Shown piece by piece: positions 1 to 64,000 of a stretch of 64,000 nucleotides of DNA. Every line of letters begins with the position of its first letter. The stretch's first letter is position 1. The DNA comes from Desulfamplus sp. (GTDB lineage: Bacteria; Desulfobacterota; Desulfobacteria; Desulfobacterales; Desulfobacteraceae): NCBI GenBank assembly GCA_015232555.1, contig JADFZJ010000010.1, forward strand, positions 6,868 to 70,867, read 5' to 3'. The notes beneath the pieces are model-generated. The model made no database searches. It was not told where the DNA came from and saw only the letters and a program-made list of their open reading frames with translations. Position numbers and translations under genes: made by a program.

Positions 1-1
1 T

Positions 2-1714
2 GATAAAGTTGCAAAACCTGTTCTTGTTCTTCCAGAAGATATTAAAGAGATGAGAATGCTTGTTGTTGACGATAACGAAGCCTCACGTCAGGTTTTGAGA
101 AGCTACCTTGAACAGTTGGGTTTTGATGCTGATACAGCCTCATCAGGTCAAATGGCTCTTCAAATGATCAAAAATCAATCTATTGCAAGTAAACAAGAAG
201 ACCAAGCTATTTTAAGCGAACAAAGAGACGAAGGTATTGCAAGCGAACAGCGTCAGCATCCTTATGGTCTTGTGTTTATGGATTGGCAAATGCCTGTAAT
301 GGATGGAATTGAGACTGCAAGACAGATACAGCACGCTCCAGATATTACTAAAATTCCTAAAATTGTTATGGTTACAGCACATGGCAATGAACAACTGATG
401 GGTCAGGCAAAACAGATAAGTCTTGATGGATTCTTGATTAAGCCAGTAACTCAATCTCTTTTGTTTGATGCTGTAATGAATGCCTTTGGAAAAGCAGTAG
501 CAAGAAAAGTTGACAGGAGAATAAATAAAGCTGAACTGCCAAATGGTTTTGATGATATTCGAGGTGCCCGCCTTCTTTTAGTTGAAGATAATGCGATAAA
601 TCAGCAGTTGGCAGTTGAACTGTTAAGTGATGAGGGCTTTTACGTTGATGTGGCAGAGAACGGCAAGATTGGTCTGGAACAATACAAAGCTTCAATAGGA
701 GCAAAAAAAGACGAACAAACTGACGAGAAAAAAGATGGAAAAATTACGGGCAGTGAACAACCCTACGATGTTGTGCTTATGGATTTACAGATGCCAGTTA
801 TGGACGGACGAACATCAACCAAAGAGATACGGAGTTATGAAAAAGAGTTTGGCATAGTTGATGAGATTCCAATTATTGCCATGACAGCAGATGCAATGGC
901 GGGGGTTAAGGAAGAGGTCTTGAGTATTGGTATGAACGACTATGTAACCAAGCCCATAGAGCCTTCAGAGGTGTTCAGGGCGTTAGTCAAATGGATAAAA
1001 CCCGATAAACGTCCTCTGCCTGATGAATACATCAAAAAAATAAACAGTAAAATAGAAGGGGCATCTATCCTGACACAGGGGGCTAATGAGAGTGCTACCG
1101 AAATTCAAATACCCCATTTAGATGGAATCAACACAGATGTCGGTCTTTTCAGGGTGAGTGGTAACAGGAAACTTTATATTAACCTGCTTAAAAAATTTCA
1201 CCGTGATAATCAGGGGCTTACTCAAAAGATATTGGCAGCAATTGAACAACACGATCAGGAGCTTGCGGTAAGATTAGCCCACACAGTAAAAGGGGTCTCC
1301 GGCACCATCGGGTCCCATGTTCTGCAAAACATAGCAGGAGAGCTTGAGGCAGCTTTTAAATCAGATATTAATTCTGATCACAGGGCTTTAATAGAGCGTT
1401 TTGATGTAGCTCTAAGTATGATTCTTAAAACGCTCTCTTTGATTCTATCACTAAAGACAGATGATGAAATAGTTGTAAATCAGAGTGCAGGAAAGCAGAG
1501 AGACGCTACTCAACTTAACGAATTTCTCAAGCGACTCGAACCTTTTGTGCAGAAAAAAAAGCCCAAACCATGTAAAGAGATCATGGAGGAGATAAACGCA
1601 TTAAGTTGGTCTGATGGATTAAAGTCAAAATTAGGGGAACTTGATCGATTGATTGGGAAATATAATTTTAAAGAGGCTCTTGAGATAGTTGAACAGCTAA
1701 AGAGTAATCTTTAG
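2..1714 (+). CDS. Hybrid sensor histidine kinase, C-terminal part (REC-REC-HPt), 5' truncated by window edge
   Basis: The frame stays open from the first bases, so the ATG at 50 is internal and this is the 3' part of a longer gene. Numbering from that Met: receiver 1 (residues 1-150) has the acidic pair in VVDDNE and phospho-acceptor D78 (FMDWQMPVMDG). Receiver 2 (173-318) has VEDN, D245 and K301. A C-terminal HPt domain carries the phosphorylatable H411 in LAHTVKGVSGTIG. The arrangement is that of a BarA/TorS-like phosphorelay kinase whose kinase core lies upstream of the window. Both receivers carry a hydrophilic insert at the same place, just before the strand bearing the phospho-Asp; in receiver 1 it is a 27-bp x3 tandem repeat. 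The HD-GYP gene follows after 47 nt and is a likely output partner (inference). Confidence 0.88.
   Translation, partial: DKVAKPVLVLPEDIKEMRMLVVDDNEASRQVLRSYLEQLGFDADTASSGQMALQMIKNQSIASKQEDQAILSEQRDEGIASEQRQHPYGLVFMDWQMPVMDGIETARQIQHAPDITKIPKIVMVTAHGNEQLMGQAKQISLDGFLIKPVTQSLLFDAVMNAFGKAVARKVDRRINKAELPNGFDDIRGARLLLVEDNAINQQLAVELLSDEGFYVDVAENGKIGLEQYKASIGAKKDEQTDEKKDGKITGSEQPYDVVLMDLQMPVMDGRTSTKEIRSYEKEFGIVDEIPIIAMTADAMAGVKEEVLSIGMNDYVTKPIEPSEVFRALVKWIKPDKRPLPDEYIKKINSKIEGASILTQGANESATEIQIPHLDGINTDVGLFRVSGNRKLYINLLKKFHRDNQGLTQKILAAIEQHDQELAVRLAHTVKGVSGTIGSHVLQNIAGELEAAFKSDINSDHRALIERFDVALSMILKTLSLILSLKTDDEIVVNQSAGKQRDATQLNEFLKRLEPFVQKKKPKPCKEIMEEINALSWSDGLKSKLGELDRLIGKYNFKEALEIVEQLKSNL
181..261 (+). 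repeat. In-frame 27-bp x3 tandem repeat in receiver 1
   Basis: Three 27-bp units start at 181, 208 and 235, beginning TATTGCAAGT, TATTTTAAGC and TATTGCAAGC. They encode 9-residue Glu/Gln-rich units (IASKQEDQA, ILSEQRDEG, IASEQRQHP). The repeat lies in the loop before the phospho-Asp strand, where canonical receivers are short. Confidence 0.85.
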
Positions 1715-1761
1715 GCAAAATGAGCTTACAGATAGATATAAAATATTTAGGATAATAATTT

Positions 1762-2853
1762 ATGGAATCAATTAATTTTACTGTAATGGTAGTTGATGAC
1801 ACTGAAGCTAACATCGACGTTTTGGTCAATACTTTAGAAGATATGTATGATGTTAGAGTAGCTATGGATGGAGAGACAGCTCTTGAAGATATTATGGAGG
1901 ATCCTCCTGATCTTATTCTTTTAGATATTATGATGCCGAATATTGACGGTTATGAAGTGTGTAAAAGATTGAAGGAGAATGAATCAACAAAGAATATTCC
2001 CGTTATTTTTCTGACAGCAATGACTGAAGAAAAAGATGAAGCTAAAGGATTATTGCTTGGTGCTGTAGATTATGTAACCAAACCTTTTAGTCCTGATTTA
2101 ATTAAAGCAAGGGTGAAAAATCAATTAGAGTTGAAAAAATATCGAGATAATTTAGAGGAGTTAGTCCAAGAGAGAACTAAAGAGCTTATGCTTACTCAGG
2201 AGGTTACTATTTACAGCCTTGCATGTTTGGCTGAGACAAGAGACCCTGAAACTGGGGGGCATATCTTAAGAACTCAACGATATGTCAAGATGCTTGCAGA
2301 ACAACTTAAAAATCATCCTAAATTTAAAGATTTTTTAGATGATAAGACTATTGAGCTTCTATTTAAGTCAGCACCTTTACACGATATTGGTAAGGTTGGA
2401 GTTCCTGATAATATTCTTATGAAACCTGGCAAGTTAAGTGACGAAGAGTTTGCTGAGATGAAAAAGCATACTATATGTGGACGAGATGCACTACGATTTG
2501 CAGAGCTTAAGCTTGGGAGCAACTCATTTATGAGATATGCCAGAGAAATTGCCTACACCCATCAGGAAAAATGGGATGGCTCGGGCTATCCTGAAGGAAT
2601 AAAAGCAGATGAAATACCAATGTCTGGAAGGATAATGGCTATTGCTGATGTTTATGATGCGTTAGTCAGCAAAAGGTTTTACAAACCAGCTTTTTCTCAC
2701 AAGAAAGCTCTTGATATAATCAAAGATGGTAAAGGGAAACATTTTGATCCAGATATGGTAGATGCTTTCTTAGCTATTGGTGATAAAGTAATGCAGATTG
2801 CTATGGAACTTGCTGATTCTGATGAGGAGAGAGCGGTTTTAGTATCTGAATGA
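1762..2853 (+). CDS. Response regulator with HD-GYP domain (cyclic-di-GMP phosphodiesterase, RpfG type)
   Basis: 363 residues. An N-terminal receiver (about 5-125) has VVDDTE, phospho-acceptor D55 in LILLDIMMP and K107. A coiled linker (125-145) leads to an HD-GYP domain (about 147-345). The metal-binding HD pair is at 207-208 (LHDIGKVGVPD), H267 lies in YTHQEKWDG and the GYP signature is at 275-277. All signature residues are present, so it is predicted to be active in degrading cyclic-di-GMP in the cytoplasm. The gene is co-directional with and 47 nt behind the hybrid kinase, suggesting a phosphorelay pair. The ribosome-binding site is weak (TAGGAT). The next gene, another hybrid kinase, converges on it with only 59 nt between. 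Confidence 0.92.
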   Translation: MESINFTVMVVDDTEANIDVLVNTLEDMYDVRVAMDGETALEDIMEDPPDLILLDIMMPNIDGYEVCKRLKENESTKNIPVIFLTAMTEEKDEAKGLLLGAVDYVTKPFSPDLIKARVKNQLELKKYRDNLEELVQERTKELMLTQEVTIYSLACLAETRDPETGGHILRTQRYVKMLAEQLKNHPKFKDFLDDKTIELLFKSAPLHDIGKVGVPDNILMKPGKLSDEEFAEMKKHTICGRDALRFAELKLGSNSFMRYAREIAYTHQEKWDGSGYPEGIKADEIPMSGRIMAIADVYDALVSKRFYKPAFSHKKALDIIKDGKGKHFDPDMVDAFLAIGDKVMQIAMELADSDEERAVLVSE

Positions 2854-2912
2854 AAAGCACTGCTCCAAAAAATTAGACTACGGGACAAGTGGGAGCGAGC
2901 ATACTCACGATT

Positions 2913-5828
2913 TCAAGTATTATTTTGAAGTGCTCTTCTTATTTTAATTGATATTTCCTGCTTGCTGTATGGTTTCATCACATACTCACGAATACCAAGG
3001 CTTTTTGCAGATTCAGGATTTACAAGATCGTTAAACCCAGAGCATAGAATAATGGGAAGTCCAGGGCGGATTTCCCATATTTTTTTTGCAAGCTCACACC
3101 CTGTCATCTCAGGCATGGTCTGATCAGTTATTACTATATCAAACCGTTTTGGCTGTTGACTAAATCTTTCAAATGCCTCAACACTGCCTACTACTCCTTC
3201 AACCCTGTATCCAAGAGTTGTAAGCATCTCCTGAGCCATATCTACAATAGGGGCTTCATCATCAACATAGAGAATGGTTTCATCTCCTGTTGCAATATCA
3301 ACAAATCCTTGACTCTTTATATGGCTTCCTTCTGGTGCACAGGGGAAAAAAAGATGAAATGTTGTCCCTTTGTCAATTTCACTGTAAACATAGATATTTC
3401 CTCCAAGGCTCTTTAAAATACCATGTACCATTGCAAGCCCCATACCTGTCCCTTTGCCCCGAGGTTTTGTAGTAAAGAACGGTTCAAAAATACGCTCCAT
3501 AACTTTTTTATCCATGCCGTGTCCTGTATCACTTACTGTCAGACGAATATATTTACCATGATTAAGATCAAGATATTTTTCAGCACTCTCTGGATCAATA
3601 TCCAGGATTTCAGTGCAGACAGCCAGAAGTCCTCCACTCTCTTGCATTGCATAACCTGCATTTGAACAGAGATTCATAATGATCTGATGTATTTTTGTGG
3701 GGTCGGCAATTATAATATATTTTTCATTTGTAATGGTCTGATGAATTTTGATGGTTGTAGGCAGTGATGCCCGTATAAGTTTAAGAACCTCTTTAACCAT
3801 AATATTTATATTAACTGGAATATTCTCTTGGCTGTCCTGACGGCTGAATGTAAGAATCTGTTTTACAAGGTCTCTTGCACGATGGCAGGCATTTAAAACC
3901 CTTTCGAGCCTCTGACGGATTTTGGAATCAAATGGAACATCTGAAAGAGAAATCTCTACATATCCCATAATTGCAGTCAAAATGTTGTTCATGTCATGTG
4001 AGATGCCACCAGCAAGAGTTCCGATTGCCTCAAGTTTATTTGATTGAATAAGCTGCTCTTCAAGTTTTCTCTTTTCCCGTTCCGACCTCTTCCGTTCTGT
4101 TATATCACGGCTAACACCAAGCATTTCAAATGCTCTATTCTGCTCATCACGCAAAAATGTGAGAGTAGTTTCTGTCCATATAGTATCTCCATCTTTAGTG
4201 TAACACTCTAACTCAACGGGAGGGTTCTCTTCAAGGTGCTGTCTTGACAACTCATCTGGAGCAATGCCCATCTTAACTGCATTTATTGCTTTTCTTGCAG
4301 ATTCAGGAGGGAGCATTTTTTTAAAGCTGAACTGACTCTTTGCCTCTTCAGGAGTGTACCCCATCATTGAGAGGATAGATGGAGTGATGTAGCTGATTTT
4401 TAAAGTTTTAAGGTCTAATGTCCATATAACCTCTTTTACATTATCAGCAAGCAGCCGATACTGCTTTTCAGATGCTCTGACCATATCTAAGGCATTTTGT
4501 TTTTCTTCAAGAGCTTTCTGTTTTTCCTGCTTAATGATATTTATTTTATCCACAAGTCCAAATGATAGAATAATAATAAGAAGTGCCATACCTATCTGCT
4601 GAACGCCAGCATACGCCCATAGATTGCCCTCAAGCAATCCAAAAAATTTAAATACCATCATAAGCGATATTATCAACATGCTTGACCATGCCAAGATATA
4701 AAATCTCGCCTGACGTTGACCACGAATAGATAGAATAATGGCAACTACAAGCATTAAAGTAACATTTATACCTGCAAACAAAACCATAGCTTGAGTTGCA
4801 ACATGATACGGCATAATAAAGGTAAGCAATAGCATAACCACGCCGATATATAAAAGAGCCTTCATAACAGTATGAAATTTAGGAAGTTCTGTTTTTGTTG
4901 ATAAAAAAGAGGTTGTAAATGGAATTCCCCCTAAAAAACCTATAATACCAAACATAGGGTTACAAATATTTGCCCACCATGTGCTATTTGGCCACAAATA
5001 TTGAAAAGCTAATCCGTTTTGTGCCATTATAAGCAGAGAAATTCCTGACACAAAAATAATCAAGTAGAGATAGGTCAGCTCTCTTATAGATAGAAATATG
5101 AAAAAATTGTAGAAGACTGCTGCTAACATAACTCCGTAATAGAGCCAGTTCATAGCTAAATCAGCATTTGTATATCGCTGTAGCTGCTCTTCTCCTCGTG
5201 CAACAAGAGGCACAACGATAGCACCATCAGATATGATATTAAAATAGTACGTTGTCTCTCCGGGTATCTGGGTTATTGGAATGATGGTGGTACGAAAGTT
5301 GACGGTTCTCTCAGAAAAAGGATATTTATCCCCGCTTCTTATTATAGAAAAAGTCTGCTTTGCCCTGTCAGTATCATTAACGATTGGATTATAAAAAATA
5401 AATTGATCAACTACTGCATAGGGATACTCAATAAACCATTTAATAGGTTGATAAGTGGGATTTTGAACGGTCAGTCTAAACCAGAATGATGATGAAGAGT
5501 ATCCAAAACCTGATTTTCCGTCTAATGGCTTAAAAGATGAGATAAACTGTTTAGATGCAATAGTTTGAATATCTAACTTTTTATTATCGTCTCTGCCGCT
5601 ATAATCAATATAATAATCAAGATATTGTGTTATATCCTTTTTTTGAAGACCCTCTTCAAGAATAAATATTTTAGATTGAGATGTAATTGGGGGATTCAAA
5701 TCTAATTTAGAAGAAAGACTATTGGAATCATTAAGAGAAAAAGCAGTCAATGGATTAGTAATAATAGGGGTTAATATAGATATAAATATAATGGCACACA
5801 AATTATATGCTAAAAAGCAGAATCTCAT
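2913..5828 (-). CDS. 7TM-DISM hybrid sensor histidine kinase (7TM-PAS-HisKA-HATPase-REC)
   Basis: 971 residues. After an N-terminal hydrophobic segment there is an extracytoplasmic domain (about 50-215) resembling 7TMR-DISMED2, a carbohydrate-binding-like sensor. A 7-helix membrane region follows (about 228-430), then a short coiled coil, a PAS domain (455-580) ending in DITERK, and HisKA with phospho-His H611 in GGISHDMNN. The HATPase has its N-box around NLCSNAGYAM and G-boxes DTGHGMD and GTGMGLAM. A C-terminal receiver (850-971) has VDDE and D902. It likely senses an extracellular ligand and works in a phosphorelay. It is transcribed divergently from recB and converges on the HD-GYP gene. 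Ligand and partner are unknown. Confidence 0.9.
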   Translation of the reverse strand: MRFCFLAYNLCAIIFISILTPIITNPLTAFSLNDSNSLSSKLDLNPPITSQSKIFILEEGLQKKDITQYLDYYIDYSGRDDNKKLDIQTIASKQFISSFKPLDGKSGFGYSSSSFWFRLTVQNPTYQPIKWFIEYPYAVVDQFIFYNPIVNDTDRAKQTFSIIRSGDKYPFSERTVNFRTTIIPITQIPGETTYYFNIISDGAIVVPLVARGEEQLQRYTNADLAMNWLYYGVMLAAVFYNFFIFLSIRELTYLYLIIFVSGISLLIMAQNGLAFQYLWPNSTWWANICNPMFGIIGFLGGIPFTTSFLSTKTELPKFHTVMKALLYIGVVMLLLTFIMPYHVATQAMVLFAGINVTLMLVVAIILSIRGQRQARFYILAWSSMLIISLMMVFKFFGLLEGNLWAYAGVQQIGMALLIIILSFGLVDKINIIKQEKQKALEEKQNALDMVRASEKQYRLLADNVKEVIWTLDLKTLKISYITPSILSMMGYTPEEAKSQFSFKKMLPPESARKAINAVKMGIAPDELSRQHLEENPPVELECYTKDGDTIWTETTLTFLRDEQNRAFEMLGVSRDITERKRSEREKRKLEEQLIQSNKLEAIGTLAGGISHDMNNILTAIMGYVEISLSDVPFDSKIRQRLERVLNACHRARDLVKQILTFSRQDSQENIPVNINIMVKEVLKLIRASLPTTIKIHQTITNEKYIIIADPTKIHQIIMNLCSNAGYAMQESGGLLAVCTEILDIDPESAEKYLDLNHGKYIRLTVSDTGHGMDKKVMERIFEPFFTTKPRGKGTGMGLAMVHGILKSLGGNIYVYSEIDKGTTFHLFFPCAPEGSHIKSQGFVDIATGDETILYVDDEAPIVDMAQEMLTTLGYRVEGVVGSVEAFERFSQQPKRFDIVITDQTMPEMTGCELAKKIWEIRPGLPIILCSGFNDLVNPESAKSLGIREYVMKPYSKQEISIKIRRALQNNT

Positions 5829-5907
5829 TTTAATATTACCTTTTTATACATTTAATAGCCAATAGAAAAATTATATACAACCATAAATTGAATTAAAAGA
5901 GATAGTT

Positions 5908-5935
5908 TTGTAAATTGAATATTGCATGATATAAT
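5908..5935 (+). promoter_or_regulatory. Predicted sigma-70-type promoter for recBD
   Basis: TTGTAA at 5908-5913, a 16-nt spacer and a perfect TATAAT at 5930-5935. The ribosome-binding site AAGGAG (5948-5953) precedes the GTG start at 5965. The leader would be about 25 nt. Prediction from sequence only. Confidence 0.55.
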
Positions 5936-5964
5936 AATTTTGTAAATAAGGAGAAAATATAGCT

Positions 5965-8900
5965 GTGAAAAAATTTGATATAACTTCAGCACCATTAGAA
6001 GGCAGAAGCGTTATTGAGGCAAGTGCAGGAACAGGCAAAACCTATGCAATAGCAGGGCTTTTTTTACGGCTTGTTGTTGAGGCTAATCTTAAAATAAATC
6101 AGATACTTGTAGTCACATTTACTGTCGCTGCAACAGACGAACTAAGAGATAGAATACGACGAAGACTCAGGGAGGGATTAAACGCTCTTACATACGGTTA
6201 TACAGGCAGCGACTCGGTTCTTTTGTGGCTTGTGGGAAAGTATCACAACAACAAGAATGCACACAATCGCTTAAAGGAGGCTATTGTCTGTTTTGATGAG
6301 GCAGCAATTTTTACTATCCACGGGTTTTGCCAAAAATTGTTATCTGAAAATGCTTTTGAGAGCAGCACCCTTTTTGACACTGAGCTTCTTTTAGATGACA
6401 GCGATATTTTACTTGAAGTCTGCCGTGATTACTACAGATGCCATTTCCTTAAGATGTATCCTTTTTTGTTCAGTAATCCACAGGTGAAAAAAATAACACC
6501 TGACTCTCTTTTAAAGTTGATAAAATACCTCTCAGTTGACCCTGAGTTTACTATCATACCAAAGCATATTGATTTAAATAAATATTTAGATACCGATATA
6601 AATTTAACTATAAAAGACACAACTATAAATATTGAGGCTAATAATTTAGATGCTGATACAGATACGACTATAAACGACACGACTATAGATGTTGAGGATA
6701 ATAAAAATCCAATTATATCAGTAAGTAGAAAGCTACAAAGCTTTCACTCATCTATTAAAAAAATATGGCAAGAAGAGAGAGAGCAAATTATCAAAATTAT
6801 TCTTACTGCCCAAGATAATAATGTTTTTAATGCAAAGTCTATAAAAGAAAATACCTACTTAGACGTATTTAATGCAGTTGATATTTATGTGCAGACAGAA
6901 AACTTTTGGAATATAGAGCATGATAAGAGTAAAGTAAGATATATTGAGAAACTTACAGACAGATTCATGCTTACAAAAGCAAAAAAAAATACAGTCCAAC
7001 TACTTCCCAACCATCCATTTTTTAAAAAGGTTGAGGATTTTATAAGCCTGATTGACAAAACTCAAAATATGGTCAACTCATTCTGCCTGAACCTCAAATT
7101 GGATTTTCTCAAATATGCCGATGATGCCTTAAAAAAGAGCAAAACAGCGAGAAATGTGAGGGCATTTGACGATCTTTTAGTTGCTATGCACAAGGCTGTA
7201 GGCAACGGAAATACACCAATGGCTGATGCTGTCAGAAAAAGGTTCTCTGCTGCACTTATTGATGAATTTCAGGATACAGATTCGCTTCAATACAGCATAT
7301 TTACAAATATCTTTCAGGAGAACAACTCGCTTCTATACCTTATCGGAGACCCAAAACAGGCAATATACGGCTTTAGAGGTGCTGATATCTACGCATATTT
7401 AAAGGCAAAAAAAAGCGTAAATAAATCTTACACTTTAGAGACAAACTGGAGATCAGACGGTGGTCTTGTAACTGCTGTGAACAACCTTTTTAATATGCAA
7501 GGACGCAATCCGTTTGTTATTAACGGAATAGATTTTATCCCAGTGAACCACGCTCCAGACAGAGAAGAAGGTTCCATTTATATTGATGGAAAACCAGCTT
7601 TGCCCATGAACATAGCCTTTATTGACCAGAACCTTTGCACAAAATCATCGGGTTTCATGAACAAGGGAGACGTAGAGCCGTTGGCTGCCAAATATACGGC
7701 TGCTAAAATAAGCGAACTGATAAACATGGGTTCTGCTGGCAGGGCAAAACTGATTATAACCAATTCTAACTCTTCTAAAAAGAGAACTGAGGAGAATATT
7801 GGACCTCAACATATAGCTGTACTGGTAAGGACAAACAGGCAGACATCAATTATCCTGCAAGAGCTTAGAAAACTTAGCATTCCCGGAGTTATCTACAGTG
7901 CTGGTTCTGTTTATGCTGAAGAAGAGGCAATAGAGATCGAGCGATTTATGAGAGCTGCGGCTGAACCGTCAAACGAGAACAATCTAAAAACAGCTTTAAT
8001 TACAGGATTTTTTGGATTTGACAGCAGCCAGATATTTAAACTTACAGTTGACGAACAACTTTATGACTCGTTGCAGAACGAATTTTTAGAGTATAACAGA
8101 GTGTGGAGAAAATCGGGCTTTATCTCCATGTTTCGCTATATGATCGGGCGAAATGGAGTTAGGGCAAGAGTGCTTGAATATGCAGGAGGAGAGCGAAAAC
8201 TTACCAACTATCTGCACATTGCAGAGCTTCTCCACATTGCAGATATAAAGCTCAAACCCGGAATTGATGGGCTTATAAACTTTTTGTCAAAAAGAAGGAT
8301 TGCAGTTGATGAAGAGAAGGCAGCGTCTGACGAATACAGACTTCGCCTTGAAACAGACGAAAAAGCGGTTAAGATAATCACAGTTCACAAAAGCAAGGGG
8401 CTTGAGTTTCCTGTAGTATTTTGTCCATATCTTTACCATTCAAGAGATGGAGGTTCTGACGATATCCTGAAATTTCACGACAGCAATGGAGTTCAGACAC
8501 TTGATATTGGTTCTGACGATTTTGAAAAAAACAGAAAAACCATGCAAAGAGAGGAGTTTGCAGAGTCAATACGCCTTGCCTATGTAGCACTTACAAGAGC
8601 AAGATATGCCTGTTTTACAATTTGGGGAAGAATCAACAAATCTGAAAATTGTGCACTCGCATGGATTTTTCACGGCACTGATCCTATTAACGATTCTCCT
8701 AATGTTGATAGTGCCAAAAATCTTGATTGGGAGAAGATGCGATCAGATGTGAATGAAATCGCCAAAAATTCCAATAATACGATTGGAGTGAAGATTATCA
8801 GCGATAGTGATATCAAGCCGCAACCCTATCTGCCCCCGCACGAGAAAAGGGCAAAGTTGTCATGCAGGACATTCAAAGAGCAGGAGCAGGGTCGGATTCC

Positions 8901-9834
8901 TGACGGTTGGAAAATATCAAGTTTTTCATCAATATTTGCAGGTAAGGATTCTCATGCACCAGACCACGATCAGATGGATTACGCTTCTGATTTAGTCAAA
9001 TATTCAACTGTAACAGGTGAACCATCAGAGGGACTTTCAGAGTCCCTTTTTTTTGATTTTCCAAGAGGAGCAAGGGCTGGAAGCTGCATTCACGAGATAA
9101 TGGAGAGTATTGATTTTATACGCCCAAATATTGAGATCGCAAAAGAGCGGCTTGAAAAATTTGGATTTGACTCAAACCATATTGTAAGGGTTGAGGATAT
9201 GCTCAATCGTGTTCTTGAATCTGATCTGATGGATAGCTTATCTCTAAAACAGATAGGAAACGAACAGAGGATAAACGAAATGGAGTTTTTCCTTCCAGTT
9301 GGGAATACAAACTCATCAGCAATTTCTTCAATAATGCAAAAATATGGTTCTGGAACAACTGCCGATTTTGCATCAACCATGAAGAGCCTTGGATTCTCGC
9401 AACGAGGGGGCTATCTTAAAGGTTTTATTGATATGATATTTTGTCATAACGAAAAATTCTATATAGTTGACTGGAAAACCAACCATCTTGGCAACAGTTT
9501 TGACGACTATTCTATCTCTCTACTCAATGACGAAATGAGAAAATCTGGTTACGTGCTTCAATATCTTCTCTATACAGTAGCTCTTAATGGCTATCTGAAA
9601 AACAGGGTTAAAGGCTACAGCTATAACGATCACTTTGGGGGGGTCTTCTACATATTTATGAGAGGTGTAAAACAAAGGTCTGATACAGGTCTCTATTTTG
9701 ACTGCCCTGACATAGAGCTTGTTGAGCGGATTTCTGCTGAAATTGGTATCAATGTTAATCTCAATAGTAACAAGAATATGAATATCGATATGAATCTCCC
9801 TTACATTACACAGCAGGAGGCATTCAATGATTAA
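5965..9834 (+). CDS. recB: Exonuclease V beta subunit-like UvrD helicase-nuclease (RecB)
   Basis: 1289 residues; GTG start preceded by AAGGAG. Superfamily 1A helicase motifs: Walker A ASAGTGKT (residues 19-26), motif II DEFQDTD, motif III around GDPKQAIYGFRGAD, motif VI region LAYVALTRARY. The C-terminal RecB nuclease has GFIDMIF and VDWKTN near residues 1155-1173, so the nuclease looks intact. Role: 3'-5' helicase and nuclease in double-strand-break processing with RecD and, classically, RecC. Residues 208-247 are a 60-bp x2 in-frame tandem duplication. recD overlaps the 3' end by 8 nt, implying translational coupling. recC is not adjacent and not elsewhere in the window. It is slightly longer than E. 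coli RecB (about 1180). An AddA-type assignment is less likely because a true recD follows. Confidence 0.9.
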   Translation: MKKFDITSAPLEGRSVIEASAGTGKTYAIAGLFLRLVVEANLKINQILVVTFTVAATDELRDRIRRRLREGLNALTYGYTGSDSVLLWLVGKYHNNKNAHNRLKEAIVCFDEAAIFTIHGFCQKLLSENAFESSTLFDTELLLDDSDILLEVCRDYYRCHFLKMYPFLFSNPQVKKITPDSLLKLIKYLSVDPEFTIIPKHIDLNKYLDTDINLTIKDTTINIEANNLDADTDTTINDTTIDVEDNKNPIISVSRKLQSFHSSIKKIWQEEREQIIKIILTAQDNNVFNAKSIKENTYLDVFNAVDIYVQTENFWNIEHDKSKVRYIEKLTDRFMLTKAKKNTVQLLPNHPFFKKVEDFISLIDKTQNMVNSFCLNLKLDFLKYADDALKKSKTARNVRAFDDLLVAMHKAVGNGNTPMADAVRKRFSAALIDEFQDTDSLQYSIFTNIFQENNSLLYLIGDPKQAIYGFRGADIYAYLKAKKSVNKSYTLETNWRSDGGLVTAVNNLFNMQGRNPFVINGIDFIPVNHAPDREEGSIYIDGKPALPMNIAFIDQNLCTKSSGFMNKGDVEPLAAKYTAAKISELINMGSAGRAKLIITNSNSSKKRTEENIGPQHIAVLVRTNRQTSIILQELRKLSIPGVIYSAGSVYAEEEAIEIERFMRAAAEPSNENNLKTALITGFFGFDSSQIFKLTVDEQLYDSLQNEFLEYNRVWRKSGFISMFRYMIGRNGVRARVLEYAGGERKLTNYLHIAELLHIADIKLKPGIDGLINFLSKRRIAVDEEKAASDEYRLRLETDEKAVKIITVHKSKGLEFPVVFCPYLYHSRDGGSDDILKFHDSNGVQTLDIGSDDFEKNRKTMQREEFAESIRLAYVALTRARYACFTIWGRINKSENCALAWIFHGTDPINDSPNVDSAKNLDWEKMRSDVNEIAKNSNNTIGVKIISDSDIKPQPYLPPHEKRAKLSCRTFKEQEQGRIPDGWKISSFSSIFAGKDSHAPDHDQMDYASDLVKYSTVTGEPSEGLSESLFFDFPRGARAGSCIHEIMESIDFIRPNIEIAKERLEKFGFDSNHIVRVEDMLNRVLESDLMDSLSLKQIGNEQRINEMEFFLPVGNTNSSAISSIMQKYGSGTTADFASTMKSLGFSQRGGYLKGFIDMIFCHNEKFYIVDWKTNHLGNSFDDYSISLLNDEMRKSGYVLQYLLYTVALNGYLKNRVKGYSYNDHFGGVFYIFMRGVKQRSDTGLYFDCPDIELVERISAEIGINVNLNSNKNMNIDMNLPYITQQEAFND
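6586..6705 (+). repeat. In-frame 60-bp x2 tandem duplication inside recB
   Basis: Unit 1 at 6586-6645 and unit 2 at 6646-6705, both beginning TTAGAT. They encode 20-residue units starting LDTDINLTIKD and LDADTDTTIND, both containing DTTI followed by acidic/Asn residues. The insert lies in a helicase subdomain, away from catalytic motifs. Confidence 0.85.
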
Positions 9835-11797
9835 TATTGCCGAAAAATTAAAAAAGACCATATTTTCTGATGTAGCGGGTGATGTTTCTGACATAGATAG
9901 AAAATTTGCTCTATTCATATCACGGGGTGATTTTTCTGATATAGATAGAGAGTTTTCTTTATTCATATCACGTATTGATAACACTCCTGAAACCGCTTTA
10001 GCCGCCCTTCTTTTAAGCAGCACAACCATGTCTGGAAATGTCTGCTTATATCTCCCTTCAATTGCAGGAAAAGATCTTGTAAATGCTATAGCTGATACAG
10101 AGAGCCGTGCTATCTTGCCCAAATTAGATATCTGGATAGATATTTTGCAAAAGAGTCCAGCAGTAGGCAAGCCTGGCGATTTTGCACCCATGATACTTGA
10201 TGCAAGCGGCAGACTCTATCTTCAAAGATACTGGTATTATGAAAATCTTCTTGCTCTCAATATAAAAGAGCGAACTGAACAGATATCTGAGCCATACAGT
10301 AATGTTTCGCTCCTTCTCGACAACCTCTTCTCTTCAAATGGTCAACTTAACGATTCTTTTTTACAGAAAAATGTAATCCAACCTGATTGGCAGAAAGTGG
10401 CTGCTGCTGCCTCTATTTTGAACCGTTTTACAGTAATATCAGGAGGTCCTGGTACAGGAAAAACCACAACCATAGCCAAAATACTTATTGCTCTTTGCAT
10501 TCTTGAAGCCCAAAACGGACGAAAAATTTCAGCAGCTGTTACAGCACCAACAGGCAAAGCTGCTGCAAGGCTTATGGAATCTATAAACTCCGCTGTTCAA
10601 AAAGCTATCCCTCTTCTTGAAAAGATCAATTTTACATTGATAGATGCAATTCCCACTGAACCACATACCATACACAGGCTGCTCGGATATAGGCACGGCT
10701 CTGTATTTTTCAAACACCATAAGGATAACCCGCTTCCTTATGACCTTGTTATTGTTGATGAATCCTCTATGGCTGATCTACCTCTTATGGCAAAGCTCTT
10801 TGATGCAGTTCCTATAAAATCAAGGATAATTCTATTAGGAGATAATAATCAGCTCTCATCAGTTGAATCTGGTGCAGTGCTTGGAGATATCTGTTCAGGG
10901 ATTGACGGTTTTACTTGCGGTTTTGCAAACAAAATAAAATCAATGGGAACGGGTTTAAGTTTAGATAACGTGTCAGGCAGCAGGGATATCCCATTGATTG
11001 CAAACTCTATTGTTATGCTTAAAAAGAGTTTCAGATTTGGTGAAAACAGCGGGATTGGTGCTTTAAGTAATCTGGTTAATAGCGGAAAATCAGAAGAGGC
11101 GATAAGCCTTCTTTTAAGCGGCAAATACAGAGATATCACTTTTATGGAGAGAAAAGAAAATGACAATCAATCCGACAACCATGCAAAAAATATCCACTCT
11201 TTAATAGAATCGGTTGCTATGGAAGAGTACGCAAAATCTCTGAGAGCTTCAACTCCTGAGGAGGCATTTGAGCTTTTAACACGTTTCAGAATATTGACAC
11301 CCGTCAGAAAAGGTATAGGCGGAGTTGAAGAGATAAACAGGTATGTTGACATCTTAGGGTCAAATATCAACACTATTACAAAAAGGCGTGGCAGCTTTTA
11401 CAATGGACTGCCTGTTATTGTTAAAAGAAATGACTATGCAATGAATCTTTATAATGGTGACATAGGGATATTTTTAAAAGATAAAGATGGGTTAAGGGTC
11501 TTTTTTCAGGGACAGAACGGTTTTAGAAAATTTATGCCGGGCAGACTTCCTGAAAATGAAATCGCCTACGCATTGACTGTGCATAAGAGTCAGGGGTCAG
11601 AGTTTGACAGGGTTTTGTTTGTTGTTCCTGAAAGCAAAAGCCCAGTTCTTACAAGAGAGATGCTCTACACTGGCATAACCAGAGCAAAAAAAGAGGTGAT
11701 TATAGCGGCTTCCATAGAATCAATTGTCCGTATGATAAAAAATCCTGTAAAACGGCACTCTGGACTTACAGAGGCTTTGTGGGGAGTTATGCTCTAA
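9827..11797 (+). CDS. recD: Exodeoxyribonuclease V alpha subunit (RecD helicase)
   Basis: 656 residues. Walker A SGGPGTGKTTT lies near residues 204-214. Further motifs are APTGKAAARL, DESSMADL (Walker B), GDNNQLSSVESGAVLGD and the C-terminal UvrD-like motif ALTVHKSQGSEFD with TGITRAKKEV. RecD is the 5'-3' helicase of RecBCD and regulates its nuclease. The ATG lies within the last codons of recB (8-nt overlap), so the two are co-translated. Near the N-terminus, residues 18-49 are a perfect-period 48-bp x2 duplication. The stop codon overlaps that of the convergent thioesterase gene by 4 nt, leaving no room for an intergenic terminator. Confidence 0.92.
   Translation: MINIAEKLKKTIFSDVAGDVSDIDRKFALFISRGDFSDIDREFSLFISRIDNTPETALAALLLSSTTMSGNVCLYLPSIAGKDLVNAIADTESRAILPKLDIWIDILQKSPAVGKPGDFAPMILDASGRLYLQRYWYYENLLALNIKERTEQISEPYSNVSLLLDNLFSSNGQLNDSFLQKNVIQPDWQKVAAAASILNRFTVISGGPGTGKTTTIAKILIALCILEAQNGRKISAAVTAPTGKAAARLMESINSAVQKAIPLLEKINFTLIDAIPTEPHTIHRLLGYRHGSVFFKHHKDNPLPYDLVIVDESSMADLPLMAKLFDAVPIKSRIILLGDNNQLSSVESGAVLGDICSGIDGFTCGFANKIKSMGTGLSLDNVSGSRDIPLIANSIVMLKKSFRFGENSGIGALSNLVNSGKSEEAISLLLSGKYRDITFMERKENDNQSDNHAKNIHSLIESVAMEEYAKSLRASTPEEAFELLTRFRILTPVRKGIGGVEEINRYVDILGSNINTITKRRGSFYNGLPVIVKRNDYAMNLYNGDIGIFLKDKDGLRVFFQGQNGFRKFMPGRLPENEIAYALTVHKSQGSEFDRVLFVVPESKSPVLTREMLYTGITRAKKEVIIAASIESIVRMIKNPVKRHSGLTEALWGVML
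9878..9973 (+). repeat. In-frame 48-bp x2 tandem duplication inside recD
   Basis: Units at 9878-9925 and 9926-9973, 41 of 48 positions identical by my alignment. Each encodes a 16-residue unit of the form GD(V/F)SDIDR(K/E)F(A/S)LFISR. Confidence 0.9.
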
Positions 11798-12756
11798 AAC
11801 TGATTAACTCTCTCAGGCAGGCTCTGCCAGTAGATGTTTAGTCGTGCAAGCTCTGCTTGATCTTGCTGCCTGATAATCGAGTGCAATGTAAAAAGCCTTC
11901 CTTCTTGTTCTCTTATCTCGGTGTGAGATATGATAATATCACCATACAACGACTCTTTATTGAAAATAACATCAATAGTGACTGGAGAAAATTCGGAAAA
12001 AATTCTTTCAGGAACAGTCTCTACACCCCACTCGACAAATATAGCATTGTTGACATGTCCATTCAGGTCAAGATCGTGCATTCTTACTTTAAAAGGTAAC
12101 TGATAATGGATAGTTTCAGGTTTTATGATATCTGGAAAATATGATTCAAGCCCTTCATTATTTGGAGAAGAGCCAACTATTTGGGAAGAATTAGCTATAA
12201 GATAGTTGGCTTTTATAGATTGGTTGCTCTCCAGCATCTTTTTATCCATAAATTTGCTAAGTCGAACAGGTTTACCGTTTTTTTTATTTATCATAACCCA
12301 ACAGACTTTAGCATTTACAATCTCATTGCCAGTGTGTGCCAAACATTTTGATTGAGCTTGTGTGTTCGTCAAACACTTTTGCTCTTTCTTTGTTTTTGTC
12401 AAACAATCATCTTGATCTTGTGTTATGGTTAGAGCACGTATTTCATAAAGGTTCTTACACGAAAACCTTTGAGTTTGTATAGCCACCCTATCTTGCCATT
12501 TAGGATGATTTTTAATATCAATATGATAACGAAATATGACCCAAGCAAGGTTCTCCTTTGCTAAATGAAAACCTGAAACTCCCATAAGGTCAGCATGTTC
12601 TGAGGCAGTATCCTGCAAAAAGTTCATAATGCTAACAATTTTTAGATTTCCCTGTTTGCCTATTGTTGAATATCCGATATGAGTTTTCTTTTCATAAATA
12701 ATCGGCAGTTCTTCATATTGAGTTACCAAATTAGTTTTTTCCATTCTAATTGCCAA
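11794..12756 (-). CDS. Acyl-ACP thioesterase (FatA/FatB-like, double hotdog)
   Basis: 320 residues. The N-terminal hotdog contains GYSTIGKQGNLK, FLQDTASEHAD and AWVIFRYHIDI. The second hotdog carries the catalytic DLNGHVNNAIFVEW (about residues 238-251), with the conserved Asp, Asn and His of the acyl-ACP thioesterase active site. It releases fatty acids from acyl-ACP in the cytoplasm. The first codon is TTG at 12756, with AAGG about 8 nt upstream; ATG at 12744 is an alternative. Residues 113-142 are three 10-residue tandem units (30 bp each) that lengthen a loop and add a Cys per unit. The gene converges on recD. A 40-bp imperfect duplication spans its start and the end of the upstream flavoprotein gene. 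Confidence 0.85.
   Translation of the reverse strand: MAIRMEKTNLVTQYEELPIIYEKKTHIGYSTIGKQGNLKIVSIMNFLQDTASEHADLMGVSGFHLAKENLAWVIFRYHIDIKNHPKWQDRVAIQTQRFSCKNLYEIRALTITQDQDDCLTKTKKEQKCLTNTQAQSKCLAHTGNEIVNAKVCWVMINKKNGKPVRLSKFMDKKMLESNQSIKANYLIANSSQIVGSSPNNEGLESYFPDIIKPETIHYQLPFKVRMHDLDLNGHVNNAIFVEWGVETVPERIFSEFSPVTIDVIFNKESLYGDIIISHTEIREQEGRLFTLHSIIRQQDQAELARLNIYWQSLPERVNQF
12331..12420 (-). repeat. In-frame 30-bp x3 tandem repeat inside thioesterase
   Basis: Exact 30-bp period at 12331, 12361 and 12391; each unit contains GYCAAACA on the plus strand. Encoded units: QDQDDCLTKT, KKEQKCLTNT and QAQSKCLAHT. The insert lies within the first hotdog. Confidence 0.88.
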
Positions 12757-12818
12757 AGTTACCTTATAAAATTAGTCGTTCCATTCTAATTGCCAGCACT
12801 ATCTTATGAAATTTGTCA
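12739..12818. repeat. 40-bp imperfect direct duplication across a gene junction
   Basis: Two copies, at 12739-12778 and 12779-12818, share the 16-mer TTCCATTCTAATTGCC followed by a diverged half containing CTTAT(A/G)AAATT. One copy holds the thioesterase start region and the other the last codons of the flavoprotein gene. The junction therefore arose by, or has been remodelled by, a tandem duplication. Confidence 0.75.
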
Positions 12819-13434
12819 AAATTTTTGTTGTCTGGTCAGGTGGTGGAACTACTTTTTTGCCAGCTTCCATTAACTTCATCAGCCATGCCATATTTTTCCC
12901 AAGGACAGACATTATCTGTTTCCCCTCCCCATCCTGCTCCATCTCTCCTGGATTCATTCCGTAAGCAACATTCCAGTAGTTGGCACTTGGTATCATCATC
13001 TCAGAGTAGAGAAGATAGTGGTTCAACGAGTCCATTGTTGTAACTCCTCCTGAACGCCTCACAGCAGCAACTGCCGCACCAACTTTATGACGTAACATTC
13101 CATTATTGACAGATATCACAAAAAAAGCTCTATCAAGAAAAGATTTCATTCTTCCTGAAATTCCTGAAAAATGGACAGGCGAACCAATAATAATACCGTC
13201 TGCTGCCTTCATCTTCTGAATCCACTCATTAACAGGATCATCTTCAAAAGCACAACGCTCATTCTTTTTCTTTGCACAGGTAAAACATGCAACACATCCG
13301 TGAATCTCCTCTCTCCCCACATGGATTATCTCTGTCTCAATTCCTTCTCTTTCAAGTTCGGCAATTACTGTGTTTAATGATCCTGCTGTGTTTCCATGTT
13401 TTCTTGGGCTTCCGTTAAATGCAACTACCTTCAT
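12799..13434 (-). CDS. Flavodoxin-fold NADPH-dependent FMN reductase / iron-sulfur flavoprotein family
   Basis: 211 residues. The FMN-phosphate loop NGSPRKHGNTA is at residues 9-19. A cysteine cluster GCVACFTCAKKKNERC follows, then the FMN-binding GSPVHFSGISGRMKSFLDR. This matches the multimeric flavodoxin WrbA/iron-sulfur flavoprotein superfamily common in anaerobes. Whether an Fe-S cluster is bound is uncertain. The likely role is cytoplasmic NAD(P)H-driven electron transfer or quinone/nitro reduction; the substrate is unknown. The ATG is preceded by AAGGAG about 8 nt upstream. The thioesterase gene follows after 42 nt and may be co-transcribed. Confidence 0.82.
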   Translation of the reverse strand: MKVVAFNGSPRKHGNTAGSLNTVIAELEREGIETEIIHVGREEIHGCVACFTCAKKKNERCAFEDDPVNEWIQKMKAADGIIIGSPVHFSGISGRMKSFLDRAFFVISVNNGMLRHKVGAAVAAVRRSGGVTTMDSLNHYLLYSEMMIPSANYWNVAYGMNPGEMEQDGEGKQIMSVLGKNMAWLMKLMEAGKKVVPPPDQTTKILTNFIR

Positions 13435-13551
13435 AATTGGTTCTCCTTATATGTTATAATAGTCTATAAATTAGTTTTCCCCCTACTCTTTTCCTCTTAT
13501 CAGGTTAGCACCTTCTCTCTTGGTAAGGAAAGAACTGGGGTAATTTAAAAA

Positions 13552-14289
13552 TCACTTTTTCTTCTGTGCAAGCCTCTCACTTATCTTTGAAGCCTGCTCC
13601 ATTTGAACTTCTGAAAGAATTTTTGATGCTGGTTTAGGAGGCATACGTCCTACTATTTCGGCAGCCAGTTCAACATTCATTTTGTCAAAAATAGCAGCCG
13701 CATTTTTTGTTGGCATTTTGGCATAAACTACAGAAAGGCTCTGCAACTTAGCCTCGTGTTCAGCCTCTTTTTGTCTCTCTTTTTCTGATTTTACCTTCTG
13801 GATAGCAGCCAAATCATCTTGTATCTGTTTTTTCAGTGCCTCAAGTTTTGCAAGATTTTCGTCAATCTCCTCTTTGAACTTTTCAAGCTCTTTTCGTTCA
13901 AGTTTAAGTTTTGCCTCATCTTCATCAAGTTTTTTCTTCCTGTCTTCAAGACCACTTAACACAAACTTTGCAGGATCAGGGCACTCTGGACATTCGGGAC
14001 ATGGAGGAGGCTTTTCACCCTCTTTGCTATCTTTAGCATCCTTACCCTCTTTGCCCTCTTTTGCTTTTGCATCTTTGTCTTTACTTTTATCATCAGGTTT
14101 TGCTTTATCCTCTTTTTTATCTTCATCTTTAGGCTTTTCACCTTCTTTTGCTTTCTTATCATCAGCAGCAAATACCTTTTGAATGGTTGGTAGGTCTGAT
14201 TGAATATTAGGAAAAGTGGGGAACAAGCCAGATAGGATAAAAGTTATAACAAACATAAACAAAAAAATTTTGAAAATTTTACGAAGCAT
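13552..14289 (-). CDS. motE: MotE-like flagellar motor chaperone (FliG/MgtE N-terminal-like)
   Basis: 245 residues. An N-terminal transmembrane/signal segment (about 5-25) precedes a very Lys/Asp/Glu-rich linker (40-90). A Cys-Pro repeat PPCPECPECPDP, a long coiled coil (about 110-170) and a C-terminal helical domain (185-245) follow, the last with VYAKMPTKNAAAIFDKMN and GRMPPKPASKILSEV typical of MotE. MotE stabilises the stator protein MotC in alpha-proteobacteria; in other lineages the role is inferred. It is the last gene of the flgB-fliJ operon and overlaps fliJ by 11 nt. The charged linker has a repetitive KDEDKK/KEGK character. The double CPE motif is unusual. Confidence 0.75.
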   Translation of the reverse strand: MLRKIFKIFLFMFVITFILSGLFPTFPNIQSDLPTIQKVFAADDKKAKEGEKPKDEDKKEDKAKPDDKSKDKDAKAKEGKEGKDAKDSKEGEKPPPCPECPECPDPAKFVLSGLEDRKKKLDEDEAKLKLERKELEKFKEEIDENLAKLEALKKQIQDDLAAIQKVKSEKERQKEAEHEAKLQSLSVVYAKMPTKNAAAIFDKMNVELAAEIVGRMPPKPASKILSEVQMEQASKISERLAQKKK

Positions 14290-14737
14290 TACCTGAAGCC
14301 TCCCTTGCTGTTTTAAGAGATGTCATGTCATCAGCTCTCTTTTGATCTTCAGCCATAAACTCCTCCACATATTCGCTCTTCTTTTTCTCTCTGAGACGCT
14401 CAATCACTTTTCTCTCAACGCTTTTTTTAGTTAATGCCTGCTGTTTGACTGCAAGAACTTTCTGAAGCTGCTCATGCTCTTTGCGTTTAAGGATAATGTC
14501 ATTTTCAAGTGCCTCCAAATAGTCGTTATACTGACGGAAAAGCTGTGCAGGAATACCTTTGCGGGTCTCCTGTTCAACATTATCTGAAGTTATCTGATAA
14601 CCCTGTTCCATCTGCTTAATCTGCTCTTCTGCACTCTTAACATCCATAGACGCCTGAAAATATTCCTGTTTAGCAATATTTTCAAGATGCTCTCTATATT
14701 TGAGAACGGGCTGAAGTCTGAAATTAAATTTTTTCAC
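14279..14737 (-). CDS. fliJ: Flagellar export chaperone FliJ
   Basis: 152 residues, almost entirely predicted coiled coil. It starts MKKFNFRLQPVLKYRE, the classic FliJ N-terminus. FliJ forms the central stalk of the FliI ATPase ring and recycles export chaperones at the flagellar type III export gate. It starts 2 nt after fliI and overlaps motE by 11 nt, so translation is likely coupled. Length is normal for the family. Confidence 0.9.
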   Translation of the reverse strand: MKKFNFRLQPVLKYREHLENIAKQEYFQASMDVKSAEEQIKQMEQGYQITSDNVEQETRKGIPAQLFRQYNDYLEALENDIILKRKEHEQLQKVLAVKQQALTKKSVERKVIERLREKKKSEYVEEFMAEDQKRADDMTSLKTAREASGNAS

Positions 14738-14739
14738 TG

Positions 14740-16101
14740 TTATTTTTTACCTTTTGGAGACGGTGCAGCAACAGTTTTAAGAATATTACCAAGCTCTGCA
14801 ATGCCTGTATTTATATCAATTCTCTTGTTCATATCCTGCCTTAAAAAATTATCAATTGAAGGCATGAGCCTTTTTGCCTGATCAATTTTAGGGTTTGAAC
14901 CATCTACATACGCACCAATGTTTATCATATCTTCCGCATTTCTGTATGTTGCCATGATATCAATTGCCTGCTGTCTTAATTTAACATGGTCAGGCTTTGC
15001 AACATCACGAAATACTCTTGATACACTTGCAAGAACATCAATTGCAGGATAGTGTCCCTTGTTTGCAATTGCCCTTGAAAGAACAATATGACCATCAACA
15101 ATTGAACGGACAGTATCTCCAACTGGATCGTTAAGATCATCACCCTCAACCAGAACTGTATAGATTCCAGTGATTGAGCCGCCCCCTTCAACATACCCTA
15201 CCCGCTCTAAAAGAACAGGAATTTGGACAAAAAATGATGGGGTATAGCCTCTTGATGTTGGAGGCTCACCAGCAGCAAGACCAACATCGCGTGACGACAT
15301 TGCAAAGCGGGTAATAGAATCGACAATCAGCAGAACGTGTTTTCCTTGATCCCTGAAATATTCCGCAATTGTGGTGGCAAGATATGCACCCCTCATTCTT
15401 ACCAATGGCGGAGTATCAGAAGTTGCCGCAACGACAACCGAACTTTTCATGCCTTGAGGTCCAAGTGTGTGGTTTACAAAATCCTTTACCTCCCTGCCAC
15501 GCTCTCCGATAAGACCGATTACCGTAACATCAGCAGTTGTGTGTTTAGTCATCATGCCCATAAGAACACTCTTTCCGACACCAGAACCAGCCATGATCGC
15601 AACACGCTGACCTCGTCCAAGGGTAATCATTACGTTAATGGCAGAAATTCCCACATCAAGCGGCTCGTCAATTGATTTACGCTCCATCGGGTTCATGGGT
15701 TTGCCATAGATTGAATACTTTGCAGTGGGATTAAATGAACCTTTGCCGTCAATAGGATTGCCCATACCGTCAACAACCCTGCCAAGCAGATCATCGCCAA
15801 CATCTGCAAGCGGAAGGTCTGCAAGTGGAATTATTCTGCTGCCGGGTCTGATACCGCGAATATCACCATAAGGCATAAGAAGAACTTTTTCGTCTCTGAA
15901 TCCTATAACCTCTGCCTTGATCTCGCTGCCATGATCATTTTTAATGCTGCAAAGGCTTCCTACTCCAAGCCCAAGACCGTCTCCTTCAGCAATTAGCCCA
16001 ACAACTTTGGTGATTTTACCCTCTGGTCTTACAGTCACACAATTATCAACCGTATCCAAATATTTATCCCAGTTTATATCCATCAATTCGCCTTGATTCA
16101 T
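14740..16101 (-). CDS. fliI: Flagellum-specific ATPase FliI
   Basis: 453 residues. Walker A AGSGVGKS at 171-178, the family sequence GERGREVKDF and Walker B VLLIVDSITRFAM, followed by GEPPTSRGYTPS. Homologous to F1-beta. It hydrolyses ATP to assist substrate delivery to the flagellar type III export apparatus, with FliH as regulator and FliJ as stalk. An alternative Met at residue 7 is possible; the first is chosen because of its context after fliH (51-nt gap). It lies between fliH and fliJ in the usual order. Confidence 0.96.
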   Translation of the reverse strand: MNQGELMDINWDKYLDTVDNCVTVRPEGKITKVVGLIAEGDGLGLGVGSLCSIKNDHGSEIKAEVIGFRDEKVLLMPYGDIRGIRPGSRIIPLADLPLADVGDDLLGRVVDGMGNPIDGKGSFNPTAKYSIYGKPMNPMERKSIDEPLDVGISAINVMITLGRGQRVAIMAGSGVGKSVLMGMMTKHTTADVTVIGLIGERGREVKDFVNHTLGPQGMKSSVVVAATSDTPPLVRMRGAYLATTIAEYFRDQGKHVLLIVDSITRFAMSSRDVGLAAGEPPTSRGYTPSFFVQIPVLLERVGYVEGGGSITGIYTVLVEGDDLNDPVGDTVRSIVDGHIVLSRAIANKGHYPAIDVLASVSRVFRDVAKPDHVKLRQQAIDIMATYRNAEDMINIGAYVDGSNPKIDQAKRLMPSIDNFLRQDMNKRIDINTGIAELGNILKTVAAPSPKGKK

Positions 16102-16152
16102 TGTAAACCATCTCTTATTTTTAAACTATCGACCATATCAGAGATGAAAAAG

Positions 16153-17310
16153 TCATGCTACTCTTGCACCCATGATACTTGTAAATACCTGTTCAAGTCT
16201 TGTCTTTATATCTGTCTCAACATTGCCTTTTGAGGATTCTATTTTACATCCACCCCTTGCGACAGATGGATTTGAGATAACGCTCACACTTTTCAGGCTC
16301 TTTACACCTGCAAAAAAATCATCCTTGATCATTTCAACATAGTCGTAATCATCAGGGCTGATATTAAGGACAATATCTTCAGGTTCAGGCATGGTTGCAA
16401 GGGCGTTCAGTATGGACTCCTTTACAATCCCCTCATCCAATTCGACCTTTGCAAAGACAATTTTTTCTGCAATTTTGCAGATCATTGAGAGAATTTTGGA
16501 CTCATGGGTTCTTATGCTGTTCTGCCATGACTGTTCAGCCTTGTGCAGGATATCTTCAAGAGAGGTTATAATCTCCAACGCCTTTGCATCACCTACAAGT
16601 TTGCCATCCTCTTCACCTTTCTGAAAACCAGCATCATACCCATCTTGTTCGCCTTTCTGAAATCCAGCCTCATAACCCTCTTGCTCCCCTTTTTCATTTC
16701 CAGCCTGAAACCCCTCTTCCATACCGCGGGTTAAACCATCATCGTATCCTTTTGTCTGACCACTTTCAAACCCGTTTTTGTAAGCATCTTCAAATATCCG
16801 CTTTCTTAATCCATCAGGCACTAAGTTGATATTATCATCTATATTTTCATCTTCCGTGAAATCAGCCTCGTTAGGAGAAGTTTCAGATGGTGCTGTTTTA
16901 TCGGTTTCACTTCTATTTGATGATTGTATCTTATCCGAAATCTTCTTATGAGATTCTGCCTGTGGTTGGAGATTTCTTTCTGACATCTTTTGATCAAAAT
17001 AAGCAATACCAGTTGTAAAAGGTTTAAACTCATCATCATCTTCAAGATTGACTTTAGATTTATCAGTTTTAGATTTTACCGAAGGCTCTTGCTCTTGACC
17101 ATAAATACGCACAAACTTGTCAGAACCCTCTTTTTTTTCCTGTTCGTAAAGCACCTTGAAAGATTCAGAGTAAAAACTTGTGCTGTTATTTTTTATATAC
17201 CTCTCACTGCCGCACTGCTCTAATCCAGAGAGATGCCATGTATGAAAATCATTATCGTCATACTTACATTCAGTGGGTGCGACCTGATTTCTATCAGACA
17301 AGGACATCAT
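16153..17310 (-). CDS. fliH: Flagellar assembly protein FliH
   Basis: About 386 residues, long for FliH because of an acidic, Ser/Lys-rich N-terminal half. The middle is a run of GxxxG-type repeats (three 12-residue units such as GEQEGYEAGFQK), characteristic of FliH. The C-terminal domain (VFAKVELDEG, ILNALATMPEPEDIVLNI) matches FliH/YscL. It binds and restrains FliI. The open frame extends to a TTG at 17328. However, AAAGGA at 17315-17320 is best spaced for the ATG pair at 17310/17307, so I place the start there, about 15 nt inside fliG. Confidence 0.9.
   Translation of the reverse strand: MMSLSDRNQVAPTECKYDDNDFHTWHLSGLEQCGSERYIKNNSTSFYSESFKVLYEQEKKEGSDKFVRIYGQEQEPSVKSKTDKSKVNLEDDDEFKPFTTGIAYFDQKMSERNLQPQAESHKKISDKIQSSNRSETDKTAPSETSPNEADFTEDENIDDNINLVPDGLRKRIFEDAYKNGFESGQTKGYDDGLTRGMEEGFQAGNEKGEQEGYEAGFQKGEQDGYDAGFQKGEEDGKLVGDAKALEIITSLEDILHKAEQSWQNSIRTHESKILSMICKIAEKIVFAKVELDEGIVKESILNALATMPEPEDIVLNISPDDYDYVEMIKDDFFAGVKSLKSVSVISNPSVARGGCKIESSKGNVETDIKTRLEQVFTSIMGARVA
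16616..16723 (-). repeat. 36-bp x3 tandem repeat encoding FliH GxxxG helix
   Basis: Units at 16616, 16652 and 16688, each opening CCTTT on the plus strand. The first two are clearly alike and the third is degenerate. They encode 12-residue Gly-spaced helical units. GxxxG repeats are a known FliH feature, so this one may be functional rather than accidental. Confidence 0.8.
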
Positions 17311-18319
17311 CTTTTCCTTTACCGCCAAGTGTTATGGATCCATCTGCTTCCAACTCTTTTGCCGCACGGACAATTGCCTGCTGTGCCTCTTCAACTTCAG
17401 CCAAACGGACAGGTCCCATAGCCTCAAGATCATCTTTGAGCATATCGCCAGCACGCTGTGAGAGGTTGGAGAATATCTTCTTTTTCATCTCTTCGGTTGC
17501 AGTTTTCAAAGCATAGGTGAGCTGCTGACCCTCTACTTTTTTAAGAATCTCTCTCATTGCCTTGTCATCAACACCAACCATATCCTCAAATACAAACATT
17601 CTCTTGCGTATATCATCTGCCATCTCTTGATTGCTCTCTTCAACATGACCCATTATAATCTCTTCGGTTGCTTTATCTACGCCATTTATAATATTGACAA
17701 GCACCTCAACACCGCCAATTTTTCCACCGCCGGGACCCACAGCACCGCTAAGTTGTTTCTTAAGTGCCTCATCAACATCACGGACAATATCTTCAGATAC
17801 TTGACCAAGTTTTGCGATTCTTATTGCAATATCACCCTTTTTATCGTCAGAAACCTCCATAAGAATGGCAGAGGCAATATCAGGGGGCATGTGGGCAAGG
17901 ATCATGGCAATTGTCTGGGGATGCTCAAGCACAATAGAGCCGCTCAAAATATTGAGATTGACATCTTTGCTCCAGATAAATGGCTTTTCACGCCTCTTTT
18001 TTGCAAGATCATCAAGAATTGCAAGTGCCTTGTCATCAGGAAGACTTTTAGTAACCACCTGCCTGAGAAAAGATTCACCTTCAATGAGCATTTTAAGGTC
18101 ACCTTCAAATTTTACTACAAAATCTTTTGATACAGCATCAAGCATCTCTGGCGTTATCTCCTCAATATGTGCCATCTCAAAAGCGATGCTGCTCATTTGA
18201 ACCTCATTCATGGTTCTGAAAATACTTGAAGCGTAATCCTCTCCCATTGCAATCAGAAAGACAGCCGCCTTCTGTGCCCCTGTCATCTTTGCAGGATCAA
18301 TTTTTTCGGCATTGGGCAT
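17294..18319 (-). CDS. fliG: Flagellar motor switch protein FliG
   Basis: 341 residues with three FliG domains. N-terminal: AKMTGAQKAAVFLIAMGE. Middle: EHPQTIAMILAHMPPDIA. C-terminal torque-generating: FVFEDMVGVDDKAMREIL plus charged helix LSQRAGDMLKDDLEAMGP. FliG sits on the FliF MS ring, contacts FliM and receives torque from the stator. Length is normal. It lies 19 nt downstream of fliF and overlaps fliH slightly. Confidence 0.97.
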   Translation of the reverse strand: MPNAEKIDPAKMTGAQKAAVFLIAMGEDYASSIFRTMNEVQMSSIAFEMAHIEEITPEMLDAVSKDFVVKFEGDLKMLIEGESFLRQVVTKSLPDDKALAILDDLAKKRREKPFIWSKDVNLNILSGSIVLEHPQTIAMILAHMPPDIASAILMEVSDDKKGDIAIRIAKLGQVSEDIVRDVDEALKKQLSGAVGPGGGKIGGVEVLVNIINGVDKATEEIIMGHVEESNQEMADDIRKRMFVFEDMVGVDDKAMREILKKVEGQQLTYALKTATEEMKKKIFSNLSQRAGDMLKDDLEAMGPVRLAEVEEAQQAIVRAAKELEADGSITLGGKGKDDVLV

Positions 18320-18338
18320 TTATCTTACTCCTTGATTT

Positions 18339-20090
18339 TTATCTATTTTCATTCGGTTTCGCTTCAGCTTCAGTAAGCCATGCCTTTATGATATTGGCAG
18401 ATCGTTCAATGTCAGATTTTGCAAGATACAATGCTTTTTCCGAAATCTTGATACTGTCTAAATATGCCTCTCTATCAGCGTATGGAAGTGATGCAATAAA
18501 CTTGTCTCGATCTTCTGGCGGCATTGCACTGAGAATCTCTTTTTGCTCTTGAGGATCAAGCTCAACAAATGACGGCTCTGACGCTTCTTCCTCCTCTTTT
18601 ACAATCTGTTCAAGCAACTCTTTTGGGTCAGGCTGAGGGAGGGCTGCCTGTTCTACACTTGTCTGAATATCTTTTGCAGTCTTTATAATTGGTCTTATGA
18701 CAAAAAGGAACAGTAAAATAATAAGCAGCACATTGGCAATGGTTCTTCCGTACTCTTTTTGAACAAAACGCCACCCCTTTACATCTGCATCGTCTTTCCC
18801 CATCTCATCAATGGACGCAAATGGAAAACTCTCTACAGATACCTGATCTTCTCTCTCTTCATTGTATCCCACAGCTTTGCCCACAACATCTGAAAACTGC
18901 TTCATCTCATCTTCTGAGCGTGGAACATAGTTTTTAACTCGATTGCCGCTCTCATCAGTTTTATACTCATATTTTCCATCAATAACTGCTGCAACAGAGA
19001 CCCTTTTTATAACAGCCATGGGCTTTATAGTCTCGCTTACCCTTCTGCTTATCTCATAGTTGACTGTATCATCACTTTTTTTAACCTCTTCCACGTTCTT
19101 TTCTGCTTTGGGGTCTTCGTTTGTAATCGGATTGACGCTTGATGGAGTTCCTTTATCTTCGCTCCCTTTACGAGCAGCTTCAGTAAGCAGTTTTTTGCTT
19201 CTGATAAATGTATTATTTCTCTCTAAAGGATCGTATATCTCTTCGTTTGTACTGCTTGTGGTAAAATCCATTTCAGATACAACACGAACAATCGCCTTAT
19301 CCTTACCAACTATCCTCTCAAGCATGGTCTGAATACGGTCAGCAAGTTCTGTTTCGTAACGCTCTTTGTATTTATACTGGGTCTCTGCAATCTCTTGAAC
19401 TTTCTGCTGCTCGTTCTGCTCTTTTTTCTGTGCCATTGTTTTTGCTTCAAACAGGATTCTTCCAGTTGTATCTACAATGGTTACAAGCTCGGGAGTCAAA
19501 TCCTCAATAGCACTTGAGACAAGATGAGCAATTGCAGAGACTTTTTCATCATCCAAATCAGATTTAAGTTCAAGAAGAATTGATGCAGATGGTTTTTTGG
19601 TTTCTTCGACAAACACAGAATCTTTGGGAAGAACGATCATAACCTTGGCATCTTTAACCTCTTCAAAGGCACGGATAGTTCTTGCAAGTTCTCCTTGAAT
19701 GGCACGAAGTTTATTTACCTTTTGAACAAATTCAGTTGTTCCGAAATCTGTCTTGTCAAAAATTTCATAACCAACGCCAGATGCCTTAGGAATCCCCTCT
19801 TTTGCCAAATCAAGACGAATTTCATAAACCTGAGGCTCAGGCACAAGGATAGTCTTGCCGCCGTCTCTGAGTTTATATGGTGTCTTGTTCTCTTTGAGTT
19901 TTGAAACAATCGCGGATGCATCCTCTTCTGATAACTCAGTATAAGCAGGCTGAAACTCTGTCTTGTTTGCCCATACAAACATGGTTATAAAAGCTGAGAT
20001 TGTAACTATAATCAAAGCTCCTAATGCAATTTTTTTGTAGAGAGACATCTCTCTGTATATTTTAACAACCTGTTCAAAAAAAGGATTCAT
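18339..20090 (-). CDS. fliF: Flagellar MS-ring protein FliF
   Basis: 583 residues. Transmembrane segment 1 is at about 20-40, followed by the YscJ/FliF ring-building domain (YTELSEEDASAIVSKLKE, LRDGGKTILVP, ALEGELARTI-like region) and the FliF C domain. A disordered charged region precedes transmembrane segment 2 (about 465-485), and a cytoplasmic tail binds FliG. It forms the MS ring in the inner membrane and nucleates basal body assembly. Length agrees with the family. Confidence 0.96.
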   Translation of the reverse strand: MNPFFEQVVKIYREMSLYKKIALGALIIVTISAFITMFVWANKTEFQPAYTELSEEDASAIVSKLKENKTPYKLRDGGKTILVPEPQVYEIRLDLAKEGIPKASGVGYEIFDKTDFGTTEFVQKVNKLRAIQGELARTIRAFEEVKDAKVMIVLPKDSVFVEETKKPSASILLELKSDLDDEKVSAIAHLVSSAIEDLTPELVTIVDTTGRILFEAKTMAQKKEQNEQQKVQEIAETQYKYKERYETELADRIQTMLERIVGKDKAIVRVVSEMDFTTSSTNEEIYDPLERNNTFIRSKKLLTEAARKGSEDKGTPSSVNPITNEDPKAEKNVEEVKKSDDTVNYEISRRVSETIKPMAVIKRVSVAAVIDGKYEYKTDESGNRVKNYVPRSEDEMKQFSDVVGKAVGYNEEREDQVSVESFPFASIDEMGKDDADVKGWRFVQKEYGRTIANVLLIILLFLFVIRPIIKTAKDIQTSVEQAALPQPDPKELLEQIVKEEEEASEPSFVELDPQEQKEILSAMPPEDRDKFIASLPYADREAYLDSIKISEKALYLAKSDIERSANIIKAWLTEAEAKPNENR

Positions 20091-20161
20091 GGCAATATTT
20101 CCTGTCTTGACTCACTGATTAAAGCAGATTTCACCTATTTTTAATCTGTGGAAATCCGTGA

Positions 20162-20223
20162 TTCAGATTATACTAACTCTCTTACTACATATTTCAGATT
20201 ATATTAACTCTTTTATAGCTGCA
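20162..20223. repeat. 31-bp imperfect tandem duplication at the fliE 3' end
   Basis: TTCAGATTATACTAACTCT at 20162 recurs as TTCAGATTATATTAACTCT at 20193. The right-hand copy runs into the fliE stop region and the left-hand copy is intergenic, between fliE and fliF. Confidence 0.75.
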
Positions 20224-20581
20224 TATTTATAATCTCTTTATATGCTTCCATTGCCTTTGATTTTACCTGCATAAGAAGCCTCAAAGATGTATCAGCCTTA
20301 CCAATGGCAAGCATACCTTCGTGAATTCCGACTTCATCTCTCATAACTCCCTGAGTTGCCTCATCTGCTAAATTTTGCTTAGAGTTGACATCTTTTACAG
20401 CAGTATTGAGACGTTCGGCAAATGATGGGTCGCGTCTCGCCACTCTAAGTTGCAACGGTTCAATTTTTAGAGATATTTTATCTATCTTATTAGTTTTATC
20501 ACTATTTATATTATTATTTATACTGTTATTTGTATAATTACCTATGTTATTAATATTTGATATGAGAGTCATGTTGCTCAC
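20213..20581 (-). CDS. fliE: Flagellar hook-basal body protein FliE
   Basis: 122 residues. The conserved C-terminal half has PSFAERLNTAVKDVNSKQN, ATQGVMRDEVGIHEGML, KADTSLRLLMQVKSKAMEAYKEI and the final MQL typical of FliE. It joins the MS ring to the rod. The N-terminal 30 residues are Asn-rich low complexity (NNIGNYTNNSINNNINSDK) from an AT-rich slipped sequence. The gene lies between flgC and fliF. Confidence 0.93.
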   Translation of the reverse strand: MSNMTLISNINNIGNYTNNSINNNINSDKTNKIDKISLKIEPLQLRVARRDPSFAERLNTAVKDVNSKQNLADEATQGVMRDEVGIHEGMLAIGKADTSLRLLMQVKSKAMEAYKEIINMQL

Positions 20582-20602
20582 CTTTTTTCAATCAGTTGTT
20601 CC

Positions 20603-20646
20603 GTTTCTAATTAACCTTTACTATGTTTCTAATTAACCTTACATTT
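20603..20646. repeat. 22-bp direct repeat upstream of fliE
   Basis: GTTTCTAATTAACCTT at 20603 is repeated at 20625 (period 22) in the flgC-fliE gap. A short duplication without recognised function. Confidence 0.75.
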
Positions 20647-20682
20647 TATCGCTCTTTAAACAAATATTTGTATATTGTAAAA

Positions 20683-21216
20683 TTACTGTTTTCCTATCTC
20701 AAGAGCTTTCATTATCATGCTTTTAGTATTGGAGAGAGCTGTTACACTTGCCTCATAAGCTCTTTTTGCCACAACCATATCTGCAACCTCTGTCAGGTGG
20801 TCGACATTTGGCATTTTGACATATCCAGTATTTGGGTCAGCGTCAGGATGGGCAGGGTTATAGACCAGCCTGAAATCTTCCTGAGATTTTACTATCTCAG
20901 CCACCTCAACTCCAGTTCCCCTACTCGGTTCAAATGGCTTAAATAGCTCTATTGGTTTGATATCAATTCGAGAGATTCCGTGTTTTGTGAAAAACTCATC
21001 AGCCTTGAGCTTTTGATCAAGAACAGTCTCAAACTCATCAATATCCTTGCCCTTGAATATAACCATCTGACGGCGGTATGGTCCCCCCTCAGCAGTTCGT
21101 GTAGTTTCAACATTGGCAAGGTTCTGAGCTATCAGGTTCATCTTTGTTCGATGTGCTGCAAGACCAGTTGCACTGACTCTTGATGCGTTTAAAAGATCCA
21201 TAGCCATAGTTATCAC
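20683..21216 (-). CDS. flgC: Flagellar basal-body rod protein FlgC
   Basis: 177 residues. The N-terminal rod signature is LIAQNLANVETTRT after a coiled-coil start, and the C-terminal signature is VDHLTEVADMVVAKRAYEAS, both shared by axial rod proteins. It forms the proximal rod with FlgB and FlgF. Slightly longer than the family mean (about 135-150) through the middle region. Start could be M1, M4 or M6. It lies 44 nt downstream of flgB. Confidence 0.95.
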   Translation of the reverse strand: MITMAMDLLNASRVSATGLAAHRTKMNLIAQNLANVETTRTAEGGPYRRQMVIFKGKDIDEFETVLDQKLKADEFFTKHGISRIDIKPIELFKPFEPSRGTGVEVAEIVKSQEDFRLVYNPAHPDADPNTGYVKMPNVDHLTEVADMVVAKRAYEASVTALSNTKSMIMKALEIGKQ

Positions 21217-21260
21217 CTTCCTTATATTATATTAAATATTTTTAAATATTTTGACTTTTA

Positions 21261-21680
21261 TCATCTTCCACCTTCTTGAATGGAGTGCTTAAGTAGAGTC
21301 ATCTTTCTTAAAAGCATCTCGGTTGTGGTGCGGTATTTGATGTTATTCTCGGCAATATTAGTCATCTCAGTATCAATATCAACTGAATCCAAATGGTTAA
21401 GATCAACGGATTCGCTGATGTACTCTTTAATAGAAAACGGCTCAGGAGGATTTGTGCCTGTGAAATGTTTAGGATTTGTAATGCTCATAACAGGTGCTGG
21501 CTCTACTTTATCTTCCATTGCTTTTTCTAAGGTGCTCTTGAAATCAAGATCAACTGGTTTATATCCTATGGTATCCATATTGGATATATTACCAGATATC
21601 AGGTTGTGCCGTCTTGCAGAGATATCAAGAGCGTTTGAGAGCATTGAAAATGTTTTGTCGTATATTCTTGAATTGTTCAT
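21261..21680 (-). CDS. flgB: Flagellar basal-body rod protein FlgB
   Basis: 139 residues. LDISARRHNLISGNISNMDT is the rod N-terminal motif, with a C-terminal helix containing VDIDTEMTNIAENNIKY. First gene of the flagellar operon, preceded by a predicted sigma-54 promoter about 125 nt upstream. Proximal rod component. Confidence 0.94.
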   Translation of the reverse strand: MNNSRIYDKTFSMLSNALDISARRHNLISGNISNMDTIGYKPVDLDFKSTLEKAMEDKVEPAPVMSITNPKHFTGTNPPEPFSIKEYISESVDLNHLDSVDIDTEMTNIAENNIKYRTTTEMLLRKMTLLKHSIQEGGR

Positions 21681-21979
21681 TATTCTCTCCTTTACAATCG
21701 CATAGAGTTTCTCATAAACCTATTAAATTCTATACTTTGACGTTGATTTACAGTCTATTGTCAAACTCATATTTGATATTTGGGATTTTTACTTAAAAAA
21801 TTGAAAGGCAACTTGTATGCCATAAAACAGGATATAATGAGGATTTTCTAAAATAGATTATATTTTTATCTGAAATTTGGCATCCTTCATTTGATGCCCA
21901 AAGTATTTTACACTTTTTGTTTGTTAAAATTTATTTATGATTTTTAAAGGCAGGAGACGGGTAAGAGGCAGTTTAAACC
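21681..21979. other. Upstream region of the flagellar operon
   Basis: 299 nt without a gene. It holds the predicted sigma-54 promoter (21807-21822, minus strand) and, 55-80 nt further upstream of the promoter, an imperfect palindrome at 21877-21902 (TTTGGCATC and GATGCCCAAA arms). The palindrome is a plausible enhancer site for the neighbouring sigma-54 activators. The rest is AT-rich with nothing recognised. Confidence 0.5.
21807..21822 (-). promoter_or_regulatory. Predicted sigma-54 promoter of flgB operon
   Basis: Minus strand reads TGGCATACAAGTTGCC: -24 GG and -12 GC elements with exact sigma-54 spacing (consensus TGGCAC-N5-TTGC). It drives flgB to motE if functional. Two sigma-54 activators are encoded just upstream. 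Confidence 0.7.
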
Positions 21980-23476
21980 TCACCTCTTTTCTTTATATTC
22001 ATTTAACTTGTTTCTAAGTGTTCTGACGCTGATTCCAAGCAACTTTGCTGCATGTGTGCGGTTGCCTTCAGTTCGATCAAGCGTATTATAAATAACTCGC
22101 TCTTCAATATCTCTGAGCGAGCCTGACTCAATATTTATATTAAAATCTCTTAAAGGGTGTTCATTTCTCATTGCGTCTGTCATTGCATTGGCACTATACG
22201 CAATCTCATCTAAAGACTTGCTATAAGAGTTATCCTTAATAGGGTCTGAAGTGTCCTCATCAATATCTACATCATCAATATCTACATCAGCAAAATCCTC
22301 CATCAGCAGATCCTGCGGTTCAATAAATTCACCTTCAGCAAGTAGAACAGCACGATGAATCATGTTCTGAAGTTCTCTCACATTACCTGTAAATTTTTGT
22401 GAGCTTAAAATCTGATATGCCTCTGGTGTCATTCCTTTGACATCTCTTGCGTCAATAATACTGTAGTGTTTTATAAAGTGGTCGCAAAGCAGCCTTAAAT
22501 CTCCTTGACGCTGCCTAAGTGGTGGAATGGTGAGAGGAATGGTATTTAATCGATGGTAGAGGTCTTCTCTGAACTCTCCGTTGCGGATAGACTCTTTCAT
22601 ATCTCTGTTTGTGGAAGCTATAATTCTGACATTAACAGGAACAGGTTCTCTGCCTCCAACCCTGTCAACGGTTTTCTCCTGAAGCACCCTCAGCAGCTTT
22701 GCCTGAAGATGATACTGCATCTCTGTAATCTCATCAAGAAAGAGAGTGCCATTATTTGCAAGCTCAAATTTTCCCTCTTTTCTTGTGATTGCACCTGTAA
22801 ATGCACCTTTTTCATGTCCAAACAGCTCACTTTCAAGAAGGTTTTCAGGCAGGGCTGCACAGTTGAGTGCGACAAACGGCATTGAACTTCTTTTGCTGTT
22901 ATGGTGGATAAAGCGGGCAAAAAGCTCTTTACCTGTCCCACTCTCTCCCTGAATAAGGACAGATGCAGTGCTGTCTGCAACTCTCTTTGCCATATTGAGC
23001 ACACGCTGCATTCCCTTGTCAGAGGTTATAATCTCAATTAGAGGTGCTGTATGGCTATTTTTAATTCCCTCATTCTGTTGTCCAGCTCTTTTCTTTACAG
23101 ACAATTTTTTAAGATAAAGCTCGATCTGCTCAAAAGTGACAGGCTTAATAATAAAATCAAAAGCACCATGCTTCATTAGTGTTACAGCCTCCTCAACAAG
23201 CGGATGCTCTGATATGAAAATCACTTCTGTCAGCGGTTTTACATCTTTAACTTGTTTAAGAAACTTAAGAGCATTAAAAGCTGGAGCATCAATATCTGCA
23301 ATAACAAGGAGAATATTTTTATCCGTGTCATCACTGTTTTTAATATTGATAATTGACTCTGCACTTGAGCCATCTTGAACAGCATCAACTTTATAGCCCA
23401 AATCTTCAAAAAAACGGGTTATCTCTATCCGTTCTCTGAAATTATGCTCTATAATCAAAACTCTCTGTGCAGACAT
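21980..23476 (-). CDS. Sigma-54-dependent response regulator (FlrC/FleR-like, REC-AAA-Fis)
   Basis: About 498 residues from the ATG at 23476; the open frame runs 21 codons further, but those lack family similarity. The N-terminal receiver starts MSAQRVLIIEHNFRERIEIT. The usual acidic pair is replaced by Glu-His, although a candidate phospho-Asp lies in VIADIDAPAF. The AAA+ domain has GESGTGKE, the sigma-54-contacting GAFTGA, DEITEMQ and GNVRELQNM. The C-terminal Fis-type HTH is RTHAAKLLGISVRTLRNKL. Its position directly upstream of flgB, with a sigma-54 promoter there, suggests it activates flagellar genes. The modified acidic pocket may make it phosphorylation-independent (inference). Confidence 0.88.
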   Translation of the reverse strand: MSAQRVLIIEHNFRERIEITRFFEDLGYKVDAVQDGSSAESIINIKNSDDTDKNILLVIADIDAPAFNALKFLKQVKDVKPLTEVIFISEHPLVEEAVTLMKHGAFDFIIKPVTFEQIELYLKKLSVKKRAGQQNEGIKNSHTAPLIEIITSDKGMQRVLNMAKRVADSTASVLIQGESGTGKELFARFIHHNSKRSSMPFVALNCAALPENLLESELFGHEKGAFTGAITRKEGKFELANNGTLFLDEITEMQYHLQAKLLRVLQEKTVDRVGGREPVPVNVRIIASTNRDMKESIRNGEFREDLYHRLNTIPLTIPPLRQRQGDLRLLCDHFIKHYSIIDARDVKGMTPEAYQILSSQKFTGNVRELQNMIHRAVLLAEGEFIEPQDLLMEDFADVDIDDVDIDEDTSDPIKDNSYSKSLDEIAYSANAMTDAMRNEHPLRDFNINIESGSLRDIEERVIYNTLDRTEGNRTHAAKLLGISVRTLRNKLNEYKEKR

Positions 23477-23561
23477 ACAATCAAAAACCTCTATGTGCCA
23501 TATAATCAAAATCTGCTTCTGTGCAGTTATATAAAACAAAAACCCTATCTATCTGAAATTT

Positions 23562-26258
23562 TTATGAACTTGACACCTTTTCAGCTAATGCTAATGTGGT
23601 CAGACGCTCCTTTGCAAGGCGTGACCAGATAGAGTCATCTGTACCTGCCACCTTCTCAAAAGCCTCTTTTGCCTTTTCAAGAGCATTGGCTTTCTGGTAG
23701 GCATCACCAAGCATAAAGACAATATCAACAGAGCTGTACCCGCCTGTATCAGATATCTTTAGTGCCATACTGAACGCCTCTACTGCTTTTACAAATAATC
23801 TCTGCTCTAAATATGATTTGCCAAGAGATTTGTAACTATTTGAAATTAAATCATAATTTTTGCCTGTTGCAGAGACATATTCTGTTACAGCCTTTTCAAA
23901 CAGCTCTGAAACTTTCTTCCAATCATTGAGTTTTTGATAAACTTCAGCTTCACGGCTGAGGATATTTCCCTTTTCAACTCTATCTTTGCTTGATTCATAG
24001 GCATTTTTGAAATTTTTTGCAGCCTTGGTCAACTCTCCCTTATCAAAGAGAATACTGCCTGTACGGACATACGCCTGAACTCTATCAGGCAGTGTTTCTG
24101 AACGATCTGTATATGCCTTGAAGATATTCAAGGCATCATCTCTTCTGCCAGATTCATCCATTGCAACCCCAAGTCCAAAGAGCAGTTCAGGCGGTCTCTC
24201 ATTTTGTTTATACTGCTTGTAAGACTCCATCAACTGGTTAAATGCCTGTTCATAAAGATGAGCATTCAGATATGCAAGTCCTGTACTTAAAAAAATCTCG
24301 CGGCTCTCCAATCTGTCAAGAAGAACTTTCGCCCCTTCATAGGTTTTTAATACATCAGGATATTCCCCTGATTTAAGTTTCTCTTTAAATAGAGATTCAT
24401 AGGCACTCTGCATAAGTTTAACCGCATCGTATCGTAATCCAGTCGGATGAGTTGCAAGAAGATTTTCAATCTCCTGTATGCACTTTTCATATTCGCCGTT
24501 TTTATTGTAAAGCTCGGCAAGACGCATCATTGCAACCTTAGACAGCCTGTGATCTGCAAAATCTAACTTAACCATATTGTAAATTTTTTCAATTTTAGCT
24601 CTATCTTTTAGACAGAGTGCAAGACCCATTGCACTACCAAGAAAACCCTCTGTACCAGGAAATTTATCCATAACAAACTGATAAACCGCTTTTGCTCTGT
24701 CTAAATTTTTTTCATAAAAATAGGTATCTCCGACTTTTGTCATAACCATATCTTTATCAGTGATGTCAGCGAACACATTATAGACTCTGGTTAGGTTATC
24801 TCTTGCTGGAACACTGTTTTGCAGTGCATATTCAGCTTCACCAAGGCTTCTTAGAACTTCTGGTGAATCATATACAATTTCAGGATTGCTCTCCACAAGA
24901 GAGGTCAGGATATCTCTGCACTCAATATAATGGAGCTTTTTAAACAGAGCCTTGCCAAGTCCGACCCCTGCATCAACCGCATAAACACTCTTTGAATGGT
25001 TGGTAAATACCTCTCTATAATTTTCAATTGCCCTCTCATTATACTCCTTATCTTTATCACCTTTTGCGTCGTAAATTTTTGCAAGGTAATAGAGTACCTC
25101 TGGTAAACCTGAATATGATTTATAATTATCCAAAACAATAGTAAAATGACCTTCAGAAGCTGCACCGTTATCCAATTTGTCATAGATAAGACCTAAAGAC
25201 GAGTGGGCAAATGGAGCAAGGGGTGATGACGGCCAATTGACAATAAGGTTATGAAAAAGAGATTCAGCTTTCAATAACTGCTCAAAACTTTTCTTATTTA
25301 ATGGGTTTGATGCACTATTTTGAGTAATTTGATAAAAAGTGTATGCTTTGAGGAAATCAGCCTTTTCAATGCACTCTGTCCCGCCTTTTTCAAGATAGCT
25401 GTCCAAAATATCAAAAGCATTCTGCCAATCAGACTGTTTAATAAGCATGTAGGCTTTTTTAAGCTCATTATCATTGCATGACATTAAATCTGCTGCTGCA
25501 ACAATATCAGTTATATCACCTGCTGTATCGGATAAACGGTTTTTCCTTGTTCCATAAGTCTTTTTGTCTCCACTGCTGTTCACATAGTTACTTTTCGGTT
25601 TGACAAGTTCTTTTTTTGATACTACTGTGGCAGATTCGCTCTTCACAACTGCGGGTTCAACTGCTTTTGAATCTGACATGGAAGTCAAAGTTACTGATTT
25701 TGAACTGACTTCTGGCTCTTTTACTTTTTTTGTAGGCTGGCTTGACTTATCGGCTCTCTTTGTTTGGGGTGAAGATTTAGACTTAGAGGATGTACGTTTC
25801 TCTGAATGTAGCCGTTCTGGTTTAGAATTACCTGATTTTATTTTTTCATTATCCTCAGCTCCATTAAATCTGACTGTCAGATTTAAACCGCTATTATCCC
25901 AATTGTGTGATACTGATTTAAAAGCTCTTTTGCCTGTAACCACAATTGCAAGGACATTTCCGGGCAGCACATCTAACTCTATCTTACGAATTATATCATT
26001 TGATTTATAAAAGTGAGTCATCCCTTCTGCAGGACGGATATTTTTAAGGGCAATTAATATTTCCCTGTCATCCACCATAATAACTTTTCCTGTTATCTTT
26101 TCTGTTACCTGAAGCCTTATCTCTGGTCGTTCATTTTCTGAAAAGATACCTTTAAGTTCCGCATTTTTTGCAGCAGCATTTCTAACAGGAGTGATTACGC
26201 AGAACAGCATAGAGAATATTATTAACATTTTTTTGGAGTGAACCATCATCTCTGCCAT
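23562..26258 (-). CDS. Large exported TPR-repeat protein, predicted flagellum-associated
   Basis: 898 residues. Signal-peptide-like N-terminus (MLIIFSMLFCVITPVRNAAA). A small beta-rich domain (about 35-135) resembles AMIN-like modules. A disordered Ser/Lys-rich linker (140-255) leads to about 15 TPR-like helical hairpins to the C-terminus. I cannot assign a family name. AAAGG is 7 nt before the ATG. A predicted sigma-54 promoter lies 60-75 nt upstream, and the gene sits between two sigma-54 flagellar-type activators. Motility, such as periplasmic assembly or motor-associated scaffolding, is therefore the best inference. Similar big TPR proteins occur near flagellar regulators in Desulfobacterota, but the role is not established to my knowledge. 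Confidence 0.8.
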   Translation of the reverse strand: MAEMMVHSKKMLIIFSMLFCVITPVRNAAAKNAELKGIFSENERPEIRLQVTEKITGKVIMVDDREILIALKNIRPAEGMTHFYKSNDIIRKIELDVLPGNVLAIVVTGKRAFKSVSHNWDNSGLNLTVRFNGAEDNEKIKSGNSKPERLHSEKRTSSKSKSSPQTKRADKSSQPTKKVKEPEVSSKSVTLTSMSDSKAVEPAVVKSESATVVSKKELVKPKSNYVNSSGDKKTYGTRKNRLSDTAGDITDIVAAADLMSCNDNELKKAYMLIKQSDWQNAFDILDSYLEKGGTECIEKADFLKAYTFYQITQNSASNPLNKKSFEQLLKAESLFHNLIVNWPSSPLAPFAHSSLGLIYDKLDNGAASEGHFTIVLDNYKSYSGLPEVLYYLAKIYDAKGDKDKEYNERAIENYREVFTNHSKSVYAVDAGVGLGKALFKKLHYIECRDILTSLVESNPEIVYDSPEVLRSLGEAEYALQNSVPARDNLTRVYNVFADITDKDMVMTKVGDTYFYEKNLDRAKAVYQFVMDKFPGTEGFLGSAMGLALCLKDRAKIEKIYNMVKLDFADHRLSKVAMMRLAELYNKNGEYEKCIQEIENLLATHPTGLRYDAVKLMQSAYESLFKEKLKSGEYPDVLKTYEGAKVLLDRLESREIFLSTGLAYLNAHLYEQAFNQLMESYKQYKQNERPPELLFGLGVAMDESGRRDDALNIFKAYTDRSETLPDRVQAYVRTGSILFDKGELTKAAKNFKNAYESSKDRVEKGNILSREAEVYQKLNDWKKVSELFEKAVTEYVSATGKNYDLISNSYKSLGKSYLEQRLFVKAVEAFSMALKISDTGGYSSVDIVFMLGDAYQKANALEKAKEAFEKVAGTDDSIWSRLAKERLTTLALAEKVSSS

Positions 26259-26316
26259 TTTACACCTTTACAATCAAATTCAAATTTACAATACCAAATA
26301 ACGTATCTTGAGAAAA

Positions 26317-26332
26317 TGCAATATATATGCCT
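26317..26332 (-). promoter_or_regulatory. Predicted sigma-54 promoter of TPR gene
   Basis: Minus strand reads AGGCATATATATTGCA: GG at -24 and TTGCA at -12 with exact spacing. Predicted leader about 45 nt. Confidence 0.6.
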
Positions 26333-26454
26333 TCTAACAATAAAACTTAAAATAACAGAGGGGATAAAAAATAGGGAGGGCAAAAAAAGTGAGGCAATAT
26401 GCTGAAAAATATCTGAAATAGTTAGTCAGAGCAGATTATTTATAGTTGAGCAGA

Positions 26455-27498
26455 TTACAGAAATGGAAAATCCTGCTCCTGCTCAATATTCATTTTTTTA
26501 ATTTTTTCTACAAGGGTTGTTCGATTCATTTTTAATAAATCTGCTGCCCTTGCCTTTACCCAGTGTGTCTGTTCAAGGGCATAAAGAATCAGACTCCTCT
26601 GATACTCATCCACAGCTTCATTAAACCCAATACCCTTCTGAAACACGCCCGAGATAGACATTGTATCTATTGCCTGAGTCTGGCTTGCAATAATATAGTC
26701 AGGCAGGTCAGACGGCATAACTAACTCGCTCTCAACCATTACAGAGAGTCTCTCAACAAGATTTTCAAGCTCCCTGATATTTCCGGGCCAACTGTAGCTG
26801 TTCAAAACAGATATTGCCTCATCAGAAAAAGTTTTCTTAGTGTAGCAATTATATCCATTTGTCCGCTGTATGATTTTTTCCTGAAAATGGTCAATAAGAA
26901 CTGGTAAATCATCAATACGATCTCTGAGCGGTGGAACTTTAAGAGGAATAACATTTAATCTGTAGAAAAGGTCTTCACGAAATGTCCCTTGTGCAATAGA
27001 TGCAACAAGGTCTTTATTAGTTGCAGAGATAATTCTGACATCAATATTTGTTGTTGTAATCCCCCCTACCCTCTCAATCTTGCGCTCTTGTAGAGCTCTT
27101 AGTAGTTTGACCTGCAAATCAGGACTCATATCACCAATCTCATCAAGAAAAACTGTACCTTTATCTGCCAGTTCAAATCTCCCGATTCTTGACCTATGAG
27201 CACCAGTAAAAGCACCTTTCTCGTGTCCGAACAGCTCACTTTCAAGCAATTCCCCGGGAATGGCACCACAATTTATGATAACCATCGGCTCGCTGCTTCT
27301 GTAGCTATTATTATGTATAGCTCTGGCGACCAGCTCTTTTCCTGTTCCGCTTTCACCTGTAATCAAAACAGATGCGTCAGAAACAGCAACTTTTCTGATG
27401 GTATTGATTACCTGATTTACAGCATCGCTTACTCCGGCAATCTCTTTACAGCAGAAGCTCTTTGTAGATAATTTTGAGTCCATAGTTTTGGGTAACAT
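26455..27498 (-). CDS. Sigma-54 interaction domain activator without receiver (FlrA/FleQ-like)
   Basis: 347 residues: a short 20-residue leader, an AAA+ domain ([14 protein letters not shown] in [32 protein letters not shown]) and a C-terminal Fis-like HTH ([18 protein letters not shown]). There is no N-terminal receiver, so it resembles PspF or a FleQ/FlrA stripped of its N domain. The context (14 nt from cheY, upstream of the TPR gene and flagellar operon) suggests a flagellar master regulator. Regulation by an antiactivator such as FleN is possible, but none is encoded here. Confidence 0.87.
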
Positions 27499-27512
27499 CT
27501 GTTATCACCTTA

Positions 27513-27887
27513 CTACTTTAATATCTTTTTTAACTTCTCTGAGATCGCTTCAGCAGTGAAAGGCTTGACAACATAATTGGATACTCCTGCCTGGACAGCT
27601 TCAATAACATTCTGTTTCTGTGCCTCTGCCGTTACCATTAGAAAAGGGGTTTTTGAATATTTTTTATTTCCTCTTACCCATTTTAAAAGTTCAAGCCCGG
27701 TCATTTTAGGCATGTTCCAGTCAGAAATTACAAGATCAATATCATTTTTTTCGAGGGTCTCCATTGCTGTTGTGCCATCATCAGCTTCCAGAAGATTTTT
27801 AAAACCAAGCTGTTTTAAAATATTCTTTAAAATTCTGCGCATGGTTGCAAAATCATCTACAATCAAAACTTTGATGGATGTATTCAT
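27513..27887 (-). CDS. cheY: Chemotaxis response regulator CheY
   Basis: 124 residues, a single receiver domain. Acidic pair D11-D12, phospho-acceptor D56 (LVISDWNMPKMTGLE), Thr in MVTAEA and Lys in VVKPF. VISDWNMP is close to classic CheY, which binds FliM at the switch. It is next to a CheX-like phosphatase gene and a sigma-54 activator. Confidence 0.93.
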   Translation of the reverse strand: MNTSIKVLIVDDFATMRRILKNILKQLGFKNLLEADDGTTAMETLEKNDIDLVISDWNMPKMTGLELLKWVRGNKKYSKTPFLMVTAEAQKQNVIEAVQAGVSNYVVKPFTAEAISEKLKKILK

Positions 27888-27968
27888 TGATTAAAACCTC
27901 CTTAATCTCTAATCTCTTATCAAGAAAATATCTACTCTATTAATATTTTAAGTGAAACAGTTTTCATT

Positions 27969-27985
27969 GTAAGATGGTATCTTAC
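27969..27985. promoter_or_regulatory. Palindrome between cheX and cheY
   Basis: GTAAGAT-GGT-ATCTTAC, perfect 7-bp arms, about 80 nt upstream of cheY. No T-tract on either strand, so an operator or RNA hairpin is more likely than a terminator. Function unknown. Confidence 0.4.
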
Positions 27986-28000
27986 GCAAATTCAAAAATG

Positions 28001-28462
28001 CTATCTCTCAAAACATACTTCTATTGTAAAATCGCCATTATCAGTAGAAAACGGTATAGCGATTCTCGGACCGTTTGTGTAATGGGCTATACTGTGAGAT
28101 CTTCCCATGATGACCGAAGGAATCGCGGCTTTAAAGACCCTTCCTAACTCTTCTAACTCTTTTCTTGCCTGACCTGATACCATGTTTGTCAGCTCCCCTA
28201 CAGCGTCTGCAATGTCTCCATTCAGACGTATCATCTTTTCACCAAGCATATTGGAAACAATGGCAAGAATACATTTTTCCTGAAAAGTAACTGATATTGT
28301 TCCATTGGCAGCACCTGTCAGCCCAATAACTCCTGTAACGTCTCCCTTTGCCACATTATCTTTTTTTAAATATGGTTTCCCTGGTCTTACTTTCATAAAA
28401 GCCATTGTTTCCAAAACATTCAACGTAGCATTAATAAAAGGGTTTATTAACTTAGCATCCAT
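28001..28462 (-). CDS. cheX: CheX-like chemotaxis phosphatase
   Basis: 153 residues. The sequence GELTNMVSGQARKEL carries the CheC/CheX ExxN phosphatase signature. The surrounding GVIGLTGAANGTISVTF and LGEKMIRLNGDIADAV match CheX. It dephosphorylates CheY-P. The ribosome-binding site GAGGT is 8 nt before the ATG. It lies immediately upstream of cheY on the same strand. Confidence 0.87.
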   Translation of the reverse strand: MDAKLINPFINATLNVLETMAFMKVRPGKPYLKKDNVAKGDVTGVIGLTGAANGTISVTFQEKCILAIVSNMLGEKMIRLNGDIADAVGELTNMVSGQARKELEELGRVFKAAIPSVIMGRSHSIAHYTNGPRIAIPFSTDNGDFTIEVCFER

Positions 28463-28518
28463 TATTCAGTACCTCAAACTGTTTTAACAGTCATATTTTT
28501 GACTCTACACAATTTAGG

Positions 28519-28857
28519 TCACTCTGCACTGTTATACTGCACAATATTTTTTAAATGAGTATAGGCTTCCAAATCCATTGCATCAAATACAATGCCCATT
28601 CCATCTTCCTCAACTCTTGCAACTTTTGCGTGGATAAGAAGCTCAGGAGCATCGGTTCCACCAGAGAGGATAATTTTAACCATGCACTCCATCCCAAGAG
28701 AAACTTTTTTTTCGGTTTTTACAAAAAGCCCTTTAAGGCTCAAGTTTGTTGAGTTGCCTGTGATATCTGTTTCACTATCGCTGTATATCAACATAATACG
28801 TGTCGAAAACGGCACTCTTGTATAATGTCTTCGTCCAATATTTTCAATTTCACTCAT
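28519..28857 (-). CDS. PilZ-domain protein (predicted cyclic-di-GMP receptor)
   Basis: 112 residues. The N-terminal RRHYTRVPF contains the arginine motif (RRHYTR), and NLSLKGLFV supplies the NxSxxG motif of PilZ. The remaining beta-barrel (GMECMVKIILSGG, IHAKVARVEEDGMGI) fits a stand-alone PilZ. It probably couples cyclic-di-GMP to motility, given neighbours cheX and cheY. Confidence 0.87.
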   Translation of the reverse strand: MSEIENIGRRHYTRVPFSTRIMLIYSDSETDITGNSTNLSLKGLFVKTEKKVSLGMECMVKIILSGGTDAPELLIHAKVARVEEDGMGIVFDAMDLEAYTHLKNIVQYNSAE

Positions 28858-28885
28858 AGGAAAAAAACCTTTTTCTAAAAAAATG

Positions 28886-28913
28886 AAGCTCCCCGCCGCA
28901 AGGGGCGGAGTAT
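28886..28913. repeat. Degenerate GC-rich palindromic repeat, family member 1
   Basis: AGCTCCCCGCCGCAAGGGGC and following GGAGTAT: a GC-rich imperfect hairpin in AT-rich DNA between the HD-GYP gene and pilZ. It resembles the copies at 37945, 52431 and 60475. Confidence 0.55.
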
Positions 28914-28930
28914 GACCCCAATCTTAGCAA

Positions 28931-30457
28931 TCAAGAGTCGTGAGGCCAGACCTCATCAACAATAGTCAAGAACACCTCAACCACCTCAGGATCAAACTGG
29001 GTACCTGAACATCCTTTTATAATGGAGATAACTTTCTCTTTTTCCATTTTTTTACGATAAGCCCTGTCAGATGACATTGCATCAAAGGCATCAGCTACAG
29101 ACAATATCCTTGCAAGTTTAGGAATTACACAACCTTTCAATCCATCAGGGTACCCTCTGCCATCAAAATACTCATGGTGATGTTTTATAATACTCTTCTC
29201 TTTATCCCATAACCCAAGCTGCCCTACTATATCTGAACCAATTGTAGGGTGCTCTTTTATCTTCTCAAACTCTTCGTCTGTTAATCTGCCTGGTTTTAAC
29301 AGAATATCATCTCTAATACCAATTTTACCTATATCGTGAAGCTGCCCCGCAAAGCTCAAAACATCCATCTCCTCTTGAGAACAACCCATTATTTTACCAA
29401 TATTACATGATACCTCAGCCACACGGGTTGAATGCTTCCTTGTATAGGAGTCTCTTGCCTCAAGAGCAGCAACAAAGGCATATAGTGTAGCGAATAGATT
29501 ATCGTAAATATTGCCATATAAAGCTGTATTTTCAATAGCGGAAGCAGCTTTTTGAGTGATAAAACTCATGTAGTAGATATCTTTATCTGTAAAGTATTTT
29601 GTTTGATATATATTAGGCTTAGATAGAACAGAGGCTGTCACGATTCCAAACGTCTTCTCTCTTATTTTTATAGGCACAACCATAAAAGATTCTATATCCT
29701 CTGTTAGACCAAATACTCCGCAATTTTTTGAAATAAGACAAGGTTTATCATCTGCAACAACATCAATAAAAAACTTCTCCAGCTCAGGCGATATATCTTC
29801 TGATACAATATCGTCAATATTTGTACTTGCCTGTAGAAAAAACGAAGATTTCTCTCCTGCATATATATAAAAGTTTACTTTGTCTGCCTTGACCACTTCC
29901 ATACTAAGATAGACAATCTTGTTGTAGATATCTTGATTTGAGTCAGAACAGGAAAAATCCTCCATAATTCTGTTAAGAGTATTAAGCTCATCCATACGAG
30001 AGAGCAGTTGATCATTCAAGGCTTTTAAAAGTTCACGGCGTTCAACCTCTTCACGGAGAATCAAGTTTTCAACAAACAACTCTCTTTCACGAGTTATTCG
30101 TCTTAAACTTAGCTCCATCTGTTCAAGATTGACAGGTTTAACAAGATAATCTACCACACCGTTTTTCAACGTTCTTATAGTATTTTCCAATGATGGATAT
30201 CCTGTCATTACGATAACAGGAAGAGTGTTGTCGATTATTCTTATATGCTCAGCAAGTTCCAGTCCATCCATCTCAGGCATATTGATATCTGTAAAACAGC
30301 ACCCTATTTTTACAGATTCTATTATCTTAATGGCTTCAACGCCATTGCTGGCTGTATAGACATCATAACCCCGCCGTTCAAAATATTCTTGTGCAATCTC
30401 AAGAATACCCTCTTCGTCATCTACTACCAGTATAGTATTTCTGCTGTTATTCGTCAT
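28931..30457 (-). CDS. Response regulator REC-GAF-HD-GYP (cyclic-di-GMP phosphodiesterase)
   Basis: 508 residues. Receiver (1-125) with VVDDEEG, D57 in CCFTDINMPEMDG and LVKPVN; a coiled-coil helix (about 125-165); a GAF-like domain (about 165-325, YIYAGEKSSFFLQAS, FMVVPIKIREKTFGIV); and an HD-GYP domain (about 330-505). The last has LHDIGKIGI, HHHEYFDGRGYPDG and GTQFDPEVVEVF. All HD-GYP metal ligands are present. It is predicted to lower cyclic-di-GMP in response to phosphorylation and a small-molecule signal. Its place at the end of the chemotaxis block suggests motility control. Confidence 0.92.
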   Translation of the reverse strand: MTNNSRNTILVVDDEEGILEIAQEYFERRGYDVYTASNGVEAIKIIESVKIGCCFTDINMPEMDGLELAEHIRIIDNTLPVIVMTGYPSLENTIRTLKNGVVDYLVKPVNLEQMELSLRRITRERELFVENLILREEVERRELLKALNDQLLSRMDELNTLNRIMEDFSCSDSNQDIYNKIVYLSMEVVKADKVNFYIYAGEKSSFFLQASTNIDDIVSEDISPELEKFFIDVVADDKPCLISKNCGVFGLTEDIESFMVVPIKIREKTFGIVTASVLSKPNIYQTKYFTDKDIYYMSFITQKAASAIENTALYGNIYDNLFATLYAFVAALEARDSYTRKHSTRVAEVSCNIGKIMGCSQEEMDVLSFAGQLHDIGKIGIRDDILLKPGRLTDEEFEKIKEHPTIGSDIVGQLGLWDKEKSIIKHHHEYFDGRGYPDGLKGCVIPKLARILSVADAFDAMSSDRAYRKKMEKEKVISIIKGCSGTQFDPEVVEVFLTIVDEVWPHDS

Positions 30458-30707
30458 GCCTCATTTTCCAAAATTATCGTCTGTCCACCTCACAAATAAC
30501 ACTTATTATATCATATCAAATCTTTTCTATACCAAACATTCTCTTTTTTCAATGGAAAATAAATTAACAAACCACTTTGAGCATATCCTCTCTTTCTATC
30601 CTTAAAACTACAATTCACCCTTTTAGAATTTTTTGCCTGCCAAATTGATGATGCAAAACAATTATGAATTATAATCATAAAAAAATATATTTTAAAGAAT
30701 TATATTC

Positions 30708-30736
30708 TTGACAATCATCATAAATACAAATATTTT
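30708..30736 (+). promoter_or_regulatory. Predicted sigma-70 promoter of lrp-like gene
   Basis: Perfect TTGACA at 30708-30713, a 17-nt spacer and TATTTT at 30731-30736. Start site expected near 30743, leaving a leader of about 84 nt. Confidence 0.65.
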
Positions 30737-30789
30737 ATTCTTAAATGTGCAAATACGCTATAAAACATTATAGAGACACCTCATATAAA

Positions 30790-30807
30790 CCATCATTTTA
30801 ATGATGG
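30790..30807. promoter_or_regulatory. 18-bp perfect palindrome, candidate operator
   Basis: CCATCATTTTAATGATGG, perfect two-fold symmetry, ending 20 nt before the ATG of the Lrp-type regulator. A plausible autoregulatory site; it could also hide the start region in an RNA hairpin. Confidence 0.5.
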
Positions 30808-30826
30808 CTATGGAAAACTCAAGAAT

Positions 30827-31288
30827 ATGGATGACACTGATTTTAAAATATTAAAAATATTGCAGGAAAAAGCGAGAGTTCCAAATGTGGATATAGCCCG
30901 CAATATCGGCATGGCTCCATCAGCAGTGCTTGAAAGGATTAAAAAACTTGAATCCAAAGGCATTATATCAGGCTATGAGGTAAGGCTCAATCCTGAATGT
31001 TTTAACCAGTCAATGATTACATTTATATTAATACAAGTTATTGCTCCAACACAGATACAAAAGTCTGCTGAACTATTGTGCCAGTATGAAGAGATTCAGG
31101 AAGTGCATTATATTGCAGGAGAGGATTGTATTTTAGCCAAAGTAAGAACAAGTAATGGTTTTGAACTTCAGACTTTTATCAATCAAAAGATAGCTTCAAT
31201 TGAAAATATCAAATCCACAAAAAGTTTTATCGCCTTATCAACATACAAGGAGAGTGCCAGGTTTCCTCTGCCTGATACATTTAATTGA
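30827..31288 (+). CDS. Lrp/AsnC-family transcriptional regulator
   Basis: 153 residues. N-terminal winged HTH (LKILQEKARVPNVDIARNIG, PSAVLERIKKLESKGII), linker GYEVRLNPE, and a C-terminal RAM/AsnC effector-binding domain (IQEVHYIAGEDCILAKVRT). Such regulators respond to amino acids. The decarboxylase gene 114 nt downstream, of the lysine/polyamine type, suggests control by lysine, diaminopimelate or a related amino acid (inference). The palindrome just upstream fits autoregulation. Confidence 0.9.
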   Translation: MDDTDFKILKILQEKARVPNVDIARNIGMAPSAVLERIKKLESKGIISGYEVRLNPECFNQSMITFILIQVIAPTQIQKSAELLCQYEEIQEVHYIAGEDCILAKVRTSNGFELQTFINQKIASIENIKSTKSFIALSTYKESARFPLPDTFN

Positions 31289-31333
31289 ATTATCTGTTCA
31301 AGAATTATATAAACAAAGACCTTTAATATATAA

Positions 31334-31381
31334 ATAAGCAACTTTGCTGCAATTATTTTTAGATTGAAATTCCTGAATAAT
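31334..31381. repeat. 48-nt dispersed repeat, copy A
   Basis: Begins ATAAGCAACTTTGCTGCAA and ends ATTGAAATTCCTGAATAAT. Same length and orientation as copies at 41043 and 49719. Here it lies in the leader of the decarboxylase gene, ending 21 nt before the chosen ATG. Confidence 0.8.
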
Positions 31382-31402
31382 AATAAAAGGAGATATAGAG
31401 AT

Positions 31403-32665
31403 ATGCCAATGTCAGGCGGATTTCAAACAAGATTGTCATCTGTAGTTGAGAAAGCAGTAAAACATTTTGGGACACCTTTTCATATTTATGATGAGACTGG
31501 AATAATAGAGACTGCACAGTACCTTAAACGAGCATTCTCAGGCAGAGAAGGGTTTAAGGAGTTTTTTGCTGTAAAAGCTCTTCCTAACCCATCTATTATG
31601 AAAATTATGCAAGAGCAAGGATTTGGTTTTGATTGCAGTTCATCACCAGAGGTTATGCTTGCCCGCAGCATTGGAAGCAGCGGCGAAGATATAATGTTCA
31701 CATCAAACAACACAAGTACAGAGCAGTTTGAGACTGCCGATGCTGATGGAGGCTCTATTCTCAATTTAGATGATATTTCGTTGGTCTCCAAAGTTCCGAT
31801 TATGCCAGAGCTTATCTGTTTTAGATATAATCCAGGTCCCCGAAGACGAGGAAACAAGATCATTGGAAATCCTGTAGAGGCAAAATATGGTGTAAGCCAT
31901 GAAAACATATCAGATGCCTACCGTGAGGCGATCAAACGCGGGGCAAAAAGATTTGGTATGCACACAATGCTTGCCTCAAACGAGCTTAATTATGAGTATA
32001 TGTCTGAGACCACCCTGATGCTTCTATCAATGGTGGAAAATGTCTCAAATGCCCTGAATATAAAATTTGAATTTATAAATATCGGCGGAGGGTTTGGAAT
32101 TCCCTATAGACCCGAGCAGAAAGTTATGAATATTGAGGCTCTTGGTAACGAGACAACAGAGATGCTCAATCAGTTTGAACGTAAAAACGGCTGGGCACCA
32201 AAACTTTTTATGGAGAGTGGAAGATATATGACTGGACCGCACGGTGTTCTTGTGACAACCGTAATTAATCATAAAGATATTTATAGAAAGTATGTGGGGG
32301 TTGATGCATCTATGTCATCTCTTATGCGTCCCGGTATGTATGAAGCGTATCATCATATTCACATTCATGGAAAAGAGTCTTATTCTGAGTATGAAACAGT
32401 TGACGTAGTAGGTTCTTTGTGTGAGAATATTGATAAATTTGCAGTTCAGAGAACCCTTCCAGTAACAGCCGTAGGAGATATTTTAGTAATACACGATACT
32501 GGTGCTCACGGACATGCCATGGGATTCAACTACAATGCGAACCTTCGCCCCAAAGAACTTCTTTTAAAAACAGATGGCAGTATTGAACTTATCCGAAGGG
32601 CAGAGACAGTAACGGATTATTTTGCAACACTTAATTTTGACAAGGATATTTGTCTGTGCAGTTAG
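31403..32665 (+). CDS. lysA: PLP-dependent decarboxylase, diaminopimelate decarboxylase-like
   Basis: About 420 residues from the ATG at 31403, chosen because AAAGGAG lies 10 nt upstream; an in-frame TTG at 31364 sits inside repeat copy A and is unlikely. The fold-III PLP barrel has the PLP lysine in FFAVKALPNPSIM, the phosphate-binding glycines in NIGGGFGIPYRP, and the active-site cysteine loop GSLCENIDKF. GAHGHAMGFNYN near the C-terminus is typical of LysA. It probably converts meso-diaminopimelate to lysine; carboxynorspermidine or other alanine-racemase-fold decarboxylases are alternatives. It follows an Lrp-type regulator. Confidence 0.83.
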   Translation: MPMSGGFQTRLSSVVEKAVKHFGTPFHIYDETGIIETAQYLKRAFSGREGFKEFFAVKALPNPSIMKIMQEQGFGFDCSSSPEVMLARSIGSSGEDIMFTSNNTSTEQFETADADGGSILNLDDISLVSKVPIMPELICFRYNPGPRRRGNKIIGNPVEAKYGVSHENISDAYREAIKRGAKRFGMHTMLASNELNYEYMSETTLMLLSMVENVSNALNIKFEFINIGGGFGIPYRPEQKVMNIEALGNETTEMLNQFERKNGWAPKLFMESGRYMTGPHGVLVTTVINHKDIYRKYVGVDASMSSLMRPGMYEAYHHIHIHGKESYSEYETVDVVGSLCENIDKFAVQRTLPVTAVGDILVIHDTGAHGHAMGFNYNANLRPKELLLKTDGSIELIRRAETVTDYFATLNFDKDICLCS

Positions 32666-32794
32666 CTTCTAAAATTAGTTCTGTTTTTTATAATAGTCAT
32701 ATCTTGGTAGGCACAATTTCATATACAGTTATCTGTTTTTTTGAAAAAAGATTATTTAACGCTAACATCTAAGGTATTTTAAGGTAAAAGAATT

Positions 32795-33145
32795 ATGATA
32801 AAAATAGGTACCGTAACTTGTACACCTGATGCAGCTGATCTTGTTGCACAATGCTATTCATCCCTTCCTGTTCCACCAAAGGGAAAAGTAAGGCTTATAG
32901 ACACTTACGTATCCACAGAAGGTATTACTCAGAAAGAGTCAGAGTATAAGGCGTTTTCCATATTTGAGTATGACGATGCTGACGAAAATATTATAAATGA
33001 ATACTTAGAAAGAAGATTTGCTGCTTTTTCAACAATACCAGGGGTTAAATACAAAATAGAAGATTGGGTCAGAGTTGCAGAAGCATTAAAAATGCTGGCT
33101 GACGGTGAGTTTAACACCAGCTTTATTTCAAATACCAATTTTTGA
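32795..33145 (+). CDS. Small conserved-looking protein of unknown function
   Basis: 116 residues, not recognised. Compact alpha/beta composition: MIKIGTVTCTPDAADLV, a central strand KAFSIFEYDDADENI and two helices (YLERRFAAFSTIPG, VRVAEALKMLADGE). That suggests a ferredoxin-like or dimeric alpha-beta fold (inference). No signal peptide or membrane segment. It lies 129 nt after the decarboxylase and is followed by a strong terminator hairpin, so it ends the lrp-lysA transcription unit. Start ATG is preceded by AAGGTA. Confidence 0.7.
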   Translation: MIKIGTVTCTPDAADLVAQCYSSLPVPPKGKVRLIDTYVSTEGITQKESEYKAFSIFEYDDADENIINEYLERRFAAFSTIPGVKYKIEDWVRVAEALKMLADGEFNTSFISNTNF

Positions 33146-33161
33146 TTTATATGATGAAGGC

Positions 33162-33220
33162 AGTGACAGAACATAGATTACACATAATTTAGCACGATGT
33201 TCTGTCACTACGGTTTTTAG
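33162..33220. terminator. Strong hairpin terminator between convergent genes
   Basis: Perfect 13-bp arms AGTGACAGAACAT (33162-33174) and ATGTTCTGTCACT (33197-33209), then ACGGTTTTT on the plus strand. It separates the 116-residue protein gene from the convergent recJ and may act in both directions. Confidence 0.75.
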
Positions 33221-33222
33221 TG

Positions 33223-35136
33223 TTATTTGTGCATAGGTGCTATTAAAGAATTTGGCGGGAGAATCTTTTTAATAATTAACTGTAAACTTTCCCTCCCCTG
33301 CCACGAGTTTAGACTAAGTGTGTAAACAACATCAACAAGATCACCTGAATCTAAAGGAAGAGGGGCACCTGGTTTATCAAGAGCATAAAAAAAGGCAGAT
33401 TTAACTCCATCAAGCATCATAGAAAGGTGAACAGGATTTTTTCCCATAACCTTTACGTCAGTTGCTCTCATCTGATCATGGAATAGCGGTGAAGGAAAAC
33501 CCATGCCAAAAGGGTGTAAAGCCTCAATATGGTAATAGGTCTCAAGGTTTATCTGACTATTGAACTCCCCGTTTGTGTTATTGTTTTTTAAAGAGCCGTC
33601 AGTATGAAGATATGGTGTAATATCTTGACCATCAAGCTGTTCAACAACAATTGTGGGCAACTCTTTTTTAAGCAGATCAATATTATCTTTACGAAGTTTG
33701 AATCCTGCAGCAGCCCTGTGTCCGCCATAAGCTATCAATATCCCTGGAAACCTCTCATCAAATGTCTGAAGTGCATCTCTTAGATGCAAAAACTGTCCTG
33801 CTCTGCCTGAGCCTGCAGCAAAACCATTTTCAATATCTGCAATCATAATAGCAGGGATTCCAAAATTTTCTGTAAGTTTACCAGCTACAATCCCTTGAAT
33901 ACCTGGGTGGTTATTTTCACTGTAACAGATTAAAATAGAAGGCATTTTACTTGTAAAAAAGTGTGACGAATTTTCAACATACTGATTTAAACCCATGGAA
34001 TCTTTGGCTGCATTAAACATCTCCTTTTCAATCTTTTGCCTGTCACTGTTAAAGATACCAAGCTGCTGATATGATTGGTTAATTATATCTGGATCATCTT
34101 TAATAAGAAAGTCAAGAGCAGTTGTTGCCTCAGACGTCATGCGAGAACTTGCGTTAATACGGGGAGCTAACTGAAAAGCTAAAAACCAGTTGTCTGCATC
34201 TTTACCATTCAATGCAACCTGCCAACATGGTCTAATTCTTCGGTTCATAAACTCAAGACCTTTTTTAACAAAATATCTGTTAATGACTGAAGTGAGTGGA
34301 ACCAGATCAGCAATAGTGCCAAGGGCAACATGATCAAGCAGTTGATGTATTTTTTGTTTCTGCTCAAGAGTGCAGGTGCTGCAATTGCTAACTCCACGCC
34401 TTTTGGAATCTTCCGTATTTGTTGAGTTTGCCATCTCTTTTGAAAGTGCGGTCATAAGTAACCATGCAACACCACAGCCTGCAATATCTGAATCATAGGG
34501 GCAGTTCTCCCTTTTAGGATTGACCACTGCAAATGCTGCTTCTGGAATTCCCTCTTTTGGGATAATGTGATGGTCTGTTACAATGACATCAATGCCAGCA
34601 TCTGCAAGTCTTTTGATTCTTGCTCCATCAGAAGCTCCTGCATCAGCAGTGATTACAAGAGTTGAAGGGACAAAATTTTGTTCTTTATTATGGCATAAGT
34701 TTTGCTTATGATATTCTTCAAGATTTTCCCTGATGCCCTGCCTGAAAGAGAGGATTTTATCTGCAACAGGATCGGTTAAACCGTAACCGTCAAGGATTCT
34801 GTGCCCTGTGAGTCTGATAATCCTTGAGTCAGGCACGCCAAACACATCATGCAAAGTTCCATAGAGCACTGCCATTGATGTGCAGCCATCAACATCGTAG
34901 TCTGTAAAAATAAGTATTGTCTCGTTATTGTTGATAGCTTGAGCGATTCTCTTTGCGGCTTTTGTGCAGTCAGCCATGATGTCCGCTGGTTTAATCGCAT
35001 CAAGTGTGAACTGAAATATGTTTTTATCAAAGGTATCTGTTCTGCCTGCAATGATTCTTGCAACAATTTCAGGATATCCATGTTCGAGACAGGTTGTATA
35101 TACTTGCTGGTTTATGGTTCTCTCTTTTATACGCAT
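33223..35136 (-). CDS. recJ: Single-stranded-DNA-specific exonuclease RecJ
   Basis: 637 residues. DHH phosphoesterase motifs: FTDYDVDGCTSMA (motif I), VITADAGASDGARI, VTDHH (motif III), VNPKRENCPYDSDIAGCGVAW-like motif IV. The DHHA1 domain has YGGHRAAAGF. A C-terminal OB-like region is present. It degrades 5' ends of single strands in recombination and mismatch repair. Hydrophilic inserts relative to typical RecJ occur near NSTNTEDSKRRGVSNCS and LKNNNTNGEFNSQINL. It is divergent from yqaA and in the same window as recBD. Confidence 0.93.
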   Translation of the reverse strand: MRIKERTINQQVYTTCLEHGYPEIVARIIAGRTDTFDKNIFQFTLDAIKPADIMADCTKAAKRIAQAINNNETILIFTDYDVDGCTSMAVLYGTLHDVFGVPDSRIIRLTGHRILDGYGLTDPVADKILSFRQGIRENLEEYHKQNLCHNKEQNFVPSTLVITADAGASDGARIKRLADAGIDVIVTDHHIIPKEGIPEAAFAVVNPKRENCPYDSDIAGCGVAWLLMTALSKEMANSTNTEDSKRRGVSNCSTCTLEQKQKIHQLLDHVALGTIADLVPLTSVINRYFVKKGLEFMNRRIRPCWQVALNGKDADNWFLAFQLAPRINASSRMTSEATTALDFLIKDDPDIINQSYQQLGIFNSDRQKIEKEMFNAAKDSMGLNQYVENSSHFFTSKMPSILICYSENNHPGIQGIVAGKLTENFGIPAIMIADIENGFAAGSGRAGQFLHLRDALQTFDERFPGILIAYGGHRAAAGFKLRKDNIDLLKKELPTIVVEQLDGQDITPYLHTDGSLKNNNTNGEFNSQINLETYYHIEALHPFGMGFPSPLFHDQMRATDVKVMGKNPVHLSMMLDGVKSAFFYALDKPGAPLPLDSGDLVDVVYTLSLNSWQGRESLQLIIKKILPPNSLIAPMHK

Positions 35137-35227
35137 ATATTGAATATCTCTTTAGTAATTTAATTTGAGTGTAGAATTGTAAAATATCATCATATTTATT
35201 TGACTATTTGACATATTTTTCTATTCC

Positions 35228-35686
35228 GTGATAGTGGAACTCATGGAATTTTTAGCTGAATATGGATATGAAGGAATGTTTGCCTGTGCATTTTTTGCAG
35301 CAACGATGTTACCTTTTGGTTCAGAGATTGTACTTACAGTGTTATTAGCCAGCGAGTATGACCCTGTTTTGTTGATTGCAGTTGCAACATTAGGAAATGT
35401 CCTCGGCTCTCTGGTCAATTATATTGTTGGCATCAGAGGAGGACACTGGATTATGACAAAGCTTTTCAGGCTCTCTGATCCTGATATTGCAACAGCAGAA
35501 ATCAGATTCAGGCGATACGGCAACTGGAGTCTTCTGTTTGCATGGGTTCCAGTCGTAGGAGACCCCCTTACTGTGGTTGCTGGAATTTTAAAGAGCAATA
35601 TATGGCTTTTTATTATGTTTGTAACTATAGGAAAATTTATCCGTTATGTTATGGTTGCAGCAACATTTATGGGGGTGTGGTCATAA
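35228..35686 (+). CDS. yqaA: YqaA/DedA-like integral membrane protein
   Basis: About 147-152 residues. Three to four hydrophobic segments with the SNARE-associated/DedA-like pattern: MLPFGSEIVLTVLL, ATLGNVLGSLVNYIVG, FAWVPVVGDPLTVVAGI and a C-terminal IGKFIRYVMVAATF. YqaA-family proteins are small inner-membrane relatives of DedA, likely in lipid or metal transport. The GTG at 35228 and the ATG at 35243 are both possible starts; neither has a clear ribosome-binding site. Confidence 0.82.
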   Translation: MIVELMEFLAEYGYEGMFACAFFAATMLPFGSEIVLTVLLASEYDPVLLIAVATLGNVLGSLVNYIVGIRGGHWIMTKLFRLSDPDIATAEIRFRRYGNWSLLFAWVPVVGDPLTVVAGILKSNIWLFIMFVTIGKFIRYVMVAATFMGVWS

Positions 35687-35815
35687 CCAGCACTCTAACC
35701 ATACCAATAAATATACATGAAAAACATTTTTTTTCAAATAGTTGAATTCCCCCTTGAAAAAACTTTTATGACAAATAATATAAAAAATAACCTCCTTAAC
35801 ACGGAATAAGATTTA

Positions 35816-36394
35816 ATGATGCAGATGCAAAAAAAAAAATTTTCGGCTGACTTTCCACTTCGCTGTTTGGGAAGAATGGATTTAATCAGTTCTATCTTTA
35901 CAGCAATGTTTTTGTTTACAGCCATACTTCTTTTCAATCATATACCTGCTCAGTGTGAAGAGGCTCCTCCTGCTGTGTTTATCAATTTTGATAATAAAGC
36001 CGCGGAAAACTCATCAACACCAAATTTGAATGATAACATTCAACCACCTGAGGTTGATGAGATAAGCACTGTACTGGTTCTTACAAAAGCGGTCATGTGT
36101 GAATCTATAAAGGGCTTTGAACCTGCAGAACCAGCGGTTGTATTTTCTATTTCTCTTGGTAAAATATTCTGCTTTACTGGATTTGATAACATATCTCAGA
36201 ATGCCTTTATATATCATAAGTGGTACCACAGAGATAGATTTGTTACAACAAACAGGTTTCTTATTAAAGCACCAGAATGGTCAACCTTCAGCACAATGCA
36301 GTTGAGACCTGCTGACAAAGGACCTTGGCGGGTTGAAATCACAGACGAGAAAGATAACATGCTTAACACTTTAAGATTCAGCGTAGTTGATTGA
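35816..36394 (+). CDS. DUF2914-domain secreted or membrane-anchored protein
   Basis: 192 residues. Hydrophobic N-terminal segment (about 23-42, IFTAMFLFTAILLF) ending near AQCEE, so exported or anchored. A disordered Asn/Pro stretch follows, then a DUF2914-like domain (about 85-192) with LTKAVMCESIKGFEP, the aromatic YHKWYHRDRF and the final GPWRVEITDEKDN and LRFSVVD. DUF2914 is of unknown function and often binds at the cell envelope. It lies 129 nt behind yqaA and 81 nt ahead of the diadenylate cyclase gene. Confidence 0.78.
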   Translation: MMQMQKKKFSADFPLRCLGRMDLISSIFTAMFLFTAILLFNHIPAQCEEAPPAVFINFDNKAAENSSTPNLNDNIQPPEVDEISTVLVLTKAVMCESIKGFEPAEPAVVFSISLGKIFCFTGFDNISQNAFIYHKWYHRDRFVTTNRFLIKAPEWSTFSTMQLRPADKGPWRVEITDEKDNMLNTLRFSVVD

Positions 36395-36475
36395 ACATCT
36401 TAAAAGTATTAAACTGCTTTTCATATCACCTACTTAAAACTTCCTGACATTAAACATATTCGGATTGATTTTTAC

Positions 36476-37933
36476 ATGAATGAAACATTTGATTTTTTAA
36501 ATTCTTTAAGATGGCAGGATTGTGTTGATATCCTCATAAACAGCTATATCCTTTTTAGGCTCTATGTTCTCTTCAGAGGTTCAAGGCTTATCCGCATCGT
36601 TCCTGTTGTATCTCTTCTTTGGGTGCTCAACATCATGGCTCTTTATATGGGTCTTGTGGTTACAACATGGGCAATTCAAGGAATTATCACCGCTGCTGCC
36701 ATTATTCTGATTATTGTTTTCAGGGATGAAATCTCAACAGTTTTTCAAGCTAAAAATCTCCGGTCATTTGTATGGGGATTTCCCGGTACAAAACTCTCAA
36801 CACCAGTTGAGATTATTACTATTAGTGCTTTTGAGCTTGGCAAAAGAAAAGTTGGTGCTCTGCTTGTTCTTCCCGGAAAGCAGAGCCTTGACGAGATTGT
36901 GCAGGGTGGTATTTTCTGGGATGGTGTTATCTCAGAGCAGATGATATACACGATTTTCTGGGATAAAAACCCTGTCCATGATGGTGCAGCTATTATAAAT
37001 GGGGATCGCATTACCGATGTTTCTGTGCTTCTGCCGCTCTCAAAACGGACAGACCTTCCCTCTCGATACGGTACGCGTCACAGAGCTGCTATCGGACTTT
37101 GCGAAGTCTCTGACGCACTTGTTATTGCAGTATCTGAAGAGAGGGGACATGTAACAATAGTTAAAAACGCTGATATTAAACATGTAAAAAAAGCTGAAGA
37201 GCTTCAAGAGATACTAAGTATTCATACAGGTGCTGTAAAGAGAGAAAAAGGCGTTACTAAATGGAAGGAAATTTCTGAGTTTTCAATTGCTGCAATTGCC
37301 TGTTTTGTATTGATTACGGGTGTCTGGTTTGGTCTTTCCCGAGGCAAGGAGACATTAAAAACCATAAATGTTCCTGTAGAATATACAGATATAAAACCGG
37401 GCTTTGACATTATTGAGGCTTCGACCAACACCGTTGATCTCCATTTAAGCGGTTCAATGCCTCTTTTAAAATCATTGAAGCCTGAAAATGTGAAGGTTCT
37501 GCTTAAACTTGGAAGCTCTCATGCAGGGCACAACTCTGTGAACATATCTCTTGATAATATAATCCTCCCGCCTGGAGTCAATTTGAAAAAAGTTGAACCA
37601 AAAACAGTAGAGATTGTTATGGCTGGCAAGATTGAAAGAAATATTCCTGTTCAAGTTGACTGGTCAGGCAAACTTGCAGATAATCTGATTCTTGAATCTG
37701 TAAACATTACCCCTGTCACCGTTAAAGTTATTGGAGTGAGTCCTGGCATTGAAACAGTTGCTACTATTTACACTGAAAAGGTGCCTCTTGACAATATTAC
37801 ATCAATCGGATCAGGTACAATTCAGGCTGGTATTGTGATGTTTCCCTCATCTCTTAAAACAGACGGATCAATAAAAACTGTAACCATAAATTATACAGTT
37901 AGAGAGAGAAATCTCGGAGATATATTTGAATAG
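36476..37933 (+). CDS. cdaA: Membrane diadenylate cyclase fused to YbbR domains (CdaA-CdaR fusion)
   Basis: 485 residues. N-terminal transmembrane helices (about 20-85), then the DisA_N/DAC domain with DGA (169-171, VHDGAAIINGDR) and RHR (201-203, RYGTRHRAAIG), the catalytic signatures for making c-di-AMP from two ATP. A further transmembrane helix (about 268-287) precedes an extracytoplasmic region (290-485) with YbbR-like repeats (NVPVEYTDIKPGF, PKTVEIVMAGKIERNIPV). In Firmicutes cdaA and its regulator cdaR (YbbR) are adjacent separate genes; here they are one polypeptide. Likely roles are envelope or osmotic homeostasis. Confidence 0.88.
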   Translation: MNETFDFLNSLRWQDCVDILINSYILFRLYVLFRGSRLIRIVPVVSLLWVLNIMALYMGLVVTTWAIQGIITAAAIILIIVFRDEISTVFQAKNLRSFVWGFPGTKLSTPVEIITISAFELGKRKVGALLVLPGKQSLDEIVQGGIFWDGVISEQMIYTIFWDKNPVHDGAAIINGDRITDVSVLLPLSKRTDLPSRYGTRHRAAIGLCEVSDALVIAVSEERGHVTIVKNADIKHVKKAEELQEILSIHTGAVKREKGVTKWKEISEFSIAAIACFVLITGVWFGLSRGKETLKTINVPVEYTDIKPGFDIIEASTNTVDLHLSGSMPLLKSLKPENVKVLLKLGSSHAGHNSVNISLDNIILPPGVNLKKVEPKTVEIVMAGKIERNIPVQVDWSGKLADNLILESVNITPVTVKVIGVSPGIETVATIYTEKVPLDNITSIGSGTIQAGIVMFPSSLKTDGSIKTVTINYTVRERNLGDIFE

Positions 37934-37944
37934 AATGTCATAAT

Positions 37945-37980
37945 GAACTACCCTGCAGCAGGCTATGGGGAATAAAACTG
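37945..37980. repeat. Degenerate GC-rich palindromic repeat, family member 2
   Basis: AACTACCCTGCAGCAGGCTA followed by TGGGGAATAAAAC, between the convergent cdaA and bcsC-like genes. Matches the reverse complement of the copy at 60475-60506 at most positions. It could double as a terminator hairpin. Confidence 0.6.
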
Positions 37981-38025
37981 CAAAGATTGAGAAATTATGT
38001 AGCAGATTATTATTTAGGTGCAGAA

Positions 38026-39771
38026 CTATTTTAAAAACATATCTCTTGCATTAAAAGAGTATTTGATTGCCGCCCCTAAATACCATTCAAAATCTTCTGA
38101 CGCACCATTCATTGACAAAAAGCTGCCAGCAGATAGATGCTCTGTGATAATTTTCCAGCCCTCTAATTTCATTGAGCCAGCGACTCCGACTGAACTGTCT
38201 CCTGAGTATATTCCCTGTAGCTCATAAAGTGCTTTTTCTGTAAATCCATCTACAATTTCATAATGAATCGGATACTTTGGGGCATCTGCGTTATCTTCTG
38301 CCATTAAACCAACTGAAAATTGGGCATCTATCCAATAATCTCTGCACGATGCTGTTTTATATCGAAAAAGAGGTCCCGCTGTGAGCATGAAGTCAGGGCT
38401 ATAATAACCACCATGACCGTATGTGTAAAAATTGCTGTTGTGTTCAAAGTGAATCCATGTTGCATAGACTCCAAATGTAATTTGATCTCCATTTTGCCTT
38501 ACAATAGTTTTACCAGTAGCCGCATTAATCTGCCACCCGCTGTTCTGCATGACATTCACGCCCCTATACGCATCAAATACTCCATTTAATGATAACCAGT
38601 TATTCTCTCCAAACGAGATATTTTTGCCTAAGCTGATGCCGTTTTTTACAACACGTCCCCACGATTTATCGCTATATGAGTTGGTATAGTCGTTTTCTTG
38701 GTTTTTGTATGGTTGATTTCTACTATATGGATCATCAAGACCAACAATTGAGAGAATAGAGTCATTTACACTTGAACGGTGAATCTCTGCCCTCCAACTA
38801 TTTTTCTGATCTATTGCAACTGAAAAAACAGGTGTTGGCTCAACTGCACCGCCAGCAGGTGAAATTCCCATAACTACTTCAAGATCAAACGGAACTATAT
38901 TAAAATCAAATGAGAGCGTATCAAAATCAAGCGGGATATCTATTTGATCAGTTCTCATTTTAATAGAAGCCTCATGGACAATAAGGTTATTATTCTTCGA
39001 AGCGTTACGAGGTTGCTGACCATTGAGATTTCTGTAAAAACTGCCTGTGGTATTAATATAGCTGTTATCCGCACTATCATTATTGGAGTTTACGCCATTT
39101 GAAAGATACCTTGATTTCAAGAGCAAATCAAAATCTGTTAATAAAATGTTGTTGTATTGCATGACATTAGGGATGTTGAAACTTGCTGAAAATCCACTCT
39201 CATCAACTCTTGATGTGCCGTCATCGCCGTTTTTGTGGCGGTGATAAATAGTGTTATCATATCCGTAAGATGTAGCGTATCTGCCTTTTTTTGCTTTAGA
39301 TGTGGTTATGTCTGAAAGTTTAGAGCAGATCATCTGCTTTAATTCTAACATCTTAACAATTTCAGGTAATTGACTAATTTTAGATGAGATTTTTATACTT
39401 TTATGTTTTTCATACTTTTTAATAAAATCATTGATAAGCTCATAAGCTGTCTCATATTTTTCCTGCTGATATAATGTGTAGCCAAGCCCTAACGTAAGGT
39501 TCAGAATCTCTTTTGACTCTGTAGTGCTATTATCAGCTAATGTTATTTGTTTTTCAATTTCCATATCAATCAGCAATCGAAACTGACGTTCTGCTTCGTT
39601 TAGATTTCTTTTATTGTACGCGTTCCATGCTGTTCCAGCGTGAATCTGCTCTTCCTGCCTAATTTCAGCAGCATCAGCTTTGATAACTAAAGATGGAATT
39701 ACAAATAGTTCAGGAATAGAGATAGTAGATATAATCGACAAGAAAAATAATACATATATTATATTATTCAT
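38026..39771 (-). CDS. bcsC: BcsC-like cellulose export porin (short form: TPR plus outer-membrane barrel)
   Basis: 581 residues, about half of E. coli BcsC (1157), because the TPR superhelix is reduced to 2-3 repeats (about 40-140, AWNAYNKRNLNEAERQFRLL). Signal peptide at the N-terminus. The C-terminal BcsC barrel domain (about 165-581) includes GHGGYYSPDFMLTAGPLFRY, a family hallmark, and ends in an aromatic-rich strand. It forms the outer-membrane channel for cellulose. It is the last gene of the cellulose operon, 94 nt after bcsZ. The short periplasmic part may reflect a lineage-specific secreton or an unlinked partner TPR protein. Confidence 0.8.
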   Translation of the reverse strand: MNNIIYVLFFLSIISTISIPELFVIPSLVIKADAAEIRQEEQIHAGTAWNAYNKRNLNEAERQFRLLIDMEIEKQITLADNSTTESKEILNLTLGLGYTLYQQEKYETAYELINDFIKKYEKHKSIKISSKISQLPEIVKMLELKQMICSKLSDITTSKAKKGRYATSYGYDNTIYHRHKNGDDGTSRVDESGFSASFNIPNVMQYNNILLTDFDLLLKSRYLSNGVNSNNDSADNSYINTTGSFYRNLNGQQPRNASKNNNLIVHEASIKMRTDQIDIPLDFDTLSFDFNIVPFDLEVVMGISPAGGAVEPTPVFSVAIDQKNSWRAEIHRSSVNDSILSIVGLDDPYSRNQPYKNQENDYTNSYSDKSWGRVVKNGISLGKNISFGENNWLSLNGVFDAYRGVNVMQNSGWQINAATGKTIVRQNGDQITFGVYATWIHFEHNSNFYTYGHGGYYSPDFMLTAGPLFRYKTASCRDYWIDAQFSVGLMAEDNADAPKYPIHYEIVDGFTEKALYELQGIYSGDSSVGVAGSMKLEGWKIITEHLSAGSFLSMNGASEDFEWYLGAAIKYSFNARDMFLK

Positions 39772-39865
39772 ATAAAAGAAATATCCTTACAGAAGCATAA
39801 ATAGCAACATAATATAATGAAAATAGTATGTTATGAGCTTCAGTATTATAAATAGATTCAAAAAG

Positions 39866-41140
39866 TTAAAGCAAATTGGCAAGCAGATATAAAGTGTTGG
39901 AGTAGTAATCATCTTTCTCCTGCTTGATCTTAATTTCAGCTTTTTTCATAAGTGATTCACTGATTGATTTCTCTCCGACCATTGCGGCACACTTTGCAAG
40001 AACAGCATGAAATCCTGCTGATGCCTCTTGAATAGATATCTGCTCATCTAAAAGATCAACTTTAGCTGGAATATATCCAAGTTTGTCACAAAATTTAATA
40101 TATGACGAGAAAATTTCTAAGCTCTTTTTATCATCTGCCATCGCAAGATAGAGCGGAACTCTGATTGCATCATAAGAAAATTCTGCTCCTTTAGATTTAT
40201 CCAAAACAAAACTGCCTTTCTCATCAATATTCAGCCAATCTGGAGGAAGGGTCATCTTTCCAGCTAAAGATTGCTTTAAAATCGTAATACTGCTACTGTA
40301 AAGCTCTTTCCAAAATTTTCTGTTTTCTGCACTGTTCGGGCTATTGCTGTTATTTGAAGTGTGGTCTGCAAATGCGTTAAAAGCTGGAAATATAAAATAG
40401 CTGGTATTTATCCGAATGTTTATGCTTTCAGATTTCTCTTTTTTATCAGCTTTTTCTGATTGATTTGATTTATCAGATTGGCTTGATTTATCTAATTTAT
40501 TAGTAAATCCATAATACCCTGGAAGCAGAACCGTTTTATTATCTTTTTTTATTGTCAAACTCTGTCTAATACGATCAATAGTTGCCTCTGCCCACGATAT
40601 CCAGCTACTATTTTCCCACTTTTCACCTCCAATCAGAAGTGCCCATGCAATTATAATATCACCGTCAGTTGCATTGTTATAATCAATAACTCCCCACTCT
40701 CCATTATCTCTTTTACCCCAGCTCCACGCTGCAAGACCATCTTTTCTGACCATAATGTTGTTTTGTGTCCAGTGGATAATCTTCTCAAAAGTGGCTTTAT
40801 CATTATTGTGCAGTGCAAGCAGAAGCCCATACCCTTGCCCCTCTGAATGGCTGATATTATTTTGAAAATGATCTGTAACCCGCCCATCAGCAGAGATAAA
40901 ATGGCTCTTGTAATAACTCCATGTTCCAGCAGAATCTTCAGCACAAGCAGCACTCAGCTTAAAAATAGTAAAAATAGATTTTGAACAATCAGCAGCGAAA
41001 AAAGGGCTGAAGAGGTTAATAATAAATAAAGTTAAACAGAACATAAGCAGCTTCGCTGCAATTATTCTTGAATTGAAATTCCTGAACAATAAAATAAAAA
41101 TATTAATCCTATTAAGATTAATCCTGTTAACCATTATCAA
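39866..41140 (-). CDS. bcsZ: Endo-1,4-beta-glucanase BcsZ (GH8)
   Basis: 424 residues. Hydrophobic export segment at about 28-50. The GH8 catalytic domain carries SEGQGYGLLLALHNND with the catalytic Glu, and YNNATDGDIIIAWALL with the catalytic Asp; AAWSWGKRDNGEWGVIDYNN is typical of BcsZ. It trims periplasmic cellulose during export. A Lys/Ser-rich 18-bp x4 tandem repeat interrupts the domain near DKSSQSDKSNQSEKADKK. The first residues are encoded by a 15-bp x2 duplication (41102-41131) and dispersed repeat copy B, so the true start may be a later Met such as the one before FCLTLF. It overlaps bcsB by 14 nt. Confidence 0.9.
   Translation of the reverse strand: MIMVNRINLNRINIFILLFRNFNSRIIAAKLLMFCLTLFIINLFSPFFAADCSKSIFTIFKLSAACAEDSAGTWSYYKSHFISADGRVTDHFQNNISHSEGQGYGLLLALHNNDKATFEKIIHWTQNNIMVRKDGLAAWSWGKRDNGEWGVIDYNNATDGDIIIAWALLIGGEKWENSSWISWAEATIDRIRQSLTIKKDNKTVLLPGYYGFTNKLDKSSQSDKSNQSEKADKKEKSESINIRINTSYFIFPAFNAFADHTSNNSNSPNSAENRKFWKELYSSSITILKQSLAGKMTLPPDWLNIDEKGSFVLDKSKGAEFSYDAIRVPLYLAMADDKKSLEIFSSYIKFCDKLGYIPAKVDLLDEQISIQEASAGFHAVLAKCAAMVGEKSISESLMKKAEIKIKQEKDDYYSNTLYLLANLL
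40421..40492 (-). repeat. In-frame 18-bp x4 tandem repeat inside bcsZ
   Basis: Units at 40421, 40439, 40457 and 40475, encoding hexapeptides DKSSQS, DKSNQS, EKADKK and EKSESI. They lie in a loop of the GH8 barrel. Confidence 0.85.
41043..41090. repeat. 48-nt dispersed repeat, copy B
   Basis: Begins ATAAGCAGCTTCGCTGCAA and ends ATTGAAATTCCTGAACAAT. Contains the hairpin GCAGC-TTC-GCTGC. It is read on the minus strand as part of the bcsZ N-terminus (FRNFNSRIIAAKLL). Confidence 0.85.
41102..41131 (-). repeat. 15-bp x2 tandem repeat at bcsZ start
   Basis: ATTAATCCTATTAAG and ATTAATCCTGTTAAC in tandem. They encode NRIN-LNRIN near the first residues of the open frame. Confidence 0.7.
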
Positions 41141-43619
41141 ACCTCCTTTTTCGTCTTATTTTAATCATTTGATATAGAACTATAGCAATAAACAGACATG
41201 TCACAAGGATGCCTACAATAAACCAGATAGGATATGTGTTTGCATAATATTCCATAAAAGGCAGGGGAGTAACTCCTCCTAAGTAATAACTTGCACCGAT
41301 TTTAAGCGAAGTCATCTCAAACTCCTTGTCTTCTCTCTGTATAAGGTTGATTAGAGTGATATCTCCACTGCACGTAGCCTGAACGCTCGGTTTCCACAAA
41401 ACTTTGCTAACGTTGCTCATATCGGTTGCATTGCCTGCTGTGAGCATTACCACAGTTCTTTTACGGTCAAATGGCGATTGAAACTGCATTAAAGCAGCTT
41501 TTCCCTCTGTTATCAGAGGCTCAAACCGCGTAACAACAATGTTTGAGTCCACAACTGATATATCTGATATTTGTGAGCCTTTACCGGGAATAAGATTTGA
41601 AAAAAAACCTTTGCCATCAGATGGCTCGTATCCTTTGGGTCTTATCAAATGTGGATAGCTGATTGCACCTGATTTCACATCTGATGAAGATTCTACACCT
41701 GATTTTGAATTTGATTCTACGCTTGATGAAGGTTCTACGCCTGACAAGTATAGATTCAAAGGTGCTGCACTGCTTAGATTGTCAGGTATTGACAAATTTT
41801 CAGAGACTACAATGATATCTTTATCAATCATGTTTTTATCAACATTTGTTCCAATCCGTAGATTGCTGTACCACTCAAGTCCTAACGGCGGAAAACCAAT
41901 TTTCTGACTTGCAATTGCAATCAGATTAAGTGCAGCAACAAATGAGGATTTTTTGCTATCAGGTAGAAACACAACAGTTTCTCTCATGTCAGCCAATCTG
42001 CCAAAAGGAAAGGCATCTGACATAAATGACCTGAGATTTGGCATCTCAATCCATTTATCAACTGACGGCATGGTAAATGTTGAATCCTCAAAAACAGTAA
42101 GCCTTAAATTCCCTGTCTGAATCATGGTGCACTGCTCTGTTATCAGAGGTGTAAGCTGGGGTGAGATTGTCAGCTTGTTGTAGCCTGCACGCATTGAGGA
42201 TAAGAGAAGTCCAACCTTATAATTTCTATATGTGCCTCCATCACTATCCTTGCATGGAATGGCAGCCACAAACTGATCATTCAACTGAACATTGAGCACA
42301 GAATCTTCACGCATGGAAGCTCCATAAGCCATATTCAACGAAAGAACTGCCTGACTGTTTGGAGAAAGGTGGGTATCAGAGGGAAGCCTGAAACTAAACC
42401 CTTTAGGTATCGGACTTATCCCCTCAAATGTGTGCGTTTTAAAGCCAAGATTTGAAAGTTTGAATGTCTTGCCCGGCTCTATCCCGTTTTTAAAGGTGTA
42501 AGCGGGAATCTGCGGAATCTGAATATCTTTTACCTGTGCAAAAGAGCTGTCAGGAAGAGGAAGAGCGATAAGGGAAAACGCCTTTGCTGCAACAAGAACT
42601 TCATCTGGATTTCTGCCTGTTATAACTATAAGAGAGTGGTAAATATCATCTTTTAGCTTAAACAGCATAAGAGACGGACCTTTAATAACTTCTTCTGAGT
42701 TCTGAGCGATACTTGTTGTATTGGTTGTATTGGTTGAAAAATATTCAAGAGCATTGGTTGAACGTAAGAAAGCCTCATCTCCAATAATCACATTATCCAT
42801 ACCAGATAGAACGGCATTAGAAGATGTAAAATTTACCATTCTATAATCATATCTCAAGGCTATTCCAGCAGCAGCTAAACCAACAGCTTTTAAATATTGA
42901 TCGTTTAATGTTAAATTTTTATCTTGATTAGATGCTACATCTTTGCCGTTAATATCTAAGTTGTTAGACTCTGACTTAATAGTATCTTGAAAATCTGGAA
43001 ATATAAGGTTCACAGGAGATGCAAAGGGATTTTTAGGGTCAAATAGAAAATCACTCAACGCTGAAATACGAGAAGGGACAGGCTTTAACGTAAAGTCAAA
43101 GTCAATAAAAGCATCAGATAACTCTACCCATGTCCAAAGCTCTGGAGCAGTTGGGTCTTCGCAGTTAGCCTCTACAGAGTGCTGGGCAACAGAAAAGGTA
43201 AAAGGGTGATATCCAGATGTGAGGAGTTTGCCTGCAATTGCAACTGTAATATCTCCCTGTGGAGAGAGCGGATCAAGAGCAACCTGAGCAAGAGGTTTGC
43301 CTTCTAAAGAAAAAACAAGACGCGATTTATCCTTAATAAGAGAAGATGAGTGGGAGTAAGAAAAGGTCAGAATTGCCTGATTTACCCGCCACCGCTCAGG
43401 AATTGAGAGCTTAAACTCATATTTATCAGTATTGTCTTTTATGCCTTGAAGACGGATATTTTCCACCTGCATTATATCTTTTAGCTGAAGTCTGATGGTT
43501 TGAGAAAAAGAGACTTGAGGTATCGAGAAGAATGCAACTGCAAAAAATAGAAATCGCAACAATCCAATTATTTGAGATTTCAATTTAATAAATTTAATCA
43601 AGTTAATATTACATTTCAT
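41127..43619 (-). CDS. bcsB: Cellulose synthase regulatory/periplasmic subunit BcsB
   Basis: 830 residues. Signal peptide (IIGLLRFLFFAVAFFSIPQV), then alternating carbohydrate-binding and flavodoxin-like domains with typical BcsB phrases (FTFSYSHSSSLIKDKSRLVF, YDYRMVNF, IPCKDSDGGTYRNYKVGL). A C-terminal transmembrane anchor (PIWFIVGILVTCLFIAIVLY) ends in RKRR. It guides the nascent glucan through the periplasm and is required for BcsA activity. It starts on the bcsA stop (TAATG, 1-nt overlap). A Ser/Glu-rich insert (GVEPSSSVESNSK and a partial copy) arises from a 42-bp duplication. Confidence 0.93.
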   Translation of the reverse strand: MKCNINLIKFIKLKSQIIGLLRFLFFAVAFFSIPQVSFSQTIRLQLKDIMQVENIRLQGIKDNTDKYEFKLSIPERWRVNQAILTFSYSHSSSLIKDKSRLVFSLEGKPLAQVALDPLSPQGDITVAIAGKLLTSGYHPFTFSVAQHSVEANCEDPTAPELWTWVELSDAFIDFDFTLKPVPSRISALSDFLFDPKNPFASPVNLIFPDFQDTIKSESNNLDINGKDVASNQDKNLTLNDQYLKAVGLAAAGIALRYDYRMVNFTSSNAVLSGMDNVIIGDEAFLRSTNALEYFSTNTTNTTSIAQNSEEVIKGPSLMLFKLKDDIYHSLIVITGRNPDEVLVAAKAFSLIALPLPDSSFAQVKDIQIPQIPAYTFKNGIEPGKTFKLSNLGFKTHTFEGISPIPKGFSFRLPSDTHLSPNSQAVLSLNMAYGASMREDSVLNVQLNDQFVAAIPCKDSDGGTYRNYKVGLLLSSMRAGYNKLTISPQLTPLITEQCTMIQTGNLRLTVFEDSTFTMPSVDKWIEMPNLRSFMSDAFPFGRLADMRETVVFLPDSKKSSFVAALNLIAIASQKIGFPPLGLEWYSNLRIGTNVDKNMIDKDIIVVSENLSIPDNLSSAAPLNLYLSGVEPSSSVESNSKSGVESSSDVKSGAISYPHLIRPKGYEPSDGKGFFSNLIPGKGSQISDISVVDSNIVVTRFEPLITEGKAALMQFQSPFDRKRTVVMLTAGNATDMSNVSKVLWKPSVQATCSGDITLINLIQREDKEFEMTSLKIGASYYLGGVTPLPFMEYYANTYPIWFIVGILVTCLFIAIVLYQMIKIRRKRRFDNG
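41683..41745 (-). repeat. 42-bp, 1.5-copy tandem repeat inside bcsB
   Basis: GATGAAGATTCTACACCTGA at 41683 recurs as GATGAAGGTTCTACGCCTGA at 41725. Encodes a Ser/Glu/Val-rich insert with GVE(P/S)SS units. Confidence 0.75.
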
Positions 43620-46021
43620 TAGTTTGCCAATCCCTTTTTTACTCTATTTGCGATGATAGACCACACTCCCCGAAAATTAGTGAATGTGCCCAATAATCCT
43701 GTTTTTAGAACGGTAAAAAAACCTGTAAAATAGTCAATTTCTACACGTTTTTGTTTTTGATTTTGGCTGAAAAATTTCCATCTGCTGCTGTCACCATATA
43801 CAAAGTTGATTATGTCCGTTATCTCTTCTCGGCTCTTGCCTGTAAACAGACAGCCAAGAATAATTGTATCTCCTTTGTGTCGGTGCTGCTTAACCTCCAT
43901 TGGAAGTGAGTAGCTGTCTCCATAGCTGTCTTTAGCATTCATTATAATATGTTTTCCGACCATTTCTTCATTTACTATTGATTTTATCCGGGATTCTGAT
44001 ATCGCCTGATTTAAAGAGTTATCAATTTTGATTCCAGCACCTGAAAGAGACAAATCAAATAAAGTGGACGAAACCATACTGTTATTGTTACGCTCTATTG
44101 TAATACCATCTTTTATATTATCGTTATTGTGTATACTATTGCTATAGTGCGTTGTAGCCGCATTTTGAAGATCAAGCACAACCTTTTCATCTGTAGCGTA
44201 TCTGTGCATTTTACGCATCTGATGCTTTTCCCATACAACCCCAAGGCATGATAGAACCATAACAATATTAAAAGTGTTCCAAACCATACAAAGAACAATT
44301 GATTCCCCCGCTCCGGGAATCGTAAGCCATCTGTAACCTCCTGCAATATAGGCGGAAATGGCAAGAAAAAGCATAATATAAAATGGGGTGGCAAGGTGGC
44401 TTAAAAAATCCTTTTCTAAAGATACAGACTTTGGGGTCACTTTAAAGACTGGAGACCTTGGTTTTAAAATGGCTGAGATAATTGCAGGCAGAAGATAGAA
44501 ACTTTGTATTGTTTCATAAAGTTCAGAAAAAAATGGGTGGCGGTATCGTCCAAAAAGATAGTTGGATAGAAGATACGCTCCTGCAAGATGTGGAACGGCA
44601 AAGGCTAAAACCTGTAACAGAGAGGCGTTGTATATTTTAAGACCGAAAAAGAGCAAAATTAGAGGAGAGATAAAGAATACAGCTCTTGCAATGCCAAAGA
44701 ACCAGAAAAAGCTGGAGTTGAAATAGCAGATTTTTTGAAAAACGGTTAACCCTTTCTGAAAAATAGGATTTTTGAGCAGAAAAATCTGAATCATTCCCTG
44801 TGCCCAGCGGCTTCGCTGCACAATAAAATCATCAAAAGTTTCAGGAGTTAATCCAATAATAAGGGGTTTGGCAAGATAGGCACTGTTGTATCCTTTTGCA
44901 TGGAGACCAAGGGCGGTCTCTGCATCTTCTGTTATTGTATCACCCGCAATTCCTCCCACTTCAAGAAGATATTTACGGCGTAAAATTGCAGCAGAACCAC
45001 AGAAAAATGAGGCATTCCAGAAGTCAAGTCCAGGGTGAATTGCTCCATAAAACATCTCGTTTTCACTTGGACTTTTACGGAATGTCTCAAGATTTTTTTC
45101 CACGGGATCAGGATTGATAAAAAAATGTGGGGTCTGCAAAAGAAATAGTTTTGGATCTTCTATAAAAAATCCAACTGTTCTATATAGAAAGTCCCTTGCT
45201 GGAACATGGTCGCAGTCAAGAATTAAAATCAACTCTCCACAACCCTGATCTAAATGTTTATTAATACAGGATATTCTATCAAAGGCATCTTCATCGAATG
45301 TACACTCGCAGCTCATCAGCGATTCATTGAGATTGCCAGCCTTGGCACTGACATTTTTATCCCGAGTTGCGTAATTAATCGAAAGCTCTTTAGCAATCTG
45401 TTTTAGACACCATGCTCGCTCTCTTGCCTTTGAAGCCTTTTCAGTATCAGGATCGTTCAATTTCTGAACAGTCCCGCCATCATCAAGTATATAGACATTT
45501 AATTTGTCTTTAGGATAAAAAAGCTGAGTAGAGGCTATGGCTGTGATTTTCACCATCTCCTCTGGTTCATTGTAGGTGGGAATATAGATGTCTACTGTTG
45601 GCAGCTTATCAATTTTAGAATCCAATTCAAAAGATGGTAACTTTGGAGAGTCTCTTAATATTGGGGACGAATTGACAAACATTCCCATAAAGTAGATTAA
45701 AATTCCGTAAGTCTCTGCAAGATATAGAAGAATAGAAAAGAAAAACTCAACTCCCCCTGTAAAAGTTATGGTTACTGTTGTCCTAAAAAACCAATATCGA
45801 AATGTCAGAAAACCACATACAGCCATTATAAAAAGTCTGCCAATCTGATGATAAGGCGTTAATTTTACAGCTAAATAAGCTGTCATAAAAAGAAAAGCAC
45901 CCATTAACATCTGGTAATTGAGAGATAGAAACGCCGAACCACCACCAAGATAGATTATCAACAATAATATGGTGGTGGTTTGCAGCAGATTCAGATGTGA
46001 GAATGATATTTTTTTGTTCAT
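43619..46021 (-). CDS. bcsA: Cellulose synthase catalytic subunit BcsA with PilZ domain
   Basis: 800 residues. Transmembrane helices flank a GT2 domain with the processive-synthase motifs DDGG (180-183), LDCDHVPARD (DxD, 269-271), TED (364-366) and QRSRWAQGM (402-410). A PilZ domain after the last helices has RKMHR (near residue 604-610) and DLSLSGAGI, the RxxxR and DxSxxG cyclic-di-GMP-binding motifs. It polymerises UDP-glucose into beta-1,4-glucan and extrudes it, gated by cyclic-di-GMP. Two unusual inserts are visible. A Cys-rich stretch lies before the DxD motif (about residues 238-261, four Cys). An Asn-rich insert sits between the two PilZ motifs. Confidence 0.95.
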   Translation of the reverse strand: MNKKISFSHLNLLQTTTILLLIIYLGGGSAFLSLNYQMLMGAFLFMTAYLAVKLTPYHQIGRLFIMAVCGFLTFRYWFFRTTVTITFTGGVEFFFSILLYLAETYGILIYFMGMFVNSSPILRDSPKLPSFELDSKIDKLPTVDIYIPTYNEPEEMVKITAIASTQLFYPKDKLNVYILDDGGTVQKLNDPDTEKASKARERAWCLKQIAKELSINYATRDKNVSAKAGNLNESLMSCECTFDEDAFDRISCINKHLDQGCGELILILDCDHVPARDFLYRTVGFFIEDPKLFLLQTPHFFINPDPVEKNLETFRKSPSENEMFYGAIHPGLDFWNASFFCGSAAILRRKYLLEVGGIAGDTITEDAETALGLHAKGYNSAYLAKPLIIGLTPETFDDFIVQRSRWAQGMIQIFLLKNPIFQKGLTVFQKICYFNSSFFWFFGIARAVFFISPLILLFFGLKIYNASLLQVLAFAVPHLAGAYLLSNYLFGRYRHPFFSELYETIQSFYLLPAIISAILKPRSPVFKVTPKSVSLEKDFLSHLATPFYIMLFLAISAYIAGGYRWLTIPGAGESIVLCMVWNTFNIVMVLSCLGVVWEKHQMRKMHRYATDEKVVLDLQNAATTHYSNSIHNNDNIKDGITIERNNNSMVSSTLFDLSLSGAGIKIDNSLNQAISESRIKSIVNEEMVGKHIIMNAKDSYGDSYSLPMEVKQHRHKGDTIILGCLFTGKSREEITDIINFVYGDSSRWKFFSQNQKQKRVEIDYFTGFFTVLKTGLLGTFTNFRGVWSIIANRVKKGLAN

Positions 46022-46053
46022 AATTTGTATGTTCTTTTATTCAATAAGTCATG

Positions 46054-49000
46054 TTATCTACTAATATCTTCTCCATCTGCAAATCTAAAATTAAGAATAG
46101 TGCTGCAAAAACATCCCTCTCCTGAAGAACCGCCTCCGATACTTATACTACTGTCATCAGGAACCATGTTCTGTGAGACTGTCACCACAACCTGTGCGAT
46201 ATTTCTGCTTTCAACGCCATTGTTGTCTGTTACAACTAAATCATAAGTATATATGCCCTCTTTTGACGATAAAAATATTGGTGAAGCAATCGTGTTATCT
46301 GAAAGTTTTTCTATATCACTGGTTATAGAGTTTATATTTGAAGATATCCATCTATAATCTATAATCTCTCCGTTGTTGTCAGGATCATAACTTTGTGATC
46401 CGTTAAGTGTTACGCTTTTATTTGGCAATGCCAATATACTATTTTTTTCTATAACTGCAACAGGCAATTGATTCTGTTTGTCATCTGCACGAGTCAAACG
46501 CAGATTATCAAGCCATATACTGCCTTGTTTCGTGGCATCGCCTGACCATGGAACAAACTCAACCTGTGTAATTGCTGAAAAATCCATTTTGGTTTCAGAG
46601 CCATTTTGACCTTCAGGGTGACGCCAATCAAAAAATCTACTGTTAAGTGGTATGCTGACGGTCTTCCAGTGCCCATCTTCAATCTTCATAAGATCATTAT
46701 GATTAACCAAAGTATTGTTATTTGTAGTATTGCTGGATAGTAGATTATTAGTTATACCAAGATTGTTGTTGTCGGTAAGATTAATTGCAGGCTTCCCCTT
46801 ATTGCCTGATTTATCGCTTATAATCATAAGCATATTTGTGTGTGTAGAATCAACTGTATCTGTTTTTATATCAAACTCAAAAGCATCATACCCTTCCCAG
46901 TCAGCGGTTGCATTGCCATGCCCATAAGTTCCAAAACTCTGATAGAGCTTGCCGTTTTCAGTATCTCCATTACTTCTGTCAAACTCTATTTTCATGCAAA
47001 AAGCACCACCAAGACGATTCTTTAAAGATGCAATATTTTTATAACTATTAGTGGCAGAATCTTCAAAAATCAGCTCTTCTCTGTTTTGTTTATCATAAGT
47101 TCGGTCAACGTAAAAATCATACAGATAAGGCATATTTCTATCATTTGGCATACCATGCCCATCCCACCAGCCTACAGAGTAAGGAGGAATAAGGTTGAGT
47201 GTATGTGCTAAAGAGCCTGTTTCAAAGTCAGTAACCATTTTTTCTCCATTAGCTTCTCCCGGAATAACATCCATGATAACTCTAATTTTGGTTACTTCTG
47301 AACTCTCGTAGTCCCCAGCAGCAACTTGTTCCGATTCATAATAACTTTTATTTTGCCCATTTACTGCTTGGGCTTGTTCTCCAGTATTCACATAAATTTC
47401 TGTTTCATAGCTGCCTGAAGCAAGTCCAGTTCTGTCAACTATAAGGTATATAGAATCTGTTACATAAGCCAAACCGTTTGAACCTCCTTCAACGTTTAAC
47501 CATAAAGGTTTTTTGGAATCACTTCTGATAGACCATGATGCTGGTTTTCGAGGTTTTCTATTTGTTATTTTGATTGCATGGGTAAAAATTGTCCCATCTT
47601 CATTTGTGATTTTTCCTGTATCGTAGCCATTAAAATAAACAATATCAGGTGTTACTAACACATCAGCATTATTGGAATTTTTATTGAAACCATTATTAAT
47701 ATTTAAACTGTTATCAACAGTTAAAGTGTCGCTCTGCTTCTGACTGCCTGAAAATATAAAAGCGTAAATGGCAAGCGGATGAAAATCAAATGTAAATTTT
47801 CTCTGACCGTCTGACTCAGTAATAAATATATTCTCAATATCACTGATATCCATTTCCACCATATATGGGTCATCAATTCCATACCGCAGAATGCGTGATA
47901 AGTGCAAAGTATTGGCAGAAACAGAAGAATTTACATCAACAAAAGAGTTCACACCAGTAGAAGAGTTGGCAGAAGAGGAACTATTATAATCGGAAAACTC
48001 AATAGTTGCGGTGACAGGAGGCATATTTGCAACATAATTTCCCGTTGCCCTGTCATAGCTTCCCTTATTAACAGCAAACACAACATAATCGCCGTTTTCG
48101 TTCTCACAGGCATGGACAGAAAAACGATCCCAGTCACTTGATTCAGCTTTAATTGATGTTCCTCTGAAAAAATTGCTCATCATGTAAAATGACCAATATT
48201 GAGGGTTTGGATTTCCAGACTCGTCAAACATCGCCTGACGAGCACTGTCATGCTGTGCATGGGTTAAATCTTCACCAGACTGGTTAGGCTCTCCAACATA
48301 CCAGTTACAGGCAAGATTGACTCCTCCACGGGCAAAAAAACCAAGAAAATCCATTGTACCGACTGCCGAAATCTGTGCGATTGATGGGTAGCCGTCCCAA
48401 TAAAAATATCCATACTCGGAAAAGGAGAGAAGCGTTCCTGGATAATATGCGTTGATAGCACTATTTAAGCGGTTAAGAAGATTAGTTTTAACACCTGAAA
48501 AAAGGGTCTCCATATCCCAGCTTGCGAAATCTTCCTGAAAAAGCCCTCGTGGTTCTTGTATTGCATCATACTCTGTAATACATCTAATATAACGATGCAC
48601 ATCCATATAATTTGCAATACGCTTTGTGCTATTGTCTATATTATTATCCGATGAATCGCTGTTTATTGAATCTGTATCACTCTGTTCTGTCTCATAGGAT
48701 CGCATTCTTAAAAGATATTGAGGTAGGCTCTTTTGAGAATCTGCTTCCCAGCCTGCAATTGCAGGATTTTCGCCTCTATCTGGGAAAATTGATCTGTTCC
48801 ACATAGAGTCAGGGTTTGACATTATCTGCCATGCAGAATCCTCTGAACGGGCATCTGTGCCAATTTCTGTTACAGGACACAATGGAGAGTAGTCGTTAAA
48901 CCAGTAAAACCACCAGTTTGCAGGTGTGGGACCCAAAGTGTTTGCGTTAGGATTTGCCTGTTTTATTGAGCGTGCAACTGTAGCAAAGCGGTTAAAGTAG

Positions 49001-49782
49001 TAGTCGTATGAAGTGTGAAAATTCAGTACCTGATCGCCATGTGCAGAGTCAGCATAATTTTGTGGATAATCGTGGCGTTTCCATGCAATCCACGGCTCAT
49101 TGCCGATGCCCCAAAATTTCACATCATCACCAGCAGAGGCAGCCCACTCGATCACCTCTTCTGTAGATTGAAGATGGGAATAACTATCTGTCTGCATATC
49201 AGAAGAATCACTATTTGTGGTATCACTATATGAATTTACAACATAATCTGATGTAGAACTTGAATCGTAATCTGATGCCAAGTTGCCAAAAACAGACATC
49301 TGAAGAAACGGCTCGGCATTAAGAGAATTTTTTGTCCACTCAACAAAACTCTCCCAGCTCAAAGATAAATATTCGTTCTGTCTGGTGATAACATTGTACA
49401 TACGGTTATTTTTAAAATTATATCGCTCCATATTGGTTGCACCAAGACGCACAACCTCAACTTTAGCATCACGAAGCCTCTGTTCAACGCTATGGGTGTA
49501 ATACCATGGACACCAGTTGGCAATATTTATCCCGTATAGATAGGGTGAGATAGCTTTTCTGTCGAGAGCGGGGTTTATGGTGAGAACTACCTGAGAATCA
49601 GATTTATACTGTTCTGCTGATATTTCTTGAGCTTCTGATATCTGGTCAGGAATTACAAATAGCTCTCCTAATATAATCAGTGCAAGGAATAGATGATAAA
49701 ACAGAGCTTTAAAAGAGCATAAGCAGTTTCGCTGCAACTCTTGTTGAATTGAAATTCCTGAATAATTAAATATACATATCAT
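46054..49782 (-). CDS. Secreted modular glycoside hydrolase (GH44-like endoglucanase with CBM-like and PKD modules)
   Basis: 1242 residues. Export segment at about 28-52. The catalytic region (65-690) resembles GH44: YLYGINIANWCPW, VRLGATNMERYNF, acid/base candidate E229 in WGIGNEPWIAWKR, and nucleophile candidate near 453 in LSFSEYGYFYW. A beta-sandwich tail follows, then a CBM-like domain (about 880-1110: VTDFETGSLAHTLN to SIWLDNLRLTR) and a PKD domain (about 1125-1220: SVTLNGSQSYDPDN). It probably cuts cellulose or another beta-glucan outside the cell. It is the first gene of the bcs operon (32 nt before bcsA). Several Ser/Asn/Asp-rich inserts are present. The start codon and first 20 residues come from repeat DNA. 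Confidence 0.78.
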   Translation of the reverse strand: MICIFNYSGISIQQELQRNCLCSFKALFYHLFLALIILGELFVIPDQISEAQEISAEQYKSDSQVVLTINPALDRKAISPYLYGINIANWCPWYYTHSVEQRLRDAKVEVVRLGATNMERYNFKNNRMYNVITRQNEYLSLSWESFVEWTKNSLNAEPFLQMSVFGNLASDYDSSSTSDYVVNSYSDTTNSDSSDMQTDSYSHLQSTEEVIEWAASAGDDVKFWGIGNEPWIAWKRHDYPQNYADSAHGDQVLNFHTSYDYYFNRFATVARSIKQANPNANTLGPTPANWWFYWFNDYSPLCPVTEIGTDARSEDSAWQIMSNPDSMWNRSIFPDRGENPAIAGWEADSQKSLPQYLLRMRSYETEQSDTDSINSDSSDNNIDNSTKRIANYMDVHRYIRCITEYDAIQEPRGLFQEDFASWDMETLFSGVKTNLLNRLNSAINAYYPGTLLSFSEYGYFYWDGYPSIAQISAVGTMDFLGFFARGGVNLACNWYVGEPNQSGEDLTHAQHDSARQAMFDESGNPNPQYWSFYMMSNFFRGTSIKAESSDWDRFSVHACENENGDYVVFAVNKGSYDRATGNYVANMPPVTATIEFSDYNSSSSANSSTGVNSFVDVNSSVSANTLHLSRILRYGIDDPYMVEMDISDIENIFITESDGQRKFTFDFHPLAIYAFIFSGSQKQSDTLTVDNSLNINNGFNKNSNNADVLVTPDIVYFNGYDTGKITNEDGTIFTHAIKITNRKPRKPASWSIRSDSKKPLWLNVEGGSNGLAYVTDSIYLIVDRTGLASGSYETEIYVNTGEQAQAVNGQNKSYYESEQVAAGDYESSEVTKIRVIMDVIPGEANGEKMVTDFETGSLAHTLNLIPPYSVGWWDGHGMPNDRNMPYLYDFYVDRTYDKQNREELIFEDSATNSYKNIASLKNRLGGAFCMKIEFDRSNGDTENGKLYQSFGTYGHGNATADWEGYDAFEFDIKTDTVDSTHTNMLMIISDKSGNKGKPAINLTDNNNLGITNNLLSSNTTNNNTLVNHNDLMKIEDGHWKTVSIPLNSRFFDWRHPEGQNGSETKMDFSAITQVEFVPWSGDATKQGSIWLDNLRLTRADDKQNQLPVAVIEKNSILALPNKSVTLNGSQSYDPDNNGEIIDYRWISSNINSITSDIEKLSDNTIASPIFLSSKEGIYTYDLVVTDNNGVESRNIAQVVVTVSQNMVPDDSSISIGGGSSGEGCFCSTILNFRFADGEDISR
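47908..47979 (-). repeat. In-frame 18-bp x4 tandem repeat inside GH44-like gene
   Basis: Units at 47908, 47926, 47944 and 47962. Encoded hexapeptides SSSANS, STGVNS, FVDVNS and SVSANT share a terminal N(S/T). A second, weaker 24-bp repetition of TAATCTGATG lies at 49244-49277. Confidence 0.8.
49719..49766. repeat. 48-nt dispersed repeat, copy C
   Basis: Begins ATAAGCAGTTTCGCTGCAA and ends ATTGAAATTCCTGAATAAT. Read on the minus strand as residues 6-21 of the GH44-like protein (NYSGISIQQELQRNC), a different frame from that used in bcsZ. Confidence 0.85.
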
Positions 49783-49947
49783 TTGAGTGCAGCCTTTCTA
49801 TTTTTTTTTGGGATGGGGGTGCTAAAGATACCGCCAGAGAAAATCATATAAGTCTAGCATTTTTGCATTTTTATTGAGCGTAGAGACGCACGGTCGTGCA
49901 TCTCTACTGTTTGGATTAGTTCTAAAAAGGCTACACTCAAATCATAT
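49776..49947. mobile_element. Inverted-repeat-bounded MITE-like element
   Basis: Inverted termini at 49776-49800 and 49923-49947, core TTTGAGTGYAGCCTTT, with 22 of 25 positions matching by my alignment. The interior has a GC-rich palindrome at 49880-49907 and no ORF. The left terminus supplies the ATG of the GH44-like gene and the right terminus the TGA of the radical SAM gene. No target-site duplication was identified. Confidence 0.5.
49880..49907. repeat. Palindromic repeat GTAGAGACGCACG type
   Basis: Arms GTAGAGACGCACG and CGTGCATCTCTAC (one mismatch) separated by GT. This sequence type is common as dispersed palindromes in bacterial genomes. It lies in the centre of the inverted-repeat-bounded element. 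Confidence 0.75.
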
Positions 49948-51702
49948 CCTTGACTGACAGGCATGAATATATGGCTTAATCTCGTCATAGTGGCTGAAAG
50001 GTACAATTAATTCAAGAGCTTCTCTGAATTTTGCCATGTTCATAAGACTTACAGCCATACAGAGTGTAAGCTGACGTTTCGTAGGCGAATTTGTATCTGA
50101 GTTGATATCTAAAATATTCTCAAACGCCTCTTTAATAACAGCAACACTGCCTTGAAAGTCCCGCTGTTTTTGCATCAGCATGGCAAGCCCAAGATATGCC
50201 CGCGAATCAGGATAATATGAAAGTGCCCGTTCATAAAGTGCTTTAGCTGTAGTATCTTGATGTTTCACCTTTGAGTTGTAAATATCTGATTTTTGAAGTT
50301 GTGAAGCTTTATAAACTGATTGATTAATATTTGAGCTAACCGAATAATCGCCGTGGCTGAATGTCATTGCAAGTCTTGAAAGAAAATCAGCATGATAGGG
50401 ATAGAGTTCTTGATTATCCACAAGTCTGACATTCAGTGCAAAACGGTGGACATTTGAATAAAACGCACTTCTTAATGAATCTCCAAATTTTTTTACTTGA
50501 TCAAAATCAAGGTTAGGATCGATCTCAAACCATGGAATATCTTCAATCCTCTGCTCCCATATAATATCGTCTGCCCCATAACTACTGTAAAGTGCTGTTC
50601 CCGGAAAAACCACCAACATATATGATACCATGCTCAGAGGCTCAATCTGCTCAATCAGATCAATGCTCTGGTTGATACTATGTTCACTCTCTCCCGGGGC
50701 ACCATAGATAAAATATGCCCTTGGCAAAATTCCAAAGGATGCGGTCAATTTGAAAGCCTTAATAATAGTCTCATTTTTAAAAGGCTTGCCAAGAGTTTTT
50801 CTTATCTCTTCAGAGCCGCTTTCAACTCCAAAACTTATTTGGATACATCCAGCCTTGCGCATGAACATTAAAATCTCTTCATCTATGAAATCAACCCGAG
50901 AAATAGCTGCCCATGTAATCTTGATATCTTGATTGATAAATCTTGCTATAATCTGCTGACACACATCAATAACTAACTTTTTTTTCATAGTAAACGTGTC
51001 ATCAGAGACGAAAAAGTGAGAAATTCCTCTTTTTACAAGAAGCTCCATCTCATCAACAAACCAATTTGCAGAATGAAATCTCACCTTACCCCTGCCCCAA
51101 AAATCGGGAGAACCGCAGAATGTGCATCTGCCAGGGCATCCTCTGGAGAGTGATATATGCTGAAAAGCAAAGTATTTAGCAGGATGAGGCAGAGAATCAA
51201 GATTGGATATTAAAGGTCTGACAGAATTTTCAACAATAGAACCATTATCACGAAATATTAGCCCTTTTATCTCTTTGATATTCAATTTACCCAAATGAAA
51301 AGATAACAGTTCAATAAAAGTATCCTCCCCTTCCCCCTTAACAATATAATCTAATGCAGGGCATATTCTGAAAAAATATTCAGGTATAAAAGTTGGAGCT
51401 GCTCCTCCAAACACAATAGAGATTTTAGGATTGAGCTTTTTTACAGCAATTGCAGCATCTATAGCACAGTTACGGTTGGGATTTAGTACAGAAAATCCAA
51501 TTATGTCGGGTCGTTCGCTCTTAACAAGCTCAATGAGATAATCAACAGGAGTCTTGATTGGAGCAAGATTTATAACTCTTGTGTCAACTCCTCTATCCAG
51601 CATAAGCGAGCCAATATAATATAGCCCTATAGGAATTGACATCGCATCGTCATCCGTGATTCTTACGTCAAGACAAGCAGGATTTACAAGAAATATTTTC
51701 AT
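49942..51702 (-). CDS. B12-binding-domain radical SAM protein with C-terminal TPR
   Basis: About 586 residues from the ATG at 51702; an in-frame TTG at 51714 is possible. N-terminal cobalamin-binding-like domain (residues about 1-130: PIGLYYIGSLMLDRG, PDIIGFSVLNPN, ISIVFGGAAPTF). Then a radical SAM core with the cluster motif CPGRCTFC (near 190-200) and ISFGVESGSEEIRKTLGK. The tail (about 470-586) has TPR-like helices (ALYERALSYYPDSRAYLGLA). BchE-like radical SAM proteins catalyse methyl transfers or cyclisations; the substrate is unknown. It lies upstream of the cellulose operon on the same strand, so a link to lipid or polysaccharide modification is possible but unproven. Confidence 0.85.
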   Translation of the reverse strand: MKIFLVNPACLDVRITDDDAMSIPIGLYYIGSLMLDRGVDTRVINLAPIKTPVDYLIELVKSERPDIIGFSVLNPNRNCAIDAAIAVKKLNPKISIVFGGAAPTFIPEYFFRICPALDYIVKGEGEDTFIELLSFHLGKLNIKEIKGLIFRDNGSIVENSVRPLISNLDSLPHPAKYFAFQHISLSRGCPGRCTFCGSPDFWGRGKVRFHSANWFVDEMELLVKRGISHFFVSDDTFTMKKKLVIDVCQQIIARFINQDIKITWAAISRVDFIDEEILMFMRKAGCIQISFGVESGSEEIRKTLGKPFKNETIIKAFKLTASFGILPRAYFIYGAPGESEHSINQSIDLIEQIEPLSMVSYMLVVFPGTALYSSYGADDIIWEQRIEDIPWFEIDPNLDFDQVKKFGDSLRSAFYSNVHRFALNVRLVDNQELYPYHADFLSRLAMTFSHGDYSVSSNINQSVYKASQLQKSDIYNSKVKHQDTTAKALYERALSYYPDSRAYLGLAMLMQKQRDFQGSVAVIKEAFENILDINSDTNSPTKRQLTLCMAVSLMNMAKFREALELIVPFSHYDEIKPYIHACQSRI

Positions 51703-51786
51703 TTTATTTTGCAAGTTGGCTTTTAACTATCAGCATAATAAATAATAAACATAATTAAACACTATTAGACACAATTATATATTTGG

Positions 51787-52371
51787 CTAACTATATGAGG
51801 AGACTATAATATCATCAAGACTCCGTTTCGGGACATGGTGAACTTGATTACTATCACGCCAGTAACGGATATTTCCATCTGCTGGAACAGGTTCAATCAA
51901 CACCTCTTCAATTGGTTTTCCAAGAGCAAGAACTAATAGTATCTCATGGTTTGGATGAATATTAAGACAAAATCTGATATTTCTTTGATGTATAGCAGCA
52001 ATAATACAGCCTCCAAATCCAATCTCTCGTGCCCCAAGCATAATCGATTGTGCAGCAATTCCATGATCGCAGCGAAAATTATCAGTAACCGACTTATCTC
52101 CCAGTATCACAATATATGCTGACGGTTTCTCTCCATCTGACGGACCATTCCAGTCTTTAAGATAAGCAGCCCATGCAAGACAGGAGAATATCCGCTCGTT
52201 CATTACAGGTTCAACAGAAAGTATATATTTCAAAGGCTGTAAGTTGGCTGCTGAGGCAGAACAGCGTGCAAGATCAATTAACGACTTTAATGTATCCAAC
52301 TCAATCTTTACAGATTGATCAAAACGTCTGAAACTCCTGTTATTTTTTATAAGTTCAGATAGTGCTGACAT
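51787..52371 (-). CDS. Nitroreductase-family FMN oxidoreductase
   Basis: 194 residues. Typical nitroreductase start IKNNRSFRRFDQ and the FMN-binding ARCSASAANLQPLKYI. A middle CDHGIAAQSIMLGAREIGFGG and C-terminal LVLALGKPIEEV complete the fold. It is an NAD(P)H-dependent flavoprotein of the cytoplasm; the natural substrate is unknown. It lies 84 nt from the radical SAM gene on the same strand and could be co-transcribed. Confidence 0.88.
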   Translation of the reverse strand: MSALSELIKNNRSFRRFDQSVKIELDTLKSLIDLARCSASAANLQPLKYILSVEPVMNERIFSCLAWAAYLKDWNGPSDGEKPSAYIVILGDKSVTDNFRCDHGIAAQSIMLGAREIGFGGCIIAAIHQRNIRFCLNIHPNHEILLVLALGKPIEEVLIEPVPADGNIRYWRDSNQVHHVPKRSLDDIIVSSYS

Positions 52372-52430
52372 GGCTTATATCTCCCTTCAATTACTTTAAT
52401 TTTTATAAATTTCAATCTAATCTAAAAAAA

Positions 52431-52458
52431 CAGCCTCGCAGCGAGCTGGCGGAATTAG
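52431..52458. repeat. Degenerate GC-rich palindromic repeat, family member 3
   Basis: CAGCCTCGCAGCGAGCTGGC followed by GGAATTAG, containing the perfect hairpin CTCGC-A-GCGAG. Aligns with the copies at 37945 and 60475. Lies in the rdgB-nitroreductase gap. Confidence 0.5.
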
Positions 52459-52464
52459 CCCCTA

Positions 52465-52490
52465 AGAGCCTGAATATTTAAACAGGCTCT
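52465..52490 (-). terminator. Hairpin downstream of rdgB
   Basis: Perfect 8-bp arms AGAGCCTG and CAGGCTCT with a 10-nt AT-rich loop, 18 nt after the rdgB stop. No clear T-run follows, so it is a weak or rho-assisted terminator candidate. Confidence 0.5.
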
Positions 52491-52507
52491 AAAGATGATT
52501 AAAAACA

Positions 52508-53218
52508 TCATGATTTACATTCAACCTGTTCAAATCTCGGCATGTTGATATCTATCCATGTAAGTATCTTGCCAAATTCACGAACAATCTCTTGAAATGC
52601 CCTACCCCGATGGCTGACTCGCCCCTTCTCCTCAATTGTGAGTTCTGCAAAGGTCTTTCCAAGCTCAGGATAGAAAAAAACAGGGTCATAGCCAAAACCG
52701 TTTTCCCCTCTTGGTTCATCTATAATGATACCTTCACACCTGCCTTCATAGGTCAAAGCTGCACCAGTTGGAACTGCAATGGAGATAACACACTCAAAGG
52801 CAGCTTGACGTTTTTTTTCAACGACTCTATTTTTTTTATGATCTATCACGTTTATCGTCTCTATTTCTTGCTTTGCACACCCACTCTCTTTCAAATCCTT
52901 TATAAGTTTTATGACATTCATCTGATCAGTAGCTTTTTCACCTGCATAGCGTGCTGATCTCACACCAGGTCTGCCGTTAAGAGCTTCAACCACAAGCCCT
53001 GAATCATCGGCTATTGCAGGATAACCCAAAATTCTTGATGCAAATGACGCTTTTTTATAGGCATTTTCATCAAATGTTGTACCATCTTCTTCAATTTCAG
53101 GAATGGGTCCAAAATCATCAAGATTTCGGATTTCAACAGGAAAGTCTTTTAACATATCTCTTATTTCTCTTGTCTTTCCTCTATTTCTTGTTGCAAGCAC
53201 TAAAATATTTTTTTTCAT
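52508..53218 (-). CDS. rdgB: XTP/dITP diphosphatase (RdgB/HAM1 family)
   Basis: 236 residues, longer than the usual 195-200. Substrate-binding start LATRNRGKTREI, then PEIEEDGTTFDENAYKKA, IADDSGLVVEALNGRPGV, RGENGFGYDPVF and VSHRGRAFQ: the complete HAM1 signature. It hydrolyses ITP, XTP and dITP to clean the nucleotide pool. An insert of about 20 residues (QEIETINVIDHKKNRVVEK) precedes QAAFECVISIAVP, where E. coli RdgB has none. It is transcribed away from the OmpA-like gene. Confidence 0.93.
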   Translation of the reverse strand: MKKNILVLATRNRGKTREIRDMLKDFPVEIRNLDDFGPIPEIEEDGTTFDENAYKKASFASRILGYPAIADDSGLVVEALNGRPGVRSARYAGEKATDQMNVIKLIKDLKESGCAKQEIETINVIDHKKNRVVEKKRQAAFECVISIAVPTGAALTYEGRCEGIIIDEPRGENGFGYDPVFFYPELGKTFAELTIEEKGRVSHRGRAFQEIVREFGKILTWIDINMPRFEQVECKS

Positions 53219-53551
53219 TTCCTCTCCAAAAACCTAAAATAATCCAACTATTCCTTTATATCCAAATAATCTTTAAGATTTAACAACAAAGCTGATTTTT
53301 ATGTAATATCAAAAATAGATATCAAAAAAAATATATTTCTTGAAAAATAAACTTTGAGCAATTAAGTTGATAATATTATTTAGATCATTGATACTATTAT
53401 TTAGTGTCAATGATCTGCCTTCCTATCCTTAGAACCGTTTTAAATATTGAGTCGTTTATAGTTTTAATATTTAAGTTTTTATAAGGATCAGGGTGGATAC
53501 TATGTTTTTATCACAATATTTATAATTTTATGGAAACAAGGAGTTAAAAAA
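53219..53551. other. Divergent intergenic region rdgB / OmpA-like lipoprotein
   Basis: 333 nt, AT-rich. It contains the inverted repeat 53382-53416 and, just before the lipoprotein gene, the ribosome-binding site AAGGAG (53537-53542 region). No ORF or RNA gene recognised. The promoter for the lipoprotein gene must be here, but no confident -35/-10 pair was found. Confidence 0.5.
53382..53416. promoter_or_regulatory. 14-bp inverted repeat upstream of OmpA-like gene
   Basis: Arms AGATCATTGATACT and AGTGTCAATGATCT (one mismatch) around a 7-nt loop ATTATTT. No T-run follows. A candidate operator or leader hairpin, 135 nt before the gene. Confidence 0.5.
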
Positions 53552-54205
53552 ATGAAACTATTAAGAGCGAAACGATTTCGTTTATCAATTGGTGCATTAC
53601 TTTGTATTTTTATCATTTCCTGTGCAGGCACTACAAATCAGCAGGTAAAAACCCAACAGGGTACGCTTGTTGGGGCAGGTGTCGGAGCAGTGCTTGGTCA
53701 GGTTATTGGTGGCAATACTAAAGGCACTCTTATCGGTGCTGGTATAGGTGCTGCACTTGGCGGTATTGCAGGCAATCAGATCGGTGCTTACATGGACAGG
53801 CAGGAACAGGCTCTTAGAAATGTAATTGTAGAGTCTGAAGAGACCACTGTAGTAAGAACAGAGAATGTTTTGACAGCTACTTTTCAATCCAGTATGTTTT
53901 TTGATACTGATTCTGATGTGTTAAAAGCAGGTGCCTATTCAGAGATGGATAGAGTGGCTGGAGTTTTAAGAGATTATCCTCAGACAAGAATAAGAGTTGA
54001 AGGGCATACAGATTCACAAGGTTCTGATGTCTATAATCAAACTTTATCAGAAAGAAGAGCACGTTCTGTAGCTAATGCTCTGACACAAAGAGGAGTTGAT
54101 CCTTCCAGAATCGAAGTTTTTGGTTTTGGTGAATCACAACCTATATCATCTAATGATGCAATGAATCGTAGAGTTAATATCGTTATTATTCCAATTCAGT
54201 CATAG
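53552..54205 (+). CDS. OmpA-family lipoprotein with glycine zipper (YiaD-like)
   Basis: 217 residues. Lipoprotein signal with lipobox IISC (C24). Two glycine-zipper repeats follow (GTLVGAGVGAVLGQVIGG, GTLIGAGIGAALGGIAG; residues about 37-75). The C-terminal OmpA peptidoglycan-binding domain has MFFDTDSDVLKAGA, VEGHTDSQGSDVYN, LSERRARSVANAL and GFGESQP. It anchors the outer membrane to peptidoglycan. Strong AAGGAG before the ATG. Monocistronic, converging on dgt. Confidence 0.94.
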   Translation: MKLLRAKRFRLSIGALLCIFIISCAGTTNQQVKTQQGTLVGAGVGAVLGQVIGGNTKGTLIGAGIGAALGGIAGNQIGAYMDRQEQALRNVIVESEETTVVRTENVLTATFQSSMFFDTDSDVLKAGAYSEMDRVAGVLRDYPQTRIRVEGHTDSQGSDVYNQTLSERRARSVANALTQRGVDPSRIEVFGFGESQPISSNDAMNRRVNIVIIPIQS

Positions 54206-54240
54206 TATTTTTTGGGAGGTTTTATTATCTAATTGAACTT

Positions 54241-54272
54241 TAGCAAGGACAGAACCTTGTCTGTCCCTGCTA
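54241..54272. terminator. Hairpin between convergent OmpA-like gene and dgt
   Basis: Arms TAGCAAGGACAGA and TCTGTCCCTGCTA (one G:T mismatch) around ACCTTG. A strong stem but no clear T-run; probably a bidirectional terminator or a palindromic repeat. Confidence 0.55.
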
Positions 54273-54316
54273 CTAACTATAACGGACATGCAATCATTTT
54301 ACACAACGATAAATTA

Positions 54317-55561
54317 TTATACTAATATGGGAGATGGCTGGAGTGGCTGGGGAGCTAATGAGATGAAAAAAGAGTCTGTCATTCCAGATATGAAATCTCT
54401 CACAATCTCAACATTGGAGCGGCTCTTTCTGTAGTTTTCAGAGAGTCCATTTAAAAACTTTTGGCAGGGAGTAGAATCACGGTTACTGCTTTCAAGCTCA
54501 TTCAAAAAAGAGTTAAAGTGGTGAACATAAATTTTTTGAACCAAGTCAAGATGTTTTTTAATTGCAGGGTTGCCGTAAATTCTTTCGTAATTAAATGCTT
54601 TAAGGTCTTTGAGAGCATCAGATATCTCACTGCTAAATGCTATATAAGGCTGCCTCAAGCTGTTCGCAATAAGATCAGTTACAAGATTATAGACAATAGT
54701 ACCGTTAGTATTTCCAAGCAGACGAACGCACTTCAAAGGTAACTCATCTCTTTTAATTAACCCAACTCTTATAGAATCTTCAATATCTCTTCCAATATAT
54801 GCAATTGTATCCGATGCTCTGACAACACAGCCTTCCATTGTCATGGGCATAAGATCAGTCGTTGAGATAGAATTACCAGTTAGTTGAGGTGAGTGTACAG
54901 ATGAAATATCATTCACAGGGATTGCACTTGACTTTTCTGCCTGAGACATATCAAATATTATATTGTCAAACTCTTCAAAGATTCTTTTTCTGTCTGGTTT
55001 AAGATAGGTTGAATGAATTTCACCGTTATGGCAGACAATTGCATCAAGAGTCTGGAGTGATAGATTCAGCCCTTTTCCTTTTTGTTCTATATGTTCAAGT
55101 ATTTGAATCGACTGAATATTATGGTGAAAATAACCAATACCATTTTGACTTGTAAGCTCTGAAAGAATTCGTTCACCATCGTGACCAAAGGGCGGGTGTC
55201 CAAGGTCATGCCCCATGCTTGCTGCTTCGATTAAATCCTCGTTAAGTCCAAGGTATCGACCAATAGTTCTTGCAATTCTTGAAACGAGCTGAACATGGAG
55301 AACCCTATGGGTAAGATGATCGTTCTGGATAAGGGAGAAGACCTGCGTTTTATCAATATAGCGGGTGTAGGCAAGTGAATGGAGAATACGGTCTGCATCA
55401 ATGCTGAAATTCTGCCTGTAGCCGTCTTCTGCTCTTGAGTCGTATTTTCTGCGGATGGCACTTTCACTAAAGGCTGCAAGTGGAGAAAGATATTCTCGCT
55501 CTCTCTTATTGAGAATATCTTTCATCCACCTTGCCTGTTCATTTAAATTATTCAGCGTCAT
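54317..55561 (-). CDS. dgt: Deoxyguanosinetriphosphate triphosphohydrolase-like HD protein
   Basis: 414 residues. HD-domain motifs: LTHRVLHVQLVSRIARTI (first His), SMGHDLGHPPFGHDGE (HD pair near 118), and VVRASDTIAYIGRDIED (distal Asp). These are the dNTPase signatures of the Dgt family, which splits dNTPs into nucleoside and triphosphate. A Ser-rich insert (KSSAIPVNDISSVHSPQLTG) lies between the second His region and the distal Asp motif. It starts 22 nt after mrp on the same strand. Type-specificity (dGTP versus other dNTP) cannot be read from sequence. Confidence 0.9.
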   Translation of the reverse strand: MTLNNLNEQARWMKDILNKREREYLSPLAAFSESAIRRKYDSRAEDGYRQNFSIDADRILHSLAYTRYIDKTQVFSLIQNDHLTHRVLHVQLVSRIARTIGRYLGLNEDLIEAASMGHDLGHPPFGHDGERILSELTSQNGIGYFHHNIQSIQILEHIEQKGKGLNLSLQTLDAIVCHNGEIHSTYLKPDRKRIFEEFDNIIFDMSQAEKSSAIPVNDISSVHSPQLTGNSISTTDLMPMTMEGCVVRASDTIAYIGRDIEDSIRVGLIKRDELPLKCVRLLGNTNGTIVYNLVTDLIANSLRQPYIAFSSEISDALKDLKAFNYERIYGNPAIKKHLDLVQKIYVHHFNSFLNELESSNRDSTPCQKFLNGLSENYRKSRSNVEIVRDFISGMTDSFFISLAPQPLQPSPILV

Positions 55562-55583
55562 TCAATGTCAGTGTTATTTCTTA

Positions 55584-56453
55584 TCAGTTCAACTGTTTTG
55601 TAATGTTTTCCACAATTATGTCAAAGGCTTTTGAGAAATTTGAAGGTTTATCATGCATCATCATTGGAACTCCATCATCACCAGATGCAACAACCTCCAT
55701 ATCAAATGGAATTGAGCCAAGAAAATTTAACCCCTCTTTTTTCGCAGTCGCCTCTCCACCGCCGCTCTTGAAAAGCTCAATAACTTGGTTGCAGTGCGGA
55801 CACTTAAAAGGTCCCATGTTCTCCACAATTCCAAGAGTCTCTATTTTTACTGTTCTACAGAAAGATATCGATTTACGGACATCTGCAAGTGCAACTTCTT
55901 GTGGGGTAGTCACAATAACAGCTTTTGCATCAGGAATTGTCTGTACAACAGATATTGGTTCATCACCAGTTCCGGGGGGTGCGTCAATAATGAGAAAATC
56001 AAGATCGCCCCACTCTACAGAGCCGACAAACTGTTTGATCATACCAGTTTTTGCAGGTCCTCTCCAGATAATTGCCTGATCTTTATCCTGCATAAGAGCT
56101 TGGATAGATACGACCTTGAGGTTCTCTCCAATACTCTGTGGCAAAAGAAGGTTGTTTTGAGATACATCAAGCAGTTTAGTCATACCCATCATCTGAGCAA
56201 TTGAGGGACCATGAAGATCAACATCCATAAGACCTGTCTTAAACCCTTTAGATGCAAGACTTGCTGCAAGATTTGCAGATACGCTGCTCTTTCCAACACC
56301 TCCTTTACCGCTTAACACAAAGATTTTATGTTTTATTTTAGCAAGAGATGCATTAATCATCCTCTCCTGCTCTTCTTGTTGATTTGCCTGTTTACTCTGA
56401 GATGGACAGCCTGCACCTTTCTTTTTTGCCTGATCAACACTTTCATAAAGCAT
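55584..56453 (-). CDS. mrp: Mrp/NBP35-family iron-sulfur carrier P-loop ATPase
   Basis: 289 residues. Deviant Walker A LSGKGGVGKSS (48-57), DVDLHGPSIAQMMG, the switch DAPPGTGDEP and a C-terminal CxxC in GPFKCPHCNQ (near 218), where the bridging Fe-S cluster binds between subunits. It carries and delivers Fe-S clusters in the cytoplasm. The N-terminal extension has a single Cys (AGCPS), fewer than eukaryotic NBP35. It lies just upstream of dgt. Confidence 0.94.
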   Translation of the reverse strand: MLYESVDQAKKKGAGCPSQSKQANQQEEQERMINASLAKIKHKIFVLSGKGGVGKSSVSANLAASLASKGFKTGLMDVDLHGPSIAQMMGMTKLLDVSQNNLLLPQSIGENLKVVSIQALMQDKDQAIIWRGPAKTGMIKQFVGSVEWGDLDFLIIDAPPGTGDEPISVVQTIPDAKAVIVTTPQEVALADVRKSISFCRTVKIETLGIVENMGPFKCPHCNQVIELFKSGGGEATAKKEGLNFLGSIPFDMEVVASGDDGVPMMMHDKPSNFSKAFDIIVENITKQLN

Positions 56454-56557
56454 GATATTTTTTTAACTCCTGTATTTAATTTGTATATTTTTATTATCAA
56501 TCTTCTGTCACTAAAATTTCAATCTTTTATGGTATCTGTCAGAGGGGATAATGAGCA

Positions 56558-57340
56558 TTATCTTGATTCTGTCAAGACAAAGATATCTGGCTTTACCTCT
56601 ATGTTGGGCTGGTAGGCAGTCATCTCAAAATCGATCACTCTGCCCTCATTATCTCTTATTTTAACTTTTACTGGTATTGAGAATGAATCAATCTCTTTGT
56701 AATGTTCGTTGAACACACTGTGCACGAGTCTGCGGTTCTCATTAAGAAGTGAAAAACTTGCCACACGATTGTCAGAGGTTAAAACAATATTTTGAGAGTA
56801 ACCGTTCCATCTTCTTTTAAGAATCAACATTGTATCAATTAATTGGGAAGAGGAAGATATTTGAGCAATTTGGGCAGTATCAAATTTAGAGATAGGTACC
56901 TGACCTGCAAAAATAGAGAGAATATCTTGTATAGTTACAGGTATTGCAACAACATCTCTTAACGAGGGGTTTGCAGAATTGATCTTTTTTGTCTTATGCT
57001 TGCCTGTATGAGATATCAAGGTGACGGATTTGCCATCTGCAAGTATAGTCTCGACAGGATGACCAGCACTTAAAAGTGTAAGGCGTATCTTGTCAGGAAA
57101 CGATGCTGCCCAAGCCATTCTGAATTTTTTAGACTGCTTTTTTTTATCAGTAATTGTTATCCAGCCAGTGCCTTTAGAAGTTTTAACATCTCTGTTTATG
57201 CTCTCTATCTTTTTTAGTATATCAAGAGATTCGTTTTTTCTGGTAATATTTGAATAATACTGCTGATTAAGCGAACATCCTGAAAAGATTATTATTATCA
57301 GCGTCAAAACAGCAACATATTTGAATATATTCATCTTCAT
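56558..57340 (-). CDS. DUF4292 outer-membrane lipoprotein (LolB-like fold)
   Basis: 260 residues. Lipoprotein signal IIIIFSGCS. The domain resembles DUF4292/LolB-like proteins: WAASFPDKIRLTLLSAGHP, VTLISHTGKHK, ILKRRWNGYSQNIVLTSDNR and a closing beta sheet IDSFSIPVKVKIRDNEGRV. The fold suggests lipid or lipoprotein handling at the outer membrane; function is unproven. Its ATG directly abuts the stop of the TPR lipoprotein gene (0 nt), so they are translationally coupled, probably a functional pair. Confidence 0.82.
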   Translation of the reverse strand: MKMNIFKYVAVLTLIIIIFSGCSLNQQYYSNITRKNESLDILKKIESINRDVKTSKGTGWITITDKKKQSKKFRMAWAASFPDKIRLTLLSAGHPVETILADGKSVTLISHTGKHKTKKINSANPSLRDVVAIPVTIQDILSIFAGQVPISKFDTAQIAQISSSSQLIDTMLILKRRWNGYSQNIVLTSDNRVASFSLLNENRRLVHSVFNEHYKEIDSFSIPVKVKIRDNEGRVIDFEMTAYQPNIEVKPDIFVLTESR

Positions 57341-59275
57341 TTACTTGATCTGTCCCATTATTTCATTAATCTTTTTTTCAATTATAACTCTATTTTGAGC
57401 ATCTTTATTTTTAGAAAGAGCATTTTTATAAGCCTCAAGAGCCTTTGAATACATCTTTTTTTCCCTGTACGCATCTCCAAGATGCTCTGCAATTACAGGA
57501 TCGCCTGAGGAGAGAGAGACTGCTCGTTCAAGACTTTCTATTGCCTTATCATATTCACCTTTCTTGTAATATACCCACCCAAGGCTATCGGTAATGTAAC
57601 CATCATCGGGTTTGAGAGCTAATGACCTTTTGATAAGGTCCTCTGCTTCATCAAGTTTTATACCAAGGTCAGCATAGGTGTAGCCAAGATAGTTTAGGGC
57701 ACTGGCATGTTCAGAATCAAGTTCAATAACCTTTTTCATTGCTGCCATGCTTCCGTCTTTGTCGCCTGATTTATCAAGAATAACCCCTGATCTAAACAGA
57801 AGTTCTACATCATTAGGAGCTATTTTCAAACCCTGCTTCAAAAGATCAAGTGCCTTCTCAAGCTGGTTATTATCTTCATAAAATGCAGATAGATAGCCTA
57901 TTAACTCAGTGTCTCCTGGAAGTTCTATCAATTTTGACTCTAAAAACTCAATTGACTTCTTACTCTCTCCTGACTGACTGTAAATATACGCAATATGAAA
58001 GATCGATTTTTTATACTGCTCAGAGCCTGAAGAGACTTTAAGAAGATGATCTATAGCTCTTTGACTCTCTTTAAGAGAATCAAAGGTGAGTCCTGCAAGG
58101 TAGTGTATAACTGATTTGTCATAGTTACCAGTTGAGTCAGCAGCCGAACTGTTGAGATTTTCCTTCAAAATCTCATTAAAAACAATCACAGCATCATTTT
58201 TATTCTCATTACTAATAAGCTCTTTTGCCATTGCAACCATCACAGCATCATCGTTATGGTATCTCTGACCAAAATCAACAAGCATCTGGGAGGCTTTTGC
58301 CTTTTCTCCGTTTTTATACAGATAGAGTGGAAGCTCTATTGCAGCTTTGATATTAGAATTATCCATATTGATAATCTCTTGATAAAGAGAGAGAATTTTC
58401 TGTCTATAATTTTTTTGTAAAGCCTTGCCTGATTTTGTTCTCTCCCGAGCCTTGTAAATTGCAATCAGTTCAAATCTTGGCTCTACAAGGTCTCCCCTCA
58501 GTTCAATGCTTTTCAAAAACTCTTTTTCTGCTTGTGCAAAATTTTTCTTCTGAGAATGAAGTTTTCCTAAAAAGAAGTGTGCTCCATAGGATTCTGGAAA
58601 ACGCTTTGCCATTTTTGAGAAAAGTGTAAAAGCATCTTCATTCCGCTGATTGCTCATATAAATATTACCAAGAAGAATATATGCGTCATGATTTTGAGGA
58701 TTTATCTTAATAAGGCGTTGATAAAGGGTCTGTGCTTCGTTAATCTGATTCAATTGAAGTTTCAGTTTGGCAAGCACCGCCAAAATCTCCTGATTATTAG
58801 GGCTTTTTTGATACATCTCTTCAGCCACTCTCATTGCACCCAAGTTGTCTTTATTCATAATGTAGAGAACTATAAGATTTTTTTTGAGATAAACTGAACC
58901 AGGATCAATTTCAATCGCCTGCTGAAGTGCTTCAATGGCAGAAGCAGTTTCACCATTTTGTTTGTGTCTTTCTGATTTCATATAATAGTAGTAGGCAGCA
59001 GTAGAATAGTCTTTTTCATCCTCTCGTTCGTTATCTTCTTGTAATGTAAAATTTTCTGATTTTATTAAATCTTCTGGCGATATAGAATCTTTTAATGTCG
59101 TAGGTGTTTTATTTTCTGATTTATTGCTTTCAGTAGTTGTCTTAACCGCAATATTTTCAGATTCACCTTTTTTCAAAAAGCTGCATCCTGACATTGAAAT
59201 AAAGGCAAAAGTTGCGGCTGATGTAAACATCACTATAAACAATATATTTGAACAATACTTTGAATGCTGTCTCAT
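57341..59275 (-). CDS. TPR-repeat lipoprotein
   Basis: 644 residues. Lipobox ISMSGC near residue 30. A Lys/Glu/Ser-rich linker (35-85) leads to about 14 TPR units, including clear canonical ones (AIEALQQAIEIDPGSVYLKKN, DSLGWVYYKKGEYDKAIESL, AEHLGDAYREKKMYSKALEA). A scaffold anchored to the membrane. Coupled with the DUF4292 lipoprotein, it resembles the pairs seen in delta-proteobacteria with suspected outer-membrane assembly roles (inference). It lies 44 nt downstream of rpoH. Confidence 0.85.
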   Translation of the reverse strand: MRQHSKYCSNILFIVMFTSAATFAFISMSGCSFLKKGESENIAVKTTTESNKSENKTPTTLKDSISPEDLIKSENFTLQEDNEREDEKDYSTAAYYYYMKSERHKQNGETASAIEALQQAIEIDPGSVYLKKNLIVLYIMNKDNLGAMRVAEEMYQKSPNNQEILAVLAKLKLQLNQINEAQTLYQRLIKINPQNHDAYILLGNIYMSNQRNEDAFTLFSKMAKRFPESYGAHFFLGKLHSQKKNFAQAEKEFLKSIELRGDLVEPRFELIAIYKARERTKSGKALQKNYRQKILSLYQEIINMDNSNIKAAIELPLYLYKNGEKAKASQMLVDFGQRYHNDDAVMVAMAKELISNENKNDAVIVFNEILKENLNSSAADSTGNYDKSVIHYLAGLTFDSLKESQRAIDHLLKVSSGSEQYKKSIFHIAYIYSQSGESKKSIEFLESKLIELPGDTELIGYLSAFYEDNNQLEKALDLLKQGLKIAPNDVELLFRSGVILDKSGDKDGSMAAMKKVIELDSEHASALNYLGYTYADLGIKLDEAEDLIKRSLALKPDDGYITDSLGWVYYKKGEYDKAIESLERAVSLSSGDPVIAEHLGDAYREKKMYSKALEAYKNALSKNKDAQNRVIIEKKINEIMGQIK

Positions 59276-59319
59276 AGTTATTTATAAAAATCTCCTAACA
59301 TAGTTTTTAATTATACGTT

Positions 59320-60438
59320 TTAATTGTGGTCGTACTCCTCAAAATCTGGAATTTGATTCTTAAAATACTCTTTCATTTTTTTGATAATATTATTTTCAAT
59401 CTGACGAACACGTTCTCTTGATATGTTGTAAGTCTCTCCTATCTCCTGCAATGTAAGAGGTTCATCAGAAAATATTCTTTTTTCAAATATTTCAAGCTCT
59501 CTTGGTTTCAGACTCTTTTTAAATTCATTAACTCTTGTGTGTAATATCTCTTCAATCTGCTTTCTTGCAACTTTATCTTCGGTTGAATCAAGATCATTGT
59601 TGATAAACTCAATGCGTTCTGTATTGGAATCGTCTCTTACAGGCTCATCAAGCGATAGATCCCAGCCATCAAGCCTTTGATCCATATCCACAATTTCTTG
59701 TTCAGATACACCCATTCTCTCTGAAAGCAACTTTGGTCGTGGATCAAAACCCTCGTCTATGAGCCTCTGTTTCTCTTTTTTGAGCCTGAAAAAAAGTTTA
59801 CGTTGCCCCTGTGTAGTTCCAATCTTAACAAGCCTCCAGTTATCCATAATAAATTTAAGGATATATGCTTTAATCCAAAATGAAGCGTAATATGAAAACT
59901 TGACATTTTTATAGGGATCAAATTTTTTTACTGCCTGTACAAGACCAATATTACCCTCCTGAATAAGATCAAGAAGGTTCTGCATCCATACCCGCTGAAA
60001 TTCAAGAGCTATCTTTACAACTAACCTCAGATTAGAAGTCACCATTACATATGCTGATTCGCTGTCATTTTCTGTCTGAATTTTCTGCCCCAATTTTACC
60101 TCTTCCTCACGGGTCAAAAGCCTGTATCTATTAATTTCAGCAAGATAGCTCTGAAGAGGATCAGATTTTACAAGTGCATTACTGCTGGATGAACCATGTT
60201 TTTTGAACGGAAGCAGAAAATCGGCTCTGTTTACAGGAGATGTATCTTTGAGAATCTCTTCAATGTTAGGAAAACCGCCAGATGCTATTATCTTAACATC
60301 ATCATCTTGATTCAGAATGTCATCATCTGGAAGAATATCCTCATCTTTCAAAATATCTTCGCCTTCTTGAATATCTTCATCTTCAAGCAAGATATCTGGT
60401 TCTACAACCTTTTTATCTATATTATTATAATTATCCAT
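59320..60438 (-). CDS. rpoH: RNA polymerase sigma-32-type factor (RpoH) with acidic N-terminal extension
   Basis: 372 residues against about 285 in E. coli RpoH. Region 1.2 (DPLQSYLAEINRYRLLTREE), region 2 (NLLDLIQEGNIGLVQAVKKF, FSYYASFWIKAYI), the diagnostic RpoH box QRKLFFRLK (212-220) and region 4 HTH (LTLQEIGETYNISRERVRQIE). It directs heat-shock transcription. Residues about 14-50 form an acidic repeat (DILxDED-type), encoded by an 18-bp x5 tandem array, unlike other sigma-32 proteins. It is the first gene of the rpoH-TPR-DUF4292-mrp-dgt run. Two degenerate palindromes lie in its upstream region. Confidence 0.9.
   Translation of the reverse strand: MDNYNNIDKKVVEPDILLEDEDIQEGEDILKDEDILPDDDILNQDDDVKIIASGGFPNIEEILKDTSPVNRADFLLPFKKHGSSSSNALVKSDPLQSYLAEINRYRLLTREEEVKLGQKIQTENDSESAYVMVTSNLRLVVKIALEFQRVWMQNLLDLIQEGNIGLVQAVKKFDPYKNVKFSYYASFWIKAYILKFIMDNWRLVKIGTTQGQRKLFFRLKKEKQRLIDEGFDPRPKLLSERMGVSEQEIVDMDQRLDGWDLSLDEPVRDDSNTERIEFINNDLDSTEDKVARKQIEEILHTRVNEFKKSLKPRELEIFEKRIFSDEPLTLQEIGETYNISRERVRQIENNIIKKMKEYFKNQIPDFEEYDHN
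60298..60387 (-). repeat. In-frame 18-bp x5 tandem repeat at rpoH N-terminus
   Basis: Units start at 60298, 60316, 60334, 60352 and 60370; the later ones open AATATC. Encoded hexapeptides such as EDIQEG, EDILKD, EDILPD and DDILNQ give a strongly acidic tail. Confidence 0.88.
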
Positions 60439-60474
60439 TTTAGAATATCTCTCTGCTTAATCATTTTTAGGTCT

Positions 60475-60548
60475 AAATTCCCCGCTGATTGCTTTGGGGT
60501 AGTTGATTATATGTCTAATTCCAACAACTTCCTACAGGGTAGTTAATT
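60475..60548. repeat. Degenerate GC-rich palindromic repeats, family member 4 and a partial copy
   Basis: Minus strand of 60475-60506 reads AACTACCCCAAAGCAATCAG then CGGGGAATTTAGAC. A partial copy at 60528-60548 reads AACTACCCTGTAGGAAG on the same strand. Both lie upstream of rpoH and downstream of the ATP-grasp gene. Confidence 0.6.
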
Positions 60549-60588
60549 GTTTGATATGCATATATCTTTTTGTGTCAGAAAGTTTTAA

Positions 60589-61437
60589 TTATATCGTACC
60601 TTCTGCAATAAGATTTTCAAGTAAAATATTATAATCAATACCAGCTTTAGCAAATCCTTTTCTGCCATATTTCATATTTGCCTCAACTACAAGAAACTCT
60701 CCTTTATGTTGAATAATATCAAGCCCAACATCATCCCAGCCACATTTTATTGCTGTGTCAAGTGCAAGTTCAATAGCTTTATTAGGAACTTTATCAAAAC
60801 TTATGTCACCTCCGCATGAGATGTTTGCCCTAAAATCTTTTGAATTGGCAACTCTCCAGTATGCAATAGCAACTTTACTCCCAATAACAACTACTCTTAT
60901 ATCACGATCATGGGGACAATATTCCTGAATATATGCAGGGCTTCGTGATAATTTAGAATCTGATGTTGTATTTGGTAATATAACCTCTTTTGGCGAAATA
61001 TTAAAGTGTGGTGTTGAGAGATATTGTAAAAGCTCTTCCATATTATTAATCAAATAGACGCCTCTGCCCATAGATGAGCCTCTTGGTTTTTTTGCAATAA
61101 ACGGAAATGAAAAGGTATTGAGAATCTCACGTTTCTGTCTTGTACCATAGAAAACTTTAGTATATGGATGCGGAATATTCAACAGATTAAAAATAGCAGT
61201 CTGCCTGATTTTATCCTGAACAAAATGGTAGGTGGTGAAATTTGGAAAAGTTGGCTTGCCCATTGTGTAGAACAGATGAGCGTAAAAAGCTGTGGGATAG
61301 TAAATTTTATCGGCATTGCGGATAAGTTGAGTCTCTTCGGCTGAATAATCTGTAAAATTAGGTTTAAATTCAAGAGTTATTACATTGCGGCAATATTTAA
61401 GCCGTGAGCCAATAGCTATTTTTACCGTATTTTTCAT
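60589..61437 (-). CDS. ATP-grasp ligase, RimK-like
   Basis: 282 residues. ATP-grasp landmarks: FPFIAKKPRGSSMGRGVYLI (phosphate loop), YIQEYCPHDRDIRVVVIGS, and the metal-binding DVGLDIIQHKGEFLVVEANM. Most like RimK-type enzymes, which join an amino acid or peptide to a carboxylate through an acyl phosphate. The substrate is unknown. Its ATG directly abuts the stop of the HEAT-repeat/receiver gene (0 nt), implying coupling, and galE lies upstream on the same strand. A role in cell-surface or protein modification is possible. Confidence 0.84.
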   Translation of the reverse strand: MKNTVKIAIGSRLKYCRNVITLEFKPNFTDYSAEETQLIRNADKIYYPTAFYAHLFYTMGKPTFPNFTTYHFVQDKIRQTAIFNLLNIPHPYTKVFYGTRQKREILNTFSFPFIAKKPRGSSMGRGVYLINNMEELLQYLSTPHFNISPKEVILPNTTSDSKLSRSPAYIQEYCPHDRDIRVVVIGSKVAIAYWRVANSKDFRANISCGGDISFDKVPNKAIELALDTAIKCGWDDVGLDIIQHKGEFLVVEANMKYGRKGFAKAGIDYNILLENLIAEGTI

Positions 61438-63210
61438 TTATATTATTAACTCGTTTATCCCTTTTATAATCTCTGGAAATTTAAAAATGCCATTAATACC
61501 ACAATCTGGATAGTTTTTTACCAAATCAATATTAAGAAAGTCGTTCTGATGAGTTGAAATCAAAAATGGAAGATCATTTTTACTGTAAAACTCTCGAATC
61601 TCCTTTGAAAAATCTAAGGCTGTCATATCCTTTGAAAATAGATCGCTTACAATGAGATCAGGTTTATCAGTTGAAATAAGCTCAAACGCCTCTTCAGGAG
61701 TTTTAAATCCGATTGCAATATAACCGTTGTTAAACAGCAATTTTTCATAAATTTTATGAACAGTATCAGATGTGCTTATAACCATTACTTTCAGCATATT
61801 CTGTAGTTTATGCTCCATATCTGCTTTAAATTCAATCTTCTTTGCAGTAGATTTAAGACCTCTGTTTATCAAAATATTAAGATAATTATTTAGAGCAGAT
61901 GGAGCTGCATTTTTTATTAAATAGGTTGATGCCATATCGGCAAAAGCATCTGAAACAAGAAGATAGTTGATAAGGTTATTAGCCTGAGCATCAATGATTG
62001 TATTGACAAGAGACTCGCCATACTCCCGTCCAGTTTCAACTCTATTTTTTACCTTTGCATAAACAGGATCGTTATAATTTTTATCCAAAGCCTTTATAGC
62101 AGAAATTCGGACATGAATTGCCTTTTTTTCAATTGCACTCATCATAAGTTCTGTAAAGCTAAAGTTTTCAAATGAGCATAAAGCCTCAAACGCCGCATAT
62201 TCCAAAGATGGGTCAGAATTTTTTCTGTTTAAAAATGAGTAGATATCAGGCAATATCTCGTCAAACGGTGTATGTGATATTATTTTTAATGTATTGATCA
62301 CAAGATCGTGGTTATTGGATTTTAAATTCTCAATAAGTGACTTAATATATTGAGAATCAGGTTTTAAATTTTTAGAATCAGAGTTTAAAAAATAGTTGAA
62401 TGCCTTAAACCTATCCTCAATTGATTGTGAACCAAGCATATTTATGTATGATAGCTCTCCATCTGCTCTCTCTTGATTTATAGATGATATAGATATCTGT
62501 TGCTCTTTTGTTTGGTCTTCTGTCTGTTGTTCTGCTGCTTTTTCAGAAGACTCTATCTCTATTGGCTTTTTGTCTGATTCAAACTCTTCAATATCTAAAC
62601 TTTTTTCTGGAGATGTTGATTTTTGTGGTTTAAATGAATCAAGAGCAGCAATGATATTTCGATCATTTTTAACTGTTTTTGATATGTTAAAAAGGATTTT
62701 ATACGCTTCTGGTGAAGATATAGTTACAAGATTTTTGATAGCCTGATCTTTTAAAGTAGCATCATCATAGTAAAGAAATTCTCCAATAGCAGGGACAAGA
62801 GATTCTATTTTTTCATTTCCTATAGCATTAATAGTTTCAAAGAGAATTTCTCTGTCTGTACAGTTTGTAAGAATATATTTAAGCAGAGAAGTTGCTTTCA
62901 AAATTTTTTCTCTGTCCTTACTTTTATAAAGTATTAAGGCAAAGTCAAAATTAAGATGTGCTCTGTCAGTAATAAGCTGAATAAGCCTGTCATAGGCATG
63001 AAACTGAAACGACTTATAATACTTGGATTCCAACCTTATAATAAAATCTAAAAGCGTATATGCCACTTCATCAGAAACCATTGACAGTTCATCTAAAATG
63101 GCAATTTTATTCTGATCTGAGTTAAGATGCAGGTCAAGCAGAAGGTCTTTTGATTTTCTGATATCTGAATTTTTAATACAATCTTTAAACAGGCTGATAT
63201 AGTTTCCCAC
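61438..63210 (-). CDS. HEAT-repeat protein with C-terminal degenerate receiver domain
   Basis: 590 residues. Two sets of HEAT-like helical repeats (about 1-200 and 245-420; FETINAIGNEKIESLVPAIG, AIKNLVTISSPEAYKILFNI, AAFEALCSFENFSFTELMMS). They are separated by a Glu/Gln/Lys-rich disordered linker (205-245). The C-terminal domain (about 470-590) has receiver topology: KVMVISTSDTVHKIYEK, DLIVSDLFSKDM and LISTHQND. The acidic pair of a true receiver is missing, although an Asp stands at the phospho-acceptor position. It is probably a protein-interaction scaffold or pseudo-receiver. Coupled with the ATP-grasp gene. No family name recognised. Confidence 0.8.
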   Translation of the reverse strand: MGNYISLFKDCIKNSDIRKSKDLLLDLHLNSDQNKIAILDELSMVSDEVAYTLLDFIIRLESKYYKSFQFHAYDRLIQLITDRAHLNFDFALILYKSKDREKILKATSLLKYILTNCTDREILFETINAIGNEKIESLVPAIGEFLYYDDATLKDQAIKNLVTISSPEAYKILFNISKTVKNDRNIIAALDSFKPQKSTSPEKSLDIEEFESDKKPIEIESSEKAAEQQTEDQTKEQQISISSINQERADGELSYINMLGSQSIEDRFKAFNYFLNSDSKNLKPDSQYIKSLIENLKSNNHDLVINTLKIISHTPFDEILPDIYSFLNRKNSDPSLEYAAFEALCSFENFSFTELMMSAIEKKAIHVRISAIKALDKNYNDPVYAKVKNRVETGREYGESLVNTIIDAQANNLINYLLVSDAFADMASTYLIKNAAPSALNNYLNILINRGLKSTAKKIEFKADMEHKLQNMLKVMVISTSDTVHKIYEKLLFNNGYIAIGFKTPEEAFELISTDKPDLIVSDLFSKDMTALDFSKEIREFYSKNDLPFLISTHQNDFLNIDLVKNYPDCGINGIFKFPEIIKGINELII

Positions 63211-63290
63211 GTTATCTCCTTTAGGCTATATTCTTGACTCTATTTGGATTTGTCTTTTTTGGCTCAACCGCACCCCAGCCTTCCCCTTAT

Positions 63291-64000
63291 TTAATCTTTT
63301 CTAAAACCGTTAGGGTTATTTTTCTGCCAATTCCATGTATCACGACACATATCGTCAATGGTTCTTACAGCTTTCCAGTCAAGCTCTCGCTCTGCTTTTG
63401 ACGGATCAGCATAACATGCCGCTATATCTCCTGCTCTTCTTTGAGCAATTTTAAATGGAATCTTTCTATCTGATGCCTTTTCAAATGAGCGGACAAGCTC
63501 CATAACAGAATGTCCTTTGCCTGTACCAAGATTATAAACAACAACTCCAGGGTTTGTGAATAATTTTGGCAGAGCTTTAATATGGCCTGCTGCAAGGTCA
63601 GAAACATGGATAAAGTCTCTCACGCCTGTTCCATCTGGGGTATTATAGTCATCGCCAAAGATGTTCAAAAATGAAAGTCTGCCAACTGCCACCTGTGCAA
63701 TATAGGGGATAAGATTGTTGGGAATACCAAAAGGGTCTTCTCCAATTCTGCCGCTTGAATCTGCTCCTACAGGATTGAAGTATCTTAAAAGGGCAATATT
63801 CCATGACGGATCCGATACGTGTAAATCTTTAAGAATCTCCTCAATCATAAGTTTTGTGCGTCCATAAGGGTTAGTAACAGATAGAGGAAAATTTTCTTTA
63901 ATTGGAAGTGTATGTGGATCGCCATATACAGTTGCAGATGAGCTGAATACAAGATTTTTAACACCATATTGTTTCATAACTTCAAGCAAAGTAAGTGTAC
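63291..64000 (-). CDS. galE: UDP-glucose 4-epimerase, 3' part (5' end beyond window)
   Basis: About 236 residues of a short-chain dehydrogenase/reductase-type epimerase; the frame is open to the window edge, so the N-terminal NAD-binding GxxGxxG half is missing only because of the edge. Visible: the catalytic Ser and Tyr-Lys region [13 protein letters not shown] and [12 protein letters not shown], substrate-binding [18 protein letters not shown], and the C-terminal [17 protein letters not shown] and [11 protein letters not shown]. GalE interconverts UDP-glucose and UDP-galactose, feeding surface polysaccharide synthesis, and touches the UDP-glucose pool used by BcsA. An 80-nt gap precedes the HEAT/receiver gene. 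Confidence 0.93.

Follow-up and report, generated by a model that had tools for sequence, protein, structure and literature searches.

We propose that the 898-aa product of an open reading frame at 23562..26258 (minus strand) is probably a flagellar motor spoke of the PflA/MotK type, and the best reading of our data is a spoke seated on the FlgY E-ring. The frame lies in the 64,000-nucleotide stretch of Desulfamplus DNA analysed here, which as a whole we term the window. The preliminary description of this locus had suggested a periplasmic motor scaffold or disk of an uncharacterised kind. A scaffold remains the best reading, but the protein matches a known kind rather than an unknown one, namely the PflA/MotK-type spoke composed of an AMIN domain, a linker and TPRs, and 'spoke' fits better than 'disk'. 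The analysis supports this assignment through the predicted fold and architecture, a distribution restricted to flagellated genomes within the sample, conserved gene order, a conserved promoter and co-occurrence with FlgY; from there we infer the radial position of the protein, its contacts with FlgY, the stators and the wall, the choice of activator and the role in motility.

The protein is predicted to be an exported TPR protein, as first described. By inspection, a Sec-type signal peptide occupies residues 1-30 (26169..26258, minus strand, as for all parts of this gene): the N-terminus is hydrophobic, is led by K and ends in AAA-K, and hydrophobic N-termini recur across the rows of a 30-row orthologue alignment. 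No membrane segment is evident beyond the signal peptide. Pfam returned TPR_2 at 1.8e-22 and 14 families in total, nearly all of them TPR models. The AlphaFold2 model built from the 30-row alignment (mean pLDDT 83) has nine beta strands at residues 33-132 (25863..26162), disorder at about 135-230 (pLDDT < 50) and, at residues 249-897 (23568..25514), a TPR superhelix of about 17 helical pairs; the TPR array of the preliminary description is thereby upheld, but its count of about 15 units is not. The disorder falls in a K/P/S-rich linker of variable length (25515..25862): from the AMIN domain to G247 it runs for 43-173 residues in the 30 rows, and its last part is a conserved GDI(S/T)D motif. 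The TPR stretch 563-630 and the C-terminus belong to the best-conserved regions of the alignment, and Cys261 and Cys296, invariant in 30/30 rows, are likely to form a disulfide, in keeping with a periplasmic location.

A beta domain had also been noted, and it can now be given the AMIN fold. When the N-domain was modelled on its own (pLDDT 87), its best matches in VIA were AmiC (4bin; Z 12.5, 3.2 A, 104 aligned) and PilQ (3jc8_Qa; Z 11.9, 3.4 A, 103 aligned), followed by the Synechocystis protein 5h3k (Z 11.7) and Neisseria PilQ (Z 10.2 and 9.7), with small heat-shock proteins coming after these AMIN matches, from Z 7.6 downwards. The solved PflA N-domain, 9leq_A, reached Z 5.8 against the same model, the level of the small heat-shock proteins. 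Foldseek was weaker on this domain, with AmiC best at E 0.0024 and heat-shock proteins next, and the Pfam AMIN family was not found in the 898-aa protein, for which 25 of the 27 families up to E 0.5 were listed. With the full model, the first Foldseek match was 9hmf_K, a Campylobacter jejuni periplasmic motor scaffold chain (E 3.3e-16; the next match, 4.7e-14), which is presumably PflA, judging from its chain length of 773. This match ranks first of 534 at E <= 0.001, but its TM is low (0.30) with an rmsd of 45.6, and eukaryotic TPR proteins follow close behind. In VIA the full model matched generic TPR proteins and superhelices, the Campylobacter scaffold chain not being among the 50 matches listed, and a profile search of PDB sequences gave generic TPR proteins and no PflA among the 60 of 131 matches listed.

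The order of AMIN domain, linker and TPRs is the same as in published PflA and MotK, which supports the spoke reading. PflA is described as having a signal peptide, an AMIN-like beta sandwich, a loop and 16-17 TPRs, and as forming spokes that run from the FlgY E-ring to the PflB rim and help to position the stators (PMC11870540; PMC12222027). The Desulfamplus protein resembles PflA of C. jejuni and Helicobacter pylori in its predicted export, its AMIN-type beta sandwich, its flexible linker, an array comparable to those 16-17 TPR units and the FlgY-type partner encoded in the same genome, here as there. It differs in its longer linker and in the lack of a sequence match to PflA among those listed, and its gene differs in having a sigma-54 promoter, in belonging to a flgB block and in lying between two activators. 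MotK, which combines AMIN and TPRs, is reported to act with MotE and to be required for rotation, and its N-terminal region to match AmiC best and then PilQ (PMC10954123), the same top two kinds of match as for the Desulfamplus N-domain. The AMIN-like N-domain with TPRs is shared by the MotK/MotE system of Cereibacter sphaeroides Fla2 and by Caulobacter CC_2058 (PMC10954123; PMC13023049); MotK is likened by architecture, and differs in that motK adjoins motE or motA and in belonging to another phylum.

PflA is reported not to be found by homology in delta-proteobacteria, the sole pointer being a Bdellovibrio TPR protein (PMC5758724). That protein, Bdellovibrio bacteriovorus WP_011165745.1, is likened by description: it is an exported long TPR protein from a flagellar operon and is proposed to make up the inner ring, and AMIN is not mentioned in the relevant text of PMC5758724. 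Also likened by description are the Borrelia collar proteins FlcA and FlcB with FlbB, which are regarded as PflA/PflB homologues on an FlbB (FlgY-type) ring (PMC11870540; PMC13023049), although there the collar proteins are several. In about 52% of flagellated species, TPR proteins near flagellar genes have been counted as possible homologues of PflA, with a single such protein in most genomes counted (PMC11870540). The string 'Desulfo-' is absent from the main text of that paper, and Desulfobacterota genes of this PflA-like kind may already be in its species tables. Among titles and the first parts of abstracts, we found no work on an AMIN-TPR protein in Desulfobacterota.

The gene is part of a flagellar block in the order HD-domain response regulator, PilZ, CheX, CheY-like, ACT1, AMIN-TPR gene, ACT2, flgB, flgC, fliE, fliF, fliG, fliH, fliI, fliJ and FlgY-type gene, so that its neighbours are rod and MS-ring genes and not motAB. 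On the minus strand, the rod genes flgB (21261..21680) and flgC (20683..21216) and also fliG (17294..18319) were labelled from the sequence and their conserved position. The genes fliE (20213..20581) and fliJ (14279..14737) match PF02049 and PF02050, the MS-ring gene fliF (18339..20090) has a PF08345 match inside, fliI (14740..16101) is above the cut-off of a FliI/YscN subfamily model, and fliH (16153..17328) has FliH models as its best matches, below their cut-offs. The last gene of the block (13552..14289, minus strand) encodes an E-ring protein of the FlgY/MotE/FlbB type, with PF03448 at 27.0 bits against a cut-off of 25.9; the FlbB model is weak on it (E 0.0034, 17.2 bits against a cut-off of 110). 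Its product has a signal peptide (by inspection), followed by a charged and then a helical segment and, at the C-terminus, the MgtE_N domain, an order of parts described for FlgY (PMC13023049; PMC11870540). The genome of the window further holds three MotB-plug matches, two FliL matches and one sigma-54 family match.

Two sigma-54 activators flank the gene, as the preliminary description had recognised. According to Pfam, ACT1 (26455..27498, minus strand) is without a receiver domain and ACT2 (21980..23539, minus strand) has one; the best NCBIfam models for ACT2 are FlbD, AtoC and others, every one below its cut-off. The sigma-54 promoter claimed for the gene itself also held. The site AGGCATATATATTGCA (26317..26332, minus strand) fits the sigma-54 core consensus, its GG-N10-GC spacing is exact, and 58 nt separate its end from the ATG. 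Judged by the window alone it is unexceptional and at chance level, being one of 18 sites with a score of at least 9 in the 64 kb, both strands counted, and we accept it as a promoter because it is conserved across loci and not for its score in the window. A sigma-54 site lies upstream of the gene in 28 of 30 loci, including that of the window; the two without one are L005, which abuts a contig end, and L029, whose first start codon is far upstream, and the contig of L029 recurs in the set of named loci as L128, where a site is present. Among the 49 named loci that offer 150 nt or more of upstream sequence, a set that shares genomes with the 30, a site is present in 46 (all but L082, L101 and L122), compared with 1205 of 20000 random 390-nt windows (6%); L113, being too short, was excluded, and L129 to L131 were unused. 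A like site precedes flgB in 39 of 43 named loci and is represented in the window by TGGCATACAAGTTGCC (21807..21822, minus strand).

For Desulfobacteria, sigma-54 control of motility genes is reported in a regulon survey that mentions PflA once (PMC12316311), and the relevant text of a Geobacter RpoN paper names no TPR gene. In C. jejuni, inner scaffold parts are reported to form without RpoN (PMC11870540; PMC13023049), unlike the putative sigma-54 control of the Desulfamplus gene.

In the distribution of the gene, flagella and carriage go together. A strong match (E < 1e-60) was found in 34 of 58 relatives, the genome of the window counted, and of these 34 genomes 32 have FliF and 33 have FlgY; the two without a FliF match, both incomplete, are G014 (70% complete) and G019 (81%). 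In the class sample (192 genomes, every listed row belonging to the same order), a profile search (E <= 1e-15) gave 65 carriers, and FliF was present in 103 genomes. All 65 carriers have FliF and none of the 89 genomes without FliF carries the gene (Fisher 2e-24, a value that ignores relatedness, with 18 of the 65 carriers built into the profile); the alignable AMIN-TPR family is thus present in 65 of the 103 genomes with FliF. As a control, a single-protein query of the same sample found 62 carriers at E <= 1e-10, all with FliF, comprising 60 of the 65 together with G152 and G186 and missing G067, G124, G130, G132 and G138. Since both searches scored four candidates per genome, the absences are not exhaustive.

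Gene order is likewise conserved. In all 63 carriers whose matches to the gene and to fliF share a contig, the gene lies 0.9-7.4 kb away from fliF, on its 5' side and in the same orientation. It lies between ACT1 and ACT2 in 41 of 51 named loci and has flgB-flgC-fliE-fliF downstream in 38 of the 51, and several of the remaining loci end at contig ends. The exceptions are L079, L101 and L128, which are without an adjoining ACT1, L112, which is without ACT2 and flgB, and L096, which has no activator or flagellar gene of the set within 7 kb downstream. Both refuting conditions named in the preliminary description came out in favour of the flagellum: every carrier in the 192-genome sample has FliF, and the sigma-54 promoter is conserved and resembles in kind the one before flgB.

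A FlgY profile of 18 rows matches 72 of the 192 genomes, among them all 65 carriers and none of the genomes without FliF. The 38 genomes that have FliF and no spoke profile match divide into 31 without FlgY and seven with it. Five of the seven (G046, G086, G097, G139 and G152) encode a diverged TPR protein before flgB, in the corresponding position or next to it (loci L061, L068, L069, L075 and L077, of which L075 and L077 are truncated at contig ends). For G186 the flagellar contig stops short of this position, and a different contig has a weak match (E 7.6e-11); G033 has a broken flagellar operon, with a FliF of 380 aa, fliI in two pieces, a stop in flgY, and flgB, flgC and fliE not found upstream. 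Of the 31 genomes without FlgY we judged 24, leaving out G166, G167, G168, G171, G192, G194 and G200. In these 24, with at least 3 kb upstream of flgB at hand, there was no exported TPR gene in that region among the ORFs shown, which were those of at least 350 aa or at least 400 aa unless matching; flagella of this class can therefore do without one. In 11 of the 24 (L060, L063, L071-L074, L158, L161, L164, L168 and L170) there are other TPR-rich ORFs, several kb upstream of flgB, that match the profile weakly; some are cut by the end of the stretch, and no export signal was seen by eye in the N-terminal letters shown. From these counts, the spoke-type protein and the E-ring protein go together among the flagellated genomes of the sample. 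From genome to genome, presence follows that of flagella and FlgY, and relatives that have flagella but neither gene are natural controls, so that the idea of spoke and E-ring as one unit is testable by comparing motors among relatives.

Beyond the class, 46 of 297 genomes in a wider set match at E <= 1e-20, and 43 of these are labelled as of the same phylum only. Around the gene in 20 of the 43, at least one activator of the ACT type is near in 20/20, a count that is weak alone because NtrC-family activators are common; both activators are near in 13 of the 20, and flagellar structural genes occur in 14 within the stretch fetched (L204 and L214 being cut by contig ends). The N-terminus is less constant. 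Among the N-termini of 20 distant or diverged relatives, the AMIN family PF11741 is above its cut-off in two (L205 and L208), below it in five (L206, L207, L210, L220 and L221) and not found in 13. At L209, L215, L219 and L222 the TPRs start soon after the N-terminus, with no AMIN match, and at the diverged locus L061, which is within the class, a SPOR domain stands in place of AMIN (46 bits against a cut-off of 21). SPOR domains bind peptidoglycan. AMIN is likewise described as a peptidoglycan-binding domain (PMC10954123), and the wall-binding head is seemingly exchangeable. We tentatively suggest, as an idea with somewhat less than even prospects, that in Desulfobacterota the FlgY E-ring and the TPR spoke may be an obligate pair, acquired and lost together and apart from the rest of the flagellum, with interchangeable wall-anchoring heads on a TPR arm that is conserved (AMIN for the family of the AMIN-TPR gene, SPOR for one relative and, for others, no head detected). 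Such a pair would give the stators a minimal scaffold with its own hold on the wall and with neither the rim nor the cage of Campylobacter.

A wall-binding head would also suit a rod/MS-ring assembly factor, that is, an AMIN-anchored periplasmic adaptor that places or recruits wall-opening enzymes for the rod and is no stator spoke. The gene is indeed beside flgB-flgC-fliE-fliF, under the same type of sigma-54 promoter and away from motAB, and peptidoglycan binding by AMIN (PMC10954123) agrees with such a role. However, there is no catalytic domain in the Pfam lists, the four distant relatives with early TPRs have no AMIN match, and the tie to FlgY together with the PflA architecture favours E-ring and spoke; we therefore consider an assembly factor unlikely.

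We give less credence still to an envelope TPR protein of general character, akin to YbgF/CpoB or BamD, whose place in the flagellar block is accidental. YbgF/CpoB, of the Tol-Pal system, is a periplasmic TPR protein, the curated NCBIfam YbgF model scores 105.7 against a cut-off of 90.1, and there are weak YfiO/BamD matches, but the YbgF score stems from five stretches of a short repeat model. YbgF/CpoB has an N-terminal coiled-coil trimerisation domain, and its gene has a Tol-Pal setting. In contrast, no such coiled-coil domain was found among the 25 of 27 Pfam families listed for the Desulfamplus protein, whose N-terminus has the AMIN fold; the neighbours of its gene are activators and flagellar genes, and in the 192-genome sample it occurs only where FliF is present (0/89 without). 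The N-terminal domain and the distribution thus led us to reject a YbgF/CpoB identity in spite of the score; MamA, PorW, PrsT and other NCBIfam families are far under their cut-offs. Least probable is an assembly checkpoint, a periplasmic sensor signalling motor assembly to both flanking sigma-54 activators, since, for all that the gene lies between the two in 41/51 named loci and near both in 13/20 phylum loci, no signalling domain was found in the Pfam lists, the protein is predicted to be exported with no evident membrane segment past the signal peptide, and the gene directly precedes flgB in two diverged carriers, L068 and L069.

For the PflA/MotK-type spoke we propose the following model. 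First, Sec would export the protein to the periplasm, as its sequence predicts. There the long TPR superhelix would be placed radially above the inner membrane, with its inner end on the FlgY E-ring around the MS-ring, and the N-terminal AMIN domain on its flexible linker would extend outward to the stator zone and the peptidoglycan. In this position the spoke may keep MotAB/FliL stator units at a fixed radius. It would be made together with the products of the rod and MS-ring genes from sigma-54 promoters, which both neighbouring activators may drive. Of note in this system are its pairing with FlgY, a wall-binding head that seems exchangeable, and the putative sigma-54 control, a departure from C. 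jejuni.

In a paralogue search of its own genome, the gene matched only itself; the TPR gene at 57341-59275 was considered as a paralogue, and its 22-29% to the orthologues was taken as a repeat match. The closest named relatives are in Desulfamplus assemblies, with 74% to isolate nJC1bin9 and 55% to D. magnetovallimortis (best segment).

The spoke gene product (23562-26258, minus strand) scored 105.7 against the NCBIfam YbgF model, above the curated cut-off of 90.1, and automatic annotation may therefore misname this proposed flagellar spoke protein as a Tol-Pal protein. In the alignment of the protein with its orthologues, all 30 rows keep Cys261 and Cys296 (window 25371-25478). This pair is probably a disulfide placed where the TPR array begins.

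Among the loci from relatives, the operon at positions 1-4769 of L059 (genome G033) is a flagellar block that has been lost naturally and is in decay: fliF is short, fliI is split into two pieces, the gene for the E-ring protein FlgY carries a stop codon, and upstream in this stretch neither fliE, flgB, flgC nor the spoke gene was found. In a second locus (L096, 7001-16616), the spoke gene retains its upstream neighbours, and the flagellar genes that normally follow it are all missing from the next 7 kb, which is possibly a rearrangement. The flagellar position in L061 is occupied by a diverged TPR protein (8302-10911, minus strand) in which a SPOR domain replaces AMIN. Genome G159, represented by L078, had no match to the spoke protein or to FlgY; upstream of its flagellar activator is the gene for an 884-aa cyclase-domain protein (PF00211; 7168-9819, minus strand).

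Elsewhere in the window, a cellulose synthesis cluster (38026-49782, minus strand) encodes a BCSC_C domain, GH8, BcsB, a glycosyltransferase/cellulose synthase and a large PKD-domain protein. A second TPR protein, of 644 aa (57341-59275, minus strand), is encoded next to a gene for a sigma-70-type factor (59320-60438). Finally, a sigma-54-like site, TGGCATAAGTTTTGCT (34691-34706, plus strand; score 10), falls within a RecJ-like gene on the opposite strand (33223-35136, minus strand).
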